Positions 1-64,000 of a stretch of DNA of 64,000 nt are shown here, piece by piece. Position 1 is the first letter of the stretch. Every line of letters begins with the position of its first letter. The translations under genes were made by a program, and so were the position numbers. The stretch covers positions 5,069,001-5,133,000 of the forward strand of contig CP007053.1 in assembly GCA_000242935.3 (NCBI GenBank). The letters are read 5' to 3'. Below the pieces are notes generated by a model that was given only the letters and a program-made list of their open reading frames with translations, had not been told where the DNA came from and made no database searches. The DNA is from Opitutaceae bacterium TAV5 (GTDB lineage Bacteria > Verrucomicrobiota > Verrucomicrobiia > Opitutales > Opitutaceae).

Positions 1-308
1 GTTACGGCCGGCGGACCGGGGCTCGTCTGGTAGTCAAATGAAATCACGATGATCGCGGATGCGTTCTCGTCTGCCAGGATCCTTGGCGCGATCGTGACTA
101 CTGTTGAAGGAGAACCTTCATCTTTCAGAACCTCATTGATATCGATATTGGCCAGCACGCTCGACACAAGTGTCCAAAACAGGATGCCGTATAATCCGGG
201 GCCTCTGGCGAATGGTGGCTTGGGCAGCGATCTGGCAGCGGGTTTGATGCTGTTTTGATGCCTGTCGAAAAGGTTGAGAAGGGAGCGGGGGATTTGGATG
301 AAGGTCAT
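1..308 (-). CDS. Partial membrane protein of unknown function (5' part only)
   Basis: The minus strand is open from an ATG at 308 to the left edge of the window, giving about 102 residues without a stop. The start reads MTFIQIPRSLLNLFDR. A single hydrophobic segment, GLYGILFWTLVSSVLANI, lies near residues 38-55. It is followed by a soluble stretch containing NEVLKDEG and a beta-rich ASAIIVISFDY segment. No family was recognised. The layout (short cytoplasmic N-terminus, one membrane helix, external domain) is what can be seen. No clear Shine-Dalgarno site precedes the ATG and the frame stays open further upstream, so the start is uncertain. Confidence 0.45.
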   Translation of the reverse strand, partial: MTFIQIPRSLLNLFDRHQNSIKPAARSLPKPPFARGPGLYGILFWTLVSSVLANIDINEVLKDEGSPSTVVTIAPRILADENASAIIVISFDYQTSPGPPAV

Positions 309-419
309 GGGGTCAGAATCAATGGAGAGAGCAGGATCAGACAAATAACAGAATGCTGGCAATTCGGGGTTTTGGAGAAAAAGGACGGTGTAATTCAAAG
401 AAATGTCTGCGGGCGCGTG

Positions 420-560
420 CCGTGTGGCGCGGCCATCTTGGGCGTGGACGGCGCGAAGCACCGCCGGCGTCCGATGTGAAACACGGGACGGAAGCTCGTT
501 TCATACGGAGAGGCAACGCTCATGGGCAGGATGCCCATACCACTTCCTCGCAGCCAGAGA
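420..560. repeat. REP-like intergenic hairpin elements
   Basis: This is the gene-free stretch between the partial membrane gene and leuB. It holds a degenerate copy of a sequence also seen near 17928-17963: CATCTTG, then CGTGGACGGCGCGAAGC, then GCCGCC. It also has a perfect hairpin at 522-538 (ATGGGCA, GGA, TGCCCAT). The shared words and the hairpins suggest a dispersed repetitive extragenic palindrome family. Nothing coding is evident in 309-643. Confidence 0.5.
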
Positions 561-567
561 TCGGAAC

Positions 568-599
568 AAAAAAACGGCTTCCCGATGTCGGGAAGCCGT
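568..599 (-). terminator. Rho-independent terminator of leuB
   Basis: ACGGCTTCCCGA and TCGGGAAGCCGT form a 12-bp stem with a 2-nt loop (574-599). On the plus strand it is preceded by a run of A residues at 568-574, which becomes a U-tract in the minus-strand transcript. It lies 45 bp beyond the leuB stop codon. Confidence 0.9.
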
Positions 600-643
600 G
601 TCGGCTGATATTCGTTCCGTTTGAAGCGAACCAGGTGTGCGAC

Positions 644-1753
644 TCAGAGATTCGCGATGATGGCGTCGGCCATCGCCCTGGTGCCGATGCTCGGGCGGCC
701 AAAGGCGATGTCGCCGGTGCGGTGGCCGTCCACGGCGACGGTCTTTCTCACCGCCGCCTCGATGCGGGTGGCGAGGGCGTCGAGGCCGAAGCTGTAACGC
801 AACATCAGCGCGCCGCTGAGGATTTGCGCGCAGGGGTTGGCCAGGCCCTTGCCCGCGATGTCGGGCGCGGTGCCGCCGGCCGGTTCGTAGAGGCCGAAGG
901 GCTTGCCGAGGGAATTTTTGCCGGTGCCGAGCGAGGCGCTGCTGAGCATGCCGAGCGAACCGCAGATGACGGCCATCTCGTCGGAAAGGATGTCGCCGAA
1001 CATGTTTTCCGTAAACAGCACGTCGAACTGGTTGGGATCGCGCGCGAGCTGCATGGCGGCGTTGTCCACGTACATGTGCGAGAGGGCGAGGTCGGGATGG
1101 TTTTTCGCGAAGTACGCGGTGACCACCTTGCGCCAGAGGACGGAGGTTTCGAGGACGTTGGCCTTGTCCACCGAGCAGACTTTTTTGCCGCGGGCGCGGG
1201 CGGTGACGGCGGCCACCTCGGCAATGCGTTCGATCTCGCTGGTCTTGTAAACCATGGTGTCGATCGCCTGCTGTTCGCCGTTTTCGAGTGTGGTCGTGGA
1301 CTTGGGCTGGCCGAAATAGATGCCGCCGGTGAGCTCGCGGATGCAGACGATGTCGATGCCGTTGGGGATGCGCTCGGGCTTGAGCGGGGAGGCGTCGACG
1401 AGGTCCTTGTACAGGAGGCCGGGGCGGATGTTGGCGAAGAGGCTGAACGCCTTGCGCAGCGGCAGGAGCGCGGCGCGCTCGGGCTGCTCGGCCGGGGGGA
1501 GTTTTTCCCACTTCGGGCCGCCGACGGAGCCGAAGAGGATGGCGTCGGATTCGCGGCAGAGGGCGAGGGTGGACTCGGGCAGGGCCTTGCCGTGGTTGTC
1601 GATGCCGGCGCCGCCGACGTCGGCGGTCCGGTACGAGAGAGCGAGGTTTTCCTGCTTCGCGACGTGTTCGAGCACGCGAAGGGCCTCGGTCATGACCTCG
1701 GGTCCGATGTAGTCTCCAGGAAGAACGGCGAATTTGAGCGTGGACGTGGACAT
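644..1753 (-). CDS. leuB: 3-isopropylmalate dehydrogenase
   Basis: This enzyme oxidises and decarboxylates (2R,3S)-3-isopropylmalate to 2-oxoisocaproate with NAD+ in leucine biosynthesis, in the cytoplasm. The 369-residue product has the normal family length. It begins [20 protein letters not shown], carrying the GDGIGPEV-type N-terminal motif as GDYIGPEV. It has the substrate and metal region [10 protein letters not shown], the YVDNAAM segment, and the nucleotide-binding region [15 protein letters not shown]. The ATG at 1753 was chosen because the open frame upstream is low-complexity and not conserved-looking. It stands alone, divergent from the nitroreductase, with its own terminator at 568-599. 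The GDY for GDG change is a small oddity. Confidence 0.95.
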
Positions 1754-1879
1754 AAAGGGAAACGGATTAGCGGGCCGGAGGCGCGAGGGGAAGACGGGAA
1801 TTTCCCGCCAGGTAAATTGCCCGAAAAACCTGGCATGACGCGCTTGCACCCGTGCCGCGGGCGGCATACCTGTGCCCGC

Positions 1880-2533
1880 ATGAAGCCTCTTCTCGATCAT
1901 CAACAGGTGTTAACCGCTCTCGAATCGCGTTATGCGACGAAGCAATTCGATGCGCAGCGCAAGATCAGCGACGCCGACTGGGCCGTCCTGGAAAAATCCC
2001 TCGTGCTCGCGCCGTCGTCGTTCGGCATCCAGCCATGGAAATTTCTGGTAATCGACACGCCCGAACTCCGCGAAAAGCTGAAGGCCGTCACCTGGGGTCA
2101 GGGTCAGGTCACGGATGCCGCCCGCTACGTGGTGCTGCTCGTGCGCAAGGGCATCGACGAGGCCTGGATCGACCGCTACCTGGTCCGCACCGCCGAGGTC
2201 CGCGGCACCACGGTGGAGGCGCTGGCGCCGTTCAAGAAGGCCATTATGGGCACCGTCAATGCGTACACGGCCAACGGCAAACTCGATGGCTGGTCGTCGC
2301 GCCAGGTTTACATTGCGTTCGGCCAGTTCATGACGACGGCGGCCGTGCTCGGCATCGACACCTGTCCGATCGAAGGGCTCGATCCGGCAAAATACGACGA
2401 GATCCTCGGCCTGGCCGGCACCGGCTACGCCACGCTCGGCGCGGTGGCCGCCGGCTATCGTTCCGTGAACGACAAGTATGCGACCACGCCCAAGGTGCGT
2501 TTCCCGCTCGCCGAGGTGATCGAGCATCGCTGA
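1880..2533 (+). CDS. NAD(P)H-dependent nitroreductase (NfsB-like)
   Basis: A 217-residue flavoprotein of the nitroreductase family, which uses FMN and NAD(P)H to reduce nitroaromatics, quinones or related substrates. The N-terminal FMN region is visible as SRYATKQFD and [13 protein letters not shown]. The C-terminal half has [12 protein letters not shown]-like residues and [12 protein letters not shown], typical of the NfsB/YdgI branch. Length fits the family. The ATG at 1880 begins [21 protein letters not shown]; the frame is open far upstream, but that part looks like the antisense of leuB. The physiological substrate cannot be told. Confidence 0.85.
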
Positions 2534-2661
2534 GAAGAGCCCGGGCAGCAGCGGATTGCCGGCCTTCCGGCTCCGGGATTCGCGGCTGCCCCGCCAGCCT
2601 CTCCGATAAAAGAAGTTGCCCCGCCCGCGGGTGCGGCGCACACGTTGCGGTTTCGCCAACC

Positions 2662-3183
2662 ATGAGTCTCGACGCGCCAGCACCCGCCACCATCAACGCC
2701 GCCGGTTTTTCCTTCGGTATCGTCGCCGCCCGCTACAACCCCGAACTGGTGGACGCCCTCGTCGCCCAGGTGCGCGACCAGCTTCTCGCCGCCGGCGCGG
2801 CGTCCGGGGATGTGACCGTCCTGCGCGTGCCCGGCTCCAACGAGCTTCCCGTCGCGACGCAGCTCCTGCTTCGCCGCCAGCCGGCACTCGATGCCGTGAT
2901 CGGCCTCGGCGTCATCATCCGCGGCGACACCCTTCATTATCAGCTCGTCGCCGAAGCCTCGCAGCAAGGGCTGCACCGCGTGTCGCTCGACGCCGGCGTG
3001 CCGGTCATCGTCGGCGTGGTGGTCGCCGAAAACGCGCAGCAGGCCGAGGACCGTTGTCGCGGGCCGGTCAACCGCGGCGCCGAATTCGCCCGCGCCGCGC
3101 TCGAGATGGCGGCGCTGAAACGGTCGCTTTCTTCCGAAACATCCACCGCCGCATCCGCTTCCTCCACCTCCGCCTCCCGATGA
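2662..3183 (+). CDS. ribH: 6,7-dimethyl-8-ribityllumazine synthase
   Basis: It joins 5-amino-6-ribitylamino-uracil and 3,4-dihydroxy-2-butanone 4-phosphate to form lumazine, the penultimate step of riboflavin synthesis. The 173-residue product shows GFSFGIVAARYNPELVDAL at the N-terminus, VLRVPGSNELPVATQ, the GLGVIIRGDTLHYQLV phosphate and substrate region, and NRGAEFARAALEMA near the C-terminus. A serine/alanine-rich tail of about 20 residues extends beyond the usual end. Its stop overlaps the nusB start (ATGA at 3180-3183), the common ribH-nusB pairing, so the two are translationally coupled. Confidence 0.95.
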   Translation: MSLDAPAPATINAAGFSFGIVAARYNPELVDALVAQVRDQLLAAGAASGDVTVLRVPGSNELPVATQLLLRRQPALDAVIGLGVIIRGDTLHYQLVAEASQQGLHRVSLDAGVPVIVGVVVAENAQQAEDRCRGPVNRGAEFARAALEMAALKRSLSSETSTAASASSTSASR

Positions 3184-3629
3184 GCAAAGCCCTTTTCGCC
3201 CAGCGCCGCGACAGCCGCGCCGCCGCCATGCAATACCTGTTTGCGTGGAGTCTCAATTCCCCGTCCAACCTCGCCGAGGACCTGCGCACGTTTTTCGAAA
3301 CCCTGCCCAATCCGCGCGAGCACTACGCCTACGCCGAAGAAGTGATCCACGGCGTGCTGCAAAACATCGCCGACATCGACGGCCGCATCCGCACGCTGGC
3401 GCAGAACTGGGAATTCGACCGCATCGCCCGCATCGACCTGGCGATCCTCCGGCTGGCGATCTACGAAATGATTTTCCGCAAGGACGTGCCCCCGGTCGTC
3501 TCGATCAACGAGGCGGTCAACCTTTCCAAGGAATATTCCAACGCCGACGCCAAGCGTTTCATCAACGGCATCCTCGACCGCCTCAAGGACCAGGTCGGCC
3601 GTGATGCGCGCAAGGTCGGCACCGAATAA
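3180..3629 (+). CDS. nusB: Transcription antitermination protein NusB
   Basis: NusB binds boxA RNA with NusE (S10) and supports antitermination of rRNA operons. The 149-residue product has the all-helical NusB pattern: RRDSRAAAMQYLFAW at the N-terminus, then DRIARIDLAILRLAIYEM and the hallmark VPPVVSINEAVNLSKEY, then DAKRFINGILDRL. The start is fixed by the ATGA overlap with ribH. ftsY follows after 33 bp, so ribH, nusB and ftsY probably form one transcript. Confidence 0.96.
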   Translation: MSKALFAQRRDSRAAAMQYLFAWSLNSPSNLAEDLRTFFETLPNPREHYAYAEEVIHGVLQNIADIDGRIRTLAQNWEFDRIARIDLAILRLAIYEMIFRKDVPPVVSINEAVNLSKEYSNADAKRFINGILDRLKDQVGRDARKVGTE

Positions 3630-3662
3630 CCGGCAACCACAGCCCCTCGCAAGCGGACGCCC

Positions 3663-4595
3663 ATGTTCGGTCTGTTCAAAAAATTCAAGGACGGCTTCGC
3701 GAAGACCGTCGCCGCCATCACGGAAAAAACGCGCGGCCTGTTCGGCGGGCGTTCCATCGACGCCTCCTCGCTCGAAACGCTGGAGGAAGCGCTCTACACG
3801 GCGGATTTCGGCGTGGAGACGACCGAGGAAATCCTCGCCGAAATCAAGACCGCCCACCGCAAGGACAAGGATCTCCGCGGTCAGGACGCCGCCCGCATCG
3901 GCGCCTCCGTGCTCACACGGGCGCTTGCCGGCAGCGAGGTGGCGCTCGCCCCCTCGCCCGAGGCGCAGGCGGCCGGTTCGCCGACCGTGATCGTGATGAT
4001 CGGCGTCAACGGTAGCGGTAAAACCACGACATCGGCCAAGCTCGGCTGGCTGCTCAAGCAGGACGGCAAGTCCGTCATGCTCGCCGCCTGCGACACGTTC
4101 CGGGCCGCCGCCGTCGAGCAGCTCAAGTCGTGGGCCACGCGGCTCGACCTGCCGATCGTGGCCAGCCACACCGGCGCGGATGCCGCCGCCGTGGCCTTCG
4201 ACGCCTGGCAGGCGGCGAAGGCGCGGGGTTGCGATTACCTGATCGTGGACACCGCCGGCCGCCTCCACACCAAGAGCAACCTCATGGAGGAACTGGCAAA
4301 AATCCGCCGGGTGCTCCGGAAAAACGACCCCGCCGCGCCGCACCATGCCTGGATCGTGGTGGACGGCTCGCTCGGCACCAACTCGATCGAGCAGGCCAAG
4401 GTGTTTCACAAAAGTTTCGGCCTCACCGGCCTGGTCGTGACGAAGCTCGACGGCACCTCGCGCGGCGGCGCCATCGTGGGCATCTGGCGCGAACTGAAGC
4501 TGCCGATCTATTTCCTCGGTCTCGGCGAACAGCCCGAAGACCTGCAACCCTTCCAGGCGGAAAACTACGCGAAGGCGGTCTTCGGCCTGGAGTGA
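3663..4595 (+). CDS. ftsY: Signal recognition particle receptor FtsY
   Basis: The membrane-associated SRP receptor GTPase that docks ribosome-nascent chain complexes at the translocon. The 310-residue product is the short form, with little of the acidic A domain: N-helices from about residue 1 to 95, then the G domain. G1 is GVNGSGKTTTSAKLG (about 114-128), then DTFRAAAVEQLKSW, VDTAGRLHTKSNLMEEL and TKLDGTSRGG. It ends in the usual GLGEQPEDLQPF and FGLE region. It follows nusB closely and is followed by a strong hairpin at 4617-4642. Confidence 0.97.
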   Translation: MFGLFKKFKDGFAKTVAAITEKTRGLFGGRSIDASSLETLEEALYTADFGVETTEEILAEIKTAHRKDKDLRGQDAARIGASVLTRALAGSEVALAPSPEAQAAGSPTVIVMIGVNGSGKTTTSAKLGWLLKQDGKSVMLAACDTFRAAAVEQLKSWATRLDLPIVASHTGADAAAVAFDAWQAAKARGCDYLIVDTAGRLHTKSNLMEELAKIRRVLRKNDPAAPHHAWIVVDGSLGTNSIEQAKVFHKSFGLTGLVVTKLDGTSRGGAIVGIWRELKLPIYFLGLGEQPEDLQPFQAENYAKAVFGLE

Positions 4596-4616
4596 GCGTT
4601 GACCGGCCTTGCGATG

Positions 4617-4642
4617 TGGCGCGGGCGGTCCCGCCCGCGCCA
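4617..4642 (+). terminator. GC-rich hairpin after ftsY
   Basis: TGGCGCGGGCGG and CCGCCCGCGCCA form a perfect 12-bp stem with a 2-nt TC loop, 21 bp past the ftsY stop. There is no T-tract, so it may be a terminator, an RNA-stabilising hairpin or a REP-like repeat. The hairpin at 19770-19796 has the same build (gcggcg-tcc-cgccgc). Confidence 0.55.
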
Positions 4643-4693
4643 CTCCTGCACGGAAAGTTTGCCTCCACGCCAAAAACGCGTCCGGTTTTCTCC

Positions 4694-5770
4694 ATGGCAA
4701 GCAGCGGCATCCCTCGGGTTTCTCCTCTTCGTATCGGTTTTGTGGGCGCGGGTGAAAATACCCGGCTCCGTCATCTGCCCGGATTCCGGGCGTTGCCGGG
4801 TGTCGAACTCGTGGCGGTGGCCAACCGGACGCCCGAATCTTCGGCGCGGGTGGCAAGGGAATTCGGCATCGCGCGCGTGGCGGCCGACTGGCGCGGGATC
4901 GTCGACGCACCGGACATCGACGCCGTGTGCATCGGCACGTGGCCTTACCTGCACGCGCCGGTGTCCATCGCGGCGTTGCGCGCGGGCAAACACGTCCTCA
5001 CCGAGGCGCGGATGGCGCGCAACGGCGACGAGGCCGGCGCCATGCTCGCGGCCTGGCTGCAGGCCCGGGCCGCGCAGCCCGGCATCGTCGCGCAAATCGT
5101 GCCTGCCCCGCTGACATTGGCTTGCGATGCGACCATCCGCCGCTTGCTCGCCGAGGGCGCGCTCGGGCAGATCCGCGAGGTCAGCGTGGTGCAGACGAAC
5201 GCCGCGCAGGCCGACCCGTCCGCTCCGCTGACATGGCGGCAGAACCTCGAATGGAGCGGACACAATATCATGACGATGGGCATCCACTATGAGGCGCTGC
5301 TGCGCTGGCTGGACGACGACGCCGACGTGCGCGCGGCGCATGGCGCTGTATTTACAGAAGAAAGACAGGGTGGCGACGGACGGCCGTACCGCGTGCGTAT
5401 CCCCGAAAGCCTGACCGTGCTCGGTCGTTTCCCGAAGACGGGCGCGTTGTTGCGCATCCATCTGAGCGGCGTCGATACGACTGCGCCGCGCAACGAAGTG
5501 CGCATTTCCGGCAGCGAGGGCGGGTTGTTTTACGATCTGGCGCGCGGCGAACTGTGGCTCTCGCGGCGCTTGGCCGGACAGGGTGCGGCGGCGGGCGCGG
5601 CCGAGCGTGTGGAGATCGCCGCCGCGGATCGCGGCGAATGGCGGGTGGAGGCCGATTTCGTGGCGAGCATCCGCGAAGGCGCGCCGGTGCGGCTGACGGA
5701 TTTCCGGACCGGCATGCGCTACATGCGATTCACGGACGACGTCTGGCGGGCCTTGCACGGATCGGAATAA
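4694..5770 (+). CDS. Gfo/Idh/MocA-family NAD(P)-dependent oxidoreductase
   Basis: A 358-residue protein with an N-terminal Rossmann fold (LRIGFVGAGENTRLRHLPGF, residues about 12-31; GVELVAVANRTPE) and the family segment DIDAVCIGTWPYLHAPVSIAALRAGKHVLTE written across residues about 75-105. The usual EKP motif is replaced by TEAR, which is unusual because the lysine of EKP is catalytic in many members. The C-terminal half is the alpha/beta dimerisation and substrate domain. Substrates in this family are mostly sugars and inositols; none can be assigned. It stands alone after ftsY. Confidence 0.85.
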   Translation: MASSGIPRVSPLRIGFVGAGENTRLRHLPGFRALPGVELVAVANRTPESSARVAREFGIARVAADWRGIVDAPDIDAVCIGTWPYLHAPVSIAALRAGKHVLTEARMARNGDEAGAMLAAWLQARAAQPGIVAQIVPAPLTLACDATIRRLLAEGALGQIREVSVVQTNAAQADPSAPLTWRQNLEWSGHNIMTMGIHYEALLRWLDDDADVRAAHGAVFTEERQGGDGRPYRVRIPESLTVLGRFPKTGALLRIHLSGVDTTAPRNEVRISGSEGGLFYDLARGELWLSRRLAGQGAAAGAAERVEIAAADRGEWRVEADFVASIREGAPVRLTDFRTGMRYMRFTDDVWRALHGSE

Positions 5771-5816
5771 CCGCAAAATCCGGGGCGGGCCCGGGCCGCA
5801 ATCGAAGGGGAATAAG

Positions 5817-5940
5817 CGGAATCAGCCGCGAAAGAGCGCAAAAATCCTGATGCGGATGAAGCCCACCATCGCGCTTATAAGCGCGCGGGAGATTCACACC
5901 GGACGGAATGATATTTTGCGCTCTTTCGCGGCTGATTCCG
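5817..5940. repeat. Large nested inverted repeat
   Basis: Two 27-bp perfectly complementary arms lie at 5817-5843 (CGGAATCAGCCGCGAAAGAG and following) and 5914-5940. Between them is a smaller palindrome, GCGCTTATAAGCGC, flanked by CCATC and GCGGGAGATTC. That core recurs in reverse orientation inside the element at 20531-20852. It sits between two convergent genes, so it may also act as a bidirectional terminator. Confidence 0.8.
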
Positions 5941-5950
5941 GTTCTGGCAG

Positions 5951-6766
5951 TTACACCTGTTGCGCCGTGGCGTAGTTGGCTTCCGCCTGGTCCCAGTTGA
6001 GGATCGTCCAGAACGCTTTCACGTAGTCGGGGCGGCGATTCTGGTAATTGAGATAATAGGCGTGTTCCCAGACATCGAGGCCGATGACGGGACGGGCGCC
6101 GAGGCTGAGCGGCGAATCCTGGTTGGCGGTCGAGATGACGGCGAGCTTGCCGTCTTTCCGGACCAGCCACGCCCAGCCGCTGCCGAACCGCGAGGCGGCG
6201 GCCTGGTTGAACTCGGCGATGAAGGCATCGAGACTGCCAAAGGTGGCGACGATGTCGGCGCGCAGCGGGCCGGGCGTATATTCGGCCGGTGCGGCGAGCA
6301 GCGGCCAGAAAAAGGAGTGGTTGGCATGACCGCCCACATTGTTGCGCACCGCGGTGCGGATGTCTTCGGGGAGGGCGTCGAGGTTTTCCAGCAGTTGTTC
6401 GGCGGTTCGTGAATGGAGCTCGGGCAGGGGCTTGAGCGCGGCGTTGGCGTTGGTGATGTAGGTCTGATGATGTTTGGTGTAGTGGATCGTCATCGTGCGG
6501 GCGTCGATGGCCGGCTCGAGGGCGTCAGGCGCGTAGGGGAGGGAGGGCAGGGAAAACGGCTGGGCGAGCGCGGAGGCGGCCCCGGTCGGCGGAGCGCTCC
6601 ATTTGTGCGGATCGACGGCTGCAGGGCTGGAAGGGGCCTTCGGATCGGCCGCCAGGCGTGAGAGGGCGCCGGCGAGAGAACCGGCGGCAAAGAGCCCGGC
6701 TCCGAGGGTCTTGAGAGCGGCGCGACGGGAAACAGACGCAGGCGACGAGGCGGAGTTTTTTTCCAT
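5951..6766 (-). CDS. Exported Fe/Mn superoxide dismutase
   Basis: It dismutates superoxide to peroxide and oxygen. The 271-residue product carries a twin-arginine signal, [19 protein letters not shown] (residues about 10-29), so it should be exported folded, with its metal, to the periplasm or cell surface. The SOD domain starts near residue 65: [15 protein letters not shown], then [41 protein letters not shown] and the C-terminal metal motif [19 protein letters not shown]. All expected His/Asp ligand positions appear present. A linker of about 40 residues separates signal and enzyme. It is monocistronic and convergent with the oxidoreductase. Confidence 0.93.
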
Positions 6767-6849
6767 GCGGCCAACAGTAACGGCGCCGTCAGGTCGCGCA
6801 AGCGGGCGGGGTAATTCGGGGATGGCGGCCGGCCGCTGCGCGTGTGCGG

Positions 6850-7101
6850 TCAGCGTTTCAGCCAGCGCAGCGGCAACAGCAGCAGCAGGGCGCCGATGAG
6901 TGCGGCGACACCGGTGCCCAGGAGGTTGGCTGCCACGAGGCCGAGCAGCCGCAGGAGCGGACCGCCGACCAGCGCGCCGGCGATGCCGGCCACCAGATAC
7001 AACGGGAGCAGCGGACGCCGGCCCTTGCCAAGGACGTGGACAAGCCAGCCCGACCCGGTGCCGACGAGCAGGATGACGATGATCTGGGGAAACGTGAGCA
7101 T
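6850..7101 (-). CDS. Small membrane protein, GlsB/YeaQ/YmgE-like
   Basis: The 83-residue product begins [20 protein letters not shown] and has three predicted membrane segments (about residues 4-20, 30-48 and 56-76), with glycine-rich packing such as [14 protein letters not shown]. This matches the transglycosylase-associated (GlsB/YeaQ/YmgE) family of small stress-related membrane proteins, of which 80-90 residues is typical. An in-frame ATG at 7131 would add ten residues but falls in the palindrome at 7121-7208, so the inner start was preferred. Confidence 0.7.
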
Positions 7102-7120
7102 GGAGGGAAAAAGGATTGTT

Positions 7121-7208
7121 TCTGATTTCACACAAAGATCGCAAAGGACGCAAAGATTTGTTTTTCAGAAACTTCGCGTTCTTTGCGATCTTTGTGTGAA
7201 AATTCAGA
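7121..7208. repeat. Large inverted repeat upstream of the small membrane gene
   Basis: Perfect 21-bp arms: TTTCACACAAAGATCGCAAA (plus one base) at 7126-7146 and its complement at 7181-7201. Weaker pairing continues both inward (gACGCAAAG / cttcgcgtt) and outward (TCTGA / TCAGA). The purine-rich rhythm AAAGATCGCAAAGGACGCAAAG resembles the arms of the elements at 5817, 20531 and 21757. Confidence 0.75.
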
Positions 7209-7307
7209 GGTTTTGAGGCGCTGGTATTTATTACGGCTGCGGAGAATGTGATGGCGGAGAGCGAAATGGGGCAGGTGGGAAAACGGAAAACGCGCGGGAA
7301 AGGAAAA

Positions 7308-8177
7308 TCAGGGTGTCGGGAATGCGAGCGCATCCAGTTCGCGCCAGAGGGGGGCCGGGATTTCTTCCGGGCGCGAGGCCGGACCGAGCCGGCCGGTGGC
7401 TTCGAGGCGTGCGAGCCACGCCCGGCCCTCGTCGGGAAGCCGGCTGCGCAGGAGCGGGCGGATCTGTTTGCGGCGTTGCTGGAAGCAGCCGCGGATCACC
7501 GCCTTCACCTCCGGACGGAAGACGAACGGCTGCGGTTTGCGGACGAGGTGGAGCAGGCACGAATCGACATCGGGTCGCGGATGAAAACAGGCGCCCGAGA
7601 CGCGGTGGCCGGGCGCGGCGTCGAAGGCGTTTTGCAGGAAAACCGAGATGGCTCCAAAAAGCTTGGTGCCCGGCTGCGCGGTGTAGCGCTGGGCGGCCTC
7701 GAGCTGGAGCATGAGGACCATCCGCGCGGGTAGCGGACCGGAGAGCACGGCATCCATCCACGGCGTGGAGATCGCGTAGGGGAGGTTGGCCACGATTTTG
7801 AAGGCAGGGGCGGAGGTCGAAGAATCCGCCTCCTCCTTGCCGACCGGCAACGCGGCCAGCGGGTGTTCGACGGCGTCGCCTTCCAGGAGGTGAAAGGTTG
7901 CCGGAAATTCTTTCGCAAGCGTGCCGGCGAGGTGGGCGTGCAGGGTGGCGTCGCGCTCCACCGCCCATACGCAGGCGCCGGCTTCGAGCAGGGCGCGGGT
8001 GAGCGTGCCGAGGCCGGGGCCGATCTCGACCACGGTGTCGCCGGGCGCGACGCCGGCGAGTTCGAGCGATTTTTTTACGATGTTGCCGTCCACGAGGAAG
8101 TTTTGCCCGAGGAAACGCTTCGGCGTGTGGCCGAGCCGGGCCAGCAGTTCACGGGTATCGGAGGGCGAGAGCGGCAT
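7308..8177 (-). CDS. rsmA: 16S rRNA (adenine1518-N6/adenine1519-N6)-dimethyltransferase
   Basis: RsmA (KsgA) dimethylates two adjacent adenines in the 3' terminal helix of 16S rRNA during 30S maturation. The 289-residue product has the N-terminal [11 protein letters not shown] motif, the SAM site [16 protein letters not shown], the acidic EGDAVEH segment, the catalytic NLPYAIST motif (as ANLPYAIS) and the C-terminal domain FHPRPDVDS with [12 protein letters not shown]. Start [16 protein letters not shown] at 8177 gives the normal length. It is divergent from the secretion cluster, with a 333-bp gap holding the sites described at 8290 and 8489. Confidence 0.95.
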
Positions 8178-8289
8178 GGTGGGAAGAAGCCGCCAGCGTC
8201 GGCGCGTCTGGCCCGGGCGTCAATGCGGAGACGGGGCCAACAAACGCCGGCATCCGGTATGAGTCGGTGATCTGGTTAAATTCTCAAAT

Positions 8290-8308
8290 AATGAGACTTT
8301 GTCTCATT
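8290..8308. promoter_or_regulatory. Inverted repeat, possible operator
   Basis: AATGAGAC-TTT-GTCTCATT, an 8-bp perfect inverted repeat with a 3-nt centre, in an AT-rich part of the otherwise empty 8178-8510 interval. The TGAGAC half-site recurs in the palindrome at 8489-8503. Two such sites, 195 bp apart and upstream of the prepilin/PEP-CTERM cluster, suggest binding of one dimeric regulator. The regulator is not identified. Confidence 0.5.
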
Positions 8309-8488
8309 TATGGATCGGAACTGGATTCAGAATTAACCAACCTTTGTTTAAGGGCTTAGGTTGAATCAACCATGGCGGGAGGCACATCGTCGGGAGGGTA
8401 TCGCTCCCTGCAGCTAGCCGATTGGCACAAAAACTTGTGACAAATCAGCAAGCACGGGAACGCGGCGAGAGGTGGCTTTCTGCTAATA

Positions 8489-8503
8489 TGAGACCGGTTC
8501 TCA
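8489..8503. promoter_or_regulatory. Inverted repeat just before the prepilin-like start codon
   Basis: TGAGA-CCGGT-TCTCA, ending 7 bp before the ATG at 8511. It shares TGAGAC with the site at 8290-8308. It occupies the place of a ribosome binding site, and no Shine-Dalgarno sequence is visible, so binding here could block transcription or translation start. This is inference from position and symmetry. Confidence 0.5.
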
Positions 8504-8510
8504 GAAATAA

Positions 8511-9383
8511 ATGATACGGTCTTCCATCCAGCGCAGAACATTTCATCCGGCAGTCGCGGCCCCCGGCTTCACGCTCATCGAGCTCCTCGCGGTGATCACG
8601 ATCATCGGGGTGCTGGCGGCGCTCGTCCTCGCTGCTGTGGGCAAGGCGCGACGAATGGCCTACACCGCCCGCGAGATTTCTGCCGCCAAGCAACTCATGG
8701 TCGCCTATCTCACCTATCCGATCGACAACCGTGACCGCCTTCTCGCCGGCAAGGATGACTCGGAAGCCAAATACGATGAGACCGGGCAGGGGTTTGGCGG
8801 AGAATACGGAGGTGGCGACATGGTCAGCGCCTCCTGGGTTCACGCGATCCGTCCCTACTTGGGGAACCGTTTCATCAACACGCTCTACGTCAACGAACAG
8901 GCCTTTTACTACCAGGAACTCGTGTCCAGGCACGGCACCGCCGGTGCTGCTTACCATCTCTCACTTTTTACTACCTTTGGTATGAACATGGATGGAGTCG
9001 GCGGTCTTGCAGGAGGGTCGATGAAAGAGCAAGTTGCCGTCCGCAGGGTTAACGAGGCGACACTCCCCTCCGGTCTCATCGTTTTTACATCGGCCAACGG
9101 GCGGAATACGGCCGACCCCAAGGATATCCGCGCTGGCTATTTCCGCCTGGAGGCCCCCGTTCCCAAATGGCCCTCTAAAAATCTCACTGAACAGCCGGCC
9201 GATATCAGCATGGACGAAAAATACGGCTATGTCTCGTTCCGAAATTCCGGCAAGGCGGTCGTCGCCTTCCTCGATGGTCATGTGAAGCTTTATACCTGTG
9301 CGGAGCTTCGTGACATGCGCCTGTGGGCCGAGGAGGCCCGGGCCACAGATAACCCCAAATGGAGGCCCAAGGCAATCCTCTGA
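8511..9383 (+). CDS. Prepilin-type N-methylation protein (pseudopilin-like)
   Basis: The 290-residue product has a class III prepilin leader and helix, PGFTLIELLAVITIIGVLAALVLAAVG written over residues about 18-44, with Gly before Phe as peptidase site and Glu+5. The long globular domain ends with the planctomycete/verrucomicrobial FLDGHVKLYTC motif (about 258-268), usual in type II secretion G-like proteins of this phylum. A single prepilin gene without neighbouring secretion ATPase or secretin genes is common in Verrucomicrobiota. Its place at the head of the PEP-CTERM cluster, 43 bp before the next gene, suggests co-expression. Confidence 0.85.
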   Translation: MIRSSIQRRTFHPAVAAPGFTLIELLAVITIIGVLAALVLAAVGKARRMAYTAREISAAKQLMVAYLTYPIDNRDRLLAGKDDSEAKYDETGQGFGGEYGGGDMVSASWVHAIRPYLGNRFINTLYVNEQAFYYQELVSRHGTAGAAYHLSLFTTFGMNMDGVGGLAGGSMKEQVAVRRVNEATLPSGLIVFTSANGRNTADPKDIRAGYFRLEAPVPKWPSKNLTEQPADISMDEKYGYVSFRNSGKAVVAFLDGHVKLYTCAELRDMRLWAEEARATDNPKWRPKAIL

Positions 9384-9426
9384 TGGAGTGCTCTGACCTA
9401 TCATCAGAAAACCATCTTCTCCTTCC

Positions 9427-11958
9427 ATGCTTCCACTCCGGTTTTATCCATCCCTGTTCGTTGCGGCCCTGACCGTCGCAATCCCCGTTTCGCTCCTCCG
9501 GAGCCAGACGGCTCCCTCCAACCAGGTGCTCCAGACCATCACGCTTGATGCCGGTCAGCAGCAGACGGTCAAATGGACCAATATCAGCAATGCCAACCAG
9601 TACAGTTGGGACGCTTTCGTCGATTACATCGGTTGGGAGCCGGACAATCCGCTGGAGCATGAGTACTACTACGGATTGACCCGGGACGACACCGACCCTC
9701 TGGCTCCGGACTGGGACACGACCGGCGCCGCCCGTTATTCCAGCCGTATCCAGGCCATCGGAGGAGCCTGGTCGGCCGGAGCCGGTTTTTACAACTACAG
9801 CGCCGACTTCGGTGTGCAGGCCGTCGTCTCCACCACGGACCTGGCGATCAAAACGGTGGTTCTCCAGGTCGTGGAAATGCGTCATCCGAGCTATTCCATG
9901 GAGGAGCATCTCATCCACAAGCACACGAACTGGTGGAACGAAGACGATGACTATGGCGGTGACGAGGAAGACAACCCCACGGACGAATATGGCTACGTCC
10001 CCGCACTCGCCGCCCTCGACGATCTGCTCGATGGTTACTTCGGAGGTCCGCTCCTCCTCTGCACGACCGCCGAAAATCCTTCCACAACCACGGTGCTCGC
10101 GCCGGTGGCATGGGATATTATCGGCGGCCCGGTGCATTTGCAGGTCGGCGGCTTTCAGGGCAACTACTACAGTTTCGCCTACCAGTGGGATCTTTCCGTA
10201 GTCGAAGGCACGGTGACGGGCATCGAGGTCATCCAGCCGGTCATCCATTCCGCCTCCACCATCGGCGTGCAACTCGATCTCGGCGACACTTGGCAGCAAG
10301 TCATCCATACCTTGCCAGCGCCGCCGGCTGATCTTGTGGCTACTCCAGGTAACACCACCGCGACATTGACCTGGGCCGATGGAGCCCCGGCGCACGCCGC
10401 CTATGCTCCCGCCTCGGCTTACAGCGTGAAACGCGCCGCCAGCGCCGAAGGACCCTGGACGGAAATCGCCACCGGCATCACGACCACGACGTTTACCGAC
10501 ACCGGCCTCGTCAACGGCACGGAATACCATTACATCGTCACGGCCATGGCCACCGGCGACAAGACGGCGGATTCGGCCAGCGTTTCGGTGGTTCCTGCCG
10601 CTACGCTCTCCCTGCTCGAAGACTGGCGACAAACGCATTTCGGCACGACGGTCAACGAAGGCGACGCCGCTGATACCGCCGACCCGGAAGGCGACGGTCT
10701 GTCCAACCTGTTCGAATACGCCCTCGGCCTCGACCCACTGCTCAGCGACAGCACCGAAGCCGTCACCATCGGCAAGAGCACGGATGGCCAGCGCCTGACC
10801 CTGACCTTCAACCGTATCGCCGACCCCGATCTCACCTACACGGTGGAAGCGACGAGTGACCTGTCTGCGGGTACATGGGAAACCGTCTTCACCAGCACCG
10901 GTGAGGAAAACGTTGCCGGTTCCTATACCGCCGAGGACGCCGAACTGATCGCCGACCATACGCGCAGGTTCCTGCGACTCACCGTCACCGCAACCACCGA
11001 TACGGTGAAGGACGCGCCGAGGGGCTTCCAGGCGATGAACCTGCCTGCCGGCACTTCCTCGCTCGGCCTCCCGCTCCTCAACGAAGCCGTGTATGCAGCC
11101 ACCGTGGATGCCGTTTCCGACCACACCCTCACCCTCGGCGGTGCCTCTGGCTCCAATATCGGTGCGCTCCTCGCTCCCGAGTCGGACTATCCCTTCTACC
11201 TCGAAGTGATCTCCGGTCCCCTCGAAGGCGAACGCCTCGACATCAACGTGGTTGCCACCATCGCGGCGGGTAACAAGACCGTGGTTCTCTCCTCGGACTA
11301 CACGCGCAATACCCTCCCCGCCGACCGCTTCGCCGAACTGGCTGGCAACGCTGTCGCTGTCCGTCGGCATATCACGCTCACGCAGATACAAGGGCTGTTT
11401 GAAGGCGGGTTAACCGGGCATGCCGTTTCTTTCCTCGCGGATGCCATCCAAGTGTTTGAGGCCACCGGATTCAGACAATACTCGCTGAACGCCAATGGTT
11501 CCACTTGGACGACGGCCGGTATCGGTGGGGATCAGCGTTATCTGCCCATCCCTCCTGGAGTCGGGATTCTGGTCAAGCTCACCCAGGCCAAAACCCTCTT
11601 CCAAGAGGGCTCCGTCCGTGCCAACGTATTCCGGTTTAACCTGAAGGTTGGTTCGCAATTTGTGGCTTTGCCTTGGCCCTTGCACCGGAGTCCCAACCAG
11701 ATCGGTGCGTTTGTCGATTCCAGCCAAGAAACATCCCTCCGATGGACCGGGCATGCGGTTTCCTTCCTCGCGGATGCCATCCAGATATTCACTCAAGCCG
11801 GATTCGTCCAATACACGCTCTCCAGCAACGGCTCCTCATGGATAAAGTCGGGCGACCCATACAACTACGCTGACAGCCCGCTCCTGCAAGGCGATCAGGC
11901 GTTTATTATTAAACGTCAGAAGGCCAATTCCGACTACCTCATTCTTCTTCCCTATTAA
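9427..11958 (+). CDS. Large exported protein with fibronectin type III-like domain and duplicated C-terminal module
   Basis: 843 residues with a signal peptide (LRFYPSLFVAALTVAIPVSLL). Residues about 25-300 form a domain shared with the PEP-CTERM protein at 12718: compare GNYYSFAYQWDLSVVEG here with GTYYNFLWEWDLSGIEG there. Residues about 305-385 look like a fibronectin type III domain (PADLVATPGNTTATLTW). Residues about 400-440 carry the GDGLSNLFEYALGLDP motif common in verrucomicrobial secreted proteins. The C-terminus holds two copies of TGHAVSFLADAIQ (near residues 660 and 772). No PEP-CTERM tail is present. Function is unknown; surface adhesion or matrix is plausible. Confidence 0.75.
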   Translation: MLPLRFYPSLFVAALTVAIPVSLLRSQTAPSNQVLQTITLDAGQQQTVKWTNISNANQYSWDAFVDYIGWEPDNPLEHEYYYGLTRDDTDPLAPDWDTTGAARYSSRIQAIGGAWSAGAGFYNYSADFGVQAVVSTTDLAIKTVVLQVVEMRHPSYSMEEHLIHKHTNWWNEDDDYGGDEEDNPTDEYGYVPALAALDDLLDGYFGGPLLLCTTAENPSTTTVLAPVAWDIIGGPVHLQVGGFQGNYYSFAYQWDLSVVEGTVTGIEVIQPVIHSASTIGVQLDLGDTWQQVIHTLPAPPADLVATPGNTTATLTWADGAPAHAAYAPASAYSVKRAASAEGPWTEIATGITTTTFTDTGLVNGTEYHYIVTAMATGDKTADSASVSVVPAATLSLLEDWRQTHFGTTVNEGDAADTADPEGDGLSNLFEYALGLDPLLSDSTEAVTIGKSTDGQRLTLTFNRIADPDLTYTVEATSDLSAGTWETVFTSTGEENVAGSYTAEDAELIADHTRRFLRLTVTATTDTVKDAPRGFQAMNLPAGTSSLGLPLLNEAVYAATVDAVSDHTLTLGGASGSNIGALLAPESDYPFYLEVISGPLEGERLDINVVATIAAGNKTVVLSSDYTRNTLPADRFAELAGNAVAVRRHITLTQIQGLFEGGLTGHAVSFLADAIQVFEATGFRQYSLNANGSTWTTAGIGGDQRYLPIPPGVGILVKLTQAKTLFQEGSVRANVFRFNLKVGSQFVALPWPLHRSPNQIGAFVDSSQETSLRWTGHAVSFLADAIQIFTQAGFVQYTLSSNGSSWIKSGDPYNYADSPLLQGDQAFIIKRQKANSDYLILLPY

Positions 11959-11973
11959 CCAACTCCCGCAGAT

Positions 11974-12621
11974 ATGAAAAAACTGATAATACCGTCATTC
12001 CTCCTGCTGTTGGCTCCAACGCTGGGCCATGCCACTCAATATGAGTTTACAAATAGTAATGAGATAACTCTCATTACATTGAGCGACGCCTCGGGCTTGG
12101 TAATCTCCTCCGGGTTGAGTTTGCAACTCGGCGCTTTTTCCGCCGGATTCACCCCGACTTCGGACAATACCGGAGAATGGCGCGACCATTGGCTGACATC
12201 GGGCGCGCCAGGCTACGTAGATACAAGCGGCGTGTGGTCGACCTCTTTGATCTTGTCCGATCAATCCATTATCACATCCGGCTCCCAGCTTTATCTGTGG
12301 GCCTATGATCAGCGGGACCTCTCTGCGGGGGATGCCGGATGGTTGCTTCTCACTTCGACCAACTGGACGGCAGTGGCAAGCTACCTCGAAGACAGTGTGG
12401 TGCGTAGCTTCTATTTCCCGTTTTATGCTGATACGGCACTTCGTGATTACACGGACCCCATTAGCGCCATTCTAGGAAACTTCAATCTTGGTGCCGGCAC
12501 CGCCCAACTGGCCGACGTCTCCGGCTCACCCGTCCCCGAACCCGCTACCTGGGCCGCGATTTTTGGCGTCTGCACACTCGGCTTCGCCCTCTGGCGGCGG
12601 CGTTCGGTAGCCGGTTCATAA
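11974..12621 (+). CDS. PEP-CTERM sorting domain protein
   Basis: 215 residues: signal peptide (KKLIIPSFLLLLAPTLGHA), a beta-rich central region of unknown fold and a C-terminal PEP-CTERM tail, VPEPATWAAIFGVCTLGFAL, then WRRRS. Such tails are recognised and cut by an exosortase after export; no exosortase gene lies in the window. It begins 15 bp after the previous stop and belongs to the rightward cluster. Confidence 0.85.
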   Translation: MKKLIIPSFLLLLAPTLGHATQYEFTNSNEITLITLSDASGLVISSGLSLQLGAFSAGFTPTSDNTGEWRDHWLTSGAPGYVDTSGVWSTSLILSDQSIITSGSQLYLWAYDQRDLSAGDAGWLLLTSTNWTAVASYLEDSVVRSFYFPFYADTALRDYTDPISAILGNFNLGAGTAQLADVSGSPVPEPATWAAIFGVCTLGFALWRRRSVAGS

Positions 12622-12717
12622 TCCGATTTCTGCCAACCCTCTCGTTTTACCGTCACTCCCCGACAGGGGCGTGAAAGGTTCTCCATTGTCCGCATCAACC
12701 TGACAACGCACAAAACC

Positions 12718-13599
12718 ATGAACACAAACTATACTCGTATCGGTATCCTTGCCGGAAGCCTGCTCTGTGGCACCTTGCTCTACGCACAACCAGCGCCTAC
12801 ACCTAATCCTCTCATTCCTGTCTCGGAGGCACTCTTGCAGGATCTGGTCATCAGTCCACAACAGGCAAGCACCCGCTGGGTGGATTTCAGCAATAGAAAC
12901 ACCAACCTGACACCGATTTCCGGCTCCGGCACGGTCACTCCTTTTGCCTCGGGGTACAAGGCGTCCTATGGCTTTTACAGCTTTTCGAATGACTACGCCG
13001 TCAACTTCTCGACCTCAGCGACCGATTTTTCCATCGGCAAGGTTTCGTTGCAGGCCGTCCAGATGGCCAACCCGGATTTCTGGAATGAGGATCCCAACAG
13101 CTCCTACCCCGTCCAGGGCAACCCCGATGCCATCCTGTTCTTCGATTACAACAACCAGGATCACGGTGATTACGGCCACGAAAATCCCGATCCGAATGAC
13201 CCGGAAACCGGCCAGTATTACAATCATACCCTCAACGCCATTTCGGAAGGGGTCCTCAACTATGTCGGCGGGCCGGTGCTGAGTTATGTTGTCGGTGGGG
13301 TCACCTACGTTTATCAGGGTACGCCGACGGGGTCGATTCTGGGGGACGGTTATTATTCCGACATCGTTTCCGGCATGGCCGGCACTTACTATAATTTTCT
13401 GTGGGAATGGGACCTGTCGGGTATCGAAGGCATTACGTCGATCAGCATCGATCTGCCGGTGCCGGTTCACCAGTCGATGCTCGGTGCCGACCTGACGATA
13501 GGTTCCGCGATTCCCGAACCCTCCACCTGGGCGGCGATTGTCGGAGGAATGGCTCTCGGAGCGGTTCTTCTTGGCCGTCGGGGAAACCGGAAGCAGTAA
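12718..13599 (+). CDS. PEP-CTERM sorting domain protein, paralogue of the 9427-11958 N-terminal domain
   Basis: 293 residues: signal peptide, central domain of about 240 residues and PEP-CTERM tail IPEPSTWAAIVGGMALGAVL ending LGRRGNRK. The central domain repeats landmarks of the large protein at 9427: an acidic Asp/Asn-rich loop (WNEDPN, HENPDPNDPETG), YVGGPVLSYVV, and GTYYNFLWEWDLSGIEGI. The two genes thus encode an anchored and a multi-domain version of one module, probably after a local duplication. Function unknown. Confidence 0.85.
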   Translation: MNTNYTRIGILAGSLLCGTLLYAQPAPTPNPLIPVSEALLQDLVISPQQASTRWVDFSNRNTNLTPISGSGTVTPFASGYKASYGFYSFSNDYAVNFSTSATDFSIGKVSLQAVQMANPDFWNEDPNSSYPVQGNPDAILFFDYNNQDHGDYGHENPDPNDPETGQYYNHTLNAISEGVLNYVGGPVLSYVVGGVTYVYQGTPTGSILGDGYYSDIVSGMAGTYYNFLWEWDLSGIEGITSISIDLPVPVHQSMLGADLTIGSAIPEPSTWAAIVGGMALGAVLLGRRGNRKQ

Positions 13600-13659
13600 G
13601 CCTGAAAACATCAGCCACCATCTGAAACACACTCTGAAGCTCACTCATCTATAAACAGC

Positions 13660-14322
13660 ATGAAAAAACAAATCTACAGTATCATGGTCGGCGCCATTGT
13701 TCTTGCCTCCACAGCAGGAGCTCAAAACCTCATCGTCAACGGCAGCTTCGAGGAAGGCGTCTTGACCGCCAGTTTTTACAACCTGCTGCCCGGCGATTCC
13801 GCCGATGCCGAAAATTCGACCAATTGGCTTGTCGGATGGAACTTCGGTGGAGAGGGCTATACCGGGAGCGGACTCAATGTCATCACCCATCGCCAGTCGA
13901 CTAACGCATCGGATGGCAATCAGGTCGTGGCATTACAACGCGATGCAGGTCCGCTCTGGCAAGAGGTGACCTTGGAGGCGGGTGTCACCTATAAACTGTC
14001 TTTTGATGTTTTGCGTCTGATCGTTAACAGTAACTCGGCAATATCTTACAAGCTTAGCGTCTATTCAGACACCGAAACCGTGATCGATGTCATTTATCCA
14101 CTTCAATTGGCAGCGAATGTATGGGACACATCTGAATATGTCTTCACAGCCGAGGAAAGTAACACCTATATCTTTTCTATTGCTCATTATGGCGTTGGGA
14201 CCGCAGCACTCTGGCTCGACAACGTAAGCCTCACCGCCGTTCCCGAGCCCGCCACCTATACCGCCCTCTTCGGCGCAGGGGCGATCGCCTTGGCCTTTTG
14301 GCAAAAGAAGTGGCGTTCCTGA
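13660..14322 (+). CDS. PEP-CTERM protein with carbohydrate-binding-like fold
   Basis: 220 residues with a signal peptide (KKQIYSIMVGAIVLASTAGA), the start NLIVNGSFEEG, and a C-terminal VPEPATYTALFGAGAIALAF tail followed by WQKKWRS. The NGSFEEG opening with GWNFGGEGYTGSG, GNQVVALQRDAGPLWQEV and YKLSFDVLRL matches the DUF642/CBM-like jelly-roll pattern frequent among PEP-CTERM proteins. This suggests a polysaccharide-binding surface protein, though that is inference. Confidence 0.85.
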   Translation: MKKQIYSIMVGAIVLASTAGAQNLIVNGSFEEGVLTASFYNLLPGDSADAENSTNWLVGWNFGGEGYTGSGLNVITHRQSTNASDGNQVVALQRDAGPLWQEVTLEAGVTYKLSFDVLRLIVNSNSAISYKLSVYSDTETVIDVIYPLQLAANVWDTSEYVFTAEESNTYIFSIAHYGVGTAALWLDNVSLTAVPEPATYTALFGAGAIALAFWQKKWRS

Positions 14323-14383
14323 CCGCTTCCCGTCGCACTTCCGCGCCGGGGTTCAAAACGAAATCGCAAATCCAGATAAAATC

Positions 14384-14911
14384 ATGAAAACCTCATGCAT
14401 TCGGCTCGTGGCCTTCGCCGCCAGCCTCCTCGCGGCCAGTGTCGCCGCTTCCGCCGCCACCCTCACCGACACCTGGACCAACTGGTATGCCAGCCATCAC
14501 GACGAGTGGACGCCGCTTGTCTATGCAGACGATTCCACCGGTGGCGAACTCTACGCCAGCGGTGGCGGCCTCTACGGCGACACCGCTGGCAACTACTACT
14601 ACACGCTGTTCGATACACCGGACCTGGAGCTCACTCCCGGCGCGGTGCTTTCCGGGGTCAGCACGGTGGAGCTTTTCTTCGGTGAAACCTGGAATGAGGA
14701 TTATGGTCCGCAGAATCTGGTCCTGTATTACAAGGTGACCGGTTCTTCGACCGTTTATTCGCTTCCGGTGCCCACTCCGGTGGTTAGCGGCACGTTGTGG
14801 GATCTTACCTATACATGGACCCTGCCGGCAAATGTTAGCGAGTTCTGGTTTGAATGGAGCCTTATCGAACATTCAACCTTCTCGTCGATCGTGATTACCC
14901 AATCGTCGTAA
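14384..14911 (+). CDS. Secreted paralogue lacking the PEP-CTERM tail
   Basis: 175 residues with a signal peptide (RLVAFAASLLAASVAASAAT). It is clearly related to the protein at 16058: TDTWTNWYASHHDEWT against TDLWTDWSPSNHPEWT, NYYYTLFDTP against NYFYTLFATP, YGPQNLVLYY against YGPQNLTLIV, and EHSTFSSIVITQSS against EHSAFTALQLVQS. It stops exactly where the paralogue continues into its PEP-CTERM tail. It may therefore be released rather than anchored, or have lost the tail by a stop codon. A hairpin at 14929-14961 follows at once. Confidence 0.8.
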   Translation: MKTSCIRLVAFAASLLAASVAASAATLTDTWTNWYASHHDEWTPLVYADDSTGGELYASGGGLYGDTAGNYYYTLFDTPDLELTPGAVLSGVSTVELFFGETWNEDYGPQNLVLYYKVTGSSTVYSLPVPTPVVSGTLWDLTYTWTLPANVSEFWFEWSLIEHSTFSSIVITQSS

Positions 14912-14928
14912 TCCTCTGGACAGAAGAC

Positions 14929-14961
14929 GCATGCCTGTGGTTCAGAGAGCTGCAGGCATGC
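14929..14961 (+). terminator. Hairpin after the tail-less paralogue
   Basis: GCATGCCTG and CAGGCATGC form a perfect 9-bp stem with a 15-nt loop, 17 bp after the stop at 14911. No U-tract follows, so termination is uncertain. It marks the break between the first and second halves of the PEP-CTERM cluster. Confidence 0.5.
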
Positions 14962-15306
14962 AATCCGGGAATTCTGTTGGCAGCATCCGGGCATCGCCAT
15001 GCCGGAGCCTGCCTGCGCCGGCGCGGTGTCCCTGGCCGGCGGGACTGAAGTTTTCAGGAGAGACGCGGAGCGGCCGGACGGAGTGATCATCTGTCCTGCG
15101 CCTGCTCCGGGCGCTTCGCGTCTTCCTGTCATTTTTGGCCGGGAAAACAGGCCCCGGCCGTCTCCCGGCGTGGCGAGCGCGGAGCGAGATCTGCGCAGGC
15201 GCCGCTTGCAGTACCCCGACCCATTTCCCGATCCCGTCGAGGGAGGGCTCTCGTGCCTTCCTGTATCGAACGGGCTCCGGGGTAACCGAAAGAAACAGAC
15301 TACAAC
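14962..15306 (+). other. Gene-free interval
   Basis: About 345 bp with no convincing gene on either strand. It contains GC-rich self-complementary words (for example GCCGGCGCGG and CTGGCCGGCGGG). The start of the next gene at 15307 is preceded by GGTAACCGAAAGAAACAG. A promoter for the second half of the cluster probably lies here but cannot be placed. Confidence 0.4.
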
Positions 15307-16035
15307 ATGCATAAAACGCTACCACTCCTTGCCGCCTTCTTCGGGCTGGCAATCACCGCCGCCTCGCAGGCCCAGATCGTCCTCGGGCCGGGAATCACCA
15401 CGCCGACGGATTCTTCGTCCGGCTTCGCCGCCTGGGAATACTTCGGGACCGAACCGCAATTCACCGGTCTCGCCTCGCAAATCGGCATCAACGACGACGG
15501 GTTCACGGTCAGTCTTTCGCAGACCGCCACCGGTCCCGGTTTTTCCGGTCCATCGCTGGATGGTCTGAGCGGCCGACTGACCACCGGGCCTTACGACTTC
15601 AGTATCAGCGGAGTCGCGACGTTCTCGATCGAGAGCATCGTGCTTCAGATCAAGCATTCACCCTTCCTCGATTTGGACTGGGAACGCCAGATCGCCTTCG
15701 ATGTGACGCTCGACGGCGTGTCCGCGACCGGCGTGGAGTCGGTCGACCGTTATGCGTCTTCGGATGGTACGAATACCTCCACCGGAGGAACGGGCGTGAG
15801 TTTTTATGTGTACGAATATCGCTGGGACAATCTCTCGATCGGAGCCGGGGAGGATTTTTCGATTCTCTTCAGCAGCCTGGAGGACCAGCTCGGGTTCGGC
15901 TTCTCGTTCGACACCGTGGCGATCACCGTGACGCCGTCGGCCGTACCGGAGCCGTCCACGTATGCGGCCATTTGCGGCGCGCTCGTTCTGGCCGGCGTGA
16001 TCGCCCGGCGCTACCGCAAACCTTCCGTTCACTGA
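15307..16035 (+). CDS. PEP-CTERM sorting domain protein
   Basis: 242 residues: signal peptide (HKTLPLLAAFFGLAITAASQA), a beta-rich middle region and the tail VPEPSTYAAICGALVLAGVI ending ARRYRKPS. No domain family was recognised in the middle. It lies 22 bp before the next PEP-CTERM gene, so the two are probably co-transcribed. Confidence 0.85.
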   Translation: MHKTLPLLAAFFGLAITAASQAQIVLGPGITTPTDSSSGFAAWEYFGTEPQFTGLASQIGINDDGFTVSLSQTATGPGFSGPSLDGLSGRLTTGPYDFSISGVATFSIESIVLQIKHSPFLDLDWERQIAFDVTLDGVSATGVESVDRYASSDGTNTSTGGTGVSFYVYEYRWDNLSIGAGEDFSILFSSLEDQLGFGFSFDTVAITVTPSAVPEPSTYAAICGALVLAGVIARRYRKPSVH

Positions 16036-16057
16036 ACCCGGATTTTTCATTTTTGTC

Positions 16058-16699
16058 ATGAAATTTAACTACCGTTTATTTCTCATTTCCGCCCTCCTGC
16101 TGGCCGGCTCCGCCCGGCTGGCGGCGCAGACTGTGGTCACCGACCTCTGGACCGACTGGTCTCCCTCGAATCATCCCGAGTGGACCGCCGACAAGCAGGT
16201 GAATCCCGACGCCGGGTCCACCGGCGGCGGCGTCCTCCACCTGATCAATGGAGCCGACAGTCTGTACTTGTATGGAGACTTCGGGGGAGGAGGAAACAAC
16301 TACTTCTACACCCTCTTCGCGACGCCGACGCTTTCGGTGATCGTCTCCGATGCGCTGGCCGGAGTGAACACGATCACCTTTCAGGTTTTCGGAACGATGA
16401 ACCCGGAGGAGTATGGCCCGCAGAATCTCACCCTGATCGTCAACCAGAACACCACCGGCGATTCGTTCGTCGTCACGCCCACGCTCGAGGATGACAACTT
16501 CACGTGGACGTGGGATGTCTCCGGAATCGCGGACATCTCGACGTTCGAGATCACCTGGGACATGGAGGAGCACTCGGCCTTTACCGCGCTCCAGTTGGTC
16601 CAGTCCACGAGCGTGATTCCCGAGCCGTCCACGTATGCGGCGCTGGTTTCTCTGGCGATCCTGGCGGCTGTCGCGCTCAAACGTCGCCGTCGTATATAG
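16058..16699 (+). CDS. PEP-CTERM sorting domain protein, tailed paralogue of 14384-14911
   Basis: 213 residues: signal peptide (FNYRLFLISALLLAGSARLAA), a domain of about 150 residues shared with the protein at 14384, and the tail IPEPSTYAALVSLAILAAVA ending LKRRRRI. It is the last gene of the cluster and is followed by a terminator-like hairpin at 16707. Confidence 0.85.
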   Translation: MKFNYRLFLISALLLAGSARLAAQTVVTDLWTDWSPSNHPEWTADKQVNPDAGSTGGGVLHLINGADSLYLYGDFGGGGNNYFYTLFATPTLSVIVSDALAGVNTITFQVFGTMNPEEYGPQNLTLIVNQNTTGDSFVVTPTLEDDNFTWTWDVSGIADISTFEITWDMEEHSAFTALQLVQSTSVIPEPSTYAALVSLAILAAVALKRRRRI

Positions 16700-16706
16700 C
16701 GCCGGG

Positions 16707-16726
16707 CCGGGGAAAAATATCCCCGG
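16707..16726 (+). terminator. Terminator-like hairpin ending the PEP-CTERM cluster
   Basis: CCGGGG-AAAAATAT-CCCCGG, followed by TTTG, 8 bp after the stop codon at 16697-16699. The stem is short but GC-only. Confidence 0.6.
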
Positions 16727-16818
16727 TTTGCGCCTGCGTCGGCTTTCGCGCCCCGCCGTTCGCATCTGCCGGACGGTGGGGTATTTTTCCCATTCCTCTT
16801 GTTCTGCTATCCGTGACC

Positions 16819-17856
16819 ATGCTGTCCTGTCGTTTTCTGTTCTGGCGGTTGTCTGCCTTGGCCTTCCTGGCGGCGATCGCGGCCATGCTCTTCCGGCCGG
16901 TTTTTGCCGGACCGGTTGCGTCGGCGGAGTCAGCCGGCGACGGTACTGACCGCGCTTTCTGGCTCGATCTGATCGATGGCGAGACTGCTGCGCAAGCCAC
17001 CGTCCTCGCCGACCTGGCACAGGCGGATGTTGTTTATGCAGGCGAAACGCACTCGATCGACCGCCATCATGCCGTGCAACTCTTGCTCCTGCGCGCTCTC
17101 GACGAACGGGGCGTGCCGCTCGTGCTCTGCCTCGAACAGATCGAGGCGCGCCGGCAACCGGCCGTGGACCGCTTCAATCGCGGCGAACTCGATTTCGAGG
17201 GGCTCGCCCGCGAAATCGACTGGGGCAGGACATGGAAGAATTATCCCGACTACCGCGCGCTCTGCGAGTACGCGCAGGCGCGCGGCATTCCTGTGTATGC
17301 GCTCAACGCTCCGGCCGAAGTCATTCGCGCCGTCAGCCGTGGCGGCGGCATCGCCCGCCTCGATTCCGCCGGCCGCGGCGTGCTGCCGGCGGACATCGTG
17401 CTCGACGATCCTCCCTATGAACGCCTCATGAACCTGCTGCTTTCGGTCCACATGGCGATGGATCCGGAAAAACTTCGCCCGGTCTTCGAGGCGCAGGTCG
17501 CCCGCGACGAGACGATGGCGGAAAACATCGTCGCCGCCCGGCGGCTGCCGATAGCAAGCGGTGCCGGCAAGGCCGGCCAGCCGGCAGGTCGGGCGCGGAC
17601 GGCGTTTGTCGTCTGCGGCTCCGGTCACGTGCGTTTCGGCCTCGGTACGCCCGACCGCGTGCGCCGCCGTTCACCCGGCATCGTGGACCGTGTGGTGCTG
17701 GTCACCCGCAGCGGTCAGTTGAAGCTGGGCGAGGCGGAAAAGGCGGCGGCGAGACCGGTCAAAATTTCGCACGGCGATCTGCGAGCGCTCGATCGTCCGC
17801 CGGCCGATTACCTGCACGTGTTGCCCTGGCAGGAAAAGGACGACCGCCCGGAATAA
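16819..17856 (+). CDS. ChaN-like haem-binding/uptake protein
   Basis: A 345-residue protein with an N-terminal hydrophobic signal or anchor ([19 protein letters not shown]). The following domain matches the ChaN/DUF399 fold: [73 protein letters not shown], and a C-terminal [16 protein letters not shown]. Known ChaN proteins bind paired haems; related Tiki proteins are proteases, so the exact role is open. The ATG at 16819 was chosen because it begins the signal sequence. It stands alone between two hairpins. Confidence 0.8.
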
Positions 17857-17927
17857 CGCCGGTACGCCTTTCGTTGCGGGCAATGCCGGTTTTCGGGTTG
17901 TCCGCACGGCGCGTCCGCCGGAGGTGG

Positions 17928-17965
17928 CACGGGCATCTTGCCCGTGGACGGCGCGAAGCGCCGCC
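17928..17965. repeat. REP-like double hairpin
   Basis: Two adjacent hairpins: CACGGGCA-TCT-TGCCCGTG (17928-17946) and CGGCGC-GAA-GCGCCG (17949-17963). The same words occur, degenerate, at 430-465. This is a typical dispersed intergenic palindrome of this type of genome. Confidence 0.65.
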
Positions 17966-18047
17966 TTCCGCAATCGCGGGCCGGAAGCCCGGCCCCCCTC
18001 CCGCCCTGTTGACATCCCGTTGAGTCGCCCCCGATGTTGGCTGCCTG

Positions 18048-18749
18048 ATGAAAATTGCGTTTGTCAGCGGCACGAGCATCCTCCGTTCGTCCCTGTTCGC
18101 TGCCTGGGAGCAGCGGACGGTCACCACCCCGCACGGTTCCGTCTGCCTGCGCACGCGGGGGGATCACGTAGTCCTCAACCGTCACGGCGCCGGAGCCGCA
18201 CCGCTACCGCCGCACCGGATCAACCATCGCGCCCACATCGCCGCGCTCGCTTCGCTCGGTTTTCGCGAGGTGGTGACCGTTTCGTCGGTCGGCTCGCTCC
18301 GCGCCGAGCTACCGCCGGGCACGCTCGTTTCGTGCAGCGATTACGTGGCGCTTCAGCAGGGGCCGGCCACGTTTTTCGACGACGAGCTCAAGGGCGGCGC
18401 TCCGGGCATCGCCAACCGGATGCTGGAAAAAATCATCGACGGACTGGGCGAGGCGTTCCCGGTGACAACCGGGCAGACCTACGTGCAGATGCGCGGTCCG
18501 CGTTTCGAAACGAAGGCCGAGATCCGCGTCATCCGCCAGTGGGGCGACGTCGTCGGCATGACGCTGGCCCACGAAGCCGACCTCTGCACCGAGGCGGGGC
18601 TCGGCTGCACCTCGCTCGCCATCGTGGACAACTACGCCAACGGCATCGAAGGCACGGCCATCGACTTCGACCGCTTCGGCGAGCAGGTGCGTGCCAACCA
18701 GGAAAAGACCGACCGGCTCTTCGCCCGGCTGCTGGAGATTTTCGCATGA
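18048..18749 (+). CDS. 5'-methylthioadenosine/purine nucleoside phosphorylase family enzyme
   Basis: A 233-residue member of the trimeric MTAP/PNP family. It shows the N-terminal [11 protein letters not shown], the [20 protein letters not shown] motif (RHG...PPH.IN.RA), VTVSSVGSL, the core [34 protein letters not shown] and the aspartate-region [10 protein letters not shown]. Members cleave methylthioadenosine, methylthioinosine or purine nucleosides with phosphate. It is shorter than human MTAP. It overlaps the next gene, an adenosine-deaminase homologue, by ATGA, so the two probably act in turn on one nucleoside. Confidence 0.8.
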
Positions 18750-19768
18750 AACCGGAAACGTATCCTGAAACAAAAGACAGGGCCGGCACGGGCGACCTGC
18801 GCGCCTTCATCCATGCCTTGCCGAAAACGGAAACGCACCTGCACATCGAGGGCGCGGTGCCGTACGAAATGCTCCATGCGTGGGATGCCGGCCGGTTCCC
18901 GGCCTCGCCGGCCTTCCGCGAACCGCATTACCGGTTTCCCGATTTTTCCTCGTTCGATGCCCTGCTGCTCGGCCACGCCGTGCCATGGTTCACCTCGGCG
19001 GAGCGTTACTACAAAACCTGCCGCGCCGTCTTCGCCGCGCACCTCGTGCAGAACGTCCGCTATGTGGAAGCCAGTTTTCATCTGCCGATGGTCGGCTTCA
19101 TCGGAGTGCCGGCGCGCGAACTCGTCGCCGCCATCCGCGCCGCCGTGCCGGCCGGGCTCGAAGTGCGCATCTTCGCCGGGATGCTGCGAGACAGTTATGA
19201 CGGCGAGTTGCGCGCCGTGATCGACGACCTCGAAAATCTCGACGACCTCGCCGGCGTGGATTTGCACGGGCACGAAAGCATGCCGACCGGGTCATGGGCG
19301 GCACCGGTCTGGCGACGGCTGCGCGAGGCCGGGAAGATCACCAAGAGCCATGCCGGCGAGTTCGACGGCGCCGCCCGCGTGCGCGAGGCGATCGAGGTGC
19401 TCGGCGTCACCCGCGTGCAGCACGGTGTGCGCGCGATCGAGGATCCCGCGGTGGTGGCGCTGGCGGCGGAGCGCGGCGTGACGTTCGACGTGTGTCCGCT
19501 CAGCAACGTTAAACTCGGCGTCGTGCCGTCACTTGCCGCGCATCCGTTGCGGCGGTTGCTGGAGGCGGGCGTGCGCTGCACGGTGAGCACGGACGATCCG
19601 CTGATGTTCGCCAACACGGTCTGCGACGAATACGCCGCGCTGGCGGCCGAGGCGGGGTTCACGCGCGCGGAACTGGCCCGCCTGGCCCGCCACGGCTGGG
19701 AAGTGGCCGACGTGCCGGCGACCATGCGCGAGCAGGCGCTGCGCGAGATCGCCCGCAGCGGTTCGTAA
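18746..19768 (+). CDS. Adenosine deaminase-like aminohydrolase
   Basis: A 340-residue TIM-barrel metal hydrolase of the adenosine/adenine deaminase family. Motifs: [15 protein letters not shown] (the HxH zinc motif), VDLHGHES, the catalytic KSHAGEF (His-x-x-Glu), [19 protein letters not shown] and VSTDDPLMF with the catalytic Asp pair. The start codon overlaps the phosphorylase stop. Likely substrates are adenosine, methylthioadenosine, or aminodeoxyfutalosine in menaquinone synthesis; the neighbour fits either of the last two. A terminator-like hairpin follows. Confidence 0.82.
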
Positions 19769-19769
19769 C

Positions 19770-19796
19770 GGAGCGGCGGCGTCCCGCCGCCGCTCC
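19770..19796 (+). terminator. GC hairpin after the deaminase gene
   Basis: GGAGCGGCGGCG-TCC-CGCCGCCGCTCC: a 12-bp stem with a 3-nt loop, beginning 2 bp after the stop, between two convergent genes. There is no U-tract; it may serve both directions. Its layout is like the hairpin at 4617-4642. Confidence 0.6.
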
Positions 19797-19812
19797 AATG
19801 CTCCGGGGATCT

Positions 19813-20493
19813 TTACTGCGGCGCCAGCCGCGCCAGCAACTCCGGCATCGCTTCGGCGAGCGGCAACGGCGAGTCCTTCAAAAACTCCGCGGCCTCGCTC
19901 TTGCGGCCGCGGGCGAGCAGGTTGGCGTAAACGTGCAACTCGAATTGCAGCCGCAGCGTCGTCTGTGCGCTCTCGTGGCCGAGGGCGCCGAGCAGAAAGA
20001 TCAGCGCCTCGATCGTCGAAAAATGTCCATCCCGATGCTGCGAGCGCAGCCAGTAACGGCTTTCGCCCGGCATGCGCAGGCTGACCTTGCGGCCCCAGCC
20101 TTCCGTGTGGCGAAACATGTCGTTGGCCTGCGCCCAGGTGCCGTCGATGAGGAGCACCTGGAGCGGAATGGCGGCCGGCGGAGGCGGGGCGGATGCGAGC
20201 TCTTCCAGCGGCTCGCCACGCGGGTGGAGAATCCAGAGCGTGTGCCCGGGGCGGCAGACGTTTTCCCGCGACGGCAGTTGCGTGTGCTGAAACACATGGT
20301 GCGCCGAAGCCGGGATGATGCGCCGGATCAGGTTGCCGGTGCTGGTGGGGCGCCATGTTTCGGCGGTGTGCACGAGCACATCGGCCGCGAAGGGCAGGGC
20401 GAGCGGGCGCAACCCGTCGCAGATGCACCAGCGCGGGGCGATCTGGCAGCGCGGACAACGGACGGTGCCGTGGCGGACAACACTTCGGGCCAT
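19813..20493 (-). CDS. DTW domain protein, probable tRNA-uridine aminocarboxypropyltransferase
   Basis: 226 residues. The N-terminal cysteine cluster is CPRCQIAPRWCIC. The middle has the typical ETWRPTSTGNLIRRIIP region. The signature is IDGTWAQANDMFRHTEGW, the D-x-T-W motif, followed by LRMPGESRYWLRSQHRDGHFSTIEAL. Characterised DTW proteins (TapT/TuaA, DTWD1/2) add the aminocarboxypropyl group of SAM to tRNA uridine. This one keeps the expected motifs. It is a single gene on the minus strand. Confidence 0.85.
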   Translation of the reverse strand: MARSVVRHGTVRCPRCQIAPRWCICDGLRPLALPFAADVLVHTAETWRPTSTGNLIRRIIPASAHHVFQHTQLPSRENVCRPGHTLWILHPRGEPLEELASAPPPPAAIPLQVLLIDGTWAQANDMFRHTEGWGRKVSLRMPGESRYWLRSQHRDGHFSTIEALIFLLGALGHESAQTTLRLQFELHVYANLLARGRKSEAAEFLKDSPLPLAEAMPELLARLAPQ

Positions 20494-20530
20494 GGAGGGG
20501 AGAGGTTGTATCCTGGATTCAACGGGTTGG

Positions 20531-20852
20531 AACCGCTAAAAGACGCTGAAGAACGCTAAAAACAGCTCGCGGAACAAGAGGAGCTCACGATGCCCGCCAT
20601 CTGGCGGGTGAGTGTATCCGGTTTTCGATACACTTGTTCTTTCTACTCCGGTAAGTTGGAGATATGGCCACAAAAACACAAAATTCGCATCGGGCCGGCG
20701 AGAATCCCCCGCGCGCCTATAAGCGCGATGGAGGGCTCCATGCGCGGCGAGTTTTCTTGTGCCTTTTTGTGGCCATCGAATCCGGCGTTTTATTTTGCCA
20801 GAGTGGAATTAACCGGTTCATTTTTAGCGTTCTTCAGCGTCTTTTAGCGGTT
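20531..20852. repeat. Very large nested palindrome
   Basis: Perfect 32-bp outer arms lie at 20531-20562 (AACCGCTAAAAGACGCTGAA and following) and 20821-20852. Nested inside, near 20661-20690 and 20749-20777, is a second imperfect pair (GGCCACAAAAA... / ...TTTTTGTGGCC). The centre (near 20707-20745) holds a core, CGCGCCTATAAGCGCG, with flanks that match the core of the element at 5817-5940 in reverse orientation. This accounts for almost all of the 398-bp gap before proC. No gene is evident. Confidence 0.85.
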
Positions 20853-20891
20853 GGTCTGTCTGGTTTTGGCGGCAGCCGCCCGGAGGGAGAA

Positions 20892-21704
20892 TCAGTTGCC
20901 TCGGCTGAGCTCTTCGGATCGGGTTTTGGCGGCGAGGACGGTCTCCTCGACGATGGCGCGGAAGTTGTGGGCGGCGAGGCGTTGCAGGCCGGCGAGCGTG
21001 GTGCCGTTGGGCGAGGTGACCTGGTTGCGGAGGGTTTCCGGATCGGTGCCGGTCTGCTGCATAAGTTTGCCGGAACCGAGGATCGTCTCGATGGCGAGCA
21101 GTTGCGCGGTGTCGCGGGGAAGCCCGGCGGCGACGCCGGCCTCGCGAAGGGCGGCGGCAAATTCGAAGACATAACCGGGGCCGCTGCCGCTGAGCGCGGT
21201 GACAGCGTCGAGCTGTGACTCGTCGAGCTCGATCTGGCGGCCCATCGCGCCGAGGAGATTTTGCGCGAGCGCGCGGTCGGCATCGGCGAGCGGTTTTGTG
21301 GCCGGAGAACACCAGCCGGTGATGCCGGCGCCGATGGCTCCGGGAGTGTTGGGCATGGCGCGGATGAGGTTGCGCGCGTGCGGGAAAACGGCGGAGAGGG
21401 CGGAGAGCGGCTTGCCGGCGAGAATCGAAATGACGAGTTTGCCGCGGGTGAGCTCCGCGACCGCCGGCGGGAGATCGGCGAGTTGCTGGGGTTTGATCGC
21501 GGCGACGACGACATCGGCCCCGGCAAGGAGATCTTCGGGTGTCGTGGCCGCGCGGATACCGGTGCGGGCGGAGAGTTTTTGCGCGGTGTCGTCGGCCGGA
21601 CCGCCGATGCAGGCGATGGCGGAAGGAGCGGCGATTTTGTTGGAAAGAAGGCCGGTGACGATGGCCGAGGCCATGTTACCGGCGCCGATGAAGGAGATGT
21701 TCAT
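20892..21704 (-). CDS. proC: Pyrroline-5-carboxylate reductase
   Basis: The last step of proline synthesis, reducing pyrroline-5-carboxylate with NAD(P)H. The 270-residue product begins MNISFIGAGNMASAIVTGLL, the usual Rossmann opening. It has VVVAAIKPQQLADL, the RAMPNTPGAIGAGITGW region, the C-terminal signature SGSGPGYVFEFAAALREAGVAAGL (written over residues about 170-193) and VTSPNGTTLAGLQRL. Length is normal. It is flanked by repeat elements on both sides, so it is monocistronic. Confidence 0.96.
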   Translation of the reverse strand: MNISFIGAGNMASAIVTGLLSNKIAAPSAIACIGGPADDTAQKLSARTGIRAATTPEDLLAGADVVVAAIKPQQLADLPPAVAELTRGKLVISILAGKPLSALSAVFPHARNLIRAMPNTPGAIGAGITGWCSPATKPLADADRALAQNLLGAMGRQIELDESQLDAVTALSGSGPGYVFEFAAALREAGVAAGLPRDTAQLLAIETILGSGKLMQQTGTDPETLRNQVTSPNGTTLAGLQRLAAHNFRAIVEETVLAAKTRSEELSRGN

Positions 21705-21756
21705 GAGGAATGACGAATGACGGATGATGGCGGGCGAAGGGTGCGGGACGAAAAAA

Positions 21757-21880
21757 GAATTTTTGAACAGAAGATAACGAAGGGAATGAAGGTCCGATCC
21801 GGAGAAGAAGGCGTTTCGCAGAGGGTGTTCTTTGTGTTTCTGCTCTTCGTTATCTTCGTTTCCTTCTGTTCAAAATAAAT
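21757..21880. repeat. Imperfect inverted repeat
   Basis: TTTTTGAACAGAAGATAACG at 21760 pairs imperfectly with CGTTATCTTCGTTTCCTTCTGTTCAAAA near 21848-21875 (shown as TTCTGTTCAAAA at its end). The purine-rich AAGATAACGAAG pattern recalls the other three large palindromes. It separates proC and folD. Confidence 0.6.
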
Positions 21881-21927
21881 TTCAGGGATCCGCTTGTTAT
21901 GTAATTGATCGGCCTCACAGGGAGGCG

Positions 21928-22797
21928 TCATTTCCTCCCGAGTCGGGCCTTGAGCGTGTTTTTCATGAGCATGCACACGGTCATGGGGCCGACGCCGCCG
22001 GGGACGGGCGTGATCTTGCTGGCGAGCGGGGAGACGCTCGGGAAGTGGACATCGCCGGTGAGGCGGTATCCGGTTTTTTTCGACGGGTCGGGGACGCGGT
22101 TGATGCCGACGTCGATGACGACAGCGCCGGGCTTGACCATGTCGGCAGTGACGAATTCGGCGCGGCCGATGGCGGCGATGAGGACGTCGGCCTGGCGGGT
22201 GATGGCGGGGAGATCGGCGGTGGCCGAGTGGCAGAACGTGACGGTGGCGTTGGCGCCGGCTTTTTTCTGGAGGGCGAGCAGGCCGACCGGTTTGCCGACA
22301 ATGAGCGAGCGGCCGAGAACGACGACGTGCTTGCCGCGCAGGTCGGTGCCGGAACGGGCGAGCAGCTCCATGATGCCGGCCGGGGTGCAGGCTATAAAAC
22401 CGGTGTCGTCTTCCTGGGCGATCTTGCCGATGTTGATCGTGTGGAAGCCGTCGACGTCCTTGCGGGGATCGAGGCGGCGGAAGATCGCGGCTTCGTCGAG
22501 GTGCTTGGGCAGCGGAGACTGGACGAGGATGCCGTCGACGGCGGGATCGGCGTTGAGATCGTCGATGAGCTTTTCGAGTTCGGCCTGGGTGATGGTTTCA
22601 GGCGGAAGGAGGGTGCGGCCTTCGATGCCGATTTCGGCGGCGGTTTTTTCCTTTTTCCGCACGTAGGAAACCGAGGCGGGATCCTCGCCGACGCGGACAA
22701 GCGCGAGGCAAGGCTTGCGGCCGGGGAGCGCGGCGACTGCGGTTTTGAGTTCGGCAATGATGGCCGTGGCGATCTGGTTTCCGTCGATGAGTTCCAT
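21928..22797 (-). CDS. folD: Methylenetetrahydrofolate dehydrogenase / cyclohydrolase
   Basis: A bifunctional enzyme of one-carbon metabolism that interconverts 5,10-methylene-, methenyl- and 10-formyl-tetrahydrofolate. The 289-residue product has [16 protein letters not shown] (catalytic Lys region), [14 protein letters not shown], the DVDGFH motif, [19 protein letters not shown] and [17 protein letters not shown]. The ATG at 22797 ([13 protein letters not shown]) gives the usual length; an upstream in-frame start would add unrelated residues. Confidence 0.96.
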
Positions 22798-22914
22798 GTG
22801 GTGAAAAAACAGGCGAAAGGCAGCCGGGTTTGCAAAACACATGAAATGGCAAAAAATCCGGCTCTCCCGGTCCGGTTTTTTACCGTGTCTTTTGGCGTGT
22901 TTCGCGGACCGGGT

Positions 22915-24030
22915 TTACTGGAGTTTGAGGGTTTCGGCGGCGATGACGATATCCTTGCTGTCGGGAGCGGGACGGATCGTGCCGTAAACGACCACCTTGC
23001 GGCCGAGAAAACTTTCGAGCTTTTCCGTGAGGAGCAGCCGGCTGGTGTCCACATAGGCGTAACGGGCGCCGGTGTCGTCGTTGAGCTGGAACGGGTACGG
23101 GCGGCTCGGGCGGAAGAACTGTTTGCTGGAGGCAAAGGTGCCGAGAATCATGCGGGGGAGACCGGTCGCGCTGGTATCGGCGGCGCGTCCGGCCGGAGCG
23201 GGGACAAAGGGCTCGGCGGGGGCAGCCGCCGCTGCCACCGGGGCGGCGACGGGAGGCGGCGTGGAAGCGGCGGCGGAAGCGGGGAAGGCGGAATCGTTGC
23301 CGGTGAGCAGGGGGGGGAGGGGGGCGACCGCATTTGCGGCCACCTCGTCGGGAGAGGGCGGGGGAGGCGGAGTCGTTGTCGGCGCGGCGGCGGGGGGCAG
23401 GGCGGATGCGGAGGCGGCGGCGTCACCGGGAACCGGTGTCTGGAGCGGGGTGAGTTGCGCGCCGCTGCCCAGGGTGAGCGTGGTATCGAAGGGCGCGACC
23501 GGAGCGGCGGCGGCGATGTCGGTCGGATCGGACGAAACGACGGTGACAACCGGAGAGGCGGCGTCGGCGGTTGCGGCGGTGGCCGGTCGGTTCCGGATAT
23601 AGCCGACGAGCGCGCGGTCGAGGGTGTATTCGGTGAATTGGCCCTTGAGGCCGACGAGGCCGGTCTTGTCGGCGGCATCGGCTGATCCGAGGACGGCGGC
23701 GGATTCGGAGGGGCTGACGCGGTACTCGGCGCCGGGCCGGATGTCGTAGTTTTTCAGGACGTCCTTGTTGGCGACGTACACACTGTGCGGCCCAGGAATT
23801 TCGACGGCAGACCAGCCTTGGGGCGGCGGAGTCGGCAGGGTGAGGGGGGAGGGGGAGCGGGAGGCGGGGAAGCTGCCGATGACGGGAGCGGTGTCGGAGG
23901 GCTGGGCGTGGACCTCGATGTCGCCGGTAGCCGGGAGGGCCGGCAGCGGTGCGGCCACGAGCAGGCTCGCGATGGCGAGGAGGGCGGAGAGGCGGGACGG
24001 ACGGGCGGCGGGCGTTGGAGTGATTTTCAT
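22915..24030 (-). CDS. Exported SH3-like, proline/alanine-rich protein
   Basis: 371 residues. Signal peptide LSALLAIASLLVAAPLPALPA is followed by a bacterial SH3-like domain (IEVHAQPSDTAPVIGSF to YVANKDVLKNYDIRPG, then a second RVSPSESAAVLGSAD part, residues about 38-135). A low-complexity Pro/Ala/Ser/Thr linker covers about 150-280. The C-terminal 80 residues (PRMILGTFASSK to VVVYGTIRPAPDSKDIVIAAETLKL) look like a small OB- or SH3-type fold. It is likely a periplasmic or cell-wall-facing protein of unknown role. Confidence 0.7.
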   Translation of the reverse strand: MKITPTPAARPSRLSALLAIASLLVAAPLPALPATGDIEVHAQPSDTAPVIGSFPASRSPSPLTLPTPPPQGWSAVEIPGPHSVYVANKDVLKNYDIRPGAEYRVSPSESAAVLGSADAADKTGLVGLKGQFTEYTLDRALVGYIRNRPATAATADAASPVVTVVSSDPTDIAAAAPVAPFDTTLTLGSGAQLTPLQTPVPGDAAASASALPPAAAPTTTPPPPPSPDEVAANAVAPLPPLLTGNDSAFPASAAASTPPPVAAPVAAAAAPAEPFVPAPAGRAADTSATGLPRMILGTFASSKQFFRPSRPYPFQLNDDTGARYAYVDTSRLLLTEKLESFLGRKVVVYGTIRPAPDSKDIVIAAETLKLQ

Positions 24031-24095
24031 TGGTCGGACGGGAAACGGACTGGTGTTCCGGAGACGATGCAGGAAACGGCTGGCGGTGTGAAGAC

Positions 24096-24995
24096 TTACC
24101 GTGCGTGACGGGAACGGGATTGTCCGGCACGTTTTTTGGCCGGATGAGTGGAGCGTTTGCCGGAGGATTTGCCGCCGGCGGGGGATTGGCGGGAGGAGCC
24201 GGGCGCGGCGGTTTTGGGGCGGGTGTAGCGGCGGCGGGTGTTGGCGGGTTGCAGGCCGGGCCGGGCGAAGAGGGTGGCGATTTCCTTGTCGTTGAGCAAC
24301 TTCATGGCGCGCATCGGGATGCCGCGCAAGGGGAAGGCGCCGATCTGGTAGCGGCGGAGGCGCTTCACTTCGTGCCCGAGGGCCATGAAGAGCTGGCGGA
24401 TCTCGCGCTTCTTGCCGTGATGCAGGTGGACGTCGAGGCTGGTGGAGAGGTCCTGGGCGTTGGGATTGACGAGAGCGGCGTACTCGACCTTGAGCTTTTC
24501 GCCCTCGATGGTAACGCCGCGCAGGAGCTTGCCGATTTTTTTGGCAGAATAGGGCTCGCCGAGGACGACGTGGTAACGCTTCACGACATCGGTGCTCGGG
24601 TGCATGAGCCGGTGGGCGAGGTCGCCGTCGGTGGTGAGAATGAGCAGGCCCTCGCTGTCCTTGTCGAGGCGGCCGGCGCAGAAAAAGCGGTAGCGGGCGA
24701 GTTCGCGCGGGATCAGATCATAGACGGTGTCGGGATTGTGCGGGTCGTCGTGCGAGCAGACGAGGCCGCGGGGCTTGTGCATGGCGAGGGTGAGCCGGGG
24801 CTGGGCGACGGGGCGCACGGACTTGCCGCGGACGGTGATCTTGTCCGTCTCGGGGTTGATTTTCTGGCCGAGGGTGGCGGGCTGCGCGTTGACCCAGACA
24901 TCGCCGTCGGAGATGAGCGTCTCGGCGGCGCGTCGGGAACAGACGCCGGCGTCGGCGAGGAACTTTTGCAGGCGGATTGTTGGGTGGTCGGGCAT
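24096..24995 (-). CDS. Pseudouridine synthase, RsuA/RluB family
   Basis: A 299-residue rRNA modification enzyme. An N-terminal S4 RNA-binding domain (IRLQKFLADAGVCSRRAAETLISDGDVWVN) precedes the catalytic domain with the GRLDKDSEGLLILTTDGDLAHRLMHP motif containing the active-site Asp. Later come YHVVLGEPYS and HHGKKREIRQLFMALGHEVKRLRRYQIG. A basic tail of about 55 residues (KRSTHPAKKRAGQSRSRHAR) is typical of RluB-like members. Target (23S U2605 for RluB, or another site) is not fixed by sequence. The start MPDHPTIRL at 24995 was chosen over a longer frame. Confidence 0.88.
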   Translation of the reverse strand: MPDHPTIRLQKFLADAGVCSRRAAETLISDGDVWVNAQPATLGQKINPETDKITVRGKSVRPVAQPRLTLAMHKPRGLVCSHDDPHNPDTVYDLIPRELARYRFFCAGRLDKDSEGLLILTTDGDLAHRLMHPSTDVVKRYHVVLGEPYSAKKIGKLLRGVTIEGEKLKVEYAALVNPNAQDLSTSLDVHLHHGKKREIRQLFMALGHEVKRLRRYQIGAFPLRGIPMRAMKLLNDKEIATLFARPGLQPANTRRRYTRPKTAAPGSSRQSPAGGKSSGKRSTHPAKKRAGQSRSRHAR

Positions 24996-25288
24996 CGCGC
25001 AGGTGTGGAAACGGGCAATTGGCGGCAATTTCGGCGGAGACGCAAGCTTCGGGGAAAGGCTGAAGGGCTGACGGAGTCCGCGGACTGAAACAGGCGGGGC
25101 ATGGCGGGACGAACATCAGCCGGGTTTTCAGCCTTCAGCCATCAGGCTTTCGGCCTTTTCGATTGCTGGTCTGATTGTGCTGGAACGGGTCTGCAAATGA
25201 AGGTGGCCGTTGTCGGCGATCTGGTAACATTTGCGGTTTTACCCGACCGGCCTTCCGGTCCCGTTTCCCGATCGCTCCCGACTATCCT

Positions 25289-28200
25289 ATGAGTAACGAC
25301 TTTTCCTTCGCTTCGGCTGCCCGCTGGATCTGGTCCGCCAGGGCCGCGCGTGCTTCCCATAATGTGGTGTGTTTCCGCCGCGAGTTCGATGTTGCCGGAA
25401 ACAACGCGGTGGCAGCGACCACGGAGGGCCGGTTATGGATCACGGCGGATTCGCGCTACGAGGTGTTCCTCAACGGAGTCTGGCTCGGCAGCGGGCCGGC
25501 GCGTTCGTGGTCGTCGCCGTGGCCGGTGGATCCGTACGAGCTGCGCGGCGCATTCCGGCCGGGCCGCAACGTCCTTGCGGTGCTCGTGCAGCATTTCGGG
25601 ATCGGCACGTTCCAGTATCTGCATGCGGAACCGGGCTTGCTCGCACAGATCGACTGGCGCGACGCCGCAGGGAAACACCGGATCGTGACGGAGGGGGGCG
25701 GGAGCGGCGAGGGCCGGAATGCAGGCGCGCACACATGGCGTGCGCAACCGCACGACGGCTTCGCCTGGCCGGTGCCGCGGATCAGTTGCATGCAGCCGTG
25801 GGAAGAGCAGGTGGACGCGCGCGCCTTTCCGCACGACTGGGCGTCCCCGGAGTTCGACGCCGCCGCGGCGGACTGGCCGGAGGCGGTCGCCTTGCGCGCC
25901 GCAGGCGAGGGGACGCACGCGGCCTTCGTGCTGCGTGACATCCCGCAACTCACGCGCGAGCCGGTGGACGCCGTGCGCGTGCGGTCCGTGGAGGCGGTGC
26001 GAACCGCGCGCTACGTATGGAACCTCAATCCGCGCGATTTTCTCAACGCTGCCGACAAGACGGCCAACGTCCCGCGCGGCCGCATGCTTCTGCTCACACA
26101 CCTTTTCAGCGAACGCGCGCAGGCGGTGCAGTTTCACCAGCCGCACCCGCGCCCGTTTCGCCCGTGGACGCTCAACGGCAAGCCGCTGGCGTTCGACGAT
26201 CACACGTTGCAGCTCACCGACACCGGCGTGGCCCATGCGCGGCTCCGCGCCGGCTGGAACACGCTCATGGTCACGCTGCCGGAGCGGGATCATTACTGGT
26301 GGACGGTGATCAGCGTGTGGACGGCACAGCCGGTGCAGTGGGCGGCGTGGCCCGCGGATGCGGGCCGGCAGTCCGCACCGCCGCGGGGCCGTAAATCCGC
26401 CGCGGCGGACGCCACGGCGAAGGAAAAGGTTGCTTCCACGCCTTGGCTGGCGATCGGGCCGTTTCGCGACACGCTGGCGCCGGAGCCCGTGACCGGCAGC
26501 GAACAACAGTTTGTCGACGCGGATGCCTCCGCGATCCTGCCCGGCGCCACGGCGGCGCGGTTCGAGGAAATCCGTGTGCGCGGCGCCCTGCGCGACGACG
26601 AGGCGCGCGAGCCCTGGGTGCGTCCGCTGACGTCGGACATGGTTGCCGGGACCGATGTGTATGCGCTCTGCGCTTCCGAACGCGTGGTGCCCGGCGTCGT
26701 GCCGCGCACGGAAAACCTGTCGGCGTTGCTCAACGACACCGCCGACCGGGCAACGGTCTGGCCGGCGGCGGATGCGGACGCACGCGCGCATGCCGACGGC
26801 GGAGACACCGGCACCGGCGTGCGCCTGCTGCTCGACTTCGGCCGCGAGGTTGTCGGCTGGCACGAGTTCGAGATCGACGCGCCGGCCGGCACGATCATCG
26901 ACAACCACAACTTCGAGTTCATCCAGCCCGACGGCCGCTTCAACCTCGCCGAGACGATGAACAATTCCTTCCGCTACGTCTGCCGCGAAGGCGTGCAGCG
27001 TTACCGCACCCTCGTGCGGCGCGGGTTTCAGTATTCGTGGTTCACGCTGCGTGCCTTCTCGCGGCCGGTGCACATCCGCCACATCCGCGTGCTCATGGGC
27101 ACGTATCCGCAGGCTCGCCAGGGAGCGTTCGCCTGTTCCGACCCCACGCTCGAACGCATCTGGGAAGCCGGCGCGCATTCCGTGCGCTGTTGTTCGGAGG
27201 ACACGTACACGGATTGCCCGAGTTTCGAGCAGACCTTCTGGGTGGGCGACGGGCGCAACGAGGCGCTCGTCGATCTCGTGGCCAACGGCGACCCGCGTCT
27301 CAGCGCGCACTCGTGGCTGCTGGCGGCGCAGAGTCTCGAGCGCTCCGACCTCGTCGAAAGCCAGGTGCCGAGCGCGTGGGAAAACATCCTGCCCGCCTGG
27401 AGTTTTTTATGGATGCGCTGGGCCGAGGAACATTTCCGCCTGACGGGCGACCGTGTCCTTGCCCGCGACATGGTCCGCTGGCTCGACCGCAACGTGGACG
27501 GCATCGAGCATTATCTCAGCCCGCGCGGTCTCCTGAAGATCCGCGCCTGGAACATGTTTGACTGGGCCGCGCTCGACACGCCGCCGGGCGGCGAAATCAC
27601 GCACCTCAACTGCCTCGCCGTCCTCGGCCTGCGTCAGGGCGCCGCGCTCGCCCGCGAACTCGGCCGCGAGGCCGTTGCGCAGGTCCGGCGCTGGACGGCG
27701 CTTGCCGACCGGATCGCCGCCGCCGTCAACGGGCATCTCTGGGATGCGAAGCGCCGCGCCTACATCGATTGCATCCGCCCGGACGGCACGCGTTCGACGG
27801 TCTTCAGCCAGCAAACCCATACCGCCGCGTACATCGCGGAGGTGCCGACGCCATCGCGCCTGAAGCGCACCCGCGAGATCATGGCGAGCGCGCCGGAAGG
27901 GTTTGTGAAGGCGGGCAGCCCCTTCTTCATGTTCTTCGTGCTCGAGGGGCTCGCCCGCGAAGGACGCGGCGACGAACTCGTGTCGCTGATTCGCGATTAC
28001 TGGGGCAAGCAGACCGATGCCGGGGCGACGACCTTTTGGGAAATGTATCACGCCGACCGTCCGCGCATGACGCGGAGCCATTGCCACGGCTGGTCGGCTG
28101 CGCCGACGTATTTTCTGAGCGCGTACGTGCTCGGTGTGCAGCCGGCGAAGCCCGGCTACGAGGTGGTGCGCATCGCGCCGCAGCCGGGCGGACTGGGCCG

Positions 28201-28492
28201 GGCGCGCGGCCGCGTGCCGACCCCACGCGGCGTGGTGGAGGTTTCCTGGCAGTTCACCGGCGCGGAGGATCGTACCGGTGGAAGCGCGGGAGCCGCTGCG
28301 AAGATCCGGCCCGGCAAACGGGAACGGTTCGAGTTGCGGGTCACGCTCCCGGCGGGCGTGCCGGCCGAGATCGAGTTGCCCGCCGGAGTGAAGCCGGGCA
28401 AGGGTGGCGTGACGGTGCTCGCAGGCAAAGTCCGCCAGGTCACGCCAGGGCGGCTGCGCGCGAGCGGAGAGCGGGTGCATCTGGTGGTATGA
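25289..28492 (+). CDS. Alpha-L-rhamnosidase (GH78-like)
   Basis: A 1067-residue protein without a signal peptide, so probably cytoplasmic or exported by other means. Residues about 1-400 hold beta-sandwich binding domains (RYEVFLNGVWLGSGPARSWSSPWPVDPY). The central part has the GH78-type FQYSWFTLRAF and HIRVLMGTYPQ region. The (alpha/alpha)6 barrel begins with EDTYTDCPSFEQTFWVGDGR (about 638-657). It includes LLKIRAWNMFDWA and a TTFWEMYHADRPR segment (near 913) matching the conserved catalytic Glu region. It would release terminal rhamnose from plant or microbial glycans. Its stop lies only 18 bp from the trailer end of the CRISPR array, convergent with it. Confidence 0.82.
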   Translation: MSNDFSFASAARWIWSARAARASHNVVCFRREFDVAGNNAVAATTEGRLWITADSRYEVFLNGVWLGSGPARSWSSPWPVDPYELRGAFRPGRNVLAVLVQHFGIGTFQYLHAEPGLLAQIDWRDAAGKHRIVTEGGGSGEGRNAGAHTWRAQPHDGFAWPVPRISCMQPWEEQVDARAFPHDWASPEFDAAAADWPEAVALRAAGEGTHAAFVLRDIPQLTREPVDAVRVRSVEAVRTARYVWNLNPRDFLNAADKTANVPRGRMLLLTHLFSERAQAVQFHQPHPRPFRPWTLNGKPLAFDDHTLQLTDTGVAHARLRAGWNTLMVTLPERDHYWWTVISVWTAQPVQWAAWPADAGRQSAPPRGRKSAAADATAKEKVASTPWLAIGPFRDTLAPEPVTGSEQQFVDADASAILPGATAARFEEIRVRGALRDDEAREPWVRPLTSDMVAGTDVYALCASERVVPGVVPRTENLSALLNDTADRATVWPAADADARAHADGGDTGTGVRLLLDFGREVVGWHEFEIDAPAGTIIDNHNFEFIQPDGRFNLAETMNNSFRYVCREGVQRYRTLVRRGFQYSWFTLRAFSRPVHIRHIRVLMGTYPQARQGAFACSDPTLERIWEAGAHSVRCCSEDTYTDCPSFEQTFWVGDGRNEALVDLVANGDPRLSAHSWLLAAQSLERSDLVESQVPSAWENILPAWSFLWMRWAEEHFRLTGDRVLARDMVRWLDRNVDGIEHYLSPRGLLKIRAWNMFDWAALDTPPGGEITHLNCLAVLGLRQGAALARELGREAVAQVRRWTALADRIAAAVNGHLWDAKRRAYIDCIRPDGTRSTVFSQQTHTAAYIAEVPTPSRLKRTREIMASAPEGFVKAGSPFFMFFVLEGLAREGRGDELVSLIRDYWGKQTDAGATTFWEMYHADRPRMTRSHCHGWSAAPTYFLSAYVLGVQPAKPGYEVVRIAPQPGGLGRARGRVPTPRGVVEVSWQFTGAEDRTGGSAGAAAKIRPGKRERFELRVTLPAGVPAEIELPAGVKPGKGGVTVLAGKVRQVTPGRLRASGERVHLVV

Positions 28493-28510
28493 CGAAGCCG
28501 CAGGACGCTT

Positions 28511-31500
28511 GTCTCAACGGAGCCACGCCGCGAACGGCGTGGAGTGAGAGTCCGCCTTGTTGAACACGGGAAGAACCGAACCTCCTTCAACGAAGCCACG
28601 CCGCGAACGGCGTGGAGTGGCGACTGCCTGACGAGGCATCTCGCCTGGCGGCGGAACCTTCAACGAAGCCACGCCGCGAACGGCGTGGAGTGGTTCAGGC
28701 TGTCGCGGCGGAATATCGGGTTGACGTTTAGCTTCAACGAAGCCACGCCGCGAACGGCGTGGAGTGGCCGAAATAGCTGCCGACCGTCTCAATTGACCCG
28801 TCTTGCTTCAACGAAGCCACGCCGCGAACGGCGTGGAGTGAGTTTACGATCCCTGGGATGTGATCAACTGGCGCATAGCTTCAACGAAGCCACGCCGCGA
28901 ACGGCGTGGAGTGATTCCGCAATGCGTATCAGCGAACCCCTGACAGGACAGCTTCAACGAAGCCACGCCGCGAACGGCGTGGAGTGCTTTGCGAGAGCGC
29001 GTAAGGCCGTTTTGAATACGATGCTTCAACGAAGCCACGCCGCGAACGGCGTGGAGTGAACCCGCGAAGCCGGCAACCCGGTCACGTAGCCACTGGCTTC
29101 AACGAAGCCACGCCGCGAACGGCGTGGAGTGGAGCCAATAAAAAACCCGCCGCCGGAACTGGTTGTTGCTTCAACGAAGCCACGCCGCGAACGGCGTGGA
29201 GTGGGTACTGGCGCAACAACTACAAGGCTTCCCCCCTGGCTTCAACGAAGCCACGCCGCGAACGGCGTGGAGTGCTGGCAAGGAATTTGTTCAGTGCGTC
29301 AAATGGATCGCTTCAACGAAGCCACGCCGCGAACGGCGTGGAGTGAAGGTTTCTTTGGCTGGTTGAAGGACAAAATAAAGCTTCAACGAAGCCACGCCGC
29401 GAACGGCGTGGAGTGGAGCTTGCCGAGCGCCTGCAAGTCCCATTCGCCCATTGCTTCAACGAAGCCACGCCGCGAACGGCGTGGAGTGCCAAAATGTCGA
29501 TCAGGCATTGGCCACCGGGGGAAGCTGCTTCAACGAAGCCACGCCGCGAACGGCGTGGAGTGTGATGAGGAGTTGCGCACGTTCTATTTGTACCGCAGCT
29601 TCAACGAAGCCACGCCGCGAACGGCGTGGAGTGACGGCGGTCAACGGGAGACAGCAAGAAAAAAGAGCAAACGCTTCAACGAAGCCACGCCGCGAACGGC
29701 GTGGAGTGATGCGATAAAACGCGCTTCTTCAAGCTGGCCCCGATCGCTTCAACGAAGCCACGCCGCGAACGGCGTGGAGTGTCAGTTTCGTAAAAGTCGT
29801 AATCGTCGGTAATATAAGCTTCAACGAAGCCACGCCGCGAACGGCGTGGAGTGGTCAACCGTGCGGCCCGCGCTCGCGAGTTCGCGGACGTGCTTCAACG
29901 AAGCCACGCCGCGAACGGCGTGGAGTGGGAGGCCGTCCACATGGCCTGCGCCGCCATCGCCTGGCTTCAACGAAGCCACGCCGCGAACGGCGTGGAGTGG
30001 CTTCGCGCCGCTTGTCGGCCATGCCACGCGGTTTTGCTTCAACGAAGCCACGCCGCGAACGGCGTGGAGTGACAAAACAATAAACATATTACTGCTATGT
30101 CTACCAAGCTTCAACGAAGCCACGCCGCGAACGGCGTGGAGTGACCCGGAATATATGCTGTGTGGAACGGAGAAGATTAGCTTCAACGAAGCCACGCCGC
30201 GAACGGCGTGGAGTGATTAGGGATGCGATAGCCATTATTGACTGTAGATGGCTTCAACGAAGCCACGCCGCGAACGGCGTGGAGTGATGCACTGCCGATC
30301 GGGTCGCTCAATTGCGGGTGTTTGGCTTCAACGAAGCCACGCCGCGAACGGCGTGGAGTGTCCCCGAAAAATGCGCACGGGTCCGGCCAGTTGTCGCTTC
30401 AACGAAGCCACGCCGCGAACGGCGTGGAGTGGCTGGTGACGTTAACCGGAGTACCTGACGTAAGGGGCTTCAACGAAGCCACGCCGCGAACGGCGTGGAG
30501 TGACCGCCACTGCTTCGTGGGCCGGCGGAACACTGACAGCTTCAACGAAGCCACGCCGCGAACGGCGTGGAGTGATTTCCACATATGTCCCATCTGTGTA
30601 GCGAACAATGCTTCAACGAAGCCACGCCGCGAACGGCGTGGAGTGCACACCGGCCAACGCTCCCGCATGGCTGCTCAACTGGCTTCAACGAAGCCACGCC
30701 GCGAACGGCGTGGAGTGAGTTCGGATGCCGGGGAGGCGTTGGACCCTTTCCCGCTTCAACGAAGCCACGCCGCGAACGGCGTGGAGTGATGGGAAAAGGC
30801 TGCAATGGAAGCGCAATCTGAACTGGCTTCAACGAAGCCACGCCGCGAACGGCGTGGAGTGAGATAGCCAGTTGCTGGCTTCCCTTCAGCGCGTCCCGCT
30901 TCAACGAAGCCACGCCGCGAACGGCGTGGAGTGGCGAAGGGATGACAACAACGTCGCGTTGCAATTGTGGCTTCAACGAAGCCACGCCGCGAACGGCGTG
31001 GAGTGGAGATAGCCAGTTGCTGGCTTCCCTTCAGCGCGTCCCGCTTCAACGAAGCCACGCCGCGAACGGCGTGGAGTGCTCCGGACAAACCGGAGGGGGT
31101 CAGTGCTGATCGGCTTCAACGAAGCCACGCCGCGAACGGCGTGGAGTGGTGGCCTTCACTTCACCGTCAGTGATTGCCATGTTGTAGCTTCAACGAAGCC
31201 ACGCCGCGAACGGCGTGGAGTGCTGGCGTGGGCTGACCGCAAATGAAAGAGGATTCCTCGGCTTCAACGAAGCCACGCCGCGAACGGCGTGGAGTGAACC
31301 GCCACTGCTTCGTGGGCCGGCGGAACACTGACAGCTTCAACGAAGCCACGCCGCGAACGGCGTGGAGTGGCGGAAAATCCGTAACGCCCTTATCAAAATT
31401 GACCGGCTTCAACGAAGCCACGCCGCGAACGGCGTGGAGTGGCCTCGCGGATGGGTCACCCGCCGGTGAATATTCTGAGCTTCAACGAAGCCACGCCGCG

Positions 31501-34500
31501 AACGGCGTGGAGTGATTTCCTCCACGACGGATTCGGTCTGGAAGTCGGAGCTTCAACGAAGCCACGCCGCGAACGGCGTGGAGTGCAAGGACGCGATGGA
31601 AGGGGATGGCGGGATTGATAGGCTTCAACGAAGCCACGCCGCGAACGGCGTGGAGTGGGAAAAGAATGCGCAGGCTACTCAGCCACAGTCTGCGCTTCAA
31701 CGAAGCCACGCCGCGAACGGCGTGGAGTGATGATCGCATAAAGGCTATTCAGGCCGATAATCCCGGCTTCAACGAAGCCACGCCGCGAACGGCGTGGAGT
31801 GACCCTCGCCGGATACAGCCCCGCGCGCGGTATTGGCTTCAACGAAGCCACGCCGCGAACGGCGTGGAGTGACCCCCACGGATACAAATGCGATTTGTAG
31901 TGTGTGCTTCAACGAAGCCACGCCGCGAACGGCGTGGAGTGAAAATTCCGGCGGCGTATGCGGCTAACTGGCAATAGCTTCAACGAAGCCACGCCGCGAA
32001 CGGCGTGGAGTGTTGCGTTTGTAAAACGGTTAACTTCGTCCGACACAAGCTTCAACGAAGCCACGCCGCGAACGGCGTGGAGTGCCGCGAGGCGGCGGGA
32101 GAGTATTGGTAGACAGGTTTGCTTCAACGAAGCCACGCCGCGAACGGCGTGGAGTGACAGCCTGTGTCGTTGACTGTTGCGATTTCATAAAGCTTCAACG
32201 AAGCCACGCCGCGAACGGCGTGGAGTGGTAGCCCCCCCAAGGGGGCTCCGGCCCCCCGTCACGCTTCAACGAAGCCACGCCGCGAACGGCGTGGAGTGGA
32301 AAGTGAGGGTAACATGAGAACAAAGGTCGGAAGTGCTTCAACGAAGCCACGCCGCGAACGGCGTGGAGTGGTGAACATACTATACTGGTTGCGGAGTCTC
32401 CAATATGCTTCAACGAAGCCACGCCGCGAACGGCGTGGAGTGTCGACGTAAAAATTCGCGTAATCATTACCATTCTCTGCTTCAACGAAGCCACGCCGCG
32501 AACGGCGTGGAGTGCTGCCGTGGAATCCCACCAACCTTTTCCCACCGCATGCTTCAACGAAGCCACGCCGCGAACGGCGTGGAGTGACGCTTAATTTTGC
32601 GCATATCGATCAGGGTGCCGTTGCTTCAACGAAGCCACGCCGCGAACGGCGTGGAGTGATCCCTCCCGGCCGTTGCCGGGCTTCTGCATCGATGCTTCAA
32701 CGAAGCCACGCCGCGAACGGCGTGGAGTGAACGTGACCTTGCCTCAGCCATCGACCACGTCACTTGCTTCAACGAAGCCACGCCGCGAACGGCGTGGAGT
32801 GGTGCAGACCGTCCGCGGCTACATCGCGGGCTGTTCGCGGCTTCAACGAAGCCACGCCGCGAACGGCGTGGAGTGCCCTCCTGACGGTGGGAAAGGGCCT
32901 TCGTGATCCCGCTTCAACGAAGCCACGCCGCGAACGGCGTGGAGTGGCCAACTGGACCGTGACCGCCACTCTCTACAGCTAGCTTCAACGAAGCCACGCC
33001 GCGAACGGCGTGGAGTGTCGCATCCGGAATTTCAGTACGCCTCATCATCAACGCTTCAACGAAGCCACGCCGCGAACGGCGTGGAGTGCGCCGAAATGTA
33101 CTCGTCGTGGGTGCAGGCGGCGCGCTTCAACGAAGCCACGCCGCGAACGGCGTGGAGTGGGATGATTTTGGTGAAGAAAAACATCCGACGATGCTTCAAC
33201 GAAGCCACGCCGCGAACGGCGTGGAGTGCTACGCCCCATATCCTAAACCCCACTGTATCAGTGCTTCAACGAAGCCACGCCGCGAACGGCGTGGAGTGCG
33301 TCCCCGGCGCTCTTACCGACGCCATCGGAACGTTTGCTTCAACGAAGCCACGCCGCGAACGGCGTGGAGTGGCCGCGACCGCCTCCGCTGACGGTATTCT
33401 GGGTATTTGCTTCAACGAAGCCACGCCGCGAACGGCGTGGAGTGTTGACGGAATTTCAGGAATTTATTTCCGGAATGCGTGCTTCAACGAAGCCACGCCG
33501 CGAACGGCGTGGAGTGCTATCCCATTTCATCCAAAGATATTAGGGGGCTGACTGGCTTCAACGAAGCCACGCCGCGAACGGCGTGGAGTGGAAAATAGAC
33601 CGGCCATTTCTAACCGAAGAGTTTGTCCGCTTCAACGAAGCCACGCCGCGAACGGCGTGGAGTGCCGAGCAAGCCCCCCGGATTGCGCCGGAATCATCGT
33701 AGCTTCAACGAAGCCACGCCGCGAACGGCGTGGAGTGACCGGGAAGCTGGCGCTGGCCCTGCGCGCCGACGAGCTTCAACGAAGCCACGCCGCGAACGGC
33801 GTGGAGTGGCGCAGATCGAGGCCACGCGACAGGCGTACAAGGCTGCTTCAACGAAGCCACGCCGCGAACGGCGTGGAGTGACAAATGAGGATGCGAAGTA
33901 ATTTCCAGGAGCGAACAGCTTCAACGAAGCCACGCCGCGAACGGCGTGGAGTGGGAGAGGGCTGAAGACTATATTGCTATCGCCGGTAAGCTTCAACGAA
34001 GCCACGCCGCGAACGGCGTGGAGTGCTGTTTATGCGGCGGTTGATGTAAACAAAGGAATCGTGCTTCAACGAAGCCACGCCGCGAACGGCGTGGAGTGAT
34101 AGCCAAAGTTTTTTTGAAACGCGGGAAAATGAATCGCTTCAACGAAGCCACGCCGCGAACGGCGTGGAGTGACGGCAGCAGGCTCACCTGCAGGCTCCCA
34201 TCGGACTTGCTTCAACGAAGCCACGCCGCGAACGGCGTGGAGTGATGATGAGTACCATCATGATTTATGCGGTACAAATAGCTTCAACGAAGCCACGCCG
34301 CGAACGGCGTGGAGTGACCTCTTGGCGTTGGACTTCGTGTTTATTGTGCGTCGTCGCTTCAACGAAGCCACGCCGCGAACGGCGTGGAGTGGGGTCACAC
34401 TGGTCTCGCCGCGACGGTGGCTGATCTCGCTTCAACGAAGCCACGCCGCGAACGGCGTGGAGTGCCGGATGTATTGAGCCGTGGTTCCGGACGGGCTGTT

Positions 34501-36713
34501 GCTTCAACGAAGCCACGCCGCGAACGGCGTGGAGTGGGCCGACCCCGAGGCCGCGCACGAGTGTGACATTTGCTTCAACGAAGCCACGCCGCGAACGGCG
34601 TGGAGTGGGCGCAGATCGAGGCCACGCGACAGGCGTACAAGACTGCTTCAACGAAGCCACGCCGCGAACGGCGTGGAGTGGCCCCAGGCGCTTCCGCTCG
34701 GACCGGAGCCAGTTCCCAGCTTCAACGAAGCCACGCCGCGAACGGCGTGGAGTGTAGGCTGTCATCTGCCGGTCGATGTTCGCCAACATCTGGCTTCAAC
34801 GAAGCCACGCCGCGAACGGCGTGGAGTGCAGGCTTACCGGCTTGGCCAACTGGAGGAGGAAATCTGCTTCAACGAAGCCACGCCGCGAACGGCGTGGAGT
34901 GGCGGCATCACCAAGTCGAACGCGGCGCGGTATTCCTTGCTTCAACGAAGCCACGCCGCGAACGGCGTGGAGTGGAGCTGTCGAAATACTTCCAGGACAG
35001 GGGCGTCAAGCTTCAACGAAGCCACGCCGCGAACGGCGTGGAGTGCTCCTGACGGTGAACAGGTCGGCCTGACGTTCCCGAAGCTTCAACGAAGCCACGC
35101 CGCGAACGGCGTGGAGTGATCGAAGAACTTTCAAAATCAACCGATCCCCTTGACGCTTCAACGAAGCCACGCCGCGAACGGCGTGGAGTGTCCGTTTGTT
35201 GCATGTGCGCCGTCCCCTTGCAGCCATGCTTCAACGAAGCCACGCCGCGAACGGCGTGGAGTGAACATGGACCAGCTTGTGAAGCCGGTCCACACGATCG
35301 GCTTCAACGAAGCCACGCCGCGAACGGCGTGGAGTGGAGCCGTTGTAAACAAACGCAATGACAGATTCGCGCTTCAACGAAGCCACGCCGCGAACGGCGT
35401 GGAGTGATCCGCGCACCGAAGGAGCAGTCAGCAAAGAGCAGCTTGGCTTCAACGAAGCCACGCCGCGAACGGCGTGGAGTGGTGGCGTACTTATGACGCA
35501 ATACAGGACACGGCTGGCTTCAACGAAGCCACGCCGCGAACGGCGTGGAGTGCTTGCCAAGACGGCAAGTGAATGGTGTTCCGACCGGCTTCAACGAAGC
35601 CACGCCGCGAACGGCGTGGAGTGGCTCTTCGAGCGCTACGCACAGAAGCAACGTCAGTAACGCTTCAACGAAGCCACGCCGCGAACGGCGTGGAGTGGCC
35701 AGCTGATGGAAGCGGGGACGCTCGATCCGCGACTGGCTTCAACGAAGCCACGCCGCGAACGGCGTGGAGTGGTGCCCCACCCGTTTCATGTCTCCATCCC
35801 TCGCGCCGGGCTTCAACGAAGCCACGCCGCGAACGGCGTGGAGTGGGGAAACTCATGCGCCGGCTCGCCCAGGAGCGTGTCAGGCTTCAACGAAGCCACG
35901 CCGCGAACGGCGTGGAGTGGTTGCAGGTGTTCACGAATCTGCGCCAGAGGGCCATCGCTTCAACGAAGCCACGCCGCGAACGGCGTGGAGTGACGCTCGG
36001 GAACGACGGTTACAACTCCATCGTCAAGGCTTCAACGAAGCCACGCCGCGAACGGCGTGGAGTGCCGTGCGATCTACCTGAAAATGCGGATCGCTAAATG
36101 GGGCTTCAACGAAGCCACGCCGCGAACGGCGTGGAGTGCAGCACGTCGAACTGGAGAGCACGAAGGCGTGCGCCGCTTCAACGAAGCCACGCCGCGAACG
36201 GCGTGGAGTGGAGCGTAAACTGATACGGCGAGATGCGCAGCGAGTTGCTTCAACGAAGCCACGCCGCGAACGGCGTGGAGTGCAACTGGCAGCGGAGTTT
36301 GGAGCAATTTTCTTACGAGCTTCAACGAAGCCACGCCGCGAACGGCGTGGAGTGAGCTTGGCGCCGATCAGCGTGACAAAGGCCGCCGTGCTTCAACGAA
36401 GCCACGCCGCGAACGGCGTGGAGTGTTCGCCGCCTACAGCGAACTGGGCAACTTTGCTACGCTTCAACGAAGCCACGCCGCGAACGGCGTGGAGTGCTCG
36501 ATGGAGATCATCAGCACCCATCGCGGCTCCGCGCTTCAACGAAGCCACGCCGCGAACGGCGTGGAGTGGCGGCCATGTCCGCCGCCAGCTCTGCCGGGCG
36601 GGAAAGCTTCAACGAAGCCACGCCGCGAACGGCGTGGAGTGCGGCCGCAGGGACGCCGCTGACGGTGAAGTCGCTGTGCTTCAACGAAGCCACGCCGCGA
36701 ACGGCGTGGAGTG
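28511..36713 (-). CRISPR. CRISPR array, 114 repeats of 36 bp, 113 spacers
   Basis: Counted by eye, 114 repeats run from 28511 to 36713. On the plus strand the repeat reads GCTTCAACGAAGCCACGCCG followed by CGAACGGCGTGGAGTG. Spacers are 33-39 nt, mostly 35-38. The first copy (28511-28546) has three changes (GTCTCAACGG for GCTTCAACGA). Copies 2 and 3 start with C instead of G. The others look identical. Degeneracy at the left marks that end as the old trailer, so the leader is at the right and the array is transcribed on the minus strand, like the cas genes. In crRNA sense the repeat ends GTTGAAGC. It folds into CCACGCCG-ttcg/cgaa-CGGCGTGG and a 4-bp CTTC/GAAG hairpin. Period near 72 keeps all frames open, hence many false reading frames. 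Three spacer pairs are near-duplicates. Confidence 0.99.
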
Positions 36714-36971
36714 AGCACCTACCCAAGTAGCGCTTCCACAAAGTGCAAGACTGCACTTTGCGAGCGGGTAGGTAAAGGCGGGTATGCTTCTACGACGATT
36801 GTCATCCTGTTTTTTATAAACCGTTTCTAATCAAGGTGCGAGCGGAGCAGGCGGAAAGAGTGACCATCTTGCCGCTCGCGCGCTCGCTGTCAAAAAACTG
36901 CCGGGAACTATTCCGATCCCTGAATCCATGTCCTGTCGGGTTTCGTATCTCCGGTCCGGGCCGAGTCGGGT
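36714..36971 (-). promoter_or_regulatory. CRISPR leader with nested palindrome
   Basis: The 258 bp between the newest repeat and the cas2 stop form the leader. Three bases from the array lies a nested inverted repeat: outer arms ACCTACCC (36717-36724) and GGGTAGGT (36766-36773), inner arms CAAAGTGCA (36739-36747) and TGCACTTTG (36752-36760) with a 4-nt loop. The stretch GCTTCCACAAAG in it resembles the repeat start GCTTCAACGAAG. An AT-rich block (TTTTTTATAAACCGTTTCTAA, positions 36810-36830) follows and may hold the pre-crRNA promoter, which was not placed exactly. Confidence 0.75.
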
Positions 36972-37262
36972 TTACACGACAAAACAGGGCGCATCAAAAT
37001 GGTGATACGCTTGTCCTAGCGATGTAATTTCCCGGTCACCCCGGCTCTCCGTCGGGCCCAGACCGATAAACAATACCTGGTCCTCCGTGTGATGGATCGT
37101 GTTTTTCAGTTTCGCCTCCAGCTCCACTTTCTCCGTAGCATTCAGATCACACTCGAAAACCGAATACTGCAGGTGATTGCCGTAATCCTGACAGATGCGG
37201 AATACGTGGCGCAGGCGTTTCGCATCCGAAATGTCGTAACTGACAATGTAGGTGTGGCGCAT
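36972..37262 (-). CDS. cas2: CRISPR-associated endoribonuclease/integration protein Cas2
   Basis: 96 residues, the usual Cas2 length. It starts MRHTYIVSYDISDAKRLRHV, with the first-strand Asp (YDISD), followed by RICQDYGNHLQYSVFECDLN and DQVLFIGLGP. Cas2 dimers bridge two Cas1 dimers in spacer integration. The ATG at 37262 is preferred over a longer open frame because family members begin just before this strand. It is the last gene of the leftward cas operon and directly adjoins the leader. Confidence 0.94.
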   Translation of the reverse strand: MRHTYIVSYDISDAKRLRHVFRICQDYGNHLQYSVFECDLNATEKVELEAKLKNTIHHTEDQVLFIGLGPTESRGDREITSLGQAYHHFDAPCFVV

Positions 37263-37434
37263 GGCGTTTGCTGGTTCGTGCCCGCAAATACGGACAACTC
37301 TCAAAAGCTGGCAAACTCCGGCTCGTTTGTCACGGCGTTACTTACCGGGATTCTACACGCCATGGCGCAGCGCCGTTGCGATGAGTTCCTTCTTTTATCG
37401 ATCGGTGCGCGCCGGAGAACCGCCTCGGCCGACG

Positions 37435-39483
37435 CTATCTCGTCGTAAACGGCACGTAGGCGGCAATCTCTCCGGTCAGCGCCTTGGCCAGCAACCGGGC
37501 CTGCAGCTCCAGCGCGCGCCGGTAACTCACCTTGTAATCAAAAACCGGATGCGTGATCGTCGAACGCATGCGTTGTTCATACGCGTTGAAAAACTGCTTC
37601 CTGCCTGCCGGACTCAGGTTCACTGCGTCTCCGGCGCGCACGAAATCGGAGGGGCCGATCATGCGGGTGTTGATCAACGTCAACACGACCGAATCGGCGA
37701 CAATGGGACGAAACTCCTCCATGAGATCGAGCGCCAGCGCGGGGCGTCCGAATCGCGGCTGGTGATAAAAACCGACATATGGATCGAAACCGACCGCATG
37801 GGCGGCGCTGGTGCAATCCTTGGCCAGGATGCTGTAGGCGAGCGACAGCAACGCGTTGACTGCGTCGCGTGGCGGCCGGCGATTGCGGCGCGTGAAATCA
37901 AACCTGAAAAACTCCTGGCCGGGTGTGTCTCGCCGGCCATTACGGCGGCGTCCGCCTCCGGACGCAGCAGGCAGCGGGTCTCCGGCTGTGGAGGCAGGCC
38001 CGGTTCCGGAGAGGCTGCCGTCAGCGATGGCGTCGAGTATGTCATCTCCGGTGGTTTTGATCATGCCGGAAAAATCCTGGAAATACGCGAGGGCGGCGGC
38101 GCCTTCGATGCCGAGCAGTTCTTCAATGGTTTCGGCTGATGCGGCGGCGCTGATGGCGTGCTGGAGACGACCGAGAGTGGAGGCCGGGGGCATGGCATGG
38201 TTGCGCATGAGCAGGGTGCGCTGGTTGCGGATTTTCCCCTGCACGAAGAGGCGCGCGATACGCAGCGCGACACCGGGAGTATCTGCGACGCGGAACTGGG
38301 CGATGCGCGTGAAAACATTTTTCAGGCTGGGACCGCGCGTCCAGGCGCGAAGGGTGCCGGCGGCGGTGAAATAACTGACGGCGATGTCGCGTTCGGCGAG
38401 TTCGTTGAGCAACGCGGTAGAGATCGTCGCGGAACCGAAAATGGCGACATGACTGAGGTCTTTAATGCGGAATTCGTTTACCAGTTCGCCCTTTTCCCGG
38501 ATCTGGATGAGTTCGCTTTTCTTGCCGAGGCTGGTGCCGGGCGTGGTGATGTAGAGTTCGCGTTCGTCATCGCGCGCAGCGACGAGACGGCGGGCCGTGG
38601 CGGGATCGGCGGCAGGTAATGCCGACGGTCCGGCGCCGCTGTTTGCGGGTCGGGGCGGAGCAAAGTCGCGATCGAAGGGGAAGGCGTCCTGGATGGCGGG
38701 GGCGTCTTCGTCGTCAGGGTGGGCGGGGGCTTCGCGCAGGAGGCGCGTTTCATCGGGGAGGCAGATGGTGACGAGCGAGCAGCGGGGGCACTTGGGCGAA
38801 TCGGCGAGCGGCGGCGGGATGGGGCCGGTCATGCAGCGCCGGGCGGCGGCGATCTGCGCGTGTATCCAGTTTTCCAGCTCGGTGGTGACAAGAAGGGGCA
38901 CGCGCTGTTTGGTGGCACGGTAGTAGATGATGCCTTCGTCGCAGGCGTAGCCCTGGTCGCGCAGGATGAGGCACTGGAGGCCGAGTTGCATACGGTCGGC
39001 GTCCCAGATTTCGGGACCGGTTTCTCCCTCGCGCGGGGAGCCGATCTTGTAGTCCACGGGGGTGACGCGGAGCGGGGCGAGGAGGTCGCCGGGCGTGCCG
39101 TCGTCGGGGGCGGGCGGACGGACTTCGATGAGGTCCATCTTGGCGATGACGCCGAGGCGGTCGGACGCGAGGGAAACGGAGCGGGTGTGGATGACGTCGG
39201 GCGTCTCCTTTTCTTCCTTCGGCGAGTCGGCTGACGGGGCGTCGTCCGTTTCGGGTCCGGGGGTGGCGGGCGGGAGAGCGCCTTTGCCGGCATCGACACG
39301 TTTGTGAAGGGCGGCGCCGCGGCGGGTGTCGGCGTTGTGCTCGAAGACACTTTCGACGTATTCGTAATAAAAGAGACGCGGGCAATAGACGAACTCGTTG
39401 AGCATGCGCGCCTGGAGAGGTTCCTCTTGCGGAGTGTCTCCTCCGGACGGGCGGATGGAAGCATCGGAAGCGGGCGAGGGCAT
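37435..39483 (-). CDS. Cas4-Cas1 fusion protein
   Basis: A 682-residue fusion of the spacer-trimming nuclease and the integrase. The Cas4 part (about residues 25-250) has the first iron-sulphur Cys in FVYCPRLFYYEYVE (C34), the nuclease motifs KMDLIEV and PVDYK, MQLGLQCLILRDQGY, and the cluster CPRCSLVTIC (C232, C235, C241). A variable linker follows. The Cas1 part (about 305-682) has LYITTPGTSLGKKSE, the catalytic Glu region ELLGIEGAAALAYF (E460), the His in GFYHQPRFGRPALALDLMEEF (H574, acidic D586/E589) and a C-terminal helical domain. A Gly/Arg-rich insert sits near 490-535. Cas4-Cas1 fusions are typical of type I-G (formerly I-U). Cas2 lies 172 bp downstream. Confidence 0.96.
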   Translation of the reverse strand: MPSPASDASIRPSGGDTPQEEPLQARMLNEFVYCPRLFYYEYVESVFEHNADTRRGAALHKRVDAGKGALPPATPGPETDDAPSADSPKEEKETPDVIHTRSVSLASDRLGVIAKMDLIEVRPPAPDDGTPGDLLAPLRVTPVDYKIGSPREGETGPEIWDADRMQLGLQCLILRDQGYACDEGIIYYRATKQRVPLLVTTELENWIHAQIAAARRCMTGPIPPPLADSPKCPRCSLVTICLPDETRLLREAPAHPDDEDAPAIQDAFPFDRDFAPPRPANSGAGPSALPAADPATARRLVAARDDERELYITTPGTSLGKKSELIQIREKGELVNEFRIKDLSHVAIFGSATISTALLNELAERDIAVSYFTAAGTLRAWTRGPSLKNVFTRIAQFRVADTPGVALRIARLFVQGKIRNQRTLLMRNHAMPPASTLGRLQHAISAAASAETIEELLGIEGAAALAYFQDFSGMIKTTGDDILDAIADGSLSGTGPASTAGDPLPAASGGGRRRNGRRDTPGQEFFRFDFTRRNRRPPRDAVNALLSLAYSILAKDCTSAAHAVGFDPYVGFYHQPRFGRPALALDLMEEFRPIVADSVVLTLINTRMIGPSDFVRAGDAVNLSPAGRKQFFNAYEQRMRSTITHPVFDYKVSYRRALELQARLLAKALTGEIAAYVPFTTR

Positions 39484-39590
39484 GTAATGACTGTAAAACG
39501 ATTTTTTTCATGTTAGCTATGAAAAACAAACCGAAGAACAGAAAATAGTCCGGGCAGCGGTCAGCCTGCGGTCTTGCCGATTCGCGGGAT

Positions 39591-41372
39591 TTACAGATCG
39601 GAGACAAGCGCGATAAAGGTGCGTTTGGCCTTGTGTGTCGTGCGAAGGCGGTTCAGCAGCGCAGTCCATTCGGCGGATTGGCTGAGGCGGAGGTGGAGAT
39701 CCCGGATCTTTTTCAGCAAGGTGACGGCCGTCCGGTAGGCCTCCTTGCCCGTCCGGGAGATGTGCGACTCGGCTTCTCGCAGGTAGAGGGGGATGGCAGC
39801 GGCTGGATGGGTTTTGGCGCGGGCGGCGGCGAGTTCCAGCCAGAGGTCGGAGGGGAGGCGCTGGTCTTGCGCGGCGAGCCAGGCGGTTTCGACATCTTTT
39901 TCCCAAAGGTGGATACGGACAAGGGAGGCGGACAGGGCGGCGGTCCAGAAGGCGTGCGGGTGAACGTTTTTGCGCGGGGGTTCTTCGCGGGCGATTTTGG
40001 TGCGCAGGTAATCGAGGGCGCGTCCGCGCCAGGCCGGCCAGGCGGCGGCGCGTTTGGCGTGCCGTTTGAGGAGTTGGTAGTTTTCGAGGGTGGGGTGCGA
40101 TTCGAAGGGACGCCAGACGAGGGCGAGGGCGTCGTCATGGCGACGACGGCGGTGATACTCGTCGGCAAGGAAAGCGAGCAGGCGGGAATCGGTGTCGCGG
40201 GGAAAGGCCCGGAGCCCGCGTTCGGCCCAGTCGAGGGCATCGTCGGTGCGGCTGGCCTCGCGGTAAATTTCAGCGATTTGCAGATAGTCCCACGCGTACG
40301 AAAGATTTTTGGCCTTGATGGCGACCAGGGCATCGATGTCATCGCTGGCGCGGGCGAGGGATTCCATGATGCCTGTAATGCGGTAACGACTACCCTTGTA
40401 GCCTTCGTGGTCTCCGGGTTTGTGGGCGGGAAGTTTTGCCCAGGCGGCTTCGGCCAGGCGGCGATATGCGGCGTGGCCGGCGGCGCCGAGGACGTCGGCA
40501 TAGATTTCGGCGGCGTTGTGAAACACCCCCCATCCGTCGTGCGTTTCCCACGCGAACAGACGGGCGGCGAGAGCTTCGGGATCGGGGCGCGCAATGTTGC
40601 AGGCGGCGAGGTGGAGGTCCTGCAACTCGTCGAGAACGGAGCCGATTTCACCGTCAGAGTCATCGGCTTCGGCAAGGACGTTTTCGACGCGGGTGAGAGT
40701 GTGTTCGGCGAGATCCATGACGACGGCGGCCTGTGAGGGATCTTCGTCAAGAATCTCCTGTAAGGGGGCAACCGCCTCACGCACGTTTTCGGCGAAGCCG
40801 GAGGCTTCGTGGTAGTCGATGAACCCGCGGGTGCGGGTGGCGCGGTCGATGGCCTTGCGGTAGACGGAGAGGTCGATGCCTCTGGCCGTGGCGCGGGCGG
40901 CGAGGCGGACGAGCTTTTCACGCAGGCGAGTGTCGCGGACGGCGGTTTCCAGCAAAAAATCGGCGAGAACACCGGCGGGTTGCTGAAGCAGCCAGGGGCG
41001 GAGATCGTCGATCGTTACCAGCTCGACGCTTGCAGTGCTCCGGACGGCACGTTTTCCGGATGACTGGCGGGTGTCGTTTTTGCCTGCGTCGAGCCAGGCG
41101 AGGCACGTCGCCACCGTGTGTTTGCAGAATGCTCCGTCCAGCCCGAGCGGGCAGGAGCAACGGTGGACGAGATGGCCGTCCTCGGCCGAAAGCCTGACGG
41201 TATAATCGTGCGTTCCGCTGACGACGGCCGTTACGGTGTTCCCGTGCTGGACGAGGGACTGGACGAGACCGTTGGCAAAATAGTCTTCGCCCCGTTCATA
41301 AAAAACATCTCCGGCCAGATGCCGGACCTGGCGGAGTGAGAGACGGAGGGAAAGGTCGGATGCGGCGGCCAT
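39591..41372 (-). CDS. SWIM zinc-finger protein with TPR-like helical repeats
   Basis: 593 residues. The N-terminal 90 residues form a SWIM domain: the zinc motif is HRCSCPLGLDGAFCKHTVA (Cys-x-Cys...Cys-x-His, about residues 71-89). The rest is helical, with repeats of TPR type (YLQIAEIYREASRTDDALDWAERGL; LLAFLADEYHRRRRHDDALAL). SWIM proteins bind DNA or protein partners; this architecture is common in bacteria but poorly characterised. It lies 107 bp upstream of cas4-cas1 on the same strand, so co-transcription is possible. Whether it belongs to the CRISPR system is unknown. The start at 41372 (MAAASDLSL) is preferred; an upstream in-frame ATG would add 16 residues. Confidence 0.75.
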   Translation of the reverse strand: MAAASDLSLRLSLRQVRHLAGDVFYERGEDYFANGLVQSLVQHGNTVTAVVSGTHDYTVRLSAEDGHLVHRCSCPLGLDGAFCKHTVATCLAWLDAGKNDTRQSSGKRAVRSTASVELVTIDDLRPWLLQQPAGVLADFLLETAVRDTRLREKLVRLAARATARGIDLSVYRKAIDRATRTRGFIDYHEASGFAENVREAVAPLQEILDEDPSQAAVVMDLAEHTLTRVENVLAEADDSDGEIGSVLDELQDLHLAACNIARPDPEALAARLFAWETHDGWGVFHNAAEIYADVLGAAGHAAYRRLAEAAWAKLPAHKPGDHEGYKGSRYRITGIMESLARASDDIDALVAIKAKNLSYAWDYLQIAEIYREASRTDDALDWAERGLRAFPRDTDSRLLAFLADEYHRRRRHDDALALVWRPFESHPTLENYQLLKRHAKRAAAWPAWRGRALDYLRTKIAREEPPRKNVHPHAFWTAALSASLVRIHLWEKDVETAWLAAQDQRLPSDLWLELAAARAKTHPAAAIPLYLREAESHISRTGKEAYRTAVTLLKKIRDLHLRLSQSAEWTALLNRLRTTHKAKRTFIALVSDL

Positions 41373-41558
41373 GAGCGAAAAAGTGCAACGGACGGCACAA
41401 CGAGATGGGCGCTCCCGCAAGCGGGATTACTGCCGAAGCAAATCCTGACGCCCCGGACAAGGATCTCTGAACCGGATTTCGGACTGCGTGCTCGTCTGTT
41501 GCGAGGGAGGACCTTGGCGATTTCCCGGCGGACGGCAACGATGAAGACCAACCGTGCG

Positions 41559-41792
41559 TCAGGTGCCGGTCTTCTTCTTGCGGGCGGCTCGTTTTTGTTG
41601 CAGCCACTCCTGAAATTCTGGGTCCTTTCGTCCGACGGCATACTCCTCCTCGTGAAACCGCCGGACGTCCGCGGTGATGAGCTGGCGGATATAATCGCTC
41701 AGATGCTTGATGCCACGTGCTTCCATAATCGCTTCCACGTCGGCCAGCAAGGGCTCGGGGAGGCGTGCATTGATCTGTGGACGGAGAGACAT
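41559..41792 (-). CDS. Small ribbon-helix-helix-like protein
   Basis: 77 residues: MSLRPQINARLPEPLLADVE opens a likely ribbon-helix-helix fold (strand RPQINARLPEPLL, helices ADVEAIMEARGI and HLSDYIRQLITADVRRF). A charged C-terminal tail ends QQKRAARKKKTGT. Such proteins are often antitoxins or regulators. No toxin gene is adjacent, and the plus-strand prepilin gene starts 110 bp to the right. It might regulate that divergent gene, which is inference. A start 39 nt upstream is possible. Confidence 0.6.
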   Translation of the reverse strand: MSLRPQINARLPEPLLADVEAIMEARGIKHLSDYIRQLITADVRRFHEEEYAVGRKDPEFQEWLQQKRAARKKKTGT

Positions 41793-41901
41793 CGTGCCCG
41801 CTGACGATAGGCACGCCAGGTGGCGCGACATGATCAAAATGTCGACTTGGAGAAGATTTGTCTTGAATTGTCGCACATTGGAAGACATAAGTCGATCCCT
41901 G

Positions 41902-42591
41902 ATGAACCAATCCCCTCGTTGTTCCTCTGCTTTCACCCTCGTCGAGCTTCTGACCGTCATCGCGATCATCGGCATTCTGGCCGGCATTCTCATCCCGACA
42001 GTCGGCAAGGTTCGCGAATCGGCGCGGGCGGCCCGATGCGGTTCCAACCAGCGTCAGATAGCCGTCGCGATCCTTCTCGCAGCCCAGGAGCAACGGGATG
42101 TGTTTCCGCCTGCCCTGAACGAAACGAACACATCCTGGGCATCCACCTTGCAGCCGTATTTCGGGAACAAGGAATCGCATCTGCTGGTGTGCCCGTCGCG
42201 CTCGTTCGATCCGCCGGCGGCCTCCGAATACTGGCGCTCCAGTTATTCGCTCAACCCGATCATCATGGTCGATCTCGCCAACGAAACGCCACGCCGTGTC
42301 CTGGTGTCCGCCGTCCAGCGTCCTACGGAAGTCATTCTCGTGGCGGACGGAGGCCAGCAGGCGCATGGCGGCGCGCACGCCCGCTTTTGGCAGGTCGATA
42401 CCACGGGGACCAAAACGGCGCCTGTCGAATCGGCTGATAACGTGATCAATGACGGGCCGGATACCGATGATGGCACGGCCTGCTTCCGTTTCCGGCACGG
42501 CGGGCGCGTCAACGTCGCCTTTGCCGACGGTCATGTCAGGGCCTTCGCCAAGGGCACGATCCGCCAACGGAATCTCCATATTTCGTATTGA
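41902..42591 (+). CDS. Prepilin-type N-methylation protein (pseudopilin-like)
   Basis: 229 residues. The prepilin helix is FTLVELLTVIAIIGILAGIL (residues about 11-30) with Glu+5, and the C-terminus has the phylum-typical RHGGRVNVAFADGHVRAF motif. Like the protein at 8511, it is followed by a PEP-CTERM gene (69 bp away). The longer open frame upstream is not supported because the prepilin leader must be short. Confidence 0.85.
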   Translation: MNQSPRCSSAFTLVELLTVIAIIGILAGILIPTVGKVRESARAARCGSNQRQIAVAILLAAQEQRDVFPPALNETNTSWASTLQPYFGNKESHLLVCPSRSFDPPAASEYWRSSYSLNPIIMVDLANETPRRVLVSAVQRPTEVILVADGGQQAHGGAHARFWQVDTTGTKTAPVESADNVINDGPDTDDGTACFRFRHGGRVNVAFADGHVRAFAKGTIRQRNLHISY

Positions 42592-42660
42592 TATAAAAAC
42601 TACGGAGAATCCGTTTTTCCGAGCACGACCGTTCTTGTCTCTTTCACTCCAACCCAACCC

Positions 42661-43590
42661 ATGAATACCACAACCTCCGCATCGCGAATCCTTCGCATGT
42701 TTGCACTCCCGGTCCTGACCGCGGGCATTTGTCTCACGGACACGGCCCGCGCAGCCGTCATCCTCGAAGAAACCTTCCCCGTCAACCAGCGTCTGGCGCA
42801 GGACTGGCCCGCCACCTCGACCTGGTATGCAACGGGTATCGGAAGCTCGACCACGGCAGTGAACGACGACATTTCCGGTTCGCTGAAACTCTCGATCAAC
42901 AATACATGGAATGCGCTCACGTATTTCACGGAGGCGGACAAACCGGTCTCCCTTGGCGTGGGCGATTCTCTGAAACTTACCCTGAACTTCGAGGTGCAGA
43001 CCAAGGCCACGCCGGGCGACAACACCCTGCGGATCGCGCTGCTGAATTCGGGTGGCAACCGCATCACCGGCGACCTGGGGACATCCTCCTCGGCGACGTT
43101 TCAGAACTACACGGGTTATTACGTGAACGTCCGTCCCACGCTGCCGACGGACACTTCGGCGACCTTTGGGCTGGCGAAGCGAAACAAGCCCGGCGGGAGT
43201 AACTTTCTTTTGTCCGAAGCCTACAATTCCATTGCACCCTCCAGCGGTTCAGGCGCGCCTGCCTCGGCGGAAAATTCGCTGGCTTCCGGCATCAACTACA
43301 CCTTCGAAGTCGTCTATACCCGCACTTCGGAAAACACGCTCAACGTCTCAGTGGTGATGAGCGGCGCGGGGCTGGACAACTACACCTACGCATTCAACGA
43401 CATATCCTCCCCGTTCACGGCTTTCGACACGTTCGCCATCGGCTCGACCAACGGCACGACGCTCGACAGCGTGACGCTCCACAGCCTGAGTATCACATTG
43501 ACTTCGATCCCCGAACCGGGCGCGACGGGCGCCGTCCTGGGTGGTGGCGGGCTGGTTGCCTTCCTGCTCATTCGTCGTCGCCGTTCCTGA
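42661..43590 (+). CDS. PEP-CTERM sorting domain protein
   Basis: 309 residues: signal peptide (FALPVLTAGICLTDTARA), a jelly-roll-like domain (VILEETFPVNQRLAQDWPAT, LGVGDSLKLTLNFEVQ, SGINYTFEVVYTRTSENTLN, and so on) and a tail IPEPGATGAVLGGGGLVAFL ending LIRRRRS. The PEP core here is PEPGA instead of PEPS/PEPA-T, a slight variant. It lies between the prepilin gene and a glycosidase and is probably co-expressed with them. Confidence 0.83.
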   Translation: MNTTTSASRILRMFALPVLTAGICLTDTARAAVILEETFPVNQRLAQDWPATSTWYATGIGSSTTAVNDDISGSLKLSINNTWNALTYFTEADKPVSLGVGDSLKLTLNFEVQTKATPGDNTLRIALLNSGGNRITGDLGTSSSATFQNYTGYYVNVRPTLPTDTSATFGLAKRNKPGGSNFLLSEAYNSIAPSSGSGAPASAENSLASGINYTFEVVYTRTSENTLNVSVVMSGAGLDNYTYAFNDISSPFTAFDTFAIGSTNGTTLDSVTLHSLSITLTSIPEPGATGAVLGGGGLVAFLLIRRRRS

Positions 43591-43628
43591 ACATATCCCC
43601 CGGACTCGTCCCGGTTTACTCTCTCCTC

Positions 43629-46600
43629 ATGCGCTTCACCCGTTCTGTTTCCCGCCTGTTTCGCCATCTCCATCTCCTTGCACTCGTTGCCGCCACGCTG
43701 GCGGCGGCGACCGGGCAGCCGCCCGACGTGTCGAATCTCTCACTACGCGCGACCGGCGCTTTCCGGTTCGACGACCTCGACTTCGTGCTGGTGCATTTTA
43801 CCCCGGAATGGTCGCAGACCGCACAGGGACGCGCTCGCGCGGAATCCGGTTATCCGCGCCGGGAGGGAACCACATGGGAAACGCGCGGCACGCTCTCCAT
43901 CCGTGGAAGCGCCGCGCCGCTTTCCTTTCGTCAGCGGGTGACGCCGCTCGACAGCCAATCCTTCCGCGCCGATTACCTCGCCACACATCCCGAAGGCGCG
44001 CCGACGCAGGAGCTGGCCTTGCAGGTGACGCTTCCACTGGAGCTGGTGGCCGGGAAAACCGTGGTGCTTGACGGCACGCCTCATGTCCTGCCGCCGGAGT
44101 TCGGAGGCCGGACAGTGCTTCTCGAACCAGCGGCGAGGGCGCGCACATTGAGCCTGCCCTCGGCGACGGGCACGATCGAGATCAGCGGCGTCTTCGGTCT
44201 GCTCGTGCAGGACCAGCGTGAGTGGAAGCAGGAAGCCTATACCGTGCGCATCCGGTTTCCGCTGCCGGAAAAACGGCTCCGGCAGGCCGGGCTGGAAGTC
44301 AGTCTGCGCCACGCTCCCTGGCGCAGCACGCCCGTCTCGCTGCAGGCACAGGCCAATCGCGGTTTCCACGACGAGGTTCCGGGTGACAGCCAAGGAGGCT
44401 GGACAGATCAGGGACCGGCCAACGATCTGGCGGGAATGACGCCGGGAAAACTGAACGCCGCCGGAGTGACGTTCGACATCATCGACCCGGCTGCCAATGA
44501 CGGGCGCGCCGCGCTGGTGCTGGGCCGGCCGGGTCGGGACGGCGTGCCGCAGGCAGCGACGATTCCCGTGTCGGGCAGACCGGTCTGGCGCAATCTTTAC
44601 CTGTTGCACGCCGGAGCCTGGCTGCCGGCGGATGGCCAGCCTGTGGGCGCCCTGCGCATCCGCTATGCCGACGGCTCCGAAAGCGCGCACGAGGTGCGGG
44701 CGAATCGCGATGCAGGCAACTGGTGGTCGCCCGTCACCCTGGCCAACGGGGCCGTGGGCTGGACAGGCGAAAACGCCAGTTGTCCGGTGGTGGGCCTGTA
44801 TGTTTCCCGTTTCCCGCTGGAGGAAAAACCGGTGACCGGGGTGGCGCTGGAAGGCGCGGGCACGTCGTTGTGGATGATCGCGGGGATGAGCGGTTCGCCC
44901 GACGATCTCGTGCCGTTCCGACCGGCGGTGCCGCTGGTGATCACGCCGGGGGAGGAGTGGGCGGCATGGGAACACTCGGTGGAGATAGAGCCGGGCGGTG
45001 TATTCGACTTTTCATTTCTCGCCGACGCGCCCGCGGGCAAACACGGTCCGCTCGTCGCCACGCCTCCCGGTCATTTCGAATTTGCCGGCAGGCCGGGCGA
45101 GCGCGTGCGCCTGTGGGGCGTAAACCTGTGTTTCTCGGCCAACTACCTGGAACCCGATGAAGCCGAACGGCTGGCGGCGCGCCTCGCGGCCTCGGGTTAC
45201 AACACGGTGCGTTTCCACCACTACGACCGCGATCTGGTGGCGAAGGGGAAACGTTCGCATGATTTCGAACCGGCGCAGCTCGAAAGACTCGATGTCCTCT
45301 TCGCCGCCATGAAGCGCCACGGCCTTTATGTGAACATCGACCTGTTTACACTGCGCGGCTTCGGCGCGGACGAGGTGGCGGCGATGGGTATCGATCCGGC
45401 AGACGATATCCGGAATCAGTTCAAGGCATTGGTGCCAATATCGGAAGAGGCGTTCACGATCTGGAAAAGGTTCGCCGAACGTTTGCTCTCGCACAGGAAT
45501 CCGCACACCGGCCTGACCTGGGCGGAAGACCCGGCGCTGATCGGCATATGCCCTGTGAACGAGGATACGCTGGCGGCTTGGGTCGATCGTGTGCCGACGA
45601 TCAGGCAACGCTACGAGGAAGCGTTCTCCGCATGGTGGAAGAACGCCTCCAGCCGCGAAAAAACCGGCGGTGACCGCGAGACCGGCTTCAACCTGTTCCT
45701 GCACGAGCGACAGATCGCGTCCGACGCGCGTATGCACGCCTTTCTTCGGTCGCTGGGGGTGACGGCGCTGCTCACGGGCGCGAATTTTCACAACACGCAG
45801 GCGCTCGCCTTTGTCCGGGAGCATTACGACTACGTGGACAATCACCAGTATTGGGATCACCCGCAGTTTCCGGAGAAACGGTGGGCGCTGCCGTTCGGTT
45901 TCTCGCAAGGCAGCGCGGTGCGCGCCGCCGCACAGACTCCGCGCGGACTGATGCCGGCCCGCCTCTGGGGGAAACCCTATGTCGTATCGGAGTTCAACTA
46001 CGTCCGGCCCAACCGCTACCGAGCCGAAGGCGGCGTGCTTATGCCGGCCTATGCGAGCCTTCAGGACTGGGACGGGATTTATAATTTCGAATACGCATCG
46101 AGCCGCGCCTCCGCGGTAGCCGGCGGAGTGACGGGCACGTTTGCCATCGCCGACGATCCGGTGGGGCTGCTTGCGGATCGGGTCGGGGCGCTCCTTTTTC
46201 GCCGCGGTGATATCGCGCCGGCGAAGCATGCCATCGGCTATGCGGTGCAGGCGCCCGGTGCATTCGGTGCGAGGGAACGCGATTTCCCCGCGATATTTTC
46301 CCGGCTCGGGCTGGTCGCCCGCATCGGTTCGGGGACCGGAACGCCGGACGATGAACTGGCCAACCACGGACTGGATGCGGTCGTGACCGCTCCGGATACA
46401 GTGTCTCCGGAAACCGCCGGGGGGCGCATCTATCGGGCGGACGAGGCGCTGGCCCGGCGACTGGAGACCGCGGGCGTGTTGCCGCCGGGATCAATCGACG
46501 GGACCGGGACGCGGTTTGTGAGCGACACCGGCCAGATCGAACTGCGCCCGAAGGAAGGGGCGATGAAAGTCGTGACGGAGCGCAGCGAACTGGTCGCCCT

Positions 46601-47003
46601 TCCCGCCGGTCAGGAGATCGAAGGCGCACGAGTGACGGTGAAAAACGGAAAAACCTTCGGAACGGTATCGGTGGTCTCGATTGACGGGAAACCGCTGGCG
46701 GAAAGCGGCCGGTTGCTGGTCATGCACCTGACGGACGCGTTGCCGACGGGTATGCGTTTCGCCCATCAGGACCGGCGGTTACTGGAAGCGCGGGGACGGG
46801 CGCCGCATCTTGTGGAGGCGGGTGACGTGGAAATCGGACTTCGGCTCGATGCCTCCAGGGCGTGGCGTGGTTGGGTGGTAGATGCGACCGGCAAACGCCA
46901 GCGCGAGACGACGCTGGTTCGTCAGGGTGACGCATGGGTGCTGTCGGCACGGACGGTGACGGATAAAGGGACCCACTTTGCCTACGAGATCACGACGGAG
47001 TAA
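43629..47003 (+). CDS. Large exported glycoside hydrolase, GH5/clan A-like
   Basis: 1124 residues with an N-terminal signal (LFRHLHLLALVAATLAAATG). Residues about 20-480 are beta-sandwich modules. The catalytic TIM barrel begins near 490: RLWGVNLCFSANYLEPDEAE, GYNTVRFHHYDRDL, GLYVNIDLFTLRGFG. The acid/base Glu is in IGICPVNEDTL (about 640) and the nucleophile Glu probably in YVVSEFNYVRPNRY (about 787). C-terminal beta modules follow. The fold suits cellulase-, mannanase- or related beta-glycan cleavage; the substrate cannot be named. With the prepilin and PEP-CTERM genes it forms a plus-strand cassette set between cas4-cas1 and cas3. Confidence 0.8.
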   Translation: MRFTRSVSRLFRHLHLLALVAATLAAATGQPPDVSNLSLRATGAFRFDDLDFVLVHFTPEWSQTAQGRARAESGYPRREGTTWETRGTLSIRGSAAPLSFRQRVTPLDSQSFRADYLATHPEGAPTQELALQVTLPLELVAGKTVVLDGTPHVLPPEFGGRTVLLEPAARARTLSLPSATGTIEISGVFGLLVQDQREWKQEAYTVRIRFPLPEKRLRQAGLEVSLRHAPWRSTPVSLQAQANRGFHDEVPGDSQGGWTDQGPANDLAGMTPGKLNAAGVTFDIIDPAANDGRAALVLGRPGRDGVPQAATIPVSGRPVWRNLYLLHAGAWLPADGQPVGALRIRYADGSESAHEVRANRDAGNWWSPVTLANGAVGWTGENASCPVVGLYVSRFPLEEKPVTGVALEGAGTSLWMIAGMSGSPDDLVPFRPAVPLVITPGEEWAAWEHSVEIEPGGVFDFSFLADAPAGKHGPLVATPPGHFEFAGRPGERVRLWGVNLCFSANYLEPDEAERLAARLAASGYNTVRFHHYDRDLVAKGKRSHDFEPAQLERLDVLFAAMKRHGLYVNIDLFTLRGFGADEVAAMGIDPADDIRNQFKALVPISEEAFTIWKRFAERLLSHRNPHTGLTWAEDPALIGICPVNEDTLAAWVDRVPTIRQRYEEAFSAWWKNASSREKTGGDRETGFNLFLHERQIASDARMHAFLRSLGVTALLTGANFHNTQALAFVREHYDYVDNHQYWDHPQFPEKRWALPFGFSQGSAVRAAAQTPRGLMPARLWGKPYVVSEFNYVRPNRYRAEGGVLMPAYASLQDWDGIYNFEYASSRASAVAGGVTGTFAIADDPVGLLADRVGALLFRRGDIAPAKHAIGYAVQAPGAFGARERDFPAIFSRLGLVARIGSGTGTPDDELANHGLDAVVTAPDTVSPETAGGRIYRADEALARRLETAGVLPPGSIDGTGTRFVSDTGQIELRPKEGAMKVVTERSELVALPAGQEIEGARVTVKNGKTFGTVSVVSIDGKPLAESGRLLVMHLTDALPTGMRFAHQDRRLLEARGRAPHLVEAGDVEIGLRLDASRAWRGWVVDATGKRQRETTLVRQGDAWVLSARTVTDKGTHFAYEITTE

Positions 47004-47077
47004 GACAGAGGGATGTGATGGCGCGTAGTACAGGGTGGCGGTGAGTTGCAGGAGACGCAGGCAATCGCGATCGATGA

Positions 47078-47497
47078 TCAGGGCAAGTTTTTCGCCTCGG
47101 GGTATTGTTCGGGCGGGGTGCCTTGGGTCGCGACGACTTTTTTGAAAGGCCTTTTGGCAGAGGACTCCTTGATCGCGGTGCAGGTGACGAGGAAAAACCA
47201 GTCGTCGCCGTAATCGAAGTGGAAGATCATTTTCCGGCGAGGGCGGAAGACTTCGGAGAGGCGGGTTTTCTTTACGCCGGGGTTGTCGTCGTCCTCGCCG
47301 ATGTCGGCGAAGAGCGTGTAGCATTCCTTGCTGCGGTAGGGGCGCTTGAGGTTGTCGCAAAACTGGAAGGCGTGATCAAAGTCGAAGCCGACTGCTTTGA
47401 TGATGAACTCGGCGAGGGCGTAGAGCGATTGGTCGCCGCCGACCGCGAGTTCGGCAGTGAAGTCGTCGTATTGGATTTTGAAGTGGAATTCCTGCAT
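47078..47497 (-). CDS. Plasmid pRiA4b ORF-3-like protein
   Basis: 139 residues: MQEFHFKIQYDDFTAELAVGG, HAFQFCDNLKRPYRSKECYT, KTRLSEVFRPRRKMIFHFDYGDDW (read across about 82-105) and FLVTCTAIKESSAK. The FxYDFGDxW-like segment (HFDYGDDWFF) is the hallmark of the pRiA4b ORF-3 family, often found on plasmids and near mobile or defence genes. Function is not established. It is on the cas strand, 75 bp past the end of the Cas3-linked gene, so it may be the distal gene of that transcript. Confidence 0.7.
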   Translation of the reverse strand: MQEFHFKIQYDDFTAELAVGGDQSLYALAEFIIKAVGFDFDHAFQFCDNLKRPYRSKECYTLFADIGEDDDNPGVKKTRLSEVFRPRRKMIFHFDYGDDWFFLVTCTAIKESSAKRPFKKVVATQGTPPEQYPEAKNLP

Positions 47498-47572
47498 GGG
47501 AGGCGGTGTTGAACAAGTGGCAGATTAGATGGAGGGGGGCGAAAAGACCGAGGTCGAAGTGGGCGGAGTGGG

Positions 47573-48535
47573 TCATGCACCAACAGGAATCGCAGGAGTG
47601 AAGTTTCTGAATTTGCCGTCATTTGGATTGATACGCTGGCTACGGAGCACGGCGACTACCCCGGTTGGCGACAAAGTGGCCAATTCAAGGCTTGGATTCG
47701 CCAGTTCAGGGGATGCGAGCAGGGATTGGCAGACGTCGATGCCGATGGGTGCATTCCAAATCGGCCATGTCCAAAAGGTATCGTTGCTTTTTTTGCCCAC
47801 GAATCCGGTTGTCGCTAATTGCGTGGAGGTTGGCATAGTTGGGAACAGCGGCAGCGCTTCAATAGCGAGGCTGTTGGCCCCACGGACAACGGTTGTCTTG
47901 TCTGTAGCTGGATTGGCCCACCTCAAGGCGTAACGGCGATCGTCTTCCGGGTCCCACCGTAGGGAAAACTCTTCGTCCCGAAATTCCCAAGGTCCGAACA
48001 ATGTTTCATGTAGATTCTCGCGTGTAGTATTTTGGGCGATACTCCTGACCATATCCAAAAATCCGGGCTTTTTCTCAGGCCGTCCGTTTTTGTCGGTCTC
48101 GTTTTTGAACACGCGAACGAACCTGAAGGCGGAGTCCTCCGTCCATCTATTTTCGTCAATCGGAACCGAGGCACCGAAGGCGGCGACGAATGCGGCCCAA
48201 TTCGGTCTGTTCCCGGAAAACCAATGTTCAATGGCTTGCGTCGCGTAGTGATGAAAAGCCTTTTCCGGCATCTTGATGTTTTTCGCAACCGTGAATGCCG
48301 GGGAGTCGGCTTGCGCGCGGAGATATTTGTCCAGCCCCTCCACCAGGGATTCGGGCGTGGTATCGTACGGCGCGTGCAGGATTGGCCGCCAAGTCCCGCC
48401 GGCAGGTGCCCAGCTTAAACCTATACGGGCGGTGTGGACGTGTTGGGCCACGCGAAATGCTCCGAGCGCCGCGAGAAAACCCAAGGGGCTCGCGCCGTTG
48501 ATGCCGGTGAGGGGTATCTGTCGGGTGTTAGTCAT
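47573..48535 (-). CDS. Cas3-linked CRISPR-associated protein (type I-G accessory, Cas3-extension-like)
   Basis: 320 residues. It opens MTNTRQIPLTGINGASPLGF then LAALGAFRVA. A Gly...Pro-Leu-Gly-Phe-Leu-Ala-Ala-Leu-Gly start of this type is found in small proteins that accompany type I-G cas3 genes. No catalytic motif was seen. The start codon at 48535 overlaps the cas3 reading frame by 8 bp, so the two are translationally coupled. I considered a truncated Cas8 (Csx17), which also starts with a PL.YLKALG-type motif but is about twice as long. A role as Cas3 partner is inference. Confidence 0.55.
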   Translation of the reverse strand: MTNTRQIPLTGINGASPLGFLAALGAFRVAQHVHTARIGLSWAPAGGTWRPILHAPYDTTPESLVEGLDKYLRAQADSPAFTVAKNIKMPEKAFHHYATQAIEHWFSGNRPNWAAFVAAFGASVPIDENRWTEDSAFRFVRVFKNETDKNGRPEKKPGFLDMVRSIAQNTTRENLHETLFGPWEFRDEEFSLRWDPEDDRRYALRWANPATDKTTVVRGANSLAIEALPLFPTMPTSTQLATTGFVGKKSNDTFWTWPIWNAPIGIDVCQSLLASPELANPSLELATLSPTGVVAVLRSQRINPNDGKFRNFTPAIPVGA

Positions 48536-51500
48536 GGTTCGACGCAATGGTGGCTGCGGCGGCGCTGGCCTGCTGGTCGGCAAGCCGCAGCGCGGTTTCG
48601 AGGTAGGCGAGGCCCCACCAGCCGAGATGCCGGGTCAGGTGCCAGAAGCGTTCGGCCACACCGGAATCAAGACGATGAGGCGGACAAGCTAGGCGCTCCT
48701 CGCCGCTCAGGTGGATCCGAGTCGTGTTATGTGTCACTTCGACCGATGGCGGAGAATCATCCGGCACCCATGGCGCGAATGGGCGCGCATGGCCGTGGTG
48801 ACTGGCGATCAGATGGAGAGCGAGTGCGCGTTGCAGCGCATCCGCAGGCAAGTGGGGCGTGGCGGCGGGCGTTTCCGCCAACTGCACGGAAAGCAGTTCG
48901 TGTCGGAACCCCTTGGGAAGTTCCGCGCGACGGAGCGCAGTCTCGTAGGCGGCTGCAGTTTCGGGGAGCTTTTCCGACTTGGCGAGCAGGATGGGCTGTG
49001 CCCAGGCGAGCGAGCGCGTGCCATTGAGCAGCATCGCCTGGAAGCGTTCGTCCGCTTTGCCCCAGTCGTGGATCATGGCGGCCGAGGTGAGCGCGGCTTG
49101 CCACGGAGAAAGGGACAGTTGCGCGAGCGTTTGTCGGGTTGCGGCAAGCACATCGTTCAGATGTGCGGCAAGGGGAAGCGGCGCGGCAATCGTCGTTTTG
49201 GAGAGCATGTCTTCGCCGTCGTCCTCGGCGATGTTCGGCGCACTGTCGGCTTTTAGTTCCGGCACGCGGTGGTGAGTGACGAGAACAACACCTTTCTCGT
49301 CGGGATAGGGTGTCCACCCGAGGCCATTTTTTCGTTCGGCGAGTGCTTTGAACGCGGGAACAGCCGGGTGGTTTTCGGGGAGTTCGGCGGAGGCGGTGGT
49401 GAGGGTGGCGCGCAGTTCCGCTTTGCTCCAGTCGCGGTTGGCGTCCGCGGCCCATTCGAGGAGTCGGGCAAGAGCGGAGTCCTTGGCGGGCGTGGGGAAA
49501 AACTCGGAGCGCAGGCGAATGACTTGGCGTTGTTTGATTTGGCGGAAGGCTCGTTCGGCTTGATCGACAGATTCGGCTGTGGCTCCCGGCAGATGGCCGA
49601 GTTCGTTTCGTCCCCAGCCGCCGTCCGCGGGGCGGAGGACCACGGTGTCGCCGGGGCGAAGATCGGTCGGCTGCTCCAGCTTGCGGCTATCGCGCAGGCC
49701 GCGCCAGATGATCGCGATTTTATTCTCGGGAGCATGGGCAATGTCGGGGGCTTCCGGCTGTGCGGTGCCGAGGATATCGCCGCCATCTGGGTTGCTTCCG
49801 CCGAAAAACCAATTGCTGAACTCATGCAGCGGGATGGAGAGGCATTCGACGGAACTGGGGGGGCAAAGGGAGATCGTATCGAGCCAATCGGCGAGGCGGA
49901 TATTGGGGGCAGTGTCCGGCAGGTCGGAGCGCCAACAAATTTGCACATCGACCGCGCTTCGTCCCGGCCCATGGATGAACAGGGCGGGCTCGGGTTGGGG
50001 CGTTGGTTCCGGGCTGGTTTGAGTCCATGCATCCAGATAAGCGGGCAGAAGGACTGGAGCAGCCGGGGCCGGGGAGAGCAGACGACCGAATGCCTCATCG
50101 GCCGGGCCTGTTTGGCGAAGCGCGGAGACATGGGCGTCCATCGCCTTCAGGCCAAAGTCGATGACGCCGTCGTGCGCGTGGGCGGAGAGCCAATTCCACG
50201 TTCGGCCCAGCGCGGTTCCGTAGATGGGGTCTTGGGCCTTGGCGTTGGTGTCGAGGTCGGCGCTTTCCGGAAAAATCTGATCCGCGCGTATGACGATGGT
50301 AGCCCGGGCGGCGATGGGGCGTCCGCCACGATTCAGGCGGCCGAAGCGTTGACGCAGCGCATCGAAGCTGGCGCATTCGGTGACCAAGGCGTCGAAATCA
50401 AAGTCCGCGCCGACTTCGAGGCATTGTGTGGCGACAACGATACGCAGACGGGATTCCCCTGTAGCGGGTGCGGCGGCGTCGGGATGGCGGGTTTTGAGTC
50501 TGGCGCGGAGGACGCCGGTGATGCCGTCGCGGTCAAAGGGCCGCATGCGGCCAATCAGCAGGGTGATTTGTCCTGGGGCGAAGTGCTTGGTGAGCAAATC
50601 CTCGACCTTGCGGGCGACGGCGACGCGATTGACCAGGATGGCGATCGAGCGCGGGGCCGGGTCTTGTTTGGAAAGACTGAGGGTTTCCTCGGCGAGCTTG
50701 GCGGCGAGGACATCGAGTGCCTTGGCTCCGCTGGCCTTGTCAGCGATCACCAGTTTGGCGGGTTTGGAGGCGTTTAATCGTGTGGCCAGAACGGGGTTCC
50801 GGCTATCGGCTTCCGAAAGACGGAGGATGTCGGTCTCTGTGGTGTCGGTCGGCGGAGTCGCCGTCATTTGGAGAAACGCGAAGGGCGTACGCACGGTGTG
50901 GTGCGATGCGGCGTCGGGTTTGCCCGGCTGGGCGCTGCCATGATCCCGAAAGGCTTTGATTGCATTCAGGGTTTGGGCGAAGGGGCGGCTGATGTGGGCT
51001 TCATCGAGCAGGATCAGGCTGTCGTGCGCGACGAGCGCGGCGTGGACCGGGCGCATCGAGGCGCTCACGCCGTAACCGCGAAACAGGAGCCGCGAACCGA
51101 CTTGATCCACGGTCGAGGCGACGATCAGCGGTTGGGTGAGCGAGCGTGCCCAGCTTTGGTCGCGGTAGATGCCGCCGCGAAGCTGCACGCTTTCCAGTGG
51201 CGAGCTGGAGCCAGCATTGATGGAACGCAGGGCCGAGGCGACGTGGGCGACAGTGGGCTGGTCGTCGCGGGGTTCGCGCAACGCCGCCGCGATGGTACGG
51301 GCTCGTTCGTGGGCTTCGTCCACGATGACGCGGCGGTTGACCACGTAAAAGATGCGGCGGCCCACGGTGCGCTCACCCGCTGGCAGATGGGCCTGCGCGG
51401 CGAGGGCGAACACGGCCGCATCCAGCGCGGCGGTTTTTCCGCTGCCGGTGGGCACGGAAAGAAAGCGGGGCCAATCGCCCGAGCAGGCGCGCCGGGCGAG

Positions 51501-51596
51501 TTCAATCTGCCAGGGGAACGGATCGTAGCCGTAAATCTCGCGGAAGAATGCGTTGAAATCGGCGGCGACCAGCGTCGGGGCGGCGGGTAAATTCAT
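48528..51596 (-). CDS. cas3: Cas3 helicase-nuclease with C-terminal HD domain (type I-G style)
   Basis: 1022 residues. The superfamily 2 helicase comes first: Walker A SVPTGSGKTAA (about 47-57), LLDEAH (195-200), QMTATPP (near 245), VATQCLEVGADFDFDALVTE and QRFGRLNRGG. The HD nuclease is at the C-terminus: AAMIHDWGKADERF (H843, D844), FRHELLSV (near 898) and LIASHHGHARPF (near 931). HD after helicase is the reverse of most type I Cas3 proteins and is typical of type I-G. The start MNLPAAPTLVAADFNAFFREIYG (read to residue 23) at 51596 fits. Upstream open frame is not conserved-looking. All motifs look intact. The prophage begins within 250 bp of its start. Confidence 0.93.
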   Translation of the reverse strand: MNLPAAPTLVAADFNAFFREIYGYDPFPWQIELARRACSGDWPRFLSVPTGSGKTAALDAAVFALAAQAHLPAGERTVGRRIFYVVNRRVIVDEAHERARTIAAALREPRDDQPTVAHVASALRSINAGSSSPLESVQLRGGIYRDQSWARSLTQPLIVASTVDQVGSRLLFRGYGVSASMRPVHAALVAHDSLILLDEAHISRPFAQTLNAIKAFRDHGSAQPGKPDAASHHTVRTPFAFLQMTATPPTDTTETDILRLSEADSRNPVLATRLNASKPAKLVIADKASGAKALDVLAAKLAEETLSLSKQDPAPRSIAILVNRVAVARKVEDLLTKHFAPGQITLLIGRMRPFDRDGITGVLRARLKTRHPDAAAPATGESRLRIVVATQCLEVGADFDFDALVTECASFDALRQRFGRLNRGGRPIAARATIVIRADQIFPESADLDTNAKAQDPIYGTALGRTWNWLSAHAHDGVIDFGLKAMDAHVSALRQTGPADEAFGRLLSPAPAAPVLLPAYLDAWTQTSPEPTPQPEPALFIHGPGRSAVDVQICWRSDLPDTAPNIRLADWLDTISLCPPSSVECLSIPLHEFSNWFFGGSNPDGGDILGTAQPEAPDIAHAPENKIAIIWRGLRDSRKLEQPTDLRPGDTVVLRPADGGWGRNELGHLPGATAESVDQAERAFRQIKQRQVIRLRSEFFPTPAKDSALARLLEWAADANRDWSKAELRATLTTASAELPENHPAVPAFKALAERKNGLGWTPYPDEKGVVLVTHHRVPELKADSAPNIAEDDGEDMLSKTTIAAPLPLAAHLNDVLAATRQTLAQLSLSPWQAALTSAAMIHDWGKADERFQAMLLNGTRSLAWAQPILLAKSEKLPETAAAYETALRRAELPKGFRHELLSVQLAETPAATPHLPADALQRALALHLIASHHGHARPFAPWVPDDSPPSVEVTHNTTRIHLSGEERLACPPHRLDSGVAERFWHLTRHLGWWGLAYLETALRLADQQASAAAATIASNHD

Positions 51597-51846
51597 CACG
51601 AACGAGATTGGCTGAGGGGTTTGCAGAGGCCGTAGCCACGATAGCGGCCGGCTCCGAGGATGACCGGTGAGAGTCGGGGAAAGGGTTGAAAAGGGTGGAA
51701 GCGGGGCGATTACGTCTGAAACGAGGCGAATCGTAGCGGGCGGAACGACGGCGCGCAGGAAAGGGTCACGCACGCCGGCCGCGGAAGGGTCGCGGGCTCC
51801 CTGCGGTTTGGCCGCGAGGCGCCCGCGTGGGGACCGCGAGACCGGC
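51597..51846. other. Junction between cas3 and the prophage
   Basis: 250 bp with no gene. It must contain the cas3 promoter or the cut upstream operon, and the left end of the Mu-like prophage. Related words GAAACGAGGCGAATCG (near 51719) and GCGGAACGACGGCG (near 51739) may be transposase-binding repeats. TGAAACG recurs at 53754 and 53819. The exact phage end (expected TG...) was not fixed. Confidence 0.4.
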
Positions 51847-52644
51847 CTATTTGGGCAGGATCACGAGCTCGCGATAGCGCAGGTTACGGCGCGCCGGCTC
51901 CCGGTTCTTCATGGTGTTTGCACGTGACACCGGAATGATCCGGCAGTCGCGGAACTGGTCGCGGGCTTGCGGGCAGTCCTGGTAGGTGAGCAGCCATGCG
52001 CCGCGCAGCGTCCTTACGCGGCCGGCGAACCGGGAAAACTCCTCCTCCGTCCATTCCTTGTAGGCGGAGCCGCCGTCGTCAAAGTAGGGCGGATCGAAGA
52101 AGTGGAAGGCTTCCGGGTAGTCGTAGATTTCCAGGAAGCGCTGCCAGTCGAGGTTTTCGATGGTGACGGTGACGAGACGTTGGGAGAGGGCTTGCAGGGC
52201 TGGCAGACGGTTTTCGATCAGAGGATGGCCCTGCGTACGCGTGGGCGCGAAGGTGCGGCCCTGCCCGCCAAAAGATAGCCGCTGGCAGACGTACCAGCGG
52301 GCAACCTGCTGGATTTCGGTGAGGCCGGGTTGGGCAAGGTAGTCGAAAAAATCCCGGCGGGAGTTGGGGACGTTTTCGATCTCGGCGAGCAGGGCGGGGA
52401 GGTGGAACTTGATCACCCGGTAGAAGGCGATCAGACGGCCGGAGATGTCGTTGATGACTTCGACGCGGGAGGGCGGTTTGGCGCAGAAGAGGGCGAGGCC
52501 GCCGCCGAAGACTTCGCAGTAGGTGCGATGCTCCGGTATGCGGGGGAGGAGGTGGCGGAGCAGCCTCGTTTTGCCGCCCGGCCAGGCAATGACCGGGCGC
52601 GGCTTGGTGGTGTCGTTTGGTGCGTGTGCAGGTGTGGTTTTCAC
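51847..52644 (-). CDS. DNA adenine methyltransferase (Dam/D12 class)
   Basis: 265 residues. N-terminal SAM motif RPVIAWPGGKTRLLRHLLPR, YCEVFGGGLALFCAKP, NDISGRLIAFYRVIK, and the catalytic FDPPYFDDGG (D-P-P-Y, near 190). These define a class D12 N6-adenine methylase. It starts with GTG at 52644. Phage methylases of this type usually protect the phage genome from host restriction. It is the last gene of the leftward phage operon and adjoins cas3. Confidence 0.9.
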   Translation of the reverse strand: MKTTPAHAPNDTTKPRPVIAWPGGKTRLLRHLLPRIPEHRTYCEVFGGGLALFCAKPPSRVEVINDISGRLIAFYRVIKFHLPALLAEIENVPNSRRDFFDYLAQPGLTEIQQVARWYVCQRLSFGGQGRTFAPTRTQGHPLIENRLPALQALSQRLVTVTIENLDWQRFLEIYDYPEAFHFFDPPYFDDGGSAYKEWTEEEFSRFAGRVRTLRGAWLLTYQDCPQARDQFRDCRIIPVSRANTMKNREPARRNLRYRELVILPK

Positions 52645-52709
52645 CCTGCCACCCTAGAGGAGCAAAAAGACGCACGCCTTGGCGTCCGTCTTTTGTATCA
52701 AGAATTTCT

Positions 52710-53012
52710 TTACTTATCGCCGGTGTCCCGGAGGCGATCGGCTTCGGTGGCCTGGATGTAAAGAACCTTGGGACCGCGGCGCTCCCATTTGTCGGGGTGT
52801 ATGACGCCGCTGCGCATCCATCTGTAAACGGTGCGCACATGCACGCCGAGGGCGTGGGCGAATTGCTTGGGACGCAACCATGCAACGATCTCACCGTCCG
52901 GGACGACGCGGACGAGGGGATTTCCCTTCGCATCCTCGCCGATGTGCTCCACGCGAGCCCGCGGGAACAGATGCAACTGGTGGAGGTTGTGCTTGTGGTG
53001 ACGCTTGCGCAT
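52710..53012 (-). CDS. Helix-turn-helix DNA-binding protein
   Basis: 100 residues. The HTH is PKQFAHALGVHVRTVYRWMRSG (positions about 47-68), followed by VIHPDKWERRGPKVLYIQATEADRLRDTGDK. This MerR/excisionase-like fold is shared with the protein at 60473-60772, which has WERRGPKSIFILASEAARLRDTSEK (split here for comparison). A role as excisionase, Ner-like or repressor factor is plausible but unproven. Confidence 0.7.
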   Translation of the reverse strand: MRKRHHKHNLHQLHLFPRARVEHIGEDAKGNPLVRVVPDGEIVAWLRPKQFAHALGVHVRTVYRWMRSGVIHPDKWERRGPKVLYIQATEADRLRDTGDK

Positions 53013-53019
53013 GGGGCGA

Positions 53020-53277
53020 CTACCGGTCCAGTCGCTCGATCACATGCGCGATGGCTCGCAACATGACAAACCACACCCACGAGCCAAAGGCGATGGCAAG
53101 GGCGTAACCTGCTGTGGCTATATCATCGCGATGCTCCGGAGCGAGCAGCCGGATGATGCAGGCGAGTGTGCCGGCAATGCCGGCGACGAGGATAACCACA
53201 GATGCCAGGCGCAATGCGCCAATGTGCCAGGAGGGCTTGGGGGCGCCCGAGGGGGGAGGATAGGGGTTGTCGTTCAC
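53020..53277 (-). CDS. Small membrane protein
   Basis: 85 residues, GTG start at 53277. Two hydrophobic segments: LASVVILVAGIAGTLACII and ATAGYALAIAFGSWVWFVML. The N-terminus is proline-rich. It lies 7 bp before the HTH gene. Function is unknown; an exclusion or immunity role is possible for a lysogenically expressed phage membrane protein. Confidence 0.6.
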   Translation of the reverse strand: MNDNPYPPPSGAPKPSWHIGALRLASVVILVAGIAGTLACIIRLLAPEHRDDIATAGYALAIAFGSWVWFVMLRAIAHVIERLDR

Positions 53278-53340
53278 GTTTGTAGTTTTATTCTGTTACG
53301 GGCGGAGGATTGCGGATAGGGAGTTCGCATGAACTAAATT

Positions 53341-53359
53341 CGGGAAGCATTGCTTCCCG
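53341..53359 (-). terminator. Hairpin between two leftward phage genes
   Basis: CGGGAAGC-ATT-GCTTCCCG, an 8-bp stem, in the 141-bp gap between the ribbon-helix-helix gene and the membrane protein gene. It is followed in minus sense by GAATTTAG, a weak U-tract. It could limit read-through from the repressor-like gene. Confidence 0.45.
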
Positions 53360-53418
53360 TTAGGGGTCGTTGCGCAGGAGCATCCCGCAATCGGGAATTC
53401 TCGGACATTCAAACCGGA

Positions 53419-53724
53419 TCACGACTTCCTTGCCCCAGATTTCGAGGCGGGGGTTTTTAGGTTCATATTCCCGATGATCGTCCCCTGATTATTAGGGGCC
53501 TTAATCTTTACCTTCCCTTGGATAGAATACGGAGGAGAGGGGACCACAGCCTCCTCCGGTATCTCCAAACCAAAATCGCGCTGCATTTTTTCGGCAATGG
53601 CATCCCGCATGAATTGAGAGAGGTTCAGGCGTCGTTTTTTCAACTCTTCCTGTAATGTCTTCTTGAGTTCATGCTCCATCCAGATGGTAGCGGAAACCTG
53701 GGATTCGCGACGCCGATTGCTCAT
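53419..53724 (-). CDS. Ribbon-helix-helix regulator, repressor candidate
   Basis: 101 residues: MSNRRRESQVSATIWMEHEL starts a ribbon-helix-helix domain (strand SQVSATIWME, helices LKKTLQEELKKRRL and LSQFMRDAIAEKMQRDF). A C-terminal extension contains IQGKVKIKAPNNQGTIIGNM. It is divergent from another ribbon-helix-helix gene (53819) with a perfect palindrome between them. It thus stands where a Mu-type repressor would be. Confidence 0.7.
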   Translation of the reverse strand: MSNRRRESQVSATIWMEHELKKTLQEELKKRRLNLSQFMRDAIAEKMQRDFGLEIPEEAVVPSPPYSIQGKVKIKAPNNQGTIIGNMNLKTPASKSGARKS

Positions 53725-53778
53725 TGGGTTTGTTAGAAATGGTTTAAACAAAAAATGAAACGACCATGAAAGAAAAAC

Positions 53779-53820
53779 TTGCAAGCGTGTTTAAATGTGT
53801 AGTAATGCATTACTACACAT
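53779..53820 (+). promoter_or_regulatory. Perfect 26-bp palindrome with overlapping promoter and start codon
   Basis: Positions 53795-53820 read ATGTGTAGTAATG followed by its exact complement CATTACTACACAT. The last two bases belong to the ATG (53819-53821) of the rightward ribbon-helix-helix gene. A -35-like TTGCAA (53779-53784) and a -10-like AGTAAT (53801-53806) with 16 bp between place the -10 inside the palindrome. The predicted transcript would then start about six bases before the ATG. This is a strong candidate phage operator. Confidence 0.75.
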
Positions 53821-53998
53821 GAAACGCCCGCGAATAAACCAAACCTACGTCGGCATTTGGATGCCGATTCCCCTTGCGCAGCGCATCAAGGAGACGGCGG
53901 ATGCCCGTGAGAGCGACATGTCGAAGTTCATCCGCGCGGCCGTCCGCGAGAAACTCGACCGCGTTACCCCTCAGAAGCAGCGGAAGGAGGCGGCATGA
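53819..53998 (+). CDS. Ribbon-helix-helix protein, first gene of the early operon
   Basis: 59 residues: MKRPRINQTYVGIWMPIPLA, then QRIKETADARESDMSKFIRAAVREKLDR (helices). It is a minimal Arc/MetJ-type fold. The start at 53819 overlaps the operator palindrome; an in-frame ATG at 53795 is the palindrome itself. No Shine-Dalgarno is present, fitting a near-leaderless transcript. It may be the Cro/Ner counterpart to the divergent regulator. Confidence 0.7.
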   Translation: MKRPRINQTYVGIWMPIPLAQRIKETADARESDMSKFIRAAVREKLDRVTPQKQRKEAA

Positions 53999-54132
53999 CC
54001 CCCCGGCTTTCCCTCCCCGACGACCCGCCGACGGTGACGCTACCCCGGCGGACGCTTGCCCTGATACTCCTCAACGCCTTCGGCGCCGGCTTCCTCACCG
54101 CGATCATCGTTACCCTGCTCATCACCCTCTAG
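53995..54132 (+). CDS. Tiny membrane protein (45 residues)
   Basis: MTPRLSLPDDPPTVTLPRRT precedes one membrane helix, ALILLNAFGAGFLTAIIVTL, and LITL at the end. The start overlaps the previous stop (ATGA), supporting translation. GC-rich codon use matches the neighbours. Function unknown. Confidence 0.55.
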   Translation: MTPRLSLPDDPPTVTLPRRTLALILLNAFGAGFLTAIIVTLLITL

Positions 54133-54141
54133 CCCCGCCCC

Positions 54142-54237
54142 GTGTTTACCATCGTCCTCTTCATCCTCTGGGCGGCCGACGTCATCGACGGCGACGCCTT
54201 CCTCATCCTCTTCCTCTGCCACCTCGGTTTCAACTGA
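54142..54237 (+). CDS. Possible 31-residue hydrophobic peptide (GTG start)
   Basis: Reads VFTIVLFILWAADVIDGDAF LILFLCHLGFN from GTG 54142 to TGA 54237, and ends 2 bp before the next ATG. Compact packing between two genes and a hydrophobic composition argue for a real gene. The rare start and tiny size argue against. Confidence 0.3.
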   Translation: MFTIVLFILWAADVIDGDAFLILFLCHLGFN

Positions 54238-54239
54238 CC

Positions 54240-55082
54240 ATGCCCGAAAAACCACTCAAACCGTCCACCGCGCTCACCCGCGAGGAGCGCGACCAACTCA
54301 CCCGCTGCGAAGCCAACATCGAGCGCGGCCTCACCGCCGTCGGTCAGGCGCTCAAGACGATTCGCGATGCCCGCCTGTATCGGGAGACTCATGACAATTT
54401 CGAGGCGTATTGCTACGAACGCTGGCAGCGGAGCAAGCGCTGGGCGAATTACCAGATCGCCGCCGCGATCTTTGCCGAGGAAAACCCCGAGGCCGACGAG
54501 GGCGAAGTCCGCCGGATCGCGGCCGGCCGTGCCCCCTCCCGCGAGAGCGCCCCCGCCGCCGCCCCGGCGAAGCCGACGAAGAGCGACCGTTACCGCGAGC
54601 AAATCCGCGCCCTGGCGGAGATGGACCGGGAGGCGCTGGACCGGGCGACGCAGCAGTCGATCGGCAAGCTGGCGGAGACGATGGCGAAGAGGGAGCAGAT
54701 CAACCTCCACAGCCGCGAGAACAAGGGCAACAAGGCCCTCCGCGACGAGTACGAACAGCGGGCGATGGCGAAGCTGGCGCCGGGCGCGCAGATGGCGCTG
54801 GCGCAACTGGAGGAGAACCCGGCCCTGTCGGTCTCCCGCGCCTACGTCGGCGTTTTCGGCTCCGTCAAGAAGGGCGACATCCGCGGCGACACGGACCACC
54901 TCGGCAACTTCCACGCCGGCCTCCGGAAGCTGGCGACCTCGTTCCCCCATTGGGAAAAATTCTCCCGCGAGGACAGGGCGCATTTCGTGCAACTGTGGGT
55001 GGCGTTGCGCTCCACGATGCCGAAGGCGTTCCTCGACGATCTTGAGGCGTTTGCACCCGCCCGGAAGGGAGGCCGCTCATGA
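54240..55082 (+). CDS. Phage DNA-binding-like protein of unknown function
   Basis: 280 residues. The N-terminal part has a pattern seen in plasmid/phage regulatory proteins: ANIERGLTAVGQALKTIRDA, RLYRETHDNFEAYCYERWQR, SKRWANYQIAAAI (helix-turn-helix candidate, about residues 55-75). The middle is Ala/Pro-rich, then a charged helical region. The C-terminus contains GVFGSVKKGDIRGDTDHLGN. The next gene starts inside its last codons (ATGA). Exact role unknown. Confidence 0.6.
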   Translation: MPEKPLKPSTALTREERDQLTRCEANIERGLTAVGQALKTIRDARLYRETHDNFEAYCYERWQRSKRWANYQIAAAIFAEENPEADEGEVRRIAAGRAPSRESAPAAAPAKPTKSDRYREQIRALAEMDREALDRATQQSIGKLAETMAKREQINLHSRENKGNKALRDEYEQRAMAKLAPGAQMALAQLEENPALSVSRAYVGVFGSVKKGDIRGDTDHLGNFHAGLRKLATSFPHWEKFSREDRAHFVQLWVALRSTMPKAFLDDLEAFAPARKGGRS

Positions 55083-55747
55083 GTCCCGCCCTCCGCGAGA
55101 AGCTCGACAAACTGCTGGCGCTGGCCGATCGCGGCACGCCTGGCGAGGCCGCCGTTGCCTTGGAAAAAGCATGGCGCCTGTGCCGGGCGGAGGGCGAGGA
55201 TCTCGACGCGATCCGCGGGCAGGCCGCCGCCGGCTCGCTGATCGAGCGCAAGGTATGGGAGGGCGCGGCATGGCGCGACGAGCACCGGCAGGCCGCCGCC
55301 ATCGTCACCGAGTTTTACGGCGTCTCCGTGCGCCTGGATGCGCGCAGCGATCCGTTCTCCCGTCGGGAGCGCACCCTCTGGTCGTGCCACTTCATCGGCG
55401 CGCCGGCCGACGTGGATTTTGCCGAGTACGTGTTCGGCTTCGTTCACCCGCATTTCGCCTGGCTCTGGGAGTACTTCCGGGGCCGCTGCAAGGACCGCTC
55501 CGCCTACATCGACGGCCTCGGCGCCGGCCTCTGGTCGGCGCTCACCTACGAGCGCGCCCGCCACGCGCCGGCCCCGGAAGTGCCGGAGGCGTTGACGACG
55601 GCCGACGACGACGAGCCGGAGGATTGCCCCGCGCCCCGGATGCCCGCCGCCTTCTGGGCCGGGATGCGCGCCGGCCAGCGCGTGCGTATCCATACGCCCA
55701 TCACAACCGGAGCCGCGCCTGCACCGCTCCCCGACGCCGCCCCCTGA
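55079..55747 (+). CDS. DUF2786-like phage protein
   Basis: 222 residues. The opening LREKLDKLLALADRGTPGEA with AVALEKAWRLCRAEGED matches the DUF2786 N-terminal motif (KLLALA..g...EA..A...A..L). The following region WEGAAWRDEHRQAAAIVTEF, FIGAPADVDFAEYVFGFVHP and a Pro-rich tail fit phage members. Function is unknown; the family is common in phage early regions. Confidence 0.65.
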   Translation: MSPALREKLDKLLALADRGTPGEAAVALEKAWRLCRAEGEDLDAIRGQAAAGSLIERKVWEGAAWRDEHRQAAAIVTEFYGVSVRLDARSDPFSRRERTLWSCHFIGAPADVDFAEYVFGFVHPHFAWLWEYFRGRCKDRSAYIDGLGAGLWSALTYERARHAPAPEVPEALTTADDDEPEDCPAPRMPAAFWAGMRAGQRVRIHTPITTGAAPAPLPDAAP

Positions 55748-55755
55748 CTTTCGCC

Positions 55756-57633
55756 ATGACACCCACCGCCGCGCAGATCGAAACCCTCCTTTCCGACGGC
55801 CTCTCCCGCCGCGAGGCCGCCCTCCGCCTCGGCTGCTCCGCGGCCACGGTGGACCGCGTGCTCGCCGGCCCGGCGCCGGACGCCGGCCTGTCGCGGATCG
55901 GGCGCCCGCCGGTGGCGGACCAGCTTTCGCCTGACGTGATCGCGCAGGTGCGGGCGGAGGCGCTGGCGATGTCCACCGCCGGGCGCTCCCCCTCGCCCGC
56001 GCTCCCCTTCGCGCTCATGGCCCTGCACGAGCCGGAGCGCCTGCCGGCCGGGCTGCGCGAGCGCGCCCTGCGCCGGAAGCCCCTGCCGCGCAGCATCCTC
56101 ACCCGCGTCTGCCAGGGGCTGACCGGGGACGCCCGCGCCGAGATGCGCGGCGACAAGTTTGCGAAGCTCAACACCGTCGCCTCGCCGAGGGACAACACCT
56201 ACATCGATGCCGACGGCGCCCGCCAGGACATCCGCGGCGGCGACTTCTACGTGGCCGACGACATGACGAGCAACATCCCCTTCTGGCGGGAGGGCGATGA
56301 CCCGTCCGATCCCTGCACCGCCCGCTGGGGCGTCGCCCCCTCGCGTGCCCAGGTGCTGGCCGTGGCGGACCACGGCACCCTGCGTTTCATCGGGCATACG
56401 ATCTGGGCCAACCCCGCGCAGAGCTACAACACCTACAGCGTGCTCTGGCTCTACCGGCAGGTATTCCGCGATGCCGGCAAACCCCGCCTGGGCATGAAGC
56501 ACGAGCACGGCATCTGGGCGGGCGACGGCGTGGTGAAGCCGCTGCGGTCGCTCGGCCTGCATGTGGAGTTTGCCCAGAGCGCCAAGGGCAAGCGCATCGA
56601 GATGATGTTCGACAAGCTGCAAACGCTCATGTCGCGGCATTTCCGATACAGGGGCATCGACCTGGGCCGCCTGCGCGGAGAGTTTCAGGAGAGCAACAAA
56701 CGCTGGCTCGACATCCGCGCCGGCAAGGTGGACCCGCGTGCGGCGGGCCTGCCCCATATCAGCGAGGTGAGCGCCGCCATCGCGGACGCCTTTGCCGACT
56801 ACAACGCCCTGCCGTCCAACGGCGAGATCCTCCGCGGCCTCTCGCCCGACGAAGCCTGGGAGCGCGACATGGGCCGCGCCGCCCCGCTGGCCCGCCTCTC
56901 CGACCGCGAGGAGTGGCTGCTCATGCCGCAATGCAGTGAAGTTTCCCTGCGCGACGGGCTGGCGAAATGCCGCTTCAAGACCTTTGGCGAGGCCGTCTGG
57001 TGGTATGGCAACGCGGAGCTTTTCTCCCATCTCGGCCCCGGCTACCGCGTGCGCCTGCGCTTCGATGTGGCGGACCCCGATCGCGCCGCCGTGTATTCGC
57101 TGGAGACGGCAGCGCGGAAGGTGAAGACCCGCGGCTGGCTGCTCGACCACGTCCCCGCCTGCGCCGACCTCGGCTGGACGCCGGGGCAACTCGGCGCGGT
57201 CATCCCTCCGGGCGAGTTTCTCGGCCATGCGGAGTTGTTCCAGCGCGCCCCGTCCTTCGTCATGTCGGCGTGGGCGGAGCACCGCAAGGGCCACGACTAC
57301 CGCAAACTTTACCGGCGCTGCACCCGCGCCCTCTTCCGCGGAGCGGCGGGCGGCAAGGTGGACGAACGCCACGACGGCGCCGGCAACTCCACCCGCATCG
57401 AGGGCGCCCACGCCGCGCCGTCGAAGCGCGGCACCGCCCCCGCCGAGGCCGCCGCGATCATCGCCGCCGCCGAGCGCGTCACGCCGGCCCCGCCGGCCGG
57501 CGCCCCCGTGCGGGTGACGCAGGTGGCCCGCGACACCCCCGCGGCCCCCTCGCCAGCCGGCCGCGTTGACGACGCCGAGGCGCTCACCCGCCGCCTCTAC
57601 GGCGCCCCCGAAGACATTTTCGCATCACCCTGA
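55756..57633 (+). CDS. MuA-like DDE transposase
   Basis: 625 residues. It starts with an HTH (IETLLSDGLSRREAALRLGC, SAATVDRVL). The catalytic core shows FYVADDMTSNIPFW (candidate first Asp near 168), KHEHGIWAGDGV (second acidic site, E250 or D257) and SAKGKRIEMMFDKLQTL (Glu 282). Then comes DAFADYNALPSNGEILRGLS, as in other Mu-type transposases. Beta-barrel and C-terminal basic/Ala-rich regions follow. The adjacent MuB-like gene confirms the type. The second catalytic position is not a standard DNG and deserves a look. Confidence 0.85.
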   Translation: MTPTAAQIETLLSDGLSRREAALRLGCSAATVDRVLAGPAPDAGLSRIGRPPVADQLSPDVIAQVRAEALAMSTAGRSPSPALPFALMALHEPERLPAGLRERALRRKPLPRSILTRVCQGLTGDARAEMRGDKFAKLNTVASPRDNTYIDADGARQDIRGGDFYVADDMTSNIPFWREGDDPSDPCTARWGVAPSRAQVLAVADHGTLRFIGHTIWANPAQSYNTYSVLWLYRQVFRDAGKPRLGMKHEHGIWAGDGVVKPLRSLGLHVEFAQSAKGKRIEMMFDKLQTLMSRHFRYRGIDLGRLRGEFQESNKRWLDIRAGKVDPRAAGLPHISEVSAAIADAFADYNALPSNGEILRGLSPDEAWERDMGRAAPLARLSDREEWLLMPQCSEVSLRDGLAKCRFKTFGEAVWWYGNAELFSHLGPGYRVRLRFDVADPDRAAVYSLETAARKVKTRGWLLDHVPACADLGWTPGQLGAVIPPGEFLGHAELFQRAPSFVMSAWAEHRKGHDYRKLYRRCTRALFRGAAGGKVDERHDGAGNSTRIEGAHAAPSKRGTAPAEAAAIIAAAERVTPAPPAGAPVRVTQVARDTPAAPSPAGRVDDAEALTRRLYGAPEDIFASP

Positions 57634-57688
57634 TGCAGACCGCCGCCCGACGGAAACCGGGCATATCCAGAAATAAAATACACACCCG

Positions 57689-58705
57689 ATGAATACCACC
57701 GACACCGCCGCCGGCATCCCTGCCGAACTCGAAGCCCTGATCGCCCGCGTCATGCGGCACCAGGCTCGCCTGAAGCTGAACAACGCCCGCTTCGTCGCCC
57801 GCTACGCGAAGCGCCTCAAATGGTCCGCCGATGTCTGGGTGCGCACGCTCCGCTCCGACACCCGCGAGCCGGGCCGCCTCTCGGCCCGCAACTGGGGCAA
57901 GTGGACCGTCGCCCTGCGCGATCTCGTCGCCGAGATCGACGGCGCGGCCGGCGGCGAGAAGGTCTATCCGCTCCCCATCCTGGCCGAGTCGATCCGCCTG
58001 TATGACTGCCTGCAAGGCTCCGGCGGCGACATCCGCATCGGCTGGCTCGTCGCCCCCACCGGCACCGGCAAGAGCGTCTCCCTGCGCCACCTGGTCAAGA
58101 CCAACGACAACACCGCCTACCTCTTCATCCCCGAACTCTGGCGCAACAACAAGCCGGCCATCCTGCGCGGCCTCGCCCGCGCCATCGGCATCGAGCCCGA
58201 TGACGATCTCGACGAGACCATCGAGCGCATCGTCGCCCGCCTCAACCTCACCCCCATGACGATCCTCCTCGATGAAGTCCACGAGGGCGGCCTCAAGCTC
58301 GTCAAGCTGATCAAGACGCTCATCGAGTGGACGCCCACGCGCTTCATCCTCACCACCTGGCCGCTCGGCTACTCGAAGCTGGCCGATAGCCTCATGAACC
58401 TCACCGAGGTCAACCAGCTTTCCGGCCGCTCCCTGCTCCCCATCGCCCAGCAGTGGAAACGGGGCAACCGGCCCGAGGACATCGCCGCCTGGCTCTCCGG
58501 CGCCTGCCCGGAGTTTGACGCCGAGACACGCGACACCCTCGCCCGCGACCTGTGCCCCCGCCTCAGCCGCTGGGGACTCCGCCACCTGACCCAGGCCGTC
58601 GATGCCGCCCGCGCCGACGCCGGCGACGAGGACAGCCTCACTCCCGACGCCCTCCTCAAGTCGTTCAGCCACCTCTCCGCCGACGTGCTCGGCGTGAAGG
58701 CGTAA
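57689..58705 (+). CDS. MuB-like AAA+ ATPase, target-site selector
   Basis: 338 residues. An N-terminal helical region with HTH character (ARFVARYAKRLKWSADVWVR) is followed by Walker A VAPTGTGKSVSL (about 121-132), Walker B MTILLDEVHEGG (190-201) and a sensor-like RFILTTWPLGYS. MuB binds DNA with ATP and delivers target DNA to MuA. It begins 55 bp after the transposase gene. Confidence 0.85.
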   Translation: MNTTDTAAGIPAELEALIARVMRHQARLKLNNARFVARYAKRLKWSADVWVRTLRSDTREPGRLSARNWGKWTVALRDLVAEIDGAAGGEKVYPLPILAESIRLYDCLQGSGGDIRIGWLVAPTGTGKSVSLRHLVKTNDNTAYLFIPELWRNNKPAILRGLARAIGIEPDDDLDETIERIVARLNLTPMTILLDEVHEGGLKLVKLIKTLIEWTPTRFILTTWPLGYSKLADSLMNLTEVNQLSGRSLLPIAQQWKRGNRPEDIAAWLSGACPEFDAETRDTLARDLCPRLSRWGLRHLTQAVDAARADAGDEDSLTPDALLKSFSHLSADVLGVKA

Positions 58706-58745
58706 CACTCCAGCCACTACACCCGCCACACCACCGCACACACAC

Positions 58746-59033
58746 ATGAGCAAAAACAACCTCAAGCTCGCCCAGATTATCCGCCAGGAGGCCGAGCGCC
58801 TCCAGTCAGTATATGAGATCGCCACCGGAGACCCGGACGGCAAGGCAATCGCCGACGGGCTCGGTCACGACACCCCGGAACTGCTGCGCGTGCTGGCGCG
58901 CCTCGTCGAGGGCCAGACCGTTTACCGCGCCTTCGGCGCCCCCGGCAACTGGGGCTACGGCACGCCCATCGGCGACGCCCTCTTCGCCGCCATCCGCGAC
59001 GGCTCCATCTCCACCGCTCCCGCCAAAAAATAA
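58746..59033 (+). CDS. Hypothetical phage protein
   Basis: 95 residues, MSKNNLKLAQIIRQEAERLQ, helical, with GLGHDTPELLRVLARLVEGQ and a Gly-rich GAPGNWGYGTPIGDALFAAI segment. No family recognised. It sits in the early operon between MuB and small genes. Confidence 0.6.
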   Translation: MSKNNLKLAQIIRQEAERLQSVYEIATGDPDGKAIADGLGHDTPELLRVLARLVEGQTVYRAFGAPGNWGYGTPIGDALFAAIRDGSISTAPAKK

Positions 59034-59040
59034 CCACCCG

Positions 59041-59394
59041 ATGAAAAAGCCCACCACCACCGAAGATCTCGAATACAAGATGCGGGCGCAGCTCGTGCAA
59101 CTCTACGAAGCCGCCTGCGCAATCGACTTCCCCCGCACCTCCGACACGGACTTCCGCTCCGCCCTCCAGGCGCGCATCCGCCAGGGTTGCGCCGAACTCG
59201 CCAGCGAGCACGTCGCCAACGAGGGCCGGCTCATCACCATCGCGCAGGATGTGCGCCTCTACAAGGCCAGCGCCGGCGTCCGCAACCCCGACGCCAAGGC
59301 ACTCGACTTCCGCGTCGAAATCCAAAAAACCCTCGGCATCTTCTTCCGCCTCCGCGAGGCCGTGGGCGCCGACACGAAGAAAGGAGGACGCTGA
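59041..59394 (+). CDS. Hypothetical phage protein
   Basis: 117 residues, MKKPTTTEDLEYKMRAQLVQ, mostly helical, with SDTDFRSALQARIRQGCAEL and ALDFRVEIQKTLGIFFRLRE. The ATG at 59041 is preferred over a longer frame because of gene packing (7 bp after the previous stop). No family recognised. Confidence 0.6.
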   Translation: MKKPTTTEDLEYKMRAQLVQLYEAACAIDFPRTSDTDFRSALQARIRQGCAELASEHVANEGRLITIAQDVRLYKASAGVRNPDAKALDFRVEIQKTLGIFFRLREAVGADTKKGGR

Positions 59395-59395
59395 C

Positions 59396-59665
59396 ATGGC
59401 TCCCTCCGACAACGACCCCGCCACGCCCGGCCGGCACATCCACGTCGTCATGAGCAGCGTGTCACTGGCGCACCTGCTGCATGGTGTGTCCCCCGCGAAC
59501 GAGGTGGAGACAGCCATCGCCTCGCTGGCCGTCACCCTCTCACGCCGCCTGCGCGAATCGGGCAGCGACAAGGGCCACTTCGAAATCGCGCTCGGTCCCG
59601 TGTGCCTCTCGCTTACCCTCTCGGCGCGCCCCAACCCCGACTTCACGGAAGGAGACTCCTGGTGA
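59396..59665 (+). CDS. Hypothetical phage protein
   Basis: 89 residues, MAPSDNDPATPGRHIHVVMS. A strong Shine-Dalgarno AAAGGAGG lies at 59380-59387, 8 bp before the ATG. A region ANEVETAIASLAVTLSRRLR is helical and the C-terminus is beta-like. Its stop overlaps a GTG start of the next gene. Confidence 0.6.
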   Translation: MAPSDNDPATPGRHIHVVMSSVSLAHLLHGVSPANEVETAIASLAVTLSRRLRESGSDKGHFEIALGPVCLSLTLSARPNPDFTEGDSW

Positions 59666-60006
59666 AAAAGACCCGTCCCCGCGTGCGCTGGATGGTCACG
59701 ATCAACGGCCTGCCCGCCCGCGAAACCACGCTACACATCCCGTCGATCGGGCGGTGGCCCCATGTCTTTGTCCTGTGCGAACTCCCGCCCGTGGATGCGA
59801 CCACATGGGCGGGCAAGCATGGCAAGCGCGACGCCCGCCGCGCCGCCGAGCGCACCCGGCGCTTTAACCGCTACGTGCGCGGCAAGACCGCGCTGGCCGG
59901 CGACTGGTTCTTGCGCGGCGCCTCCCCGCGGCTGGCGATCTTCGTCAGTCCCGTGACCGTGGACATCGCCCCCGTCTCAACCCTCACCCCCGCCGAAACG
60001 ACATGA
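59662..60006 (+). CDS. Hypothetical phage protein (GTG start)
   Basis: 114 residues. The GTG at 59662 overlaps the previous stop (GTGA). The product is basic and begins VKKTRPRVRWMVTINGLPAR, with ERTRRFNRYVRGKTALAGDW. It ends in the ATGA overlap with the next gene. No family recognised. Confidence 0.55.
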   Translation: MKKTRPRVRWMVTINGLPARETTLHIPSIGRWPHVFVLCELPPVDATTWAGKHGKRDARRAAERTRRFNRYVRGKTALAGDWFLRGASPRLAIFVSPVTVDIAPVSTLTPAETT

Positions 60007-60470
60007 GCGCCGCCACCGAAATCCCCGAGCCGCTGCGCGCCGCCCTCGCGGCCATCGTGCAGGATGCCGTCGGCAAGCTGGTCGGCGACATCGTCAGCGG
60101 CCTGGTGCGGGTCGGCGGCCCGTCGGGGGCGGCCGGCGACGCCCTCGTCCCCGCCGCCCTGGGCGCCATTGCCAGCGTCGTGATGGCGCATTACGGCATC
60201 ACCCCGGAGCAGATGCGCAGCCGTTGCCGCACGGCCACCCTCGCCGAGGCGCGGCACGTCTACTATCACCTCGCCGTCACCCTGACCCGGTACAACCACG
60301 ACCTCATCGCCCGCGCCATCGCGCACGGCCGCTGCTCCTGCACCCACTCCGTCGACCGGATCGCCGGCCTGATCGAGGTGGAGAAGCGGCTCGCCGCCAC
60401 CGTGGAAATGCTCCGCGTGCGCGCCACCCTCGCCCTCGCCGGCCTGCCCTCCGGCCACCCCGCCCGCTGA
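60003..60470 (+). CDS. Phage protein with DnaA domain IV-like helix-turn-helix
   Basis: 155 residues. The C-terminal half, SRCRTATLAEARHVYYHLAV then TLTRYNHDLIARAIAHGRCS then CTHSVDRIAGLI (residues about 73-125), follows the DnaA C-terminal pattern: basic residue, AR..a.yL, T..s...Ia...g..hsTv..a...i. The N-terminal half is helical (LAAIVQDAVGKLVGDIVSGL). It may bind DnaA-box-like DNA in phage replication or regulation. The similarity was judged by eye. Confidence 0.5.
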   Translation: MSAATEIPEPLRAALAAIVQDAVGKLVGDIVSGLVRVGGPSGAAGDALVPAALGAIASVVMAHYGITPEQMRSRCRTATLAEARHVYYHLAVTLTRYNHDLIARAIAHGRCSCTHSVDRIAGLIEVEKRLAATVEMLRVRATLALAGLPSGHPAR

Positions 60471-60472
60471 CC

Positions 60473-60772
60473 ATGCGCCGCTCTCGCAAAGACGATCCCG
60501 CCCAGTTGACCCTCTTCGCGTTCTCGCGGGTGGAGCGCACCGGCGTCGATGCGCAGGGCAACGCCACCTTCCGCGTCGTCCCGGAGGGTGTGCCGACGGA
60601 GTGGATTCGCCCTGCGCGCCTCGCCCGCGCCCTTGGTTTCAACGTGCGCACCATTTACGGCTGGATCGACTCCGGCATCATCCCGGCCGACAGGTGGGAA
60701 CGCCGCGGCCCCAAGAGCATTTTCATTCTCGCCAGCGAGGCCGCCCGCCTCCGCGACACCAGCGAGAAGTAA
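60473..60772 (+). CDS. Helix-turn-helix protein, paralogue of 52710-53012
   Basis: 99 residues. LTLFAFSRVERTGVDAQGNA opens like LHLFPRARVEHIGEDAKGN of the leftward protein. The HTH is PARLARALGFNVRTIYGWID (about 48-67), then WERRGPKSIFILASEAARLR. The two proteins align along their whole length. One is expressed leftward with the putative lysogenic genes, the other in the rightward operon. Confidence 0.7.
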   Translation: MRRSRKDDPAQLTLFAFSRVERTGVDAQGNATFRVVPEGVPTEWIRPARLARALGFNVRTIYGWIDSGIIPADRWERRGPKSIFILASEAARLRDTSEK

Positions 60773-60790
60773 CCAGATACCCGATACACC

Positions 60791-61339
60791 ATGATCCGCA
60801 TATTCCAACAGCACGAAATCCATGCCGCCCTCGAACACGCCACCTCCGGCGGGCAGGCGCTGCACCTCATGTCCGGCCGCTGGGCATACCTCCGGCCGGA
60901 CACCCCCGGCTGCTTCAAAGGCCGCCGCGAGATCGCCCACCTGTTCGATCAGGATAAAGCGCGCCTCGTCGCCACCGCTCGCCGGCTCGGCGTGCGCGTC
61001 ATCCTCATCGAGCGCCCCGGCACGCAGCGCCAGCACATCGACCTGTGCGGCCGGCCGCTGGAGCGGGCGAAACAGGAGGCGAAATGTCCCCTCCGGCTCT
61101 GCCAGCGGGCGACACTGAAAATCGGCCTGCCGTGCATGATGGACATCCATATCCTCGCCGGCCTCACGCCGGCCTGCGAAGTGTGCGGCGCCGGCATCGG
61201 CATCGCCCGGATGCGCGAGGCATCGGGTTTCCGGCCCGTCGAGGGCGGGTTTTACATTTCCGACAACCTGGCCGCCGACCAGATCAGGCGGCTGCAAGAC
61301 GAGATCGCCCGGCGCAACACCACGGTGAGCCACGGCTGA
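60791..61339 (+). CDS. Cysteine-containing hypothetical phage protein
   Basis: 182 residues. The N-terminal part MIRIFQQHEIHAALEHATSG and RLVATARRLGVRVILIERPG is alpha/beta. The C-terminal half has C-rich sequence KCPLRLCQRATLKIGLPC and ACEVCGAG that could bind zinc. No family recognised. Confidence 0.55.
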   Translation: MIRIFQQHEIHAALEHATSGGQALHLMSGRWAYLRPDTPGCFKGRREIAHLFDQDKARLVATARRLGVRVILIERPGTQRQHIDLCGRPLERAKQEAKCPLRLCQRATLKIGLPCMMDIHILAGLTPACEVCGAGIGIARMREASGFRPVEGGFYISDNLAADQIRRLQDEIARRNTTVSHG

Positions 61340-61387
61340 AAGCCGTTGGTCTCTAGCACTTGGTTGGGCCTCTTAATCTCTCGAAAA

Positions 61388-61714
61388 ATGAACTACCTCG
61401 AACTCTCCAACAAAATCGCAGGAATCGAACCGGGCCAATGGTTCACCGTGGATCGCCACGAGCTGGAGCGTATCGCTCCAGCAATGTCGCTGCTCGGGTC
61501 GCTCGGCCCAACTTGGTCGCCAGCCGAGCGCATCATGGAAAACATCGTGGGCAGCGCCTACAACTTTCGATTCTGGGAGGACCCCGCGACGGCTCGAATC
61601 ACTTTCGAACATCTCAAACATCCGCTGCGCGACGGACTGCGGAGCTACGTCTCGCCCGACCGTGCCGGCCTCTTCACTCGCACGCCGGACGGATTCTATC
61701 GGCCCAACACCTGA
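61388..61714 (+). CDS. Hypothetical small protein, moron-like island
   Basis: 108 residues, MNYLELSNKIAGIEPGQWFT then VDRHELERIAPAMSLLGSLG. Base composition is less GC-rich than in flanking phage genes. It lies in a looser region (61340-62128) with gaps of 49-49 bp and more between genes, unlike the overlapping operon. No family recognised. Start chosen at MNYLELS; a longer frame exists. Confidence 0.5.
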   Translation: MNYLELSNKIAGIEPGQWFTVDRHELERIAPAMSLLGSLGPTWSPAERIMENIVGSAYNFRFWEDPATARITFEHLKHPLRDGLRSYVSPDRAGLFTRTPDGFYRPNT

Positions 61715-61763
61715 TTATGGGAATGGCTGTTTGTATATTGGTAAAACATGCTAACGAAAAATC

Positions 61764-61988
61764 ATGAGCTACATCATCATCGCTGAAGTGGACACCCGCG
61801 GAGAAATGAACGTCGGCGGCGACAAGGCCAAAGTGCGGGCGCGGATGCTGGATGAACAGGATGGGATCATCACCTTTGACGTGCAGGGTGACTACGATCC
61901 CTCGGTGAAACGTGAGCGAGTGCTCGCCCTCTGCCAGACCTTGGTCGATGCCGGGTTTGTCGAGTTCAGCATTCGCCACAGCTACTGA
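61764..61988 (+). CDS. Hypothetical small protein, moron-like island
   Basis: 74 residues, MSYIIIAEVDTRGEMNVGGD, with ITFDVQGDYDPSVKRERVLA and VDAGFVEFSIRHSY, a likely alpha/beta mini-domain. It is followed by a strong rho-independent terminator at 62034-62063, as in phage morons expressed during lysogeny. Confidence 0.55.
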   Translation: MSYIIIAEVDTRGEMNVGGDKAKVRARMLDEQDGIITFDVQGDYDPSVKRERVLALCQTLVDAGFVEFSIRHSY

Positions 61989-62033
61989 TTCCGCGTCACT
62001 GAAAAATAATTACGCGAAAGTTGCGAGAGATGC

Positions 62034-62063
62034 GAGACACGCGAATGCGTGTCTCTTTTTTTT
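62034..62063 (+). terminator. Rho-independent terminator in the prophage
   Basis: GAGACACGC-GAAT-GCGTGTCTC followed by eight T residues. The 9-bp stem plus U-tract is the strongest terminator in the phage region and closes the 61388-61988 island. Confidence 0.92.
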
Positions 62064-62128
62064 GGCTAATCTCGGCTCATGAACGAGACCGGCACCGAAG
62101 CCAAGAACAACAACGGGAGGCGCGCCCC

Positions 62129-62833
62129 ATGAGCACGCGGCGCGTGACGGACACGATTGCGCTCCACGAGGTCAGCGGCCTCACGATCTGCCGCGGCGGC
62201 GATCGCGTGGCCGTGTCGGCCGCGACGCCCGCCGGCCTCGTGCGCCTGATTGTCCCGCTCTCCGTCTGGACGGCCACCGCCCGCACTGACTGCGACAGCA
62301 ACGGCAACCCCTGGCCTGCCCCCGCCGATCCCGCGATGGCCGAGGCGCGGCTCGCCGCCCTCGTGGCCGACGCCGGACCCGCCCCGGCGCCGAAGCCCCG
62401 GATTGCCTGGCCGCGCCGCAACCGCGAGGCCGATCTGGTCAAGGTCCGTGCCATCGCGGCAGAGATCGAGAATGGCTCCACCGCGCCGGTCTCCGTGCTT
62501 TGCGGCCGTCACGGTATCACGCCCGTCATCTATTACCGGCTCTTTCACCAGGTCTCCGGCGGCGCGCCCAGCCTCCGTGAGCGGGCGAGCGCCGCCATCG
62601 AGCAGTCTTACCAGGCGATCGTCGCCGAGATCGCCGCCGGCTCGCAGGAGAGCCCCGACGTGCTGTGCGTCCGGCACGGCATATCCCGCGATTGCTTCTA
62701 CCGCCGCGCCCAGCGCGACGGCATCGACACGCGCACCCTGCGCAGCAAACCGGCAGCCATCCCCGGCGGCTTCGCCACCGGAGGTCTCATCCCCACCCCC
62801 ACCATTCACCCCGCGCTTCTCCCCAAGCCCTGA
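62129..62833 (+). CDS. Phage regulatory-like protein with tandem HTH-type repeats
   Basis: 234 residues, preceded by GGGAGG at 62115-62120. The N-terminus is beta-like. Two similar segments follow: IAAEIENGSTAPVSVLCGRHGI then TPVIYYRLF, and IVAEIAAGSQESPDVLCVRH then GISRDCFYRRA. Each looks like an internal duplication of an HTH unit. A phage late regulator role is possible; not proven. Confidence 0.5.
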   Translation: MSTRRVTDTIALHEVSGLTICRGGDRVAVSAATPAGLVRLIVPLSVWTATARTDCDSNGNPWPAPADPAMAEARLAALVADAGPAPAPKPRIAWPRRNREADLVKVRAIAAEIENGSTAPVSVLCGRHGITPVIYYRLFHQVSGGAPSLRERASAAIEQSYQAIVAEIAAGSQESPDVLCVRHGISRDCFYRRAQRDGIDTRTLRSKPAAIPGGFATGGLIPTPTIHPALLPKP

Positions 62834-62876
62834 TCATCGTCCGTATCCACGTTGTCTGTATCCACACCGCCCGCAC

Positions 62877-63683
62877 ATGAACAAAGACCTCATCCTTAAC
62901 TTGCTCCGGCAAGTCCTCACCTACGGCGGCACCGCCCTCACCAGCGCGGGTGTCGCCTCGTCGGAGGAGATTGCCACCGGGGCCGGCGCGCTCGTCACGC
63001 TCCTCGGCGTCGCCTGGACGATCGTCGCCCGCCAGCGCGCCAAGTCCGCGGCAGCCGTGCAGGCCGCCAGCCAGGCCGATCCCGAACACCACACGATCGG
63101 GATGCCGCCCGCCACGGAGCGCGACAGCGCGGAGATGGCATCGCCGGAGGCGATGGCCCGCAGGGCCGACCGCGGCGGGCGCCCTCTGGGCGGCCAAGGG
63201 AGCAATCTCATCCTCCTCGCTTTTGTCCTGCCGGCTCTGCTGACGGGCCTGCTCTCCGGATGTCGCACCGTTATCGCAACGGACGGCGCCGGCAACGTGA
63301 CCTCGGAGACGCAGGCCGACTGGGACACGATCAACCACGCCACCCGGCTTGCCGCCAAGTACGCAATAAAAACCGTGCTCGATCGCTCCCCCGACTACGC
63401 GGAGAACGTGACGGCCGTCACCGACAGCATGTCGGCGCTCTTCTCCGGCCTGCCCACCGAGGAATCCCTCGCCGGCACGCTCGCCATCATCGCCCCCGAT
63501 CTGGATGACGGCGATGCCGCGCTCCTGGTCTCCGTCATCCTCGACGCCTGGGAGCTTTACACGACGAAGACGGGCAACCCCGTCCTCATCCCGCTCGATG
63601 AAAACGTCCGCGCCCTCGTGGAGGCTCTCACCACGGGCATCGCCGACGGCATCGCCCTGCACCACGCCACCCTCCGCCCATGA
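62877..63683 (+). CDS. Holin-like / lipoprotein fusion, lysis-type gene
   Basis: 268 residues. The N-terminal part (MNKDLILNLLRQVLTYGGTA to LVTLLGVAWTIVARQRAK) resembles small phage holin-like proteins with one or two membrane segments. Near residues 105-125 a second hydrophobic segment, LILLAFVLPALLTGLLSGCR, ends in a lipobox (LLSGC). The remainder is soluble and helical. The architecture suggests either a fusion or two products with an internal start. It leads a group of small genes typical of lysis cassettes. Confidence 0.55.
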   Translation: MNKDLILNLLRQVLTYGGTALTSAGVASSEEIATGAGALVTLLGVAWTIVARQRAKSAAAVQAASQADPEHHTIGMPPATERDSAEMASPEAMARRADRGGRPLGGQGSNLILLAFVLPALLTGLLSGCRTVIATDGAGNVTSETQADWDTINHATRLAAKYAIKTVLDRSPDYAENVTAVTDSMSALFSGLPTEESLAGTLAIIAPDLDDGDAALLVSVILDAWELYTTKTGNPVLIPLDENVRALVEALTTGIADGIALHHATLRP

Positions 63684-63883
63684 GCGCCACCACCGCCATC
63701 AGCAACGTCGCCGCGGCAGTCAAAAGCGCCTTCGACTGGCTGCTCGAAAAACTCCGCCTGAAAAACTCGGCGAAGATGCAGGCCAACGCGGAGGCCCGCA
63801 CCGATCAGGAAATCAAGGACAACGCCGGCAAGATCGTTGCCAGCGGCGACCTCGAAAAAATCCAGAAAGCCAACAGCGAATGA
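63680..63883 (+). CDS. Hypothetical small phage protein
   Basis: 67 residues, MSATTAISNVAAAVKSAFDW then LLEKLRLKNSAKMQANAEAR, charged and helical. ATGA overlaps on both sides link it to the lysis-type genes. Confidence 0.55.
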   Translation: MSATTAISNVAAAVKSAFDWLLEKLRLKNSAKMQANAEARTDQEIKDNAGKIVASGDLEKIQKANSE

Positions 63884-64000
63884 AACGCCTCATCCCCCTC
63901 CTCGCTGCCATCGTGCTTGTGCTCGGCCAGCCAGCCTGCACCAGCACGATCACGCCCACGCCGGTCACTCCCGCCCGCGCCTCCTATGATGGCGACAACC
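63880..64000 (+). CDS. Partial small lipoprotein (spanin-like)
   Basis: The first 40 residues before the window ends: MKRLIPLLAAIVLVLGQPAC with a lipobox (LGQPAC), then TSTITPTPVTPARAS. It overlaps the previous gene by ATGA. Small lipoproteins at this place are often Rz1-type spanins; that is inference. Confidence 0.55.
   Translation, partial: MKRLIPLLAAIVLVLGQPACTSTITPTPVTPARASYDGDN

Follow-up and report, generated by a model that had tools for sequence, protein, structure and literature searches.

A transposable prophage has very probably cut in two the type I-G CRISPR-Cas operon of Opitutaceae bacterium TAV5

A type I-G CRISPR-Cas operon of Opitutaceae bacterium TAV5 has very probably been cut in two by a transposable prophage, which is matched perfectly by two of the 113 spacers of the adjoining array. 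The DNA analysed, hereafter the window, comprises 64,000 nucleotides (contig CP007053.1, positions 5,069,001 to 5,133,000). A sequence-only reading had described in it cas2, cas4-cas1, cas3 and a gene coupled to cas3, and had recognised no effector gene. All four lie on the minus strand and exceed the profile cut-offs where these are given (Table 1), and the profile matches of the Cas4-Cas1 fusion and Cas2 are those of type I-G. The reported absence of Cas7 and Cas5/6 was borne out, as the genome contains (i) a single csb1 (Cas7; C1:6933766-6934317; TIGR02570 73.7 bits, cut-off 38; PF09617 5.7e-56), (ii) a single csb2 (C1:6934996-6936546; TIGR02165 272 bits), both outside the window, and (iii) no csx17.

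Table 1. Features of the CRISPR-Cas locus and of prophage copy 1 (window coordinates)
Feature	Position	Strand	Evidence or remarks
CRISPR array	28511..36713	-	113 spacers between 114 repeats (36 nt)
Spacer 56 (from leader side)	32659..32693	-	35/35 match to both prophage copies
Spacer 54 (from leader side)	32802..32839	-	38/38 match to both prophage copies
cas2	36972..37304	-	PF09827 74.5 bits; TIGR01573 36.9 bits; PADLOC Cas2g 6.5e-27
cas4-cas1 fusion (type I-G)	37435..39483	-	NF049935 669.9 bits, cut-off 560
SWIM/DUF6880 protein, candidate defence accessory	39591..41420	-	PF21810 6.4e-17; PADLOC PDC-S62 4.4e-49
Cassette: pilin-like DUF1559 protein, 309-aa protein, 1124-aa cellulase-like surface protein	41707..47003	+	
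PRiA4_ORF3-like protein	47078..47497	-	PF07929 4.6e-10
cas8g, short form, predicted effector large subunit	47573..48535	-	NCBIfam 'Cas3-extension' NF049934
cas3g, intact frame; helicase followed by HD domain	48528..51596	-	TIGR02621 725.6 bits, model positions 1-854, cut-off 400
csb2 3' end, stranded	51596..51667	-	23 codons + stop, in frame ahead of cas3
4-bp duplication CCGG, left prophage end	51664..51667	+	partner on csb2 side, 1.8 Mb off
Prophage copy 1	51668..64000, on to C1:5156591	+	35,924 bp
Dam-like methylase	51847-52644	-	prophage copy 1
1088-aa protein	54367-57633	+	prophage copy 1; weak HTH match
DNA transposition protein/AAA ATPase	57689-58705	+	phrog_296 DNA transposition protein 9.1e-12
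Holin-like match	62250-63683	+	prophage copy 1

The distant csb1-csb2 pair, 1.8 Mb from cas3 in the assembly, stands behind a WYL gene, and PADLOC detected no additional cas gene in the ten frames around it. Its csb2 covers positions 1-479 of the 492 of TIGR02165 and is thus not a complete Csb2 (Cas5-Cas6 fusion). Sequence comparison places the prophage end within the 3' end of csb2, with prophage sequence in place of the tail, and the lost tail at the prophage edge just ahead of cas3. There, the cas3g open frame (48528-51773) has its ATG at 51596, overlapping the csb2 stop. The stranded tail carries the glycine-rich motif GAGRYRGYGLC, which closes csb2 in 74 of 77 distinct relatives (loci counted from 83 rows, six contigs appearing twice).

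Gene order in other genomes points to the same original arrangement. Among the best 80 of 114 public loci, csb2, cas3 and the 'Cas3-extension' gene were consecutive on one strand in 75, and three of the five exceptions end at a contig end. The same order was present in all eight further genomes with NF049934 above the cut-off in the order-level and family-level samples, six of which are also among the 80 public loci. Loci L037/38, L039 and L040 were top-scoring in common for all four TAV5 genes (csb1, csb2, cas3 and the extension gene). In a genome of the same genus (G274), neither csb1 nor NF049934 had a match. A second type I-G system supplying effectors in trans was ruled out, the genome having one csb1 and one csb2. 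Among the matches listed, one TAV5 Cas3g exceeded the cut-off, and the other cas4-cas1 (C1:727855-729711) is part of a type V-B locus, which has Cas12b and a separate array.

The interrupting element has the head, packaging and tail genes of a transposable (Mu-like) prophage, since copy 1 carries, past the window, a terminase, a major head protein, a tape measure protein and other tail proteins. No transposase was recognised among its genes; the 1088-aa protein next to the ATPase had no PHROG or PDB match, and the ATPase had no relatives in viral contigs. A second copy forms with it an inverted repeat of 33,472 alignment columns (99.77% identity), the last 32.9 kb of which contain six differences. 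The flanking 4-bp sequences were found to pair crosswise, as judged from the bases at the four prophage edges: CCGG at the left end of copy 1 recurs at the right end of copy 2, and GTGC at the left end of copy 2 recurs at the right end of copy 1. Both lie exactly at the edges, where the as-assembled pairings have nothing in common; once the swap is allowed for, each copy is bordered by a target duplication at an unrelated site, as in Mu-like prophages. The duplications are only 4 bp long, and the scan (lengths 4-8, shifts of at most 2 bases) additionally returned one off-edge 4-mer, GGTG, within copy 1. The stranded tail and the swapped duplications rule out that csb1-csb2 are orphans unconnected to the window. 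The split operon that the sequence-only reading had considered was found, with neither the intact csb2 nor the csx17 that it had envisaged.

Inversion between inverted prophages is a natural occurrence, which counts against the alternative that the inversion was produced by the assembler, the prophage lying directly between csb2 and cas3 and its second copy elsewhere. We give this alternative serious weight, somewhat short of an even chance; the operon would be broken regardless. The genome was assembled with Newbler from Illumina and 454 reads (PMC4358385), which are presumably too short to span a 33-kb repeat, such that the 1.8-Mb separation may be artificial: 32.9 kb of inverted copies with six differences would exceed such reads, and the swapped duplications agree equally well with an assembly error. 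Against this, the chromosome was published as complete, without a description of finishing steps (PMC4358385). GC skew (40 stretches of 20 kb and others) gave a weak signal and, as the segment is centred near a skew switch at about 6.0 Mb, does not discriminate between the two orientations of the inversion. More generally, 'missing' effector genes in published genomes may be prophage-split or may reflect repeat-driven assembly effects.

The array holds the two spacers that match this phage. All of its 113 spacers are distinct, 111 of the 114 repeats are identical, and the three deviating repeats are all at its left end; the whole TAV5 genome contains 114 repeat matches at up to 3 mismatches. 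We took the 36.7 kb end, adjoining cas2, to be the leader side. The 5' flanks of the two perfect protospacers, in minus-strand reading, are TTG (spacer 54) and TTT (spacer 56), so that TTN fits 2/2 (PAM support n=2), the PAM given for type I-G in the available part of PMC9638904. Provided that the leader lies on the right, 53 spacers precede spacer 54 on the leader side, and adaptation therefore continued past its gain. Spacer 54 had no exact match in viral contigs. None of the 23 spacers of the type V-B array matched the prophage, the best (19 nt) being in another stretch. The uniform repeats, the near-identical prophage copies and the otherwise unbroken cas frames agree with the earlier suggestion of function until recently.

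We propose that the ancestral order would have been WYL - csb1 - csb2 - cas3 - cas8g (short) - ... - cas4-cas1 - cas2 - array, and that the prophage inserted into csb2, depriving its Cas6-like domain of the glycine-rich end. The available part of PMC9638904 places the crRNA nuclease in the C-terminal domain of Csb2. Loss of this end, together with the separation of cas3-cas8g from the upstream genes, would have abolished crRNA processing and interference, which would account for the cell's tolerance of a memorised phage. Recombination between the two inverted copies would then have moved csb1-csb2 to a site 1.8 Mb distant, if this arrangement is not a product of the assembly. As the insertion struck the operon targeting that very phage, selection probably favoured lysogens whose operon was broken. 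We lean slightly towards the view that the twice-memorised phage settled by transposing into csb2, that only cells bearing the insertion survived, and that the later inversion makes the break hard to undo. If true, this would be counter-defence via insertional mutagenesis, seen in a natural isolate.

A neutral insertion, in which interference had already been lost and the phage hit dead genes by chance, seems unlikely, though it deserves consideration. A dead system would admit the phage at any landing site, and the unrelated plus-strand cassette also lies in the operon, such that an impairment of the system may predate the phage. However, the frames of csb1, cas3 and cas8 are unbroken, adaptation continued after spacer 54 (given a leader at the right end), and the probability that one of two insertions lands within the ~6.9 kb of csb1-csb2-cas3-cas8 is ~0.2% (7.32-Mb chromosome, uniform insertion). 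It is quite improbable that the split system works in trans (csb1-csb2 with cas3-cas8-cas4-cas1-cas2) and that the prophage survives by an anti-CRISPR, of which it could be a candidate carrier. The two perfect spacer matches with TTN flanks, the parting of cas3 from the upstream genes and the conservation of the missing motif argue against it, despite the uniform repeats, the 479 of 492 aligned positions of csb2 and the absence of visible breaks in other cas frames. The truncated Csb2 has a conserved histidine near its end, a candidate catalytic residue, and some function might be retained; a PDB sequence search with csb2 returned nothing useful.

The claim that the window lacks a Cas8 did not hold up: the requested structure prediction gave the protein of the cas3-coupled gene a Cas8 fold. 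Its open frame (47573-48583; ATG at 48535) encodes 320 aa, a full-length member of both NF049934 (242 bits, cut-off 65) and the PADLOC family PDLC01514 Cas8g (2.6e-102). The model scored clearly higher against the large-subunit chains of type I effectors than against unrelated folds, one match covering positions 9-382 of a 649-residue chain in 8b2x; the fold listing gives this match without a chain letter, and chain M of 8b2x is named large subunit CSX17. By its modelled fold, the protein is thus a Cas8 large subunit. The name of NF049934 is silent on function, and the assignment from fold agrees with the existing PADLOC label, giving the 'Cas3-extension' family of I-G loci a structural identity as short Cas8. 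TIGR04113 (Csx17) had no match in the TAV5 genome, which was one of 18 genomes searched, and matched in 7 of them; csx17 is missing because this I-G branch carries the short Cas8 instead. A PDB sequence search with the cas8 alignment gave nothing useful. Such loci raise the question of what fills the Cas11 role; a comparison of Csb1 length between csx17-type and short-Cas8 loci, as a hint of a Cas11 part, returned zero csx17-type csb1.

Between cas4-cas1 and cas8g, the SWIM protein and the surface cassette were as previously described, a PRiA4_ORF3-like protein was also present, and no ribbon-helix-helix protein was found among the frames scanned. The three cassette genes have a paralogous set, also grouped, at another site of the TAV5 genome (L180). 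That the SWIM and pRiA4b-like proteins constitute a new surveillance complex is scarcely credible: they do sit between cas8 and cas4-cas1, and the pRiA4b-like protein has a 65% identical homologue in matching position in one same-family I-G locus (L059 15432-15842), but the genome has csb1, csb2 and a Cas8, csb2 precedes cas3 in 75 of the best 80 of 114 loci, and the swapped duplications and stranded tail connect the two sites. These proteins need not have an effector role. The suggestion that unfamiliar proteins do the effector's work thus held only for the Cas8 subunit. Overall, the earlier observation was confirmed and its interpretation partly supported, and the false lead of an effector-less or unknown I-G complex is removed.

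No title or abstract opening in the literature listings searched names the TAV5 locus. Among the closest known systems is the I-G (formerly I-U) effector of Thioalkalivibrio sulfidiphilus (8b2x), which, in the available part of PMC9638904, shares Cas3g, Csb1, Csb2, the Cas4-Cas1 fusion, Cas2 and TTN flanks. In contrast, TAV5 has no csx17, its operon is interrupted in csb2, and its short Cas8 lacks the rest of the T. sulfidiphilus chain, termed Cas11-like in that source. The 4-bp repeats bounding conserved ends resemble, in length and position, those of transposable phages of Porphyromonas gingivalis (accessible text of PMC10367356), a host of another phylum. As regards the history of the operon, lysogens of the Mu-like phage DMS3 in P. 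aeruginosa PA14 escape self-targeting in laboratory evolution by spacer or cas mutations, with deletions in 8/18 isolates, according to the portion of PMC11406979 available. Both cases combine a self-matching spacer, a transposable prophage in several copies and rearrangements removing CRISPR function, in TAV5 putatively. Whereas PA14/DMS3 is a laboratory case with an imperfect spacer match, TAV5 is a natural isolate with a type I-G system, two perfect matches, a csb2 insertion and swapped duplications. It would thus offer a base-level account of a mobile element disabling the immune system that remembered it, a natural counterpart to the laboratory evolution of DMS3 lysogens.

The CRISPR-Cas locus belongs to the short-Cas8 branch of type I-G and was probably inactivated by a prophage that its own array had memorised. 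The genome of TAV5, a termite-gut isolate, comprises a 7,317,842-bp chromosome and a 99,831-bp plasmid (PMC4358385). The sequence-only reading had recognised no effector gene in the window and considered an effector-less or novel complex. Indeed, neither csb1 (Cas7) nor csb2 (the Cas5-Cas6 fusion) is present there, but the large subunit is, as the NF049934 protein (the short cas8g). Whole-genome searches detected single matches to csb1 and csb2, both at 6.93 Mb on the plus strand and preceded by a WYL gene. With these genes found, and the end of csb2 stranded before cas3, neither an effector-less nor a novel complex need be invoked. The csx17 gene, also proposed as a search target, was not found in the genome, and this silence is informative, since the model matched in 7 of the 18 genomes examined. 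PADLOC detected no additional cas genes among the ten frames scanned near csb1-csb2, and the surrounding 39 kb lacks the array repeat. A genome-wide search for this repeat, allowing 3 mismatches, gave 114 matches. The frames of the adaptation genes seem unbroken.

Features of the CRISPR-Cas locus and the prophage copies (C1, chromosome contig CP007053.1; other positions are those of the window)
Feature	Position	Strand	Basis
cas3g, NF049934 protein, PRiA4_ORF3-like, SWIM/DUF6880, cas4-cas1 fusion, cas2, in that order	51596 down to 36972	minus	profile matches
Cassette within CRISPR operon	41707-47003	plus	
CRISPR array, 114 repeats	28511-36713		
Prophage copy 1	C1:5120668-5156591		
Prophage copy 2	C1:6936536-6972648		

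The ancestral gene order was examined in loci carrying relatives of cas8g (the best 80 of 114 were kept). In 75 of these 80, csb2, cas3 and the cas8 gene are consecutive on one strand, with a median gap between the csb2 and cas3 matches of 60 bases (five gaps were of 602-1271). In L066, L102 and L132, which are three of the five exceptions, the contig stops at most 374 bases upstream of cas3; the others are L115 and L140. At L115 (Bacterium HR33), where csb1 and csb2 gave no match upstream of cas3, the genes cas3, short cas8, cas4-cas1 and cas2 lie beside frames resembling other RAMP proteins by eye, possibly a hybrid effector. The order csb1-csb2-cas3-cas8g was found in all eight other genomes of the order or family with cas8g above the cut-off (six are also in the 80-locus sample).

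The TAV5 csb1, csb2, cas3 and cas8g genes all gave their top scores against the same three loci (genomes G021, G033 and G024). Among the eight genomes, the WYL gene was detected in no loci other than three of the same family, and cas4-cas1 scored slightly higher in same-family loci; unlike these, the four interference genes behave as one block. Against loci L037-L041 and L059-L062, the TAV5 block scored best with those of other families, and WYL and, slightly, cas4-cas1 with those of the same family, which hints that modules were exchanged inside the operon. The PRiA4_ORF3-like protein (47078-47497) may be a genuine accessory of the operon, because a 65% identical homologue lies between cas8 and cas4-cas1 of a same-family I-G locus (L059, 15432-15842). 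The surface cassette looks expanded and inserted, since a paralogous three-gene set lies side by side at L180 and further copies of the cassette's 1124-aa protein lie elsewhere (loci L168, L152 and L171).

To the right of cas3 and to the right of csb2 lies the same prophage, once in each orientation; a single alignment of 33,472 columns links the two copies (99.77% identity). Sixty-nine of the 75 differences cluster within 560 bases at the left end of this alignment, against six over the other 32.9 kb. At its left extreme, copy 1 has 2.46 kb that are too diverged to be included (pieces of 71-89%). The prophage ATPase gene has two copies in the genome, each 100% identical to the query. The divergent left end of about 3 kb (window 51668-54.7 kb versus C1:6969.6-6972.6 kb), which in copy 1 carries a Dam-like methylase, is as expected if the two prophages differed in their immunity region and could thus share one cell.

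Copy 2 starts within csb2, whose current frame closes with codons of phage origin. Immediately ahead of cas3, where copy 1 has its edge, PVILGAGRYRGYGLCKPLSQSRS is encoded on the minus strand, followed by a stop that overlaps the cas3 ATG. By its sequence this is the end of csb2, because the motif G.G[RK]...G.G closes the gene in 74 of the 77 distinct relatives read (the remaining three have C for the first G). Repeats of 4 bp match exactly at the edges across the copies (CCGG for csb2/cas3, GTGC for the other two flanks); edges within a copy do not pair, and one off-edge 4-mer was seen within copy 1. Thus, one insertion lay between csb2 and cas3, and a second lay between the other two flanks. 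In Porphyromonas gingivalis, transposable phages are described as bounded by 4-bp repeats (PMC10367356). If the inverted copies recombined, the present gene order would result with no extra step. The order could instead have been produced by the assembler, since the Illumina and 454 reads assembled with Newbler (PMC4358385) should not span 33 kb; the csb2 break does not depend on which of the two applies. The segment between the prophages (C1:5.12-6.97 Mb) has its centre near a GC-skew switch (at about 6.0 Mb), which would make an inversion almost symmetric around a landmark of replication.

Two of the 113 spacers, counted from the leader side, match both prophage copies perfectly: spacer 54 (38/38) and spacer 56 (35/35). 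Directly upstream, in the crRNA direction, stand TTG and TTT, respectively; TTN is described as the type I-G PAM (PMC9638904). Over the approximately 1 Mb of genome sequence searched, none of the remaining 111 spacers exceeded 16 matching bases. None of the 23 spacers of the type V-B locus (C1:725573-733923; cas4-cas1 fusion, cas2, 24-25 repeats and a 1388-aa frame with a match to Cas12b in its C-terminal 366 aa, 2.3e-126) matches the prophage. A cell in which I-G interference works would not be expected to tolerate the prophages.

In Cas6 proteins, a glycine-rich loop close to the end is a hallmark of RNA binding. Csb2 is described as cutting pre-crRNA with its C-terminal domain, which then remains on the 3' hairpin (PMC9638904). 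Loss of the glycine-rich csb2 end, together with the parting of cas3-cas8 from the upstream genes, would most likely have stopped crRNA processing and interference. As the chance of one of two prophages entering the approximately 6.9 kb of interference genes is only about 0.2% (by arithmetic, assuming uniform insertion), lysogens in which the operon was broken may plausibly have been selected. The closest precedent that we found is the Mu-like phage DMS3, whose laboratory lysogens are described as escaping self-targeting through spacer or cas mutations, and through polylysogeny with CRISPR deletions (PMC11406979).
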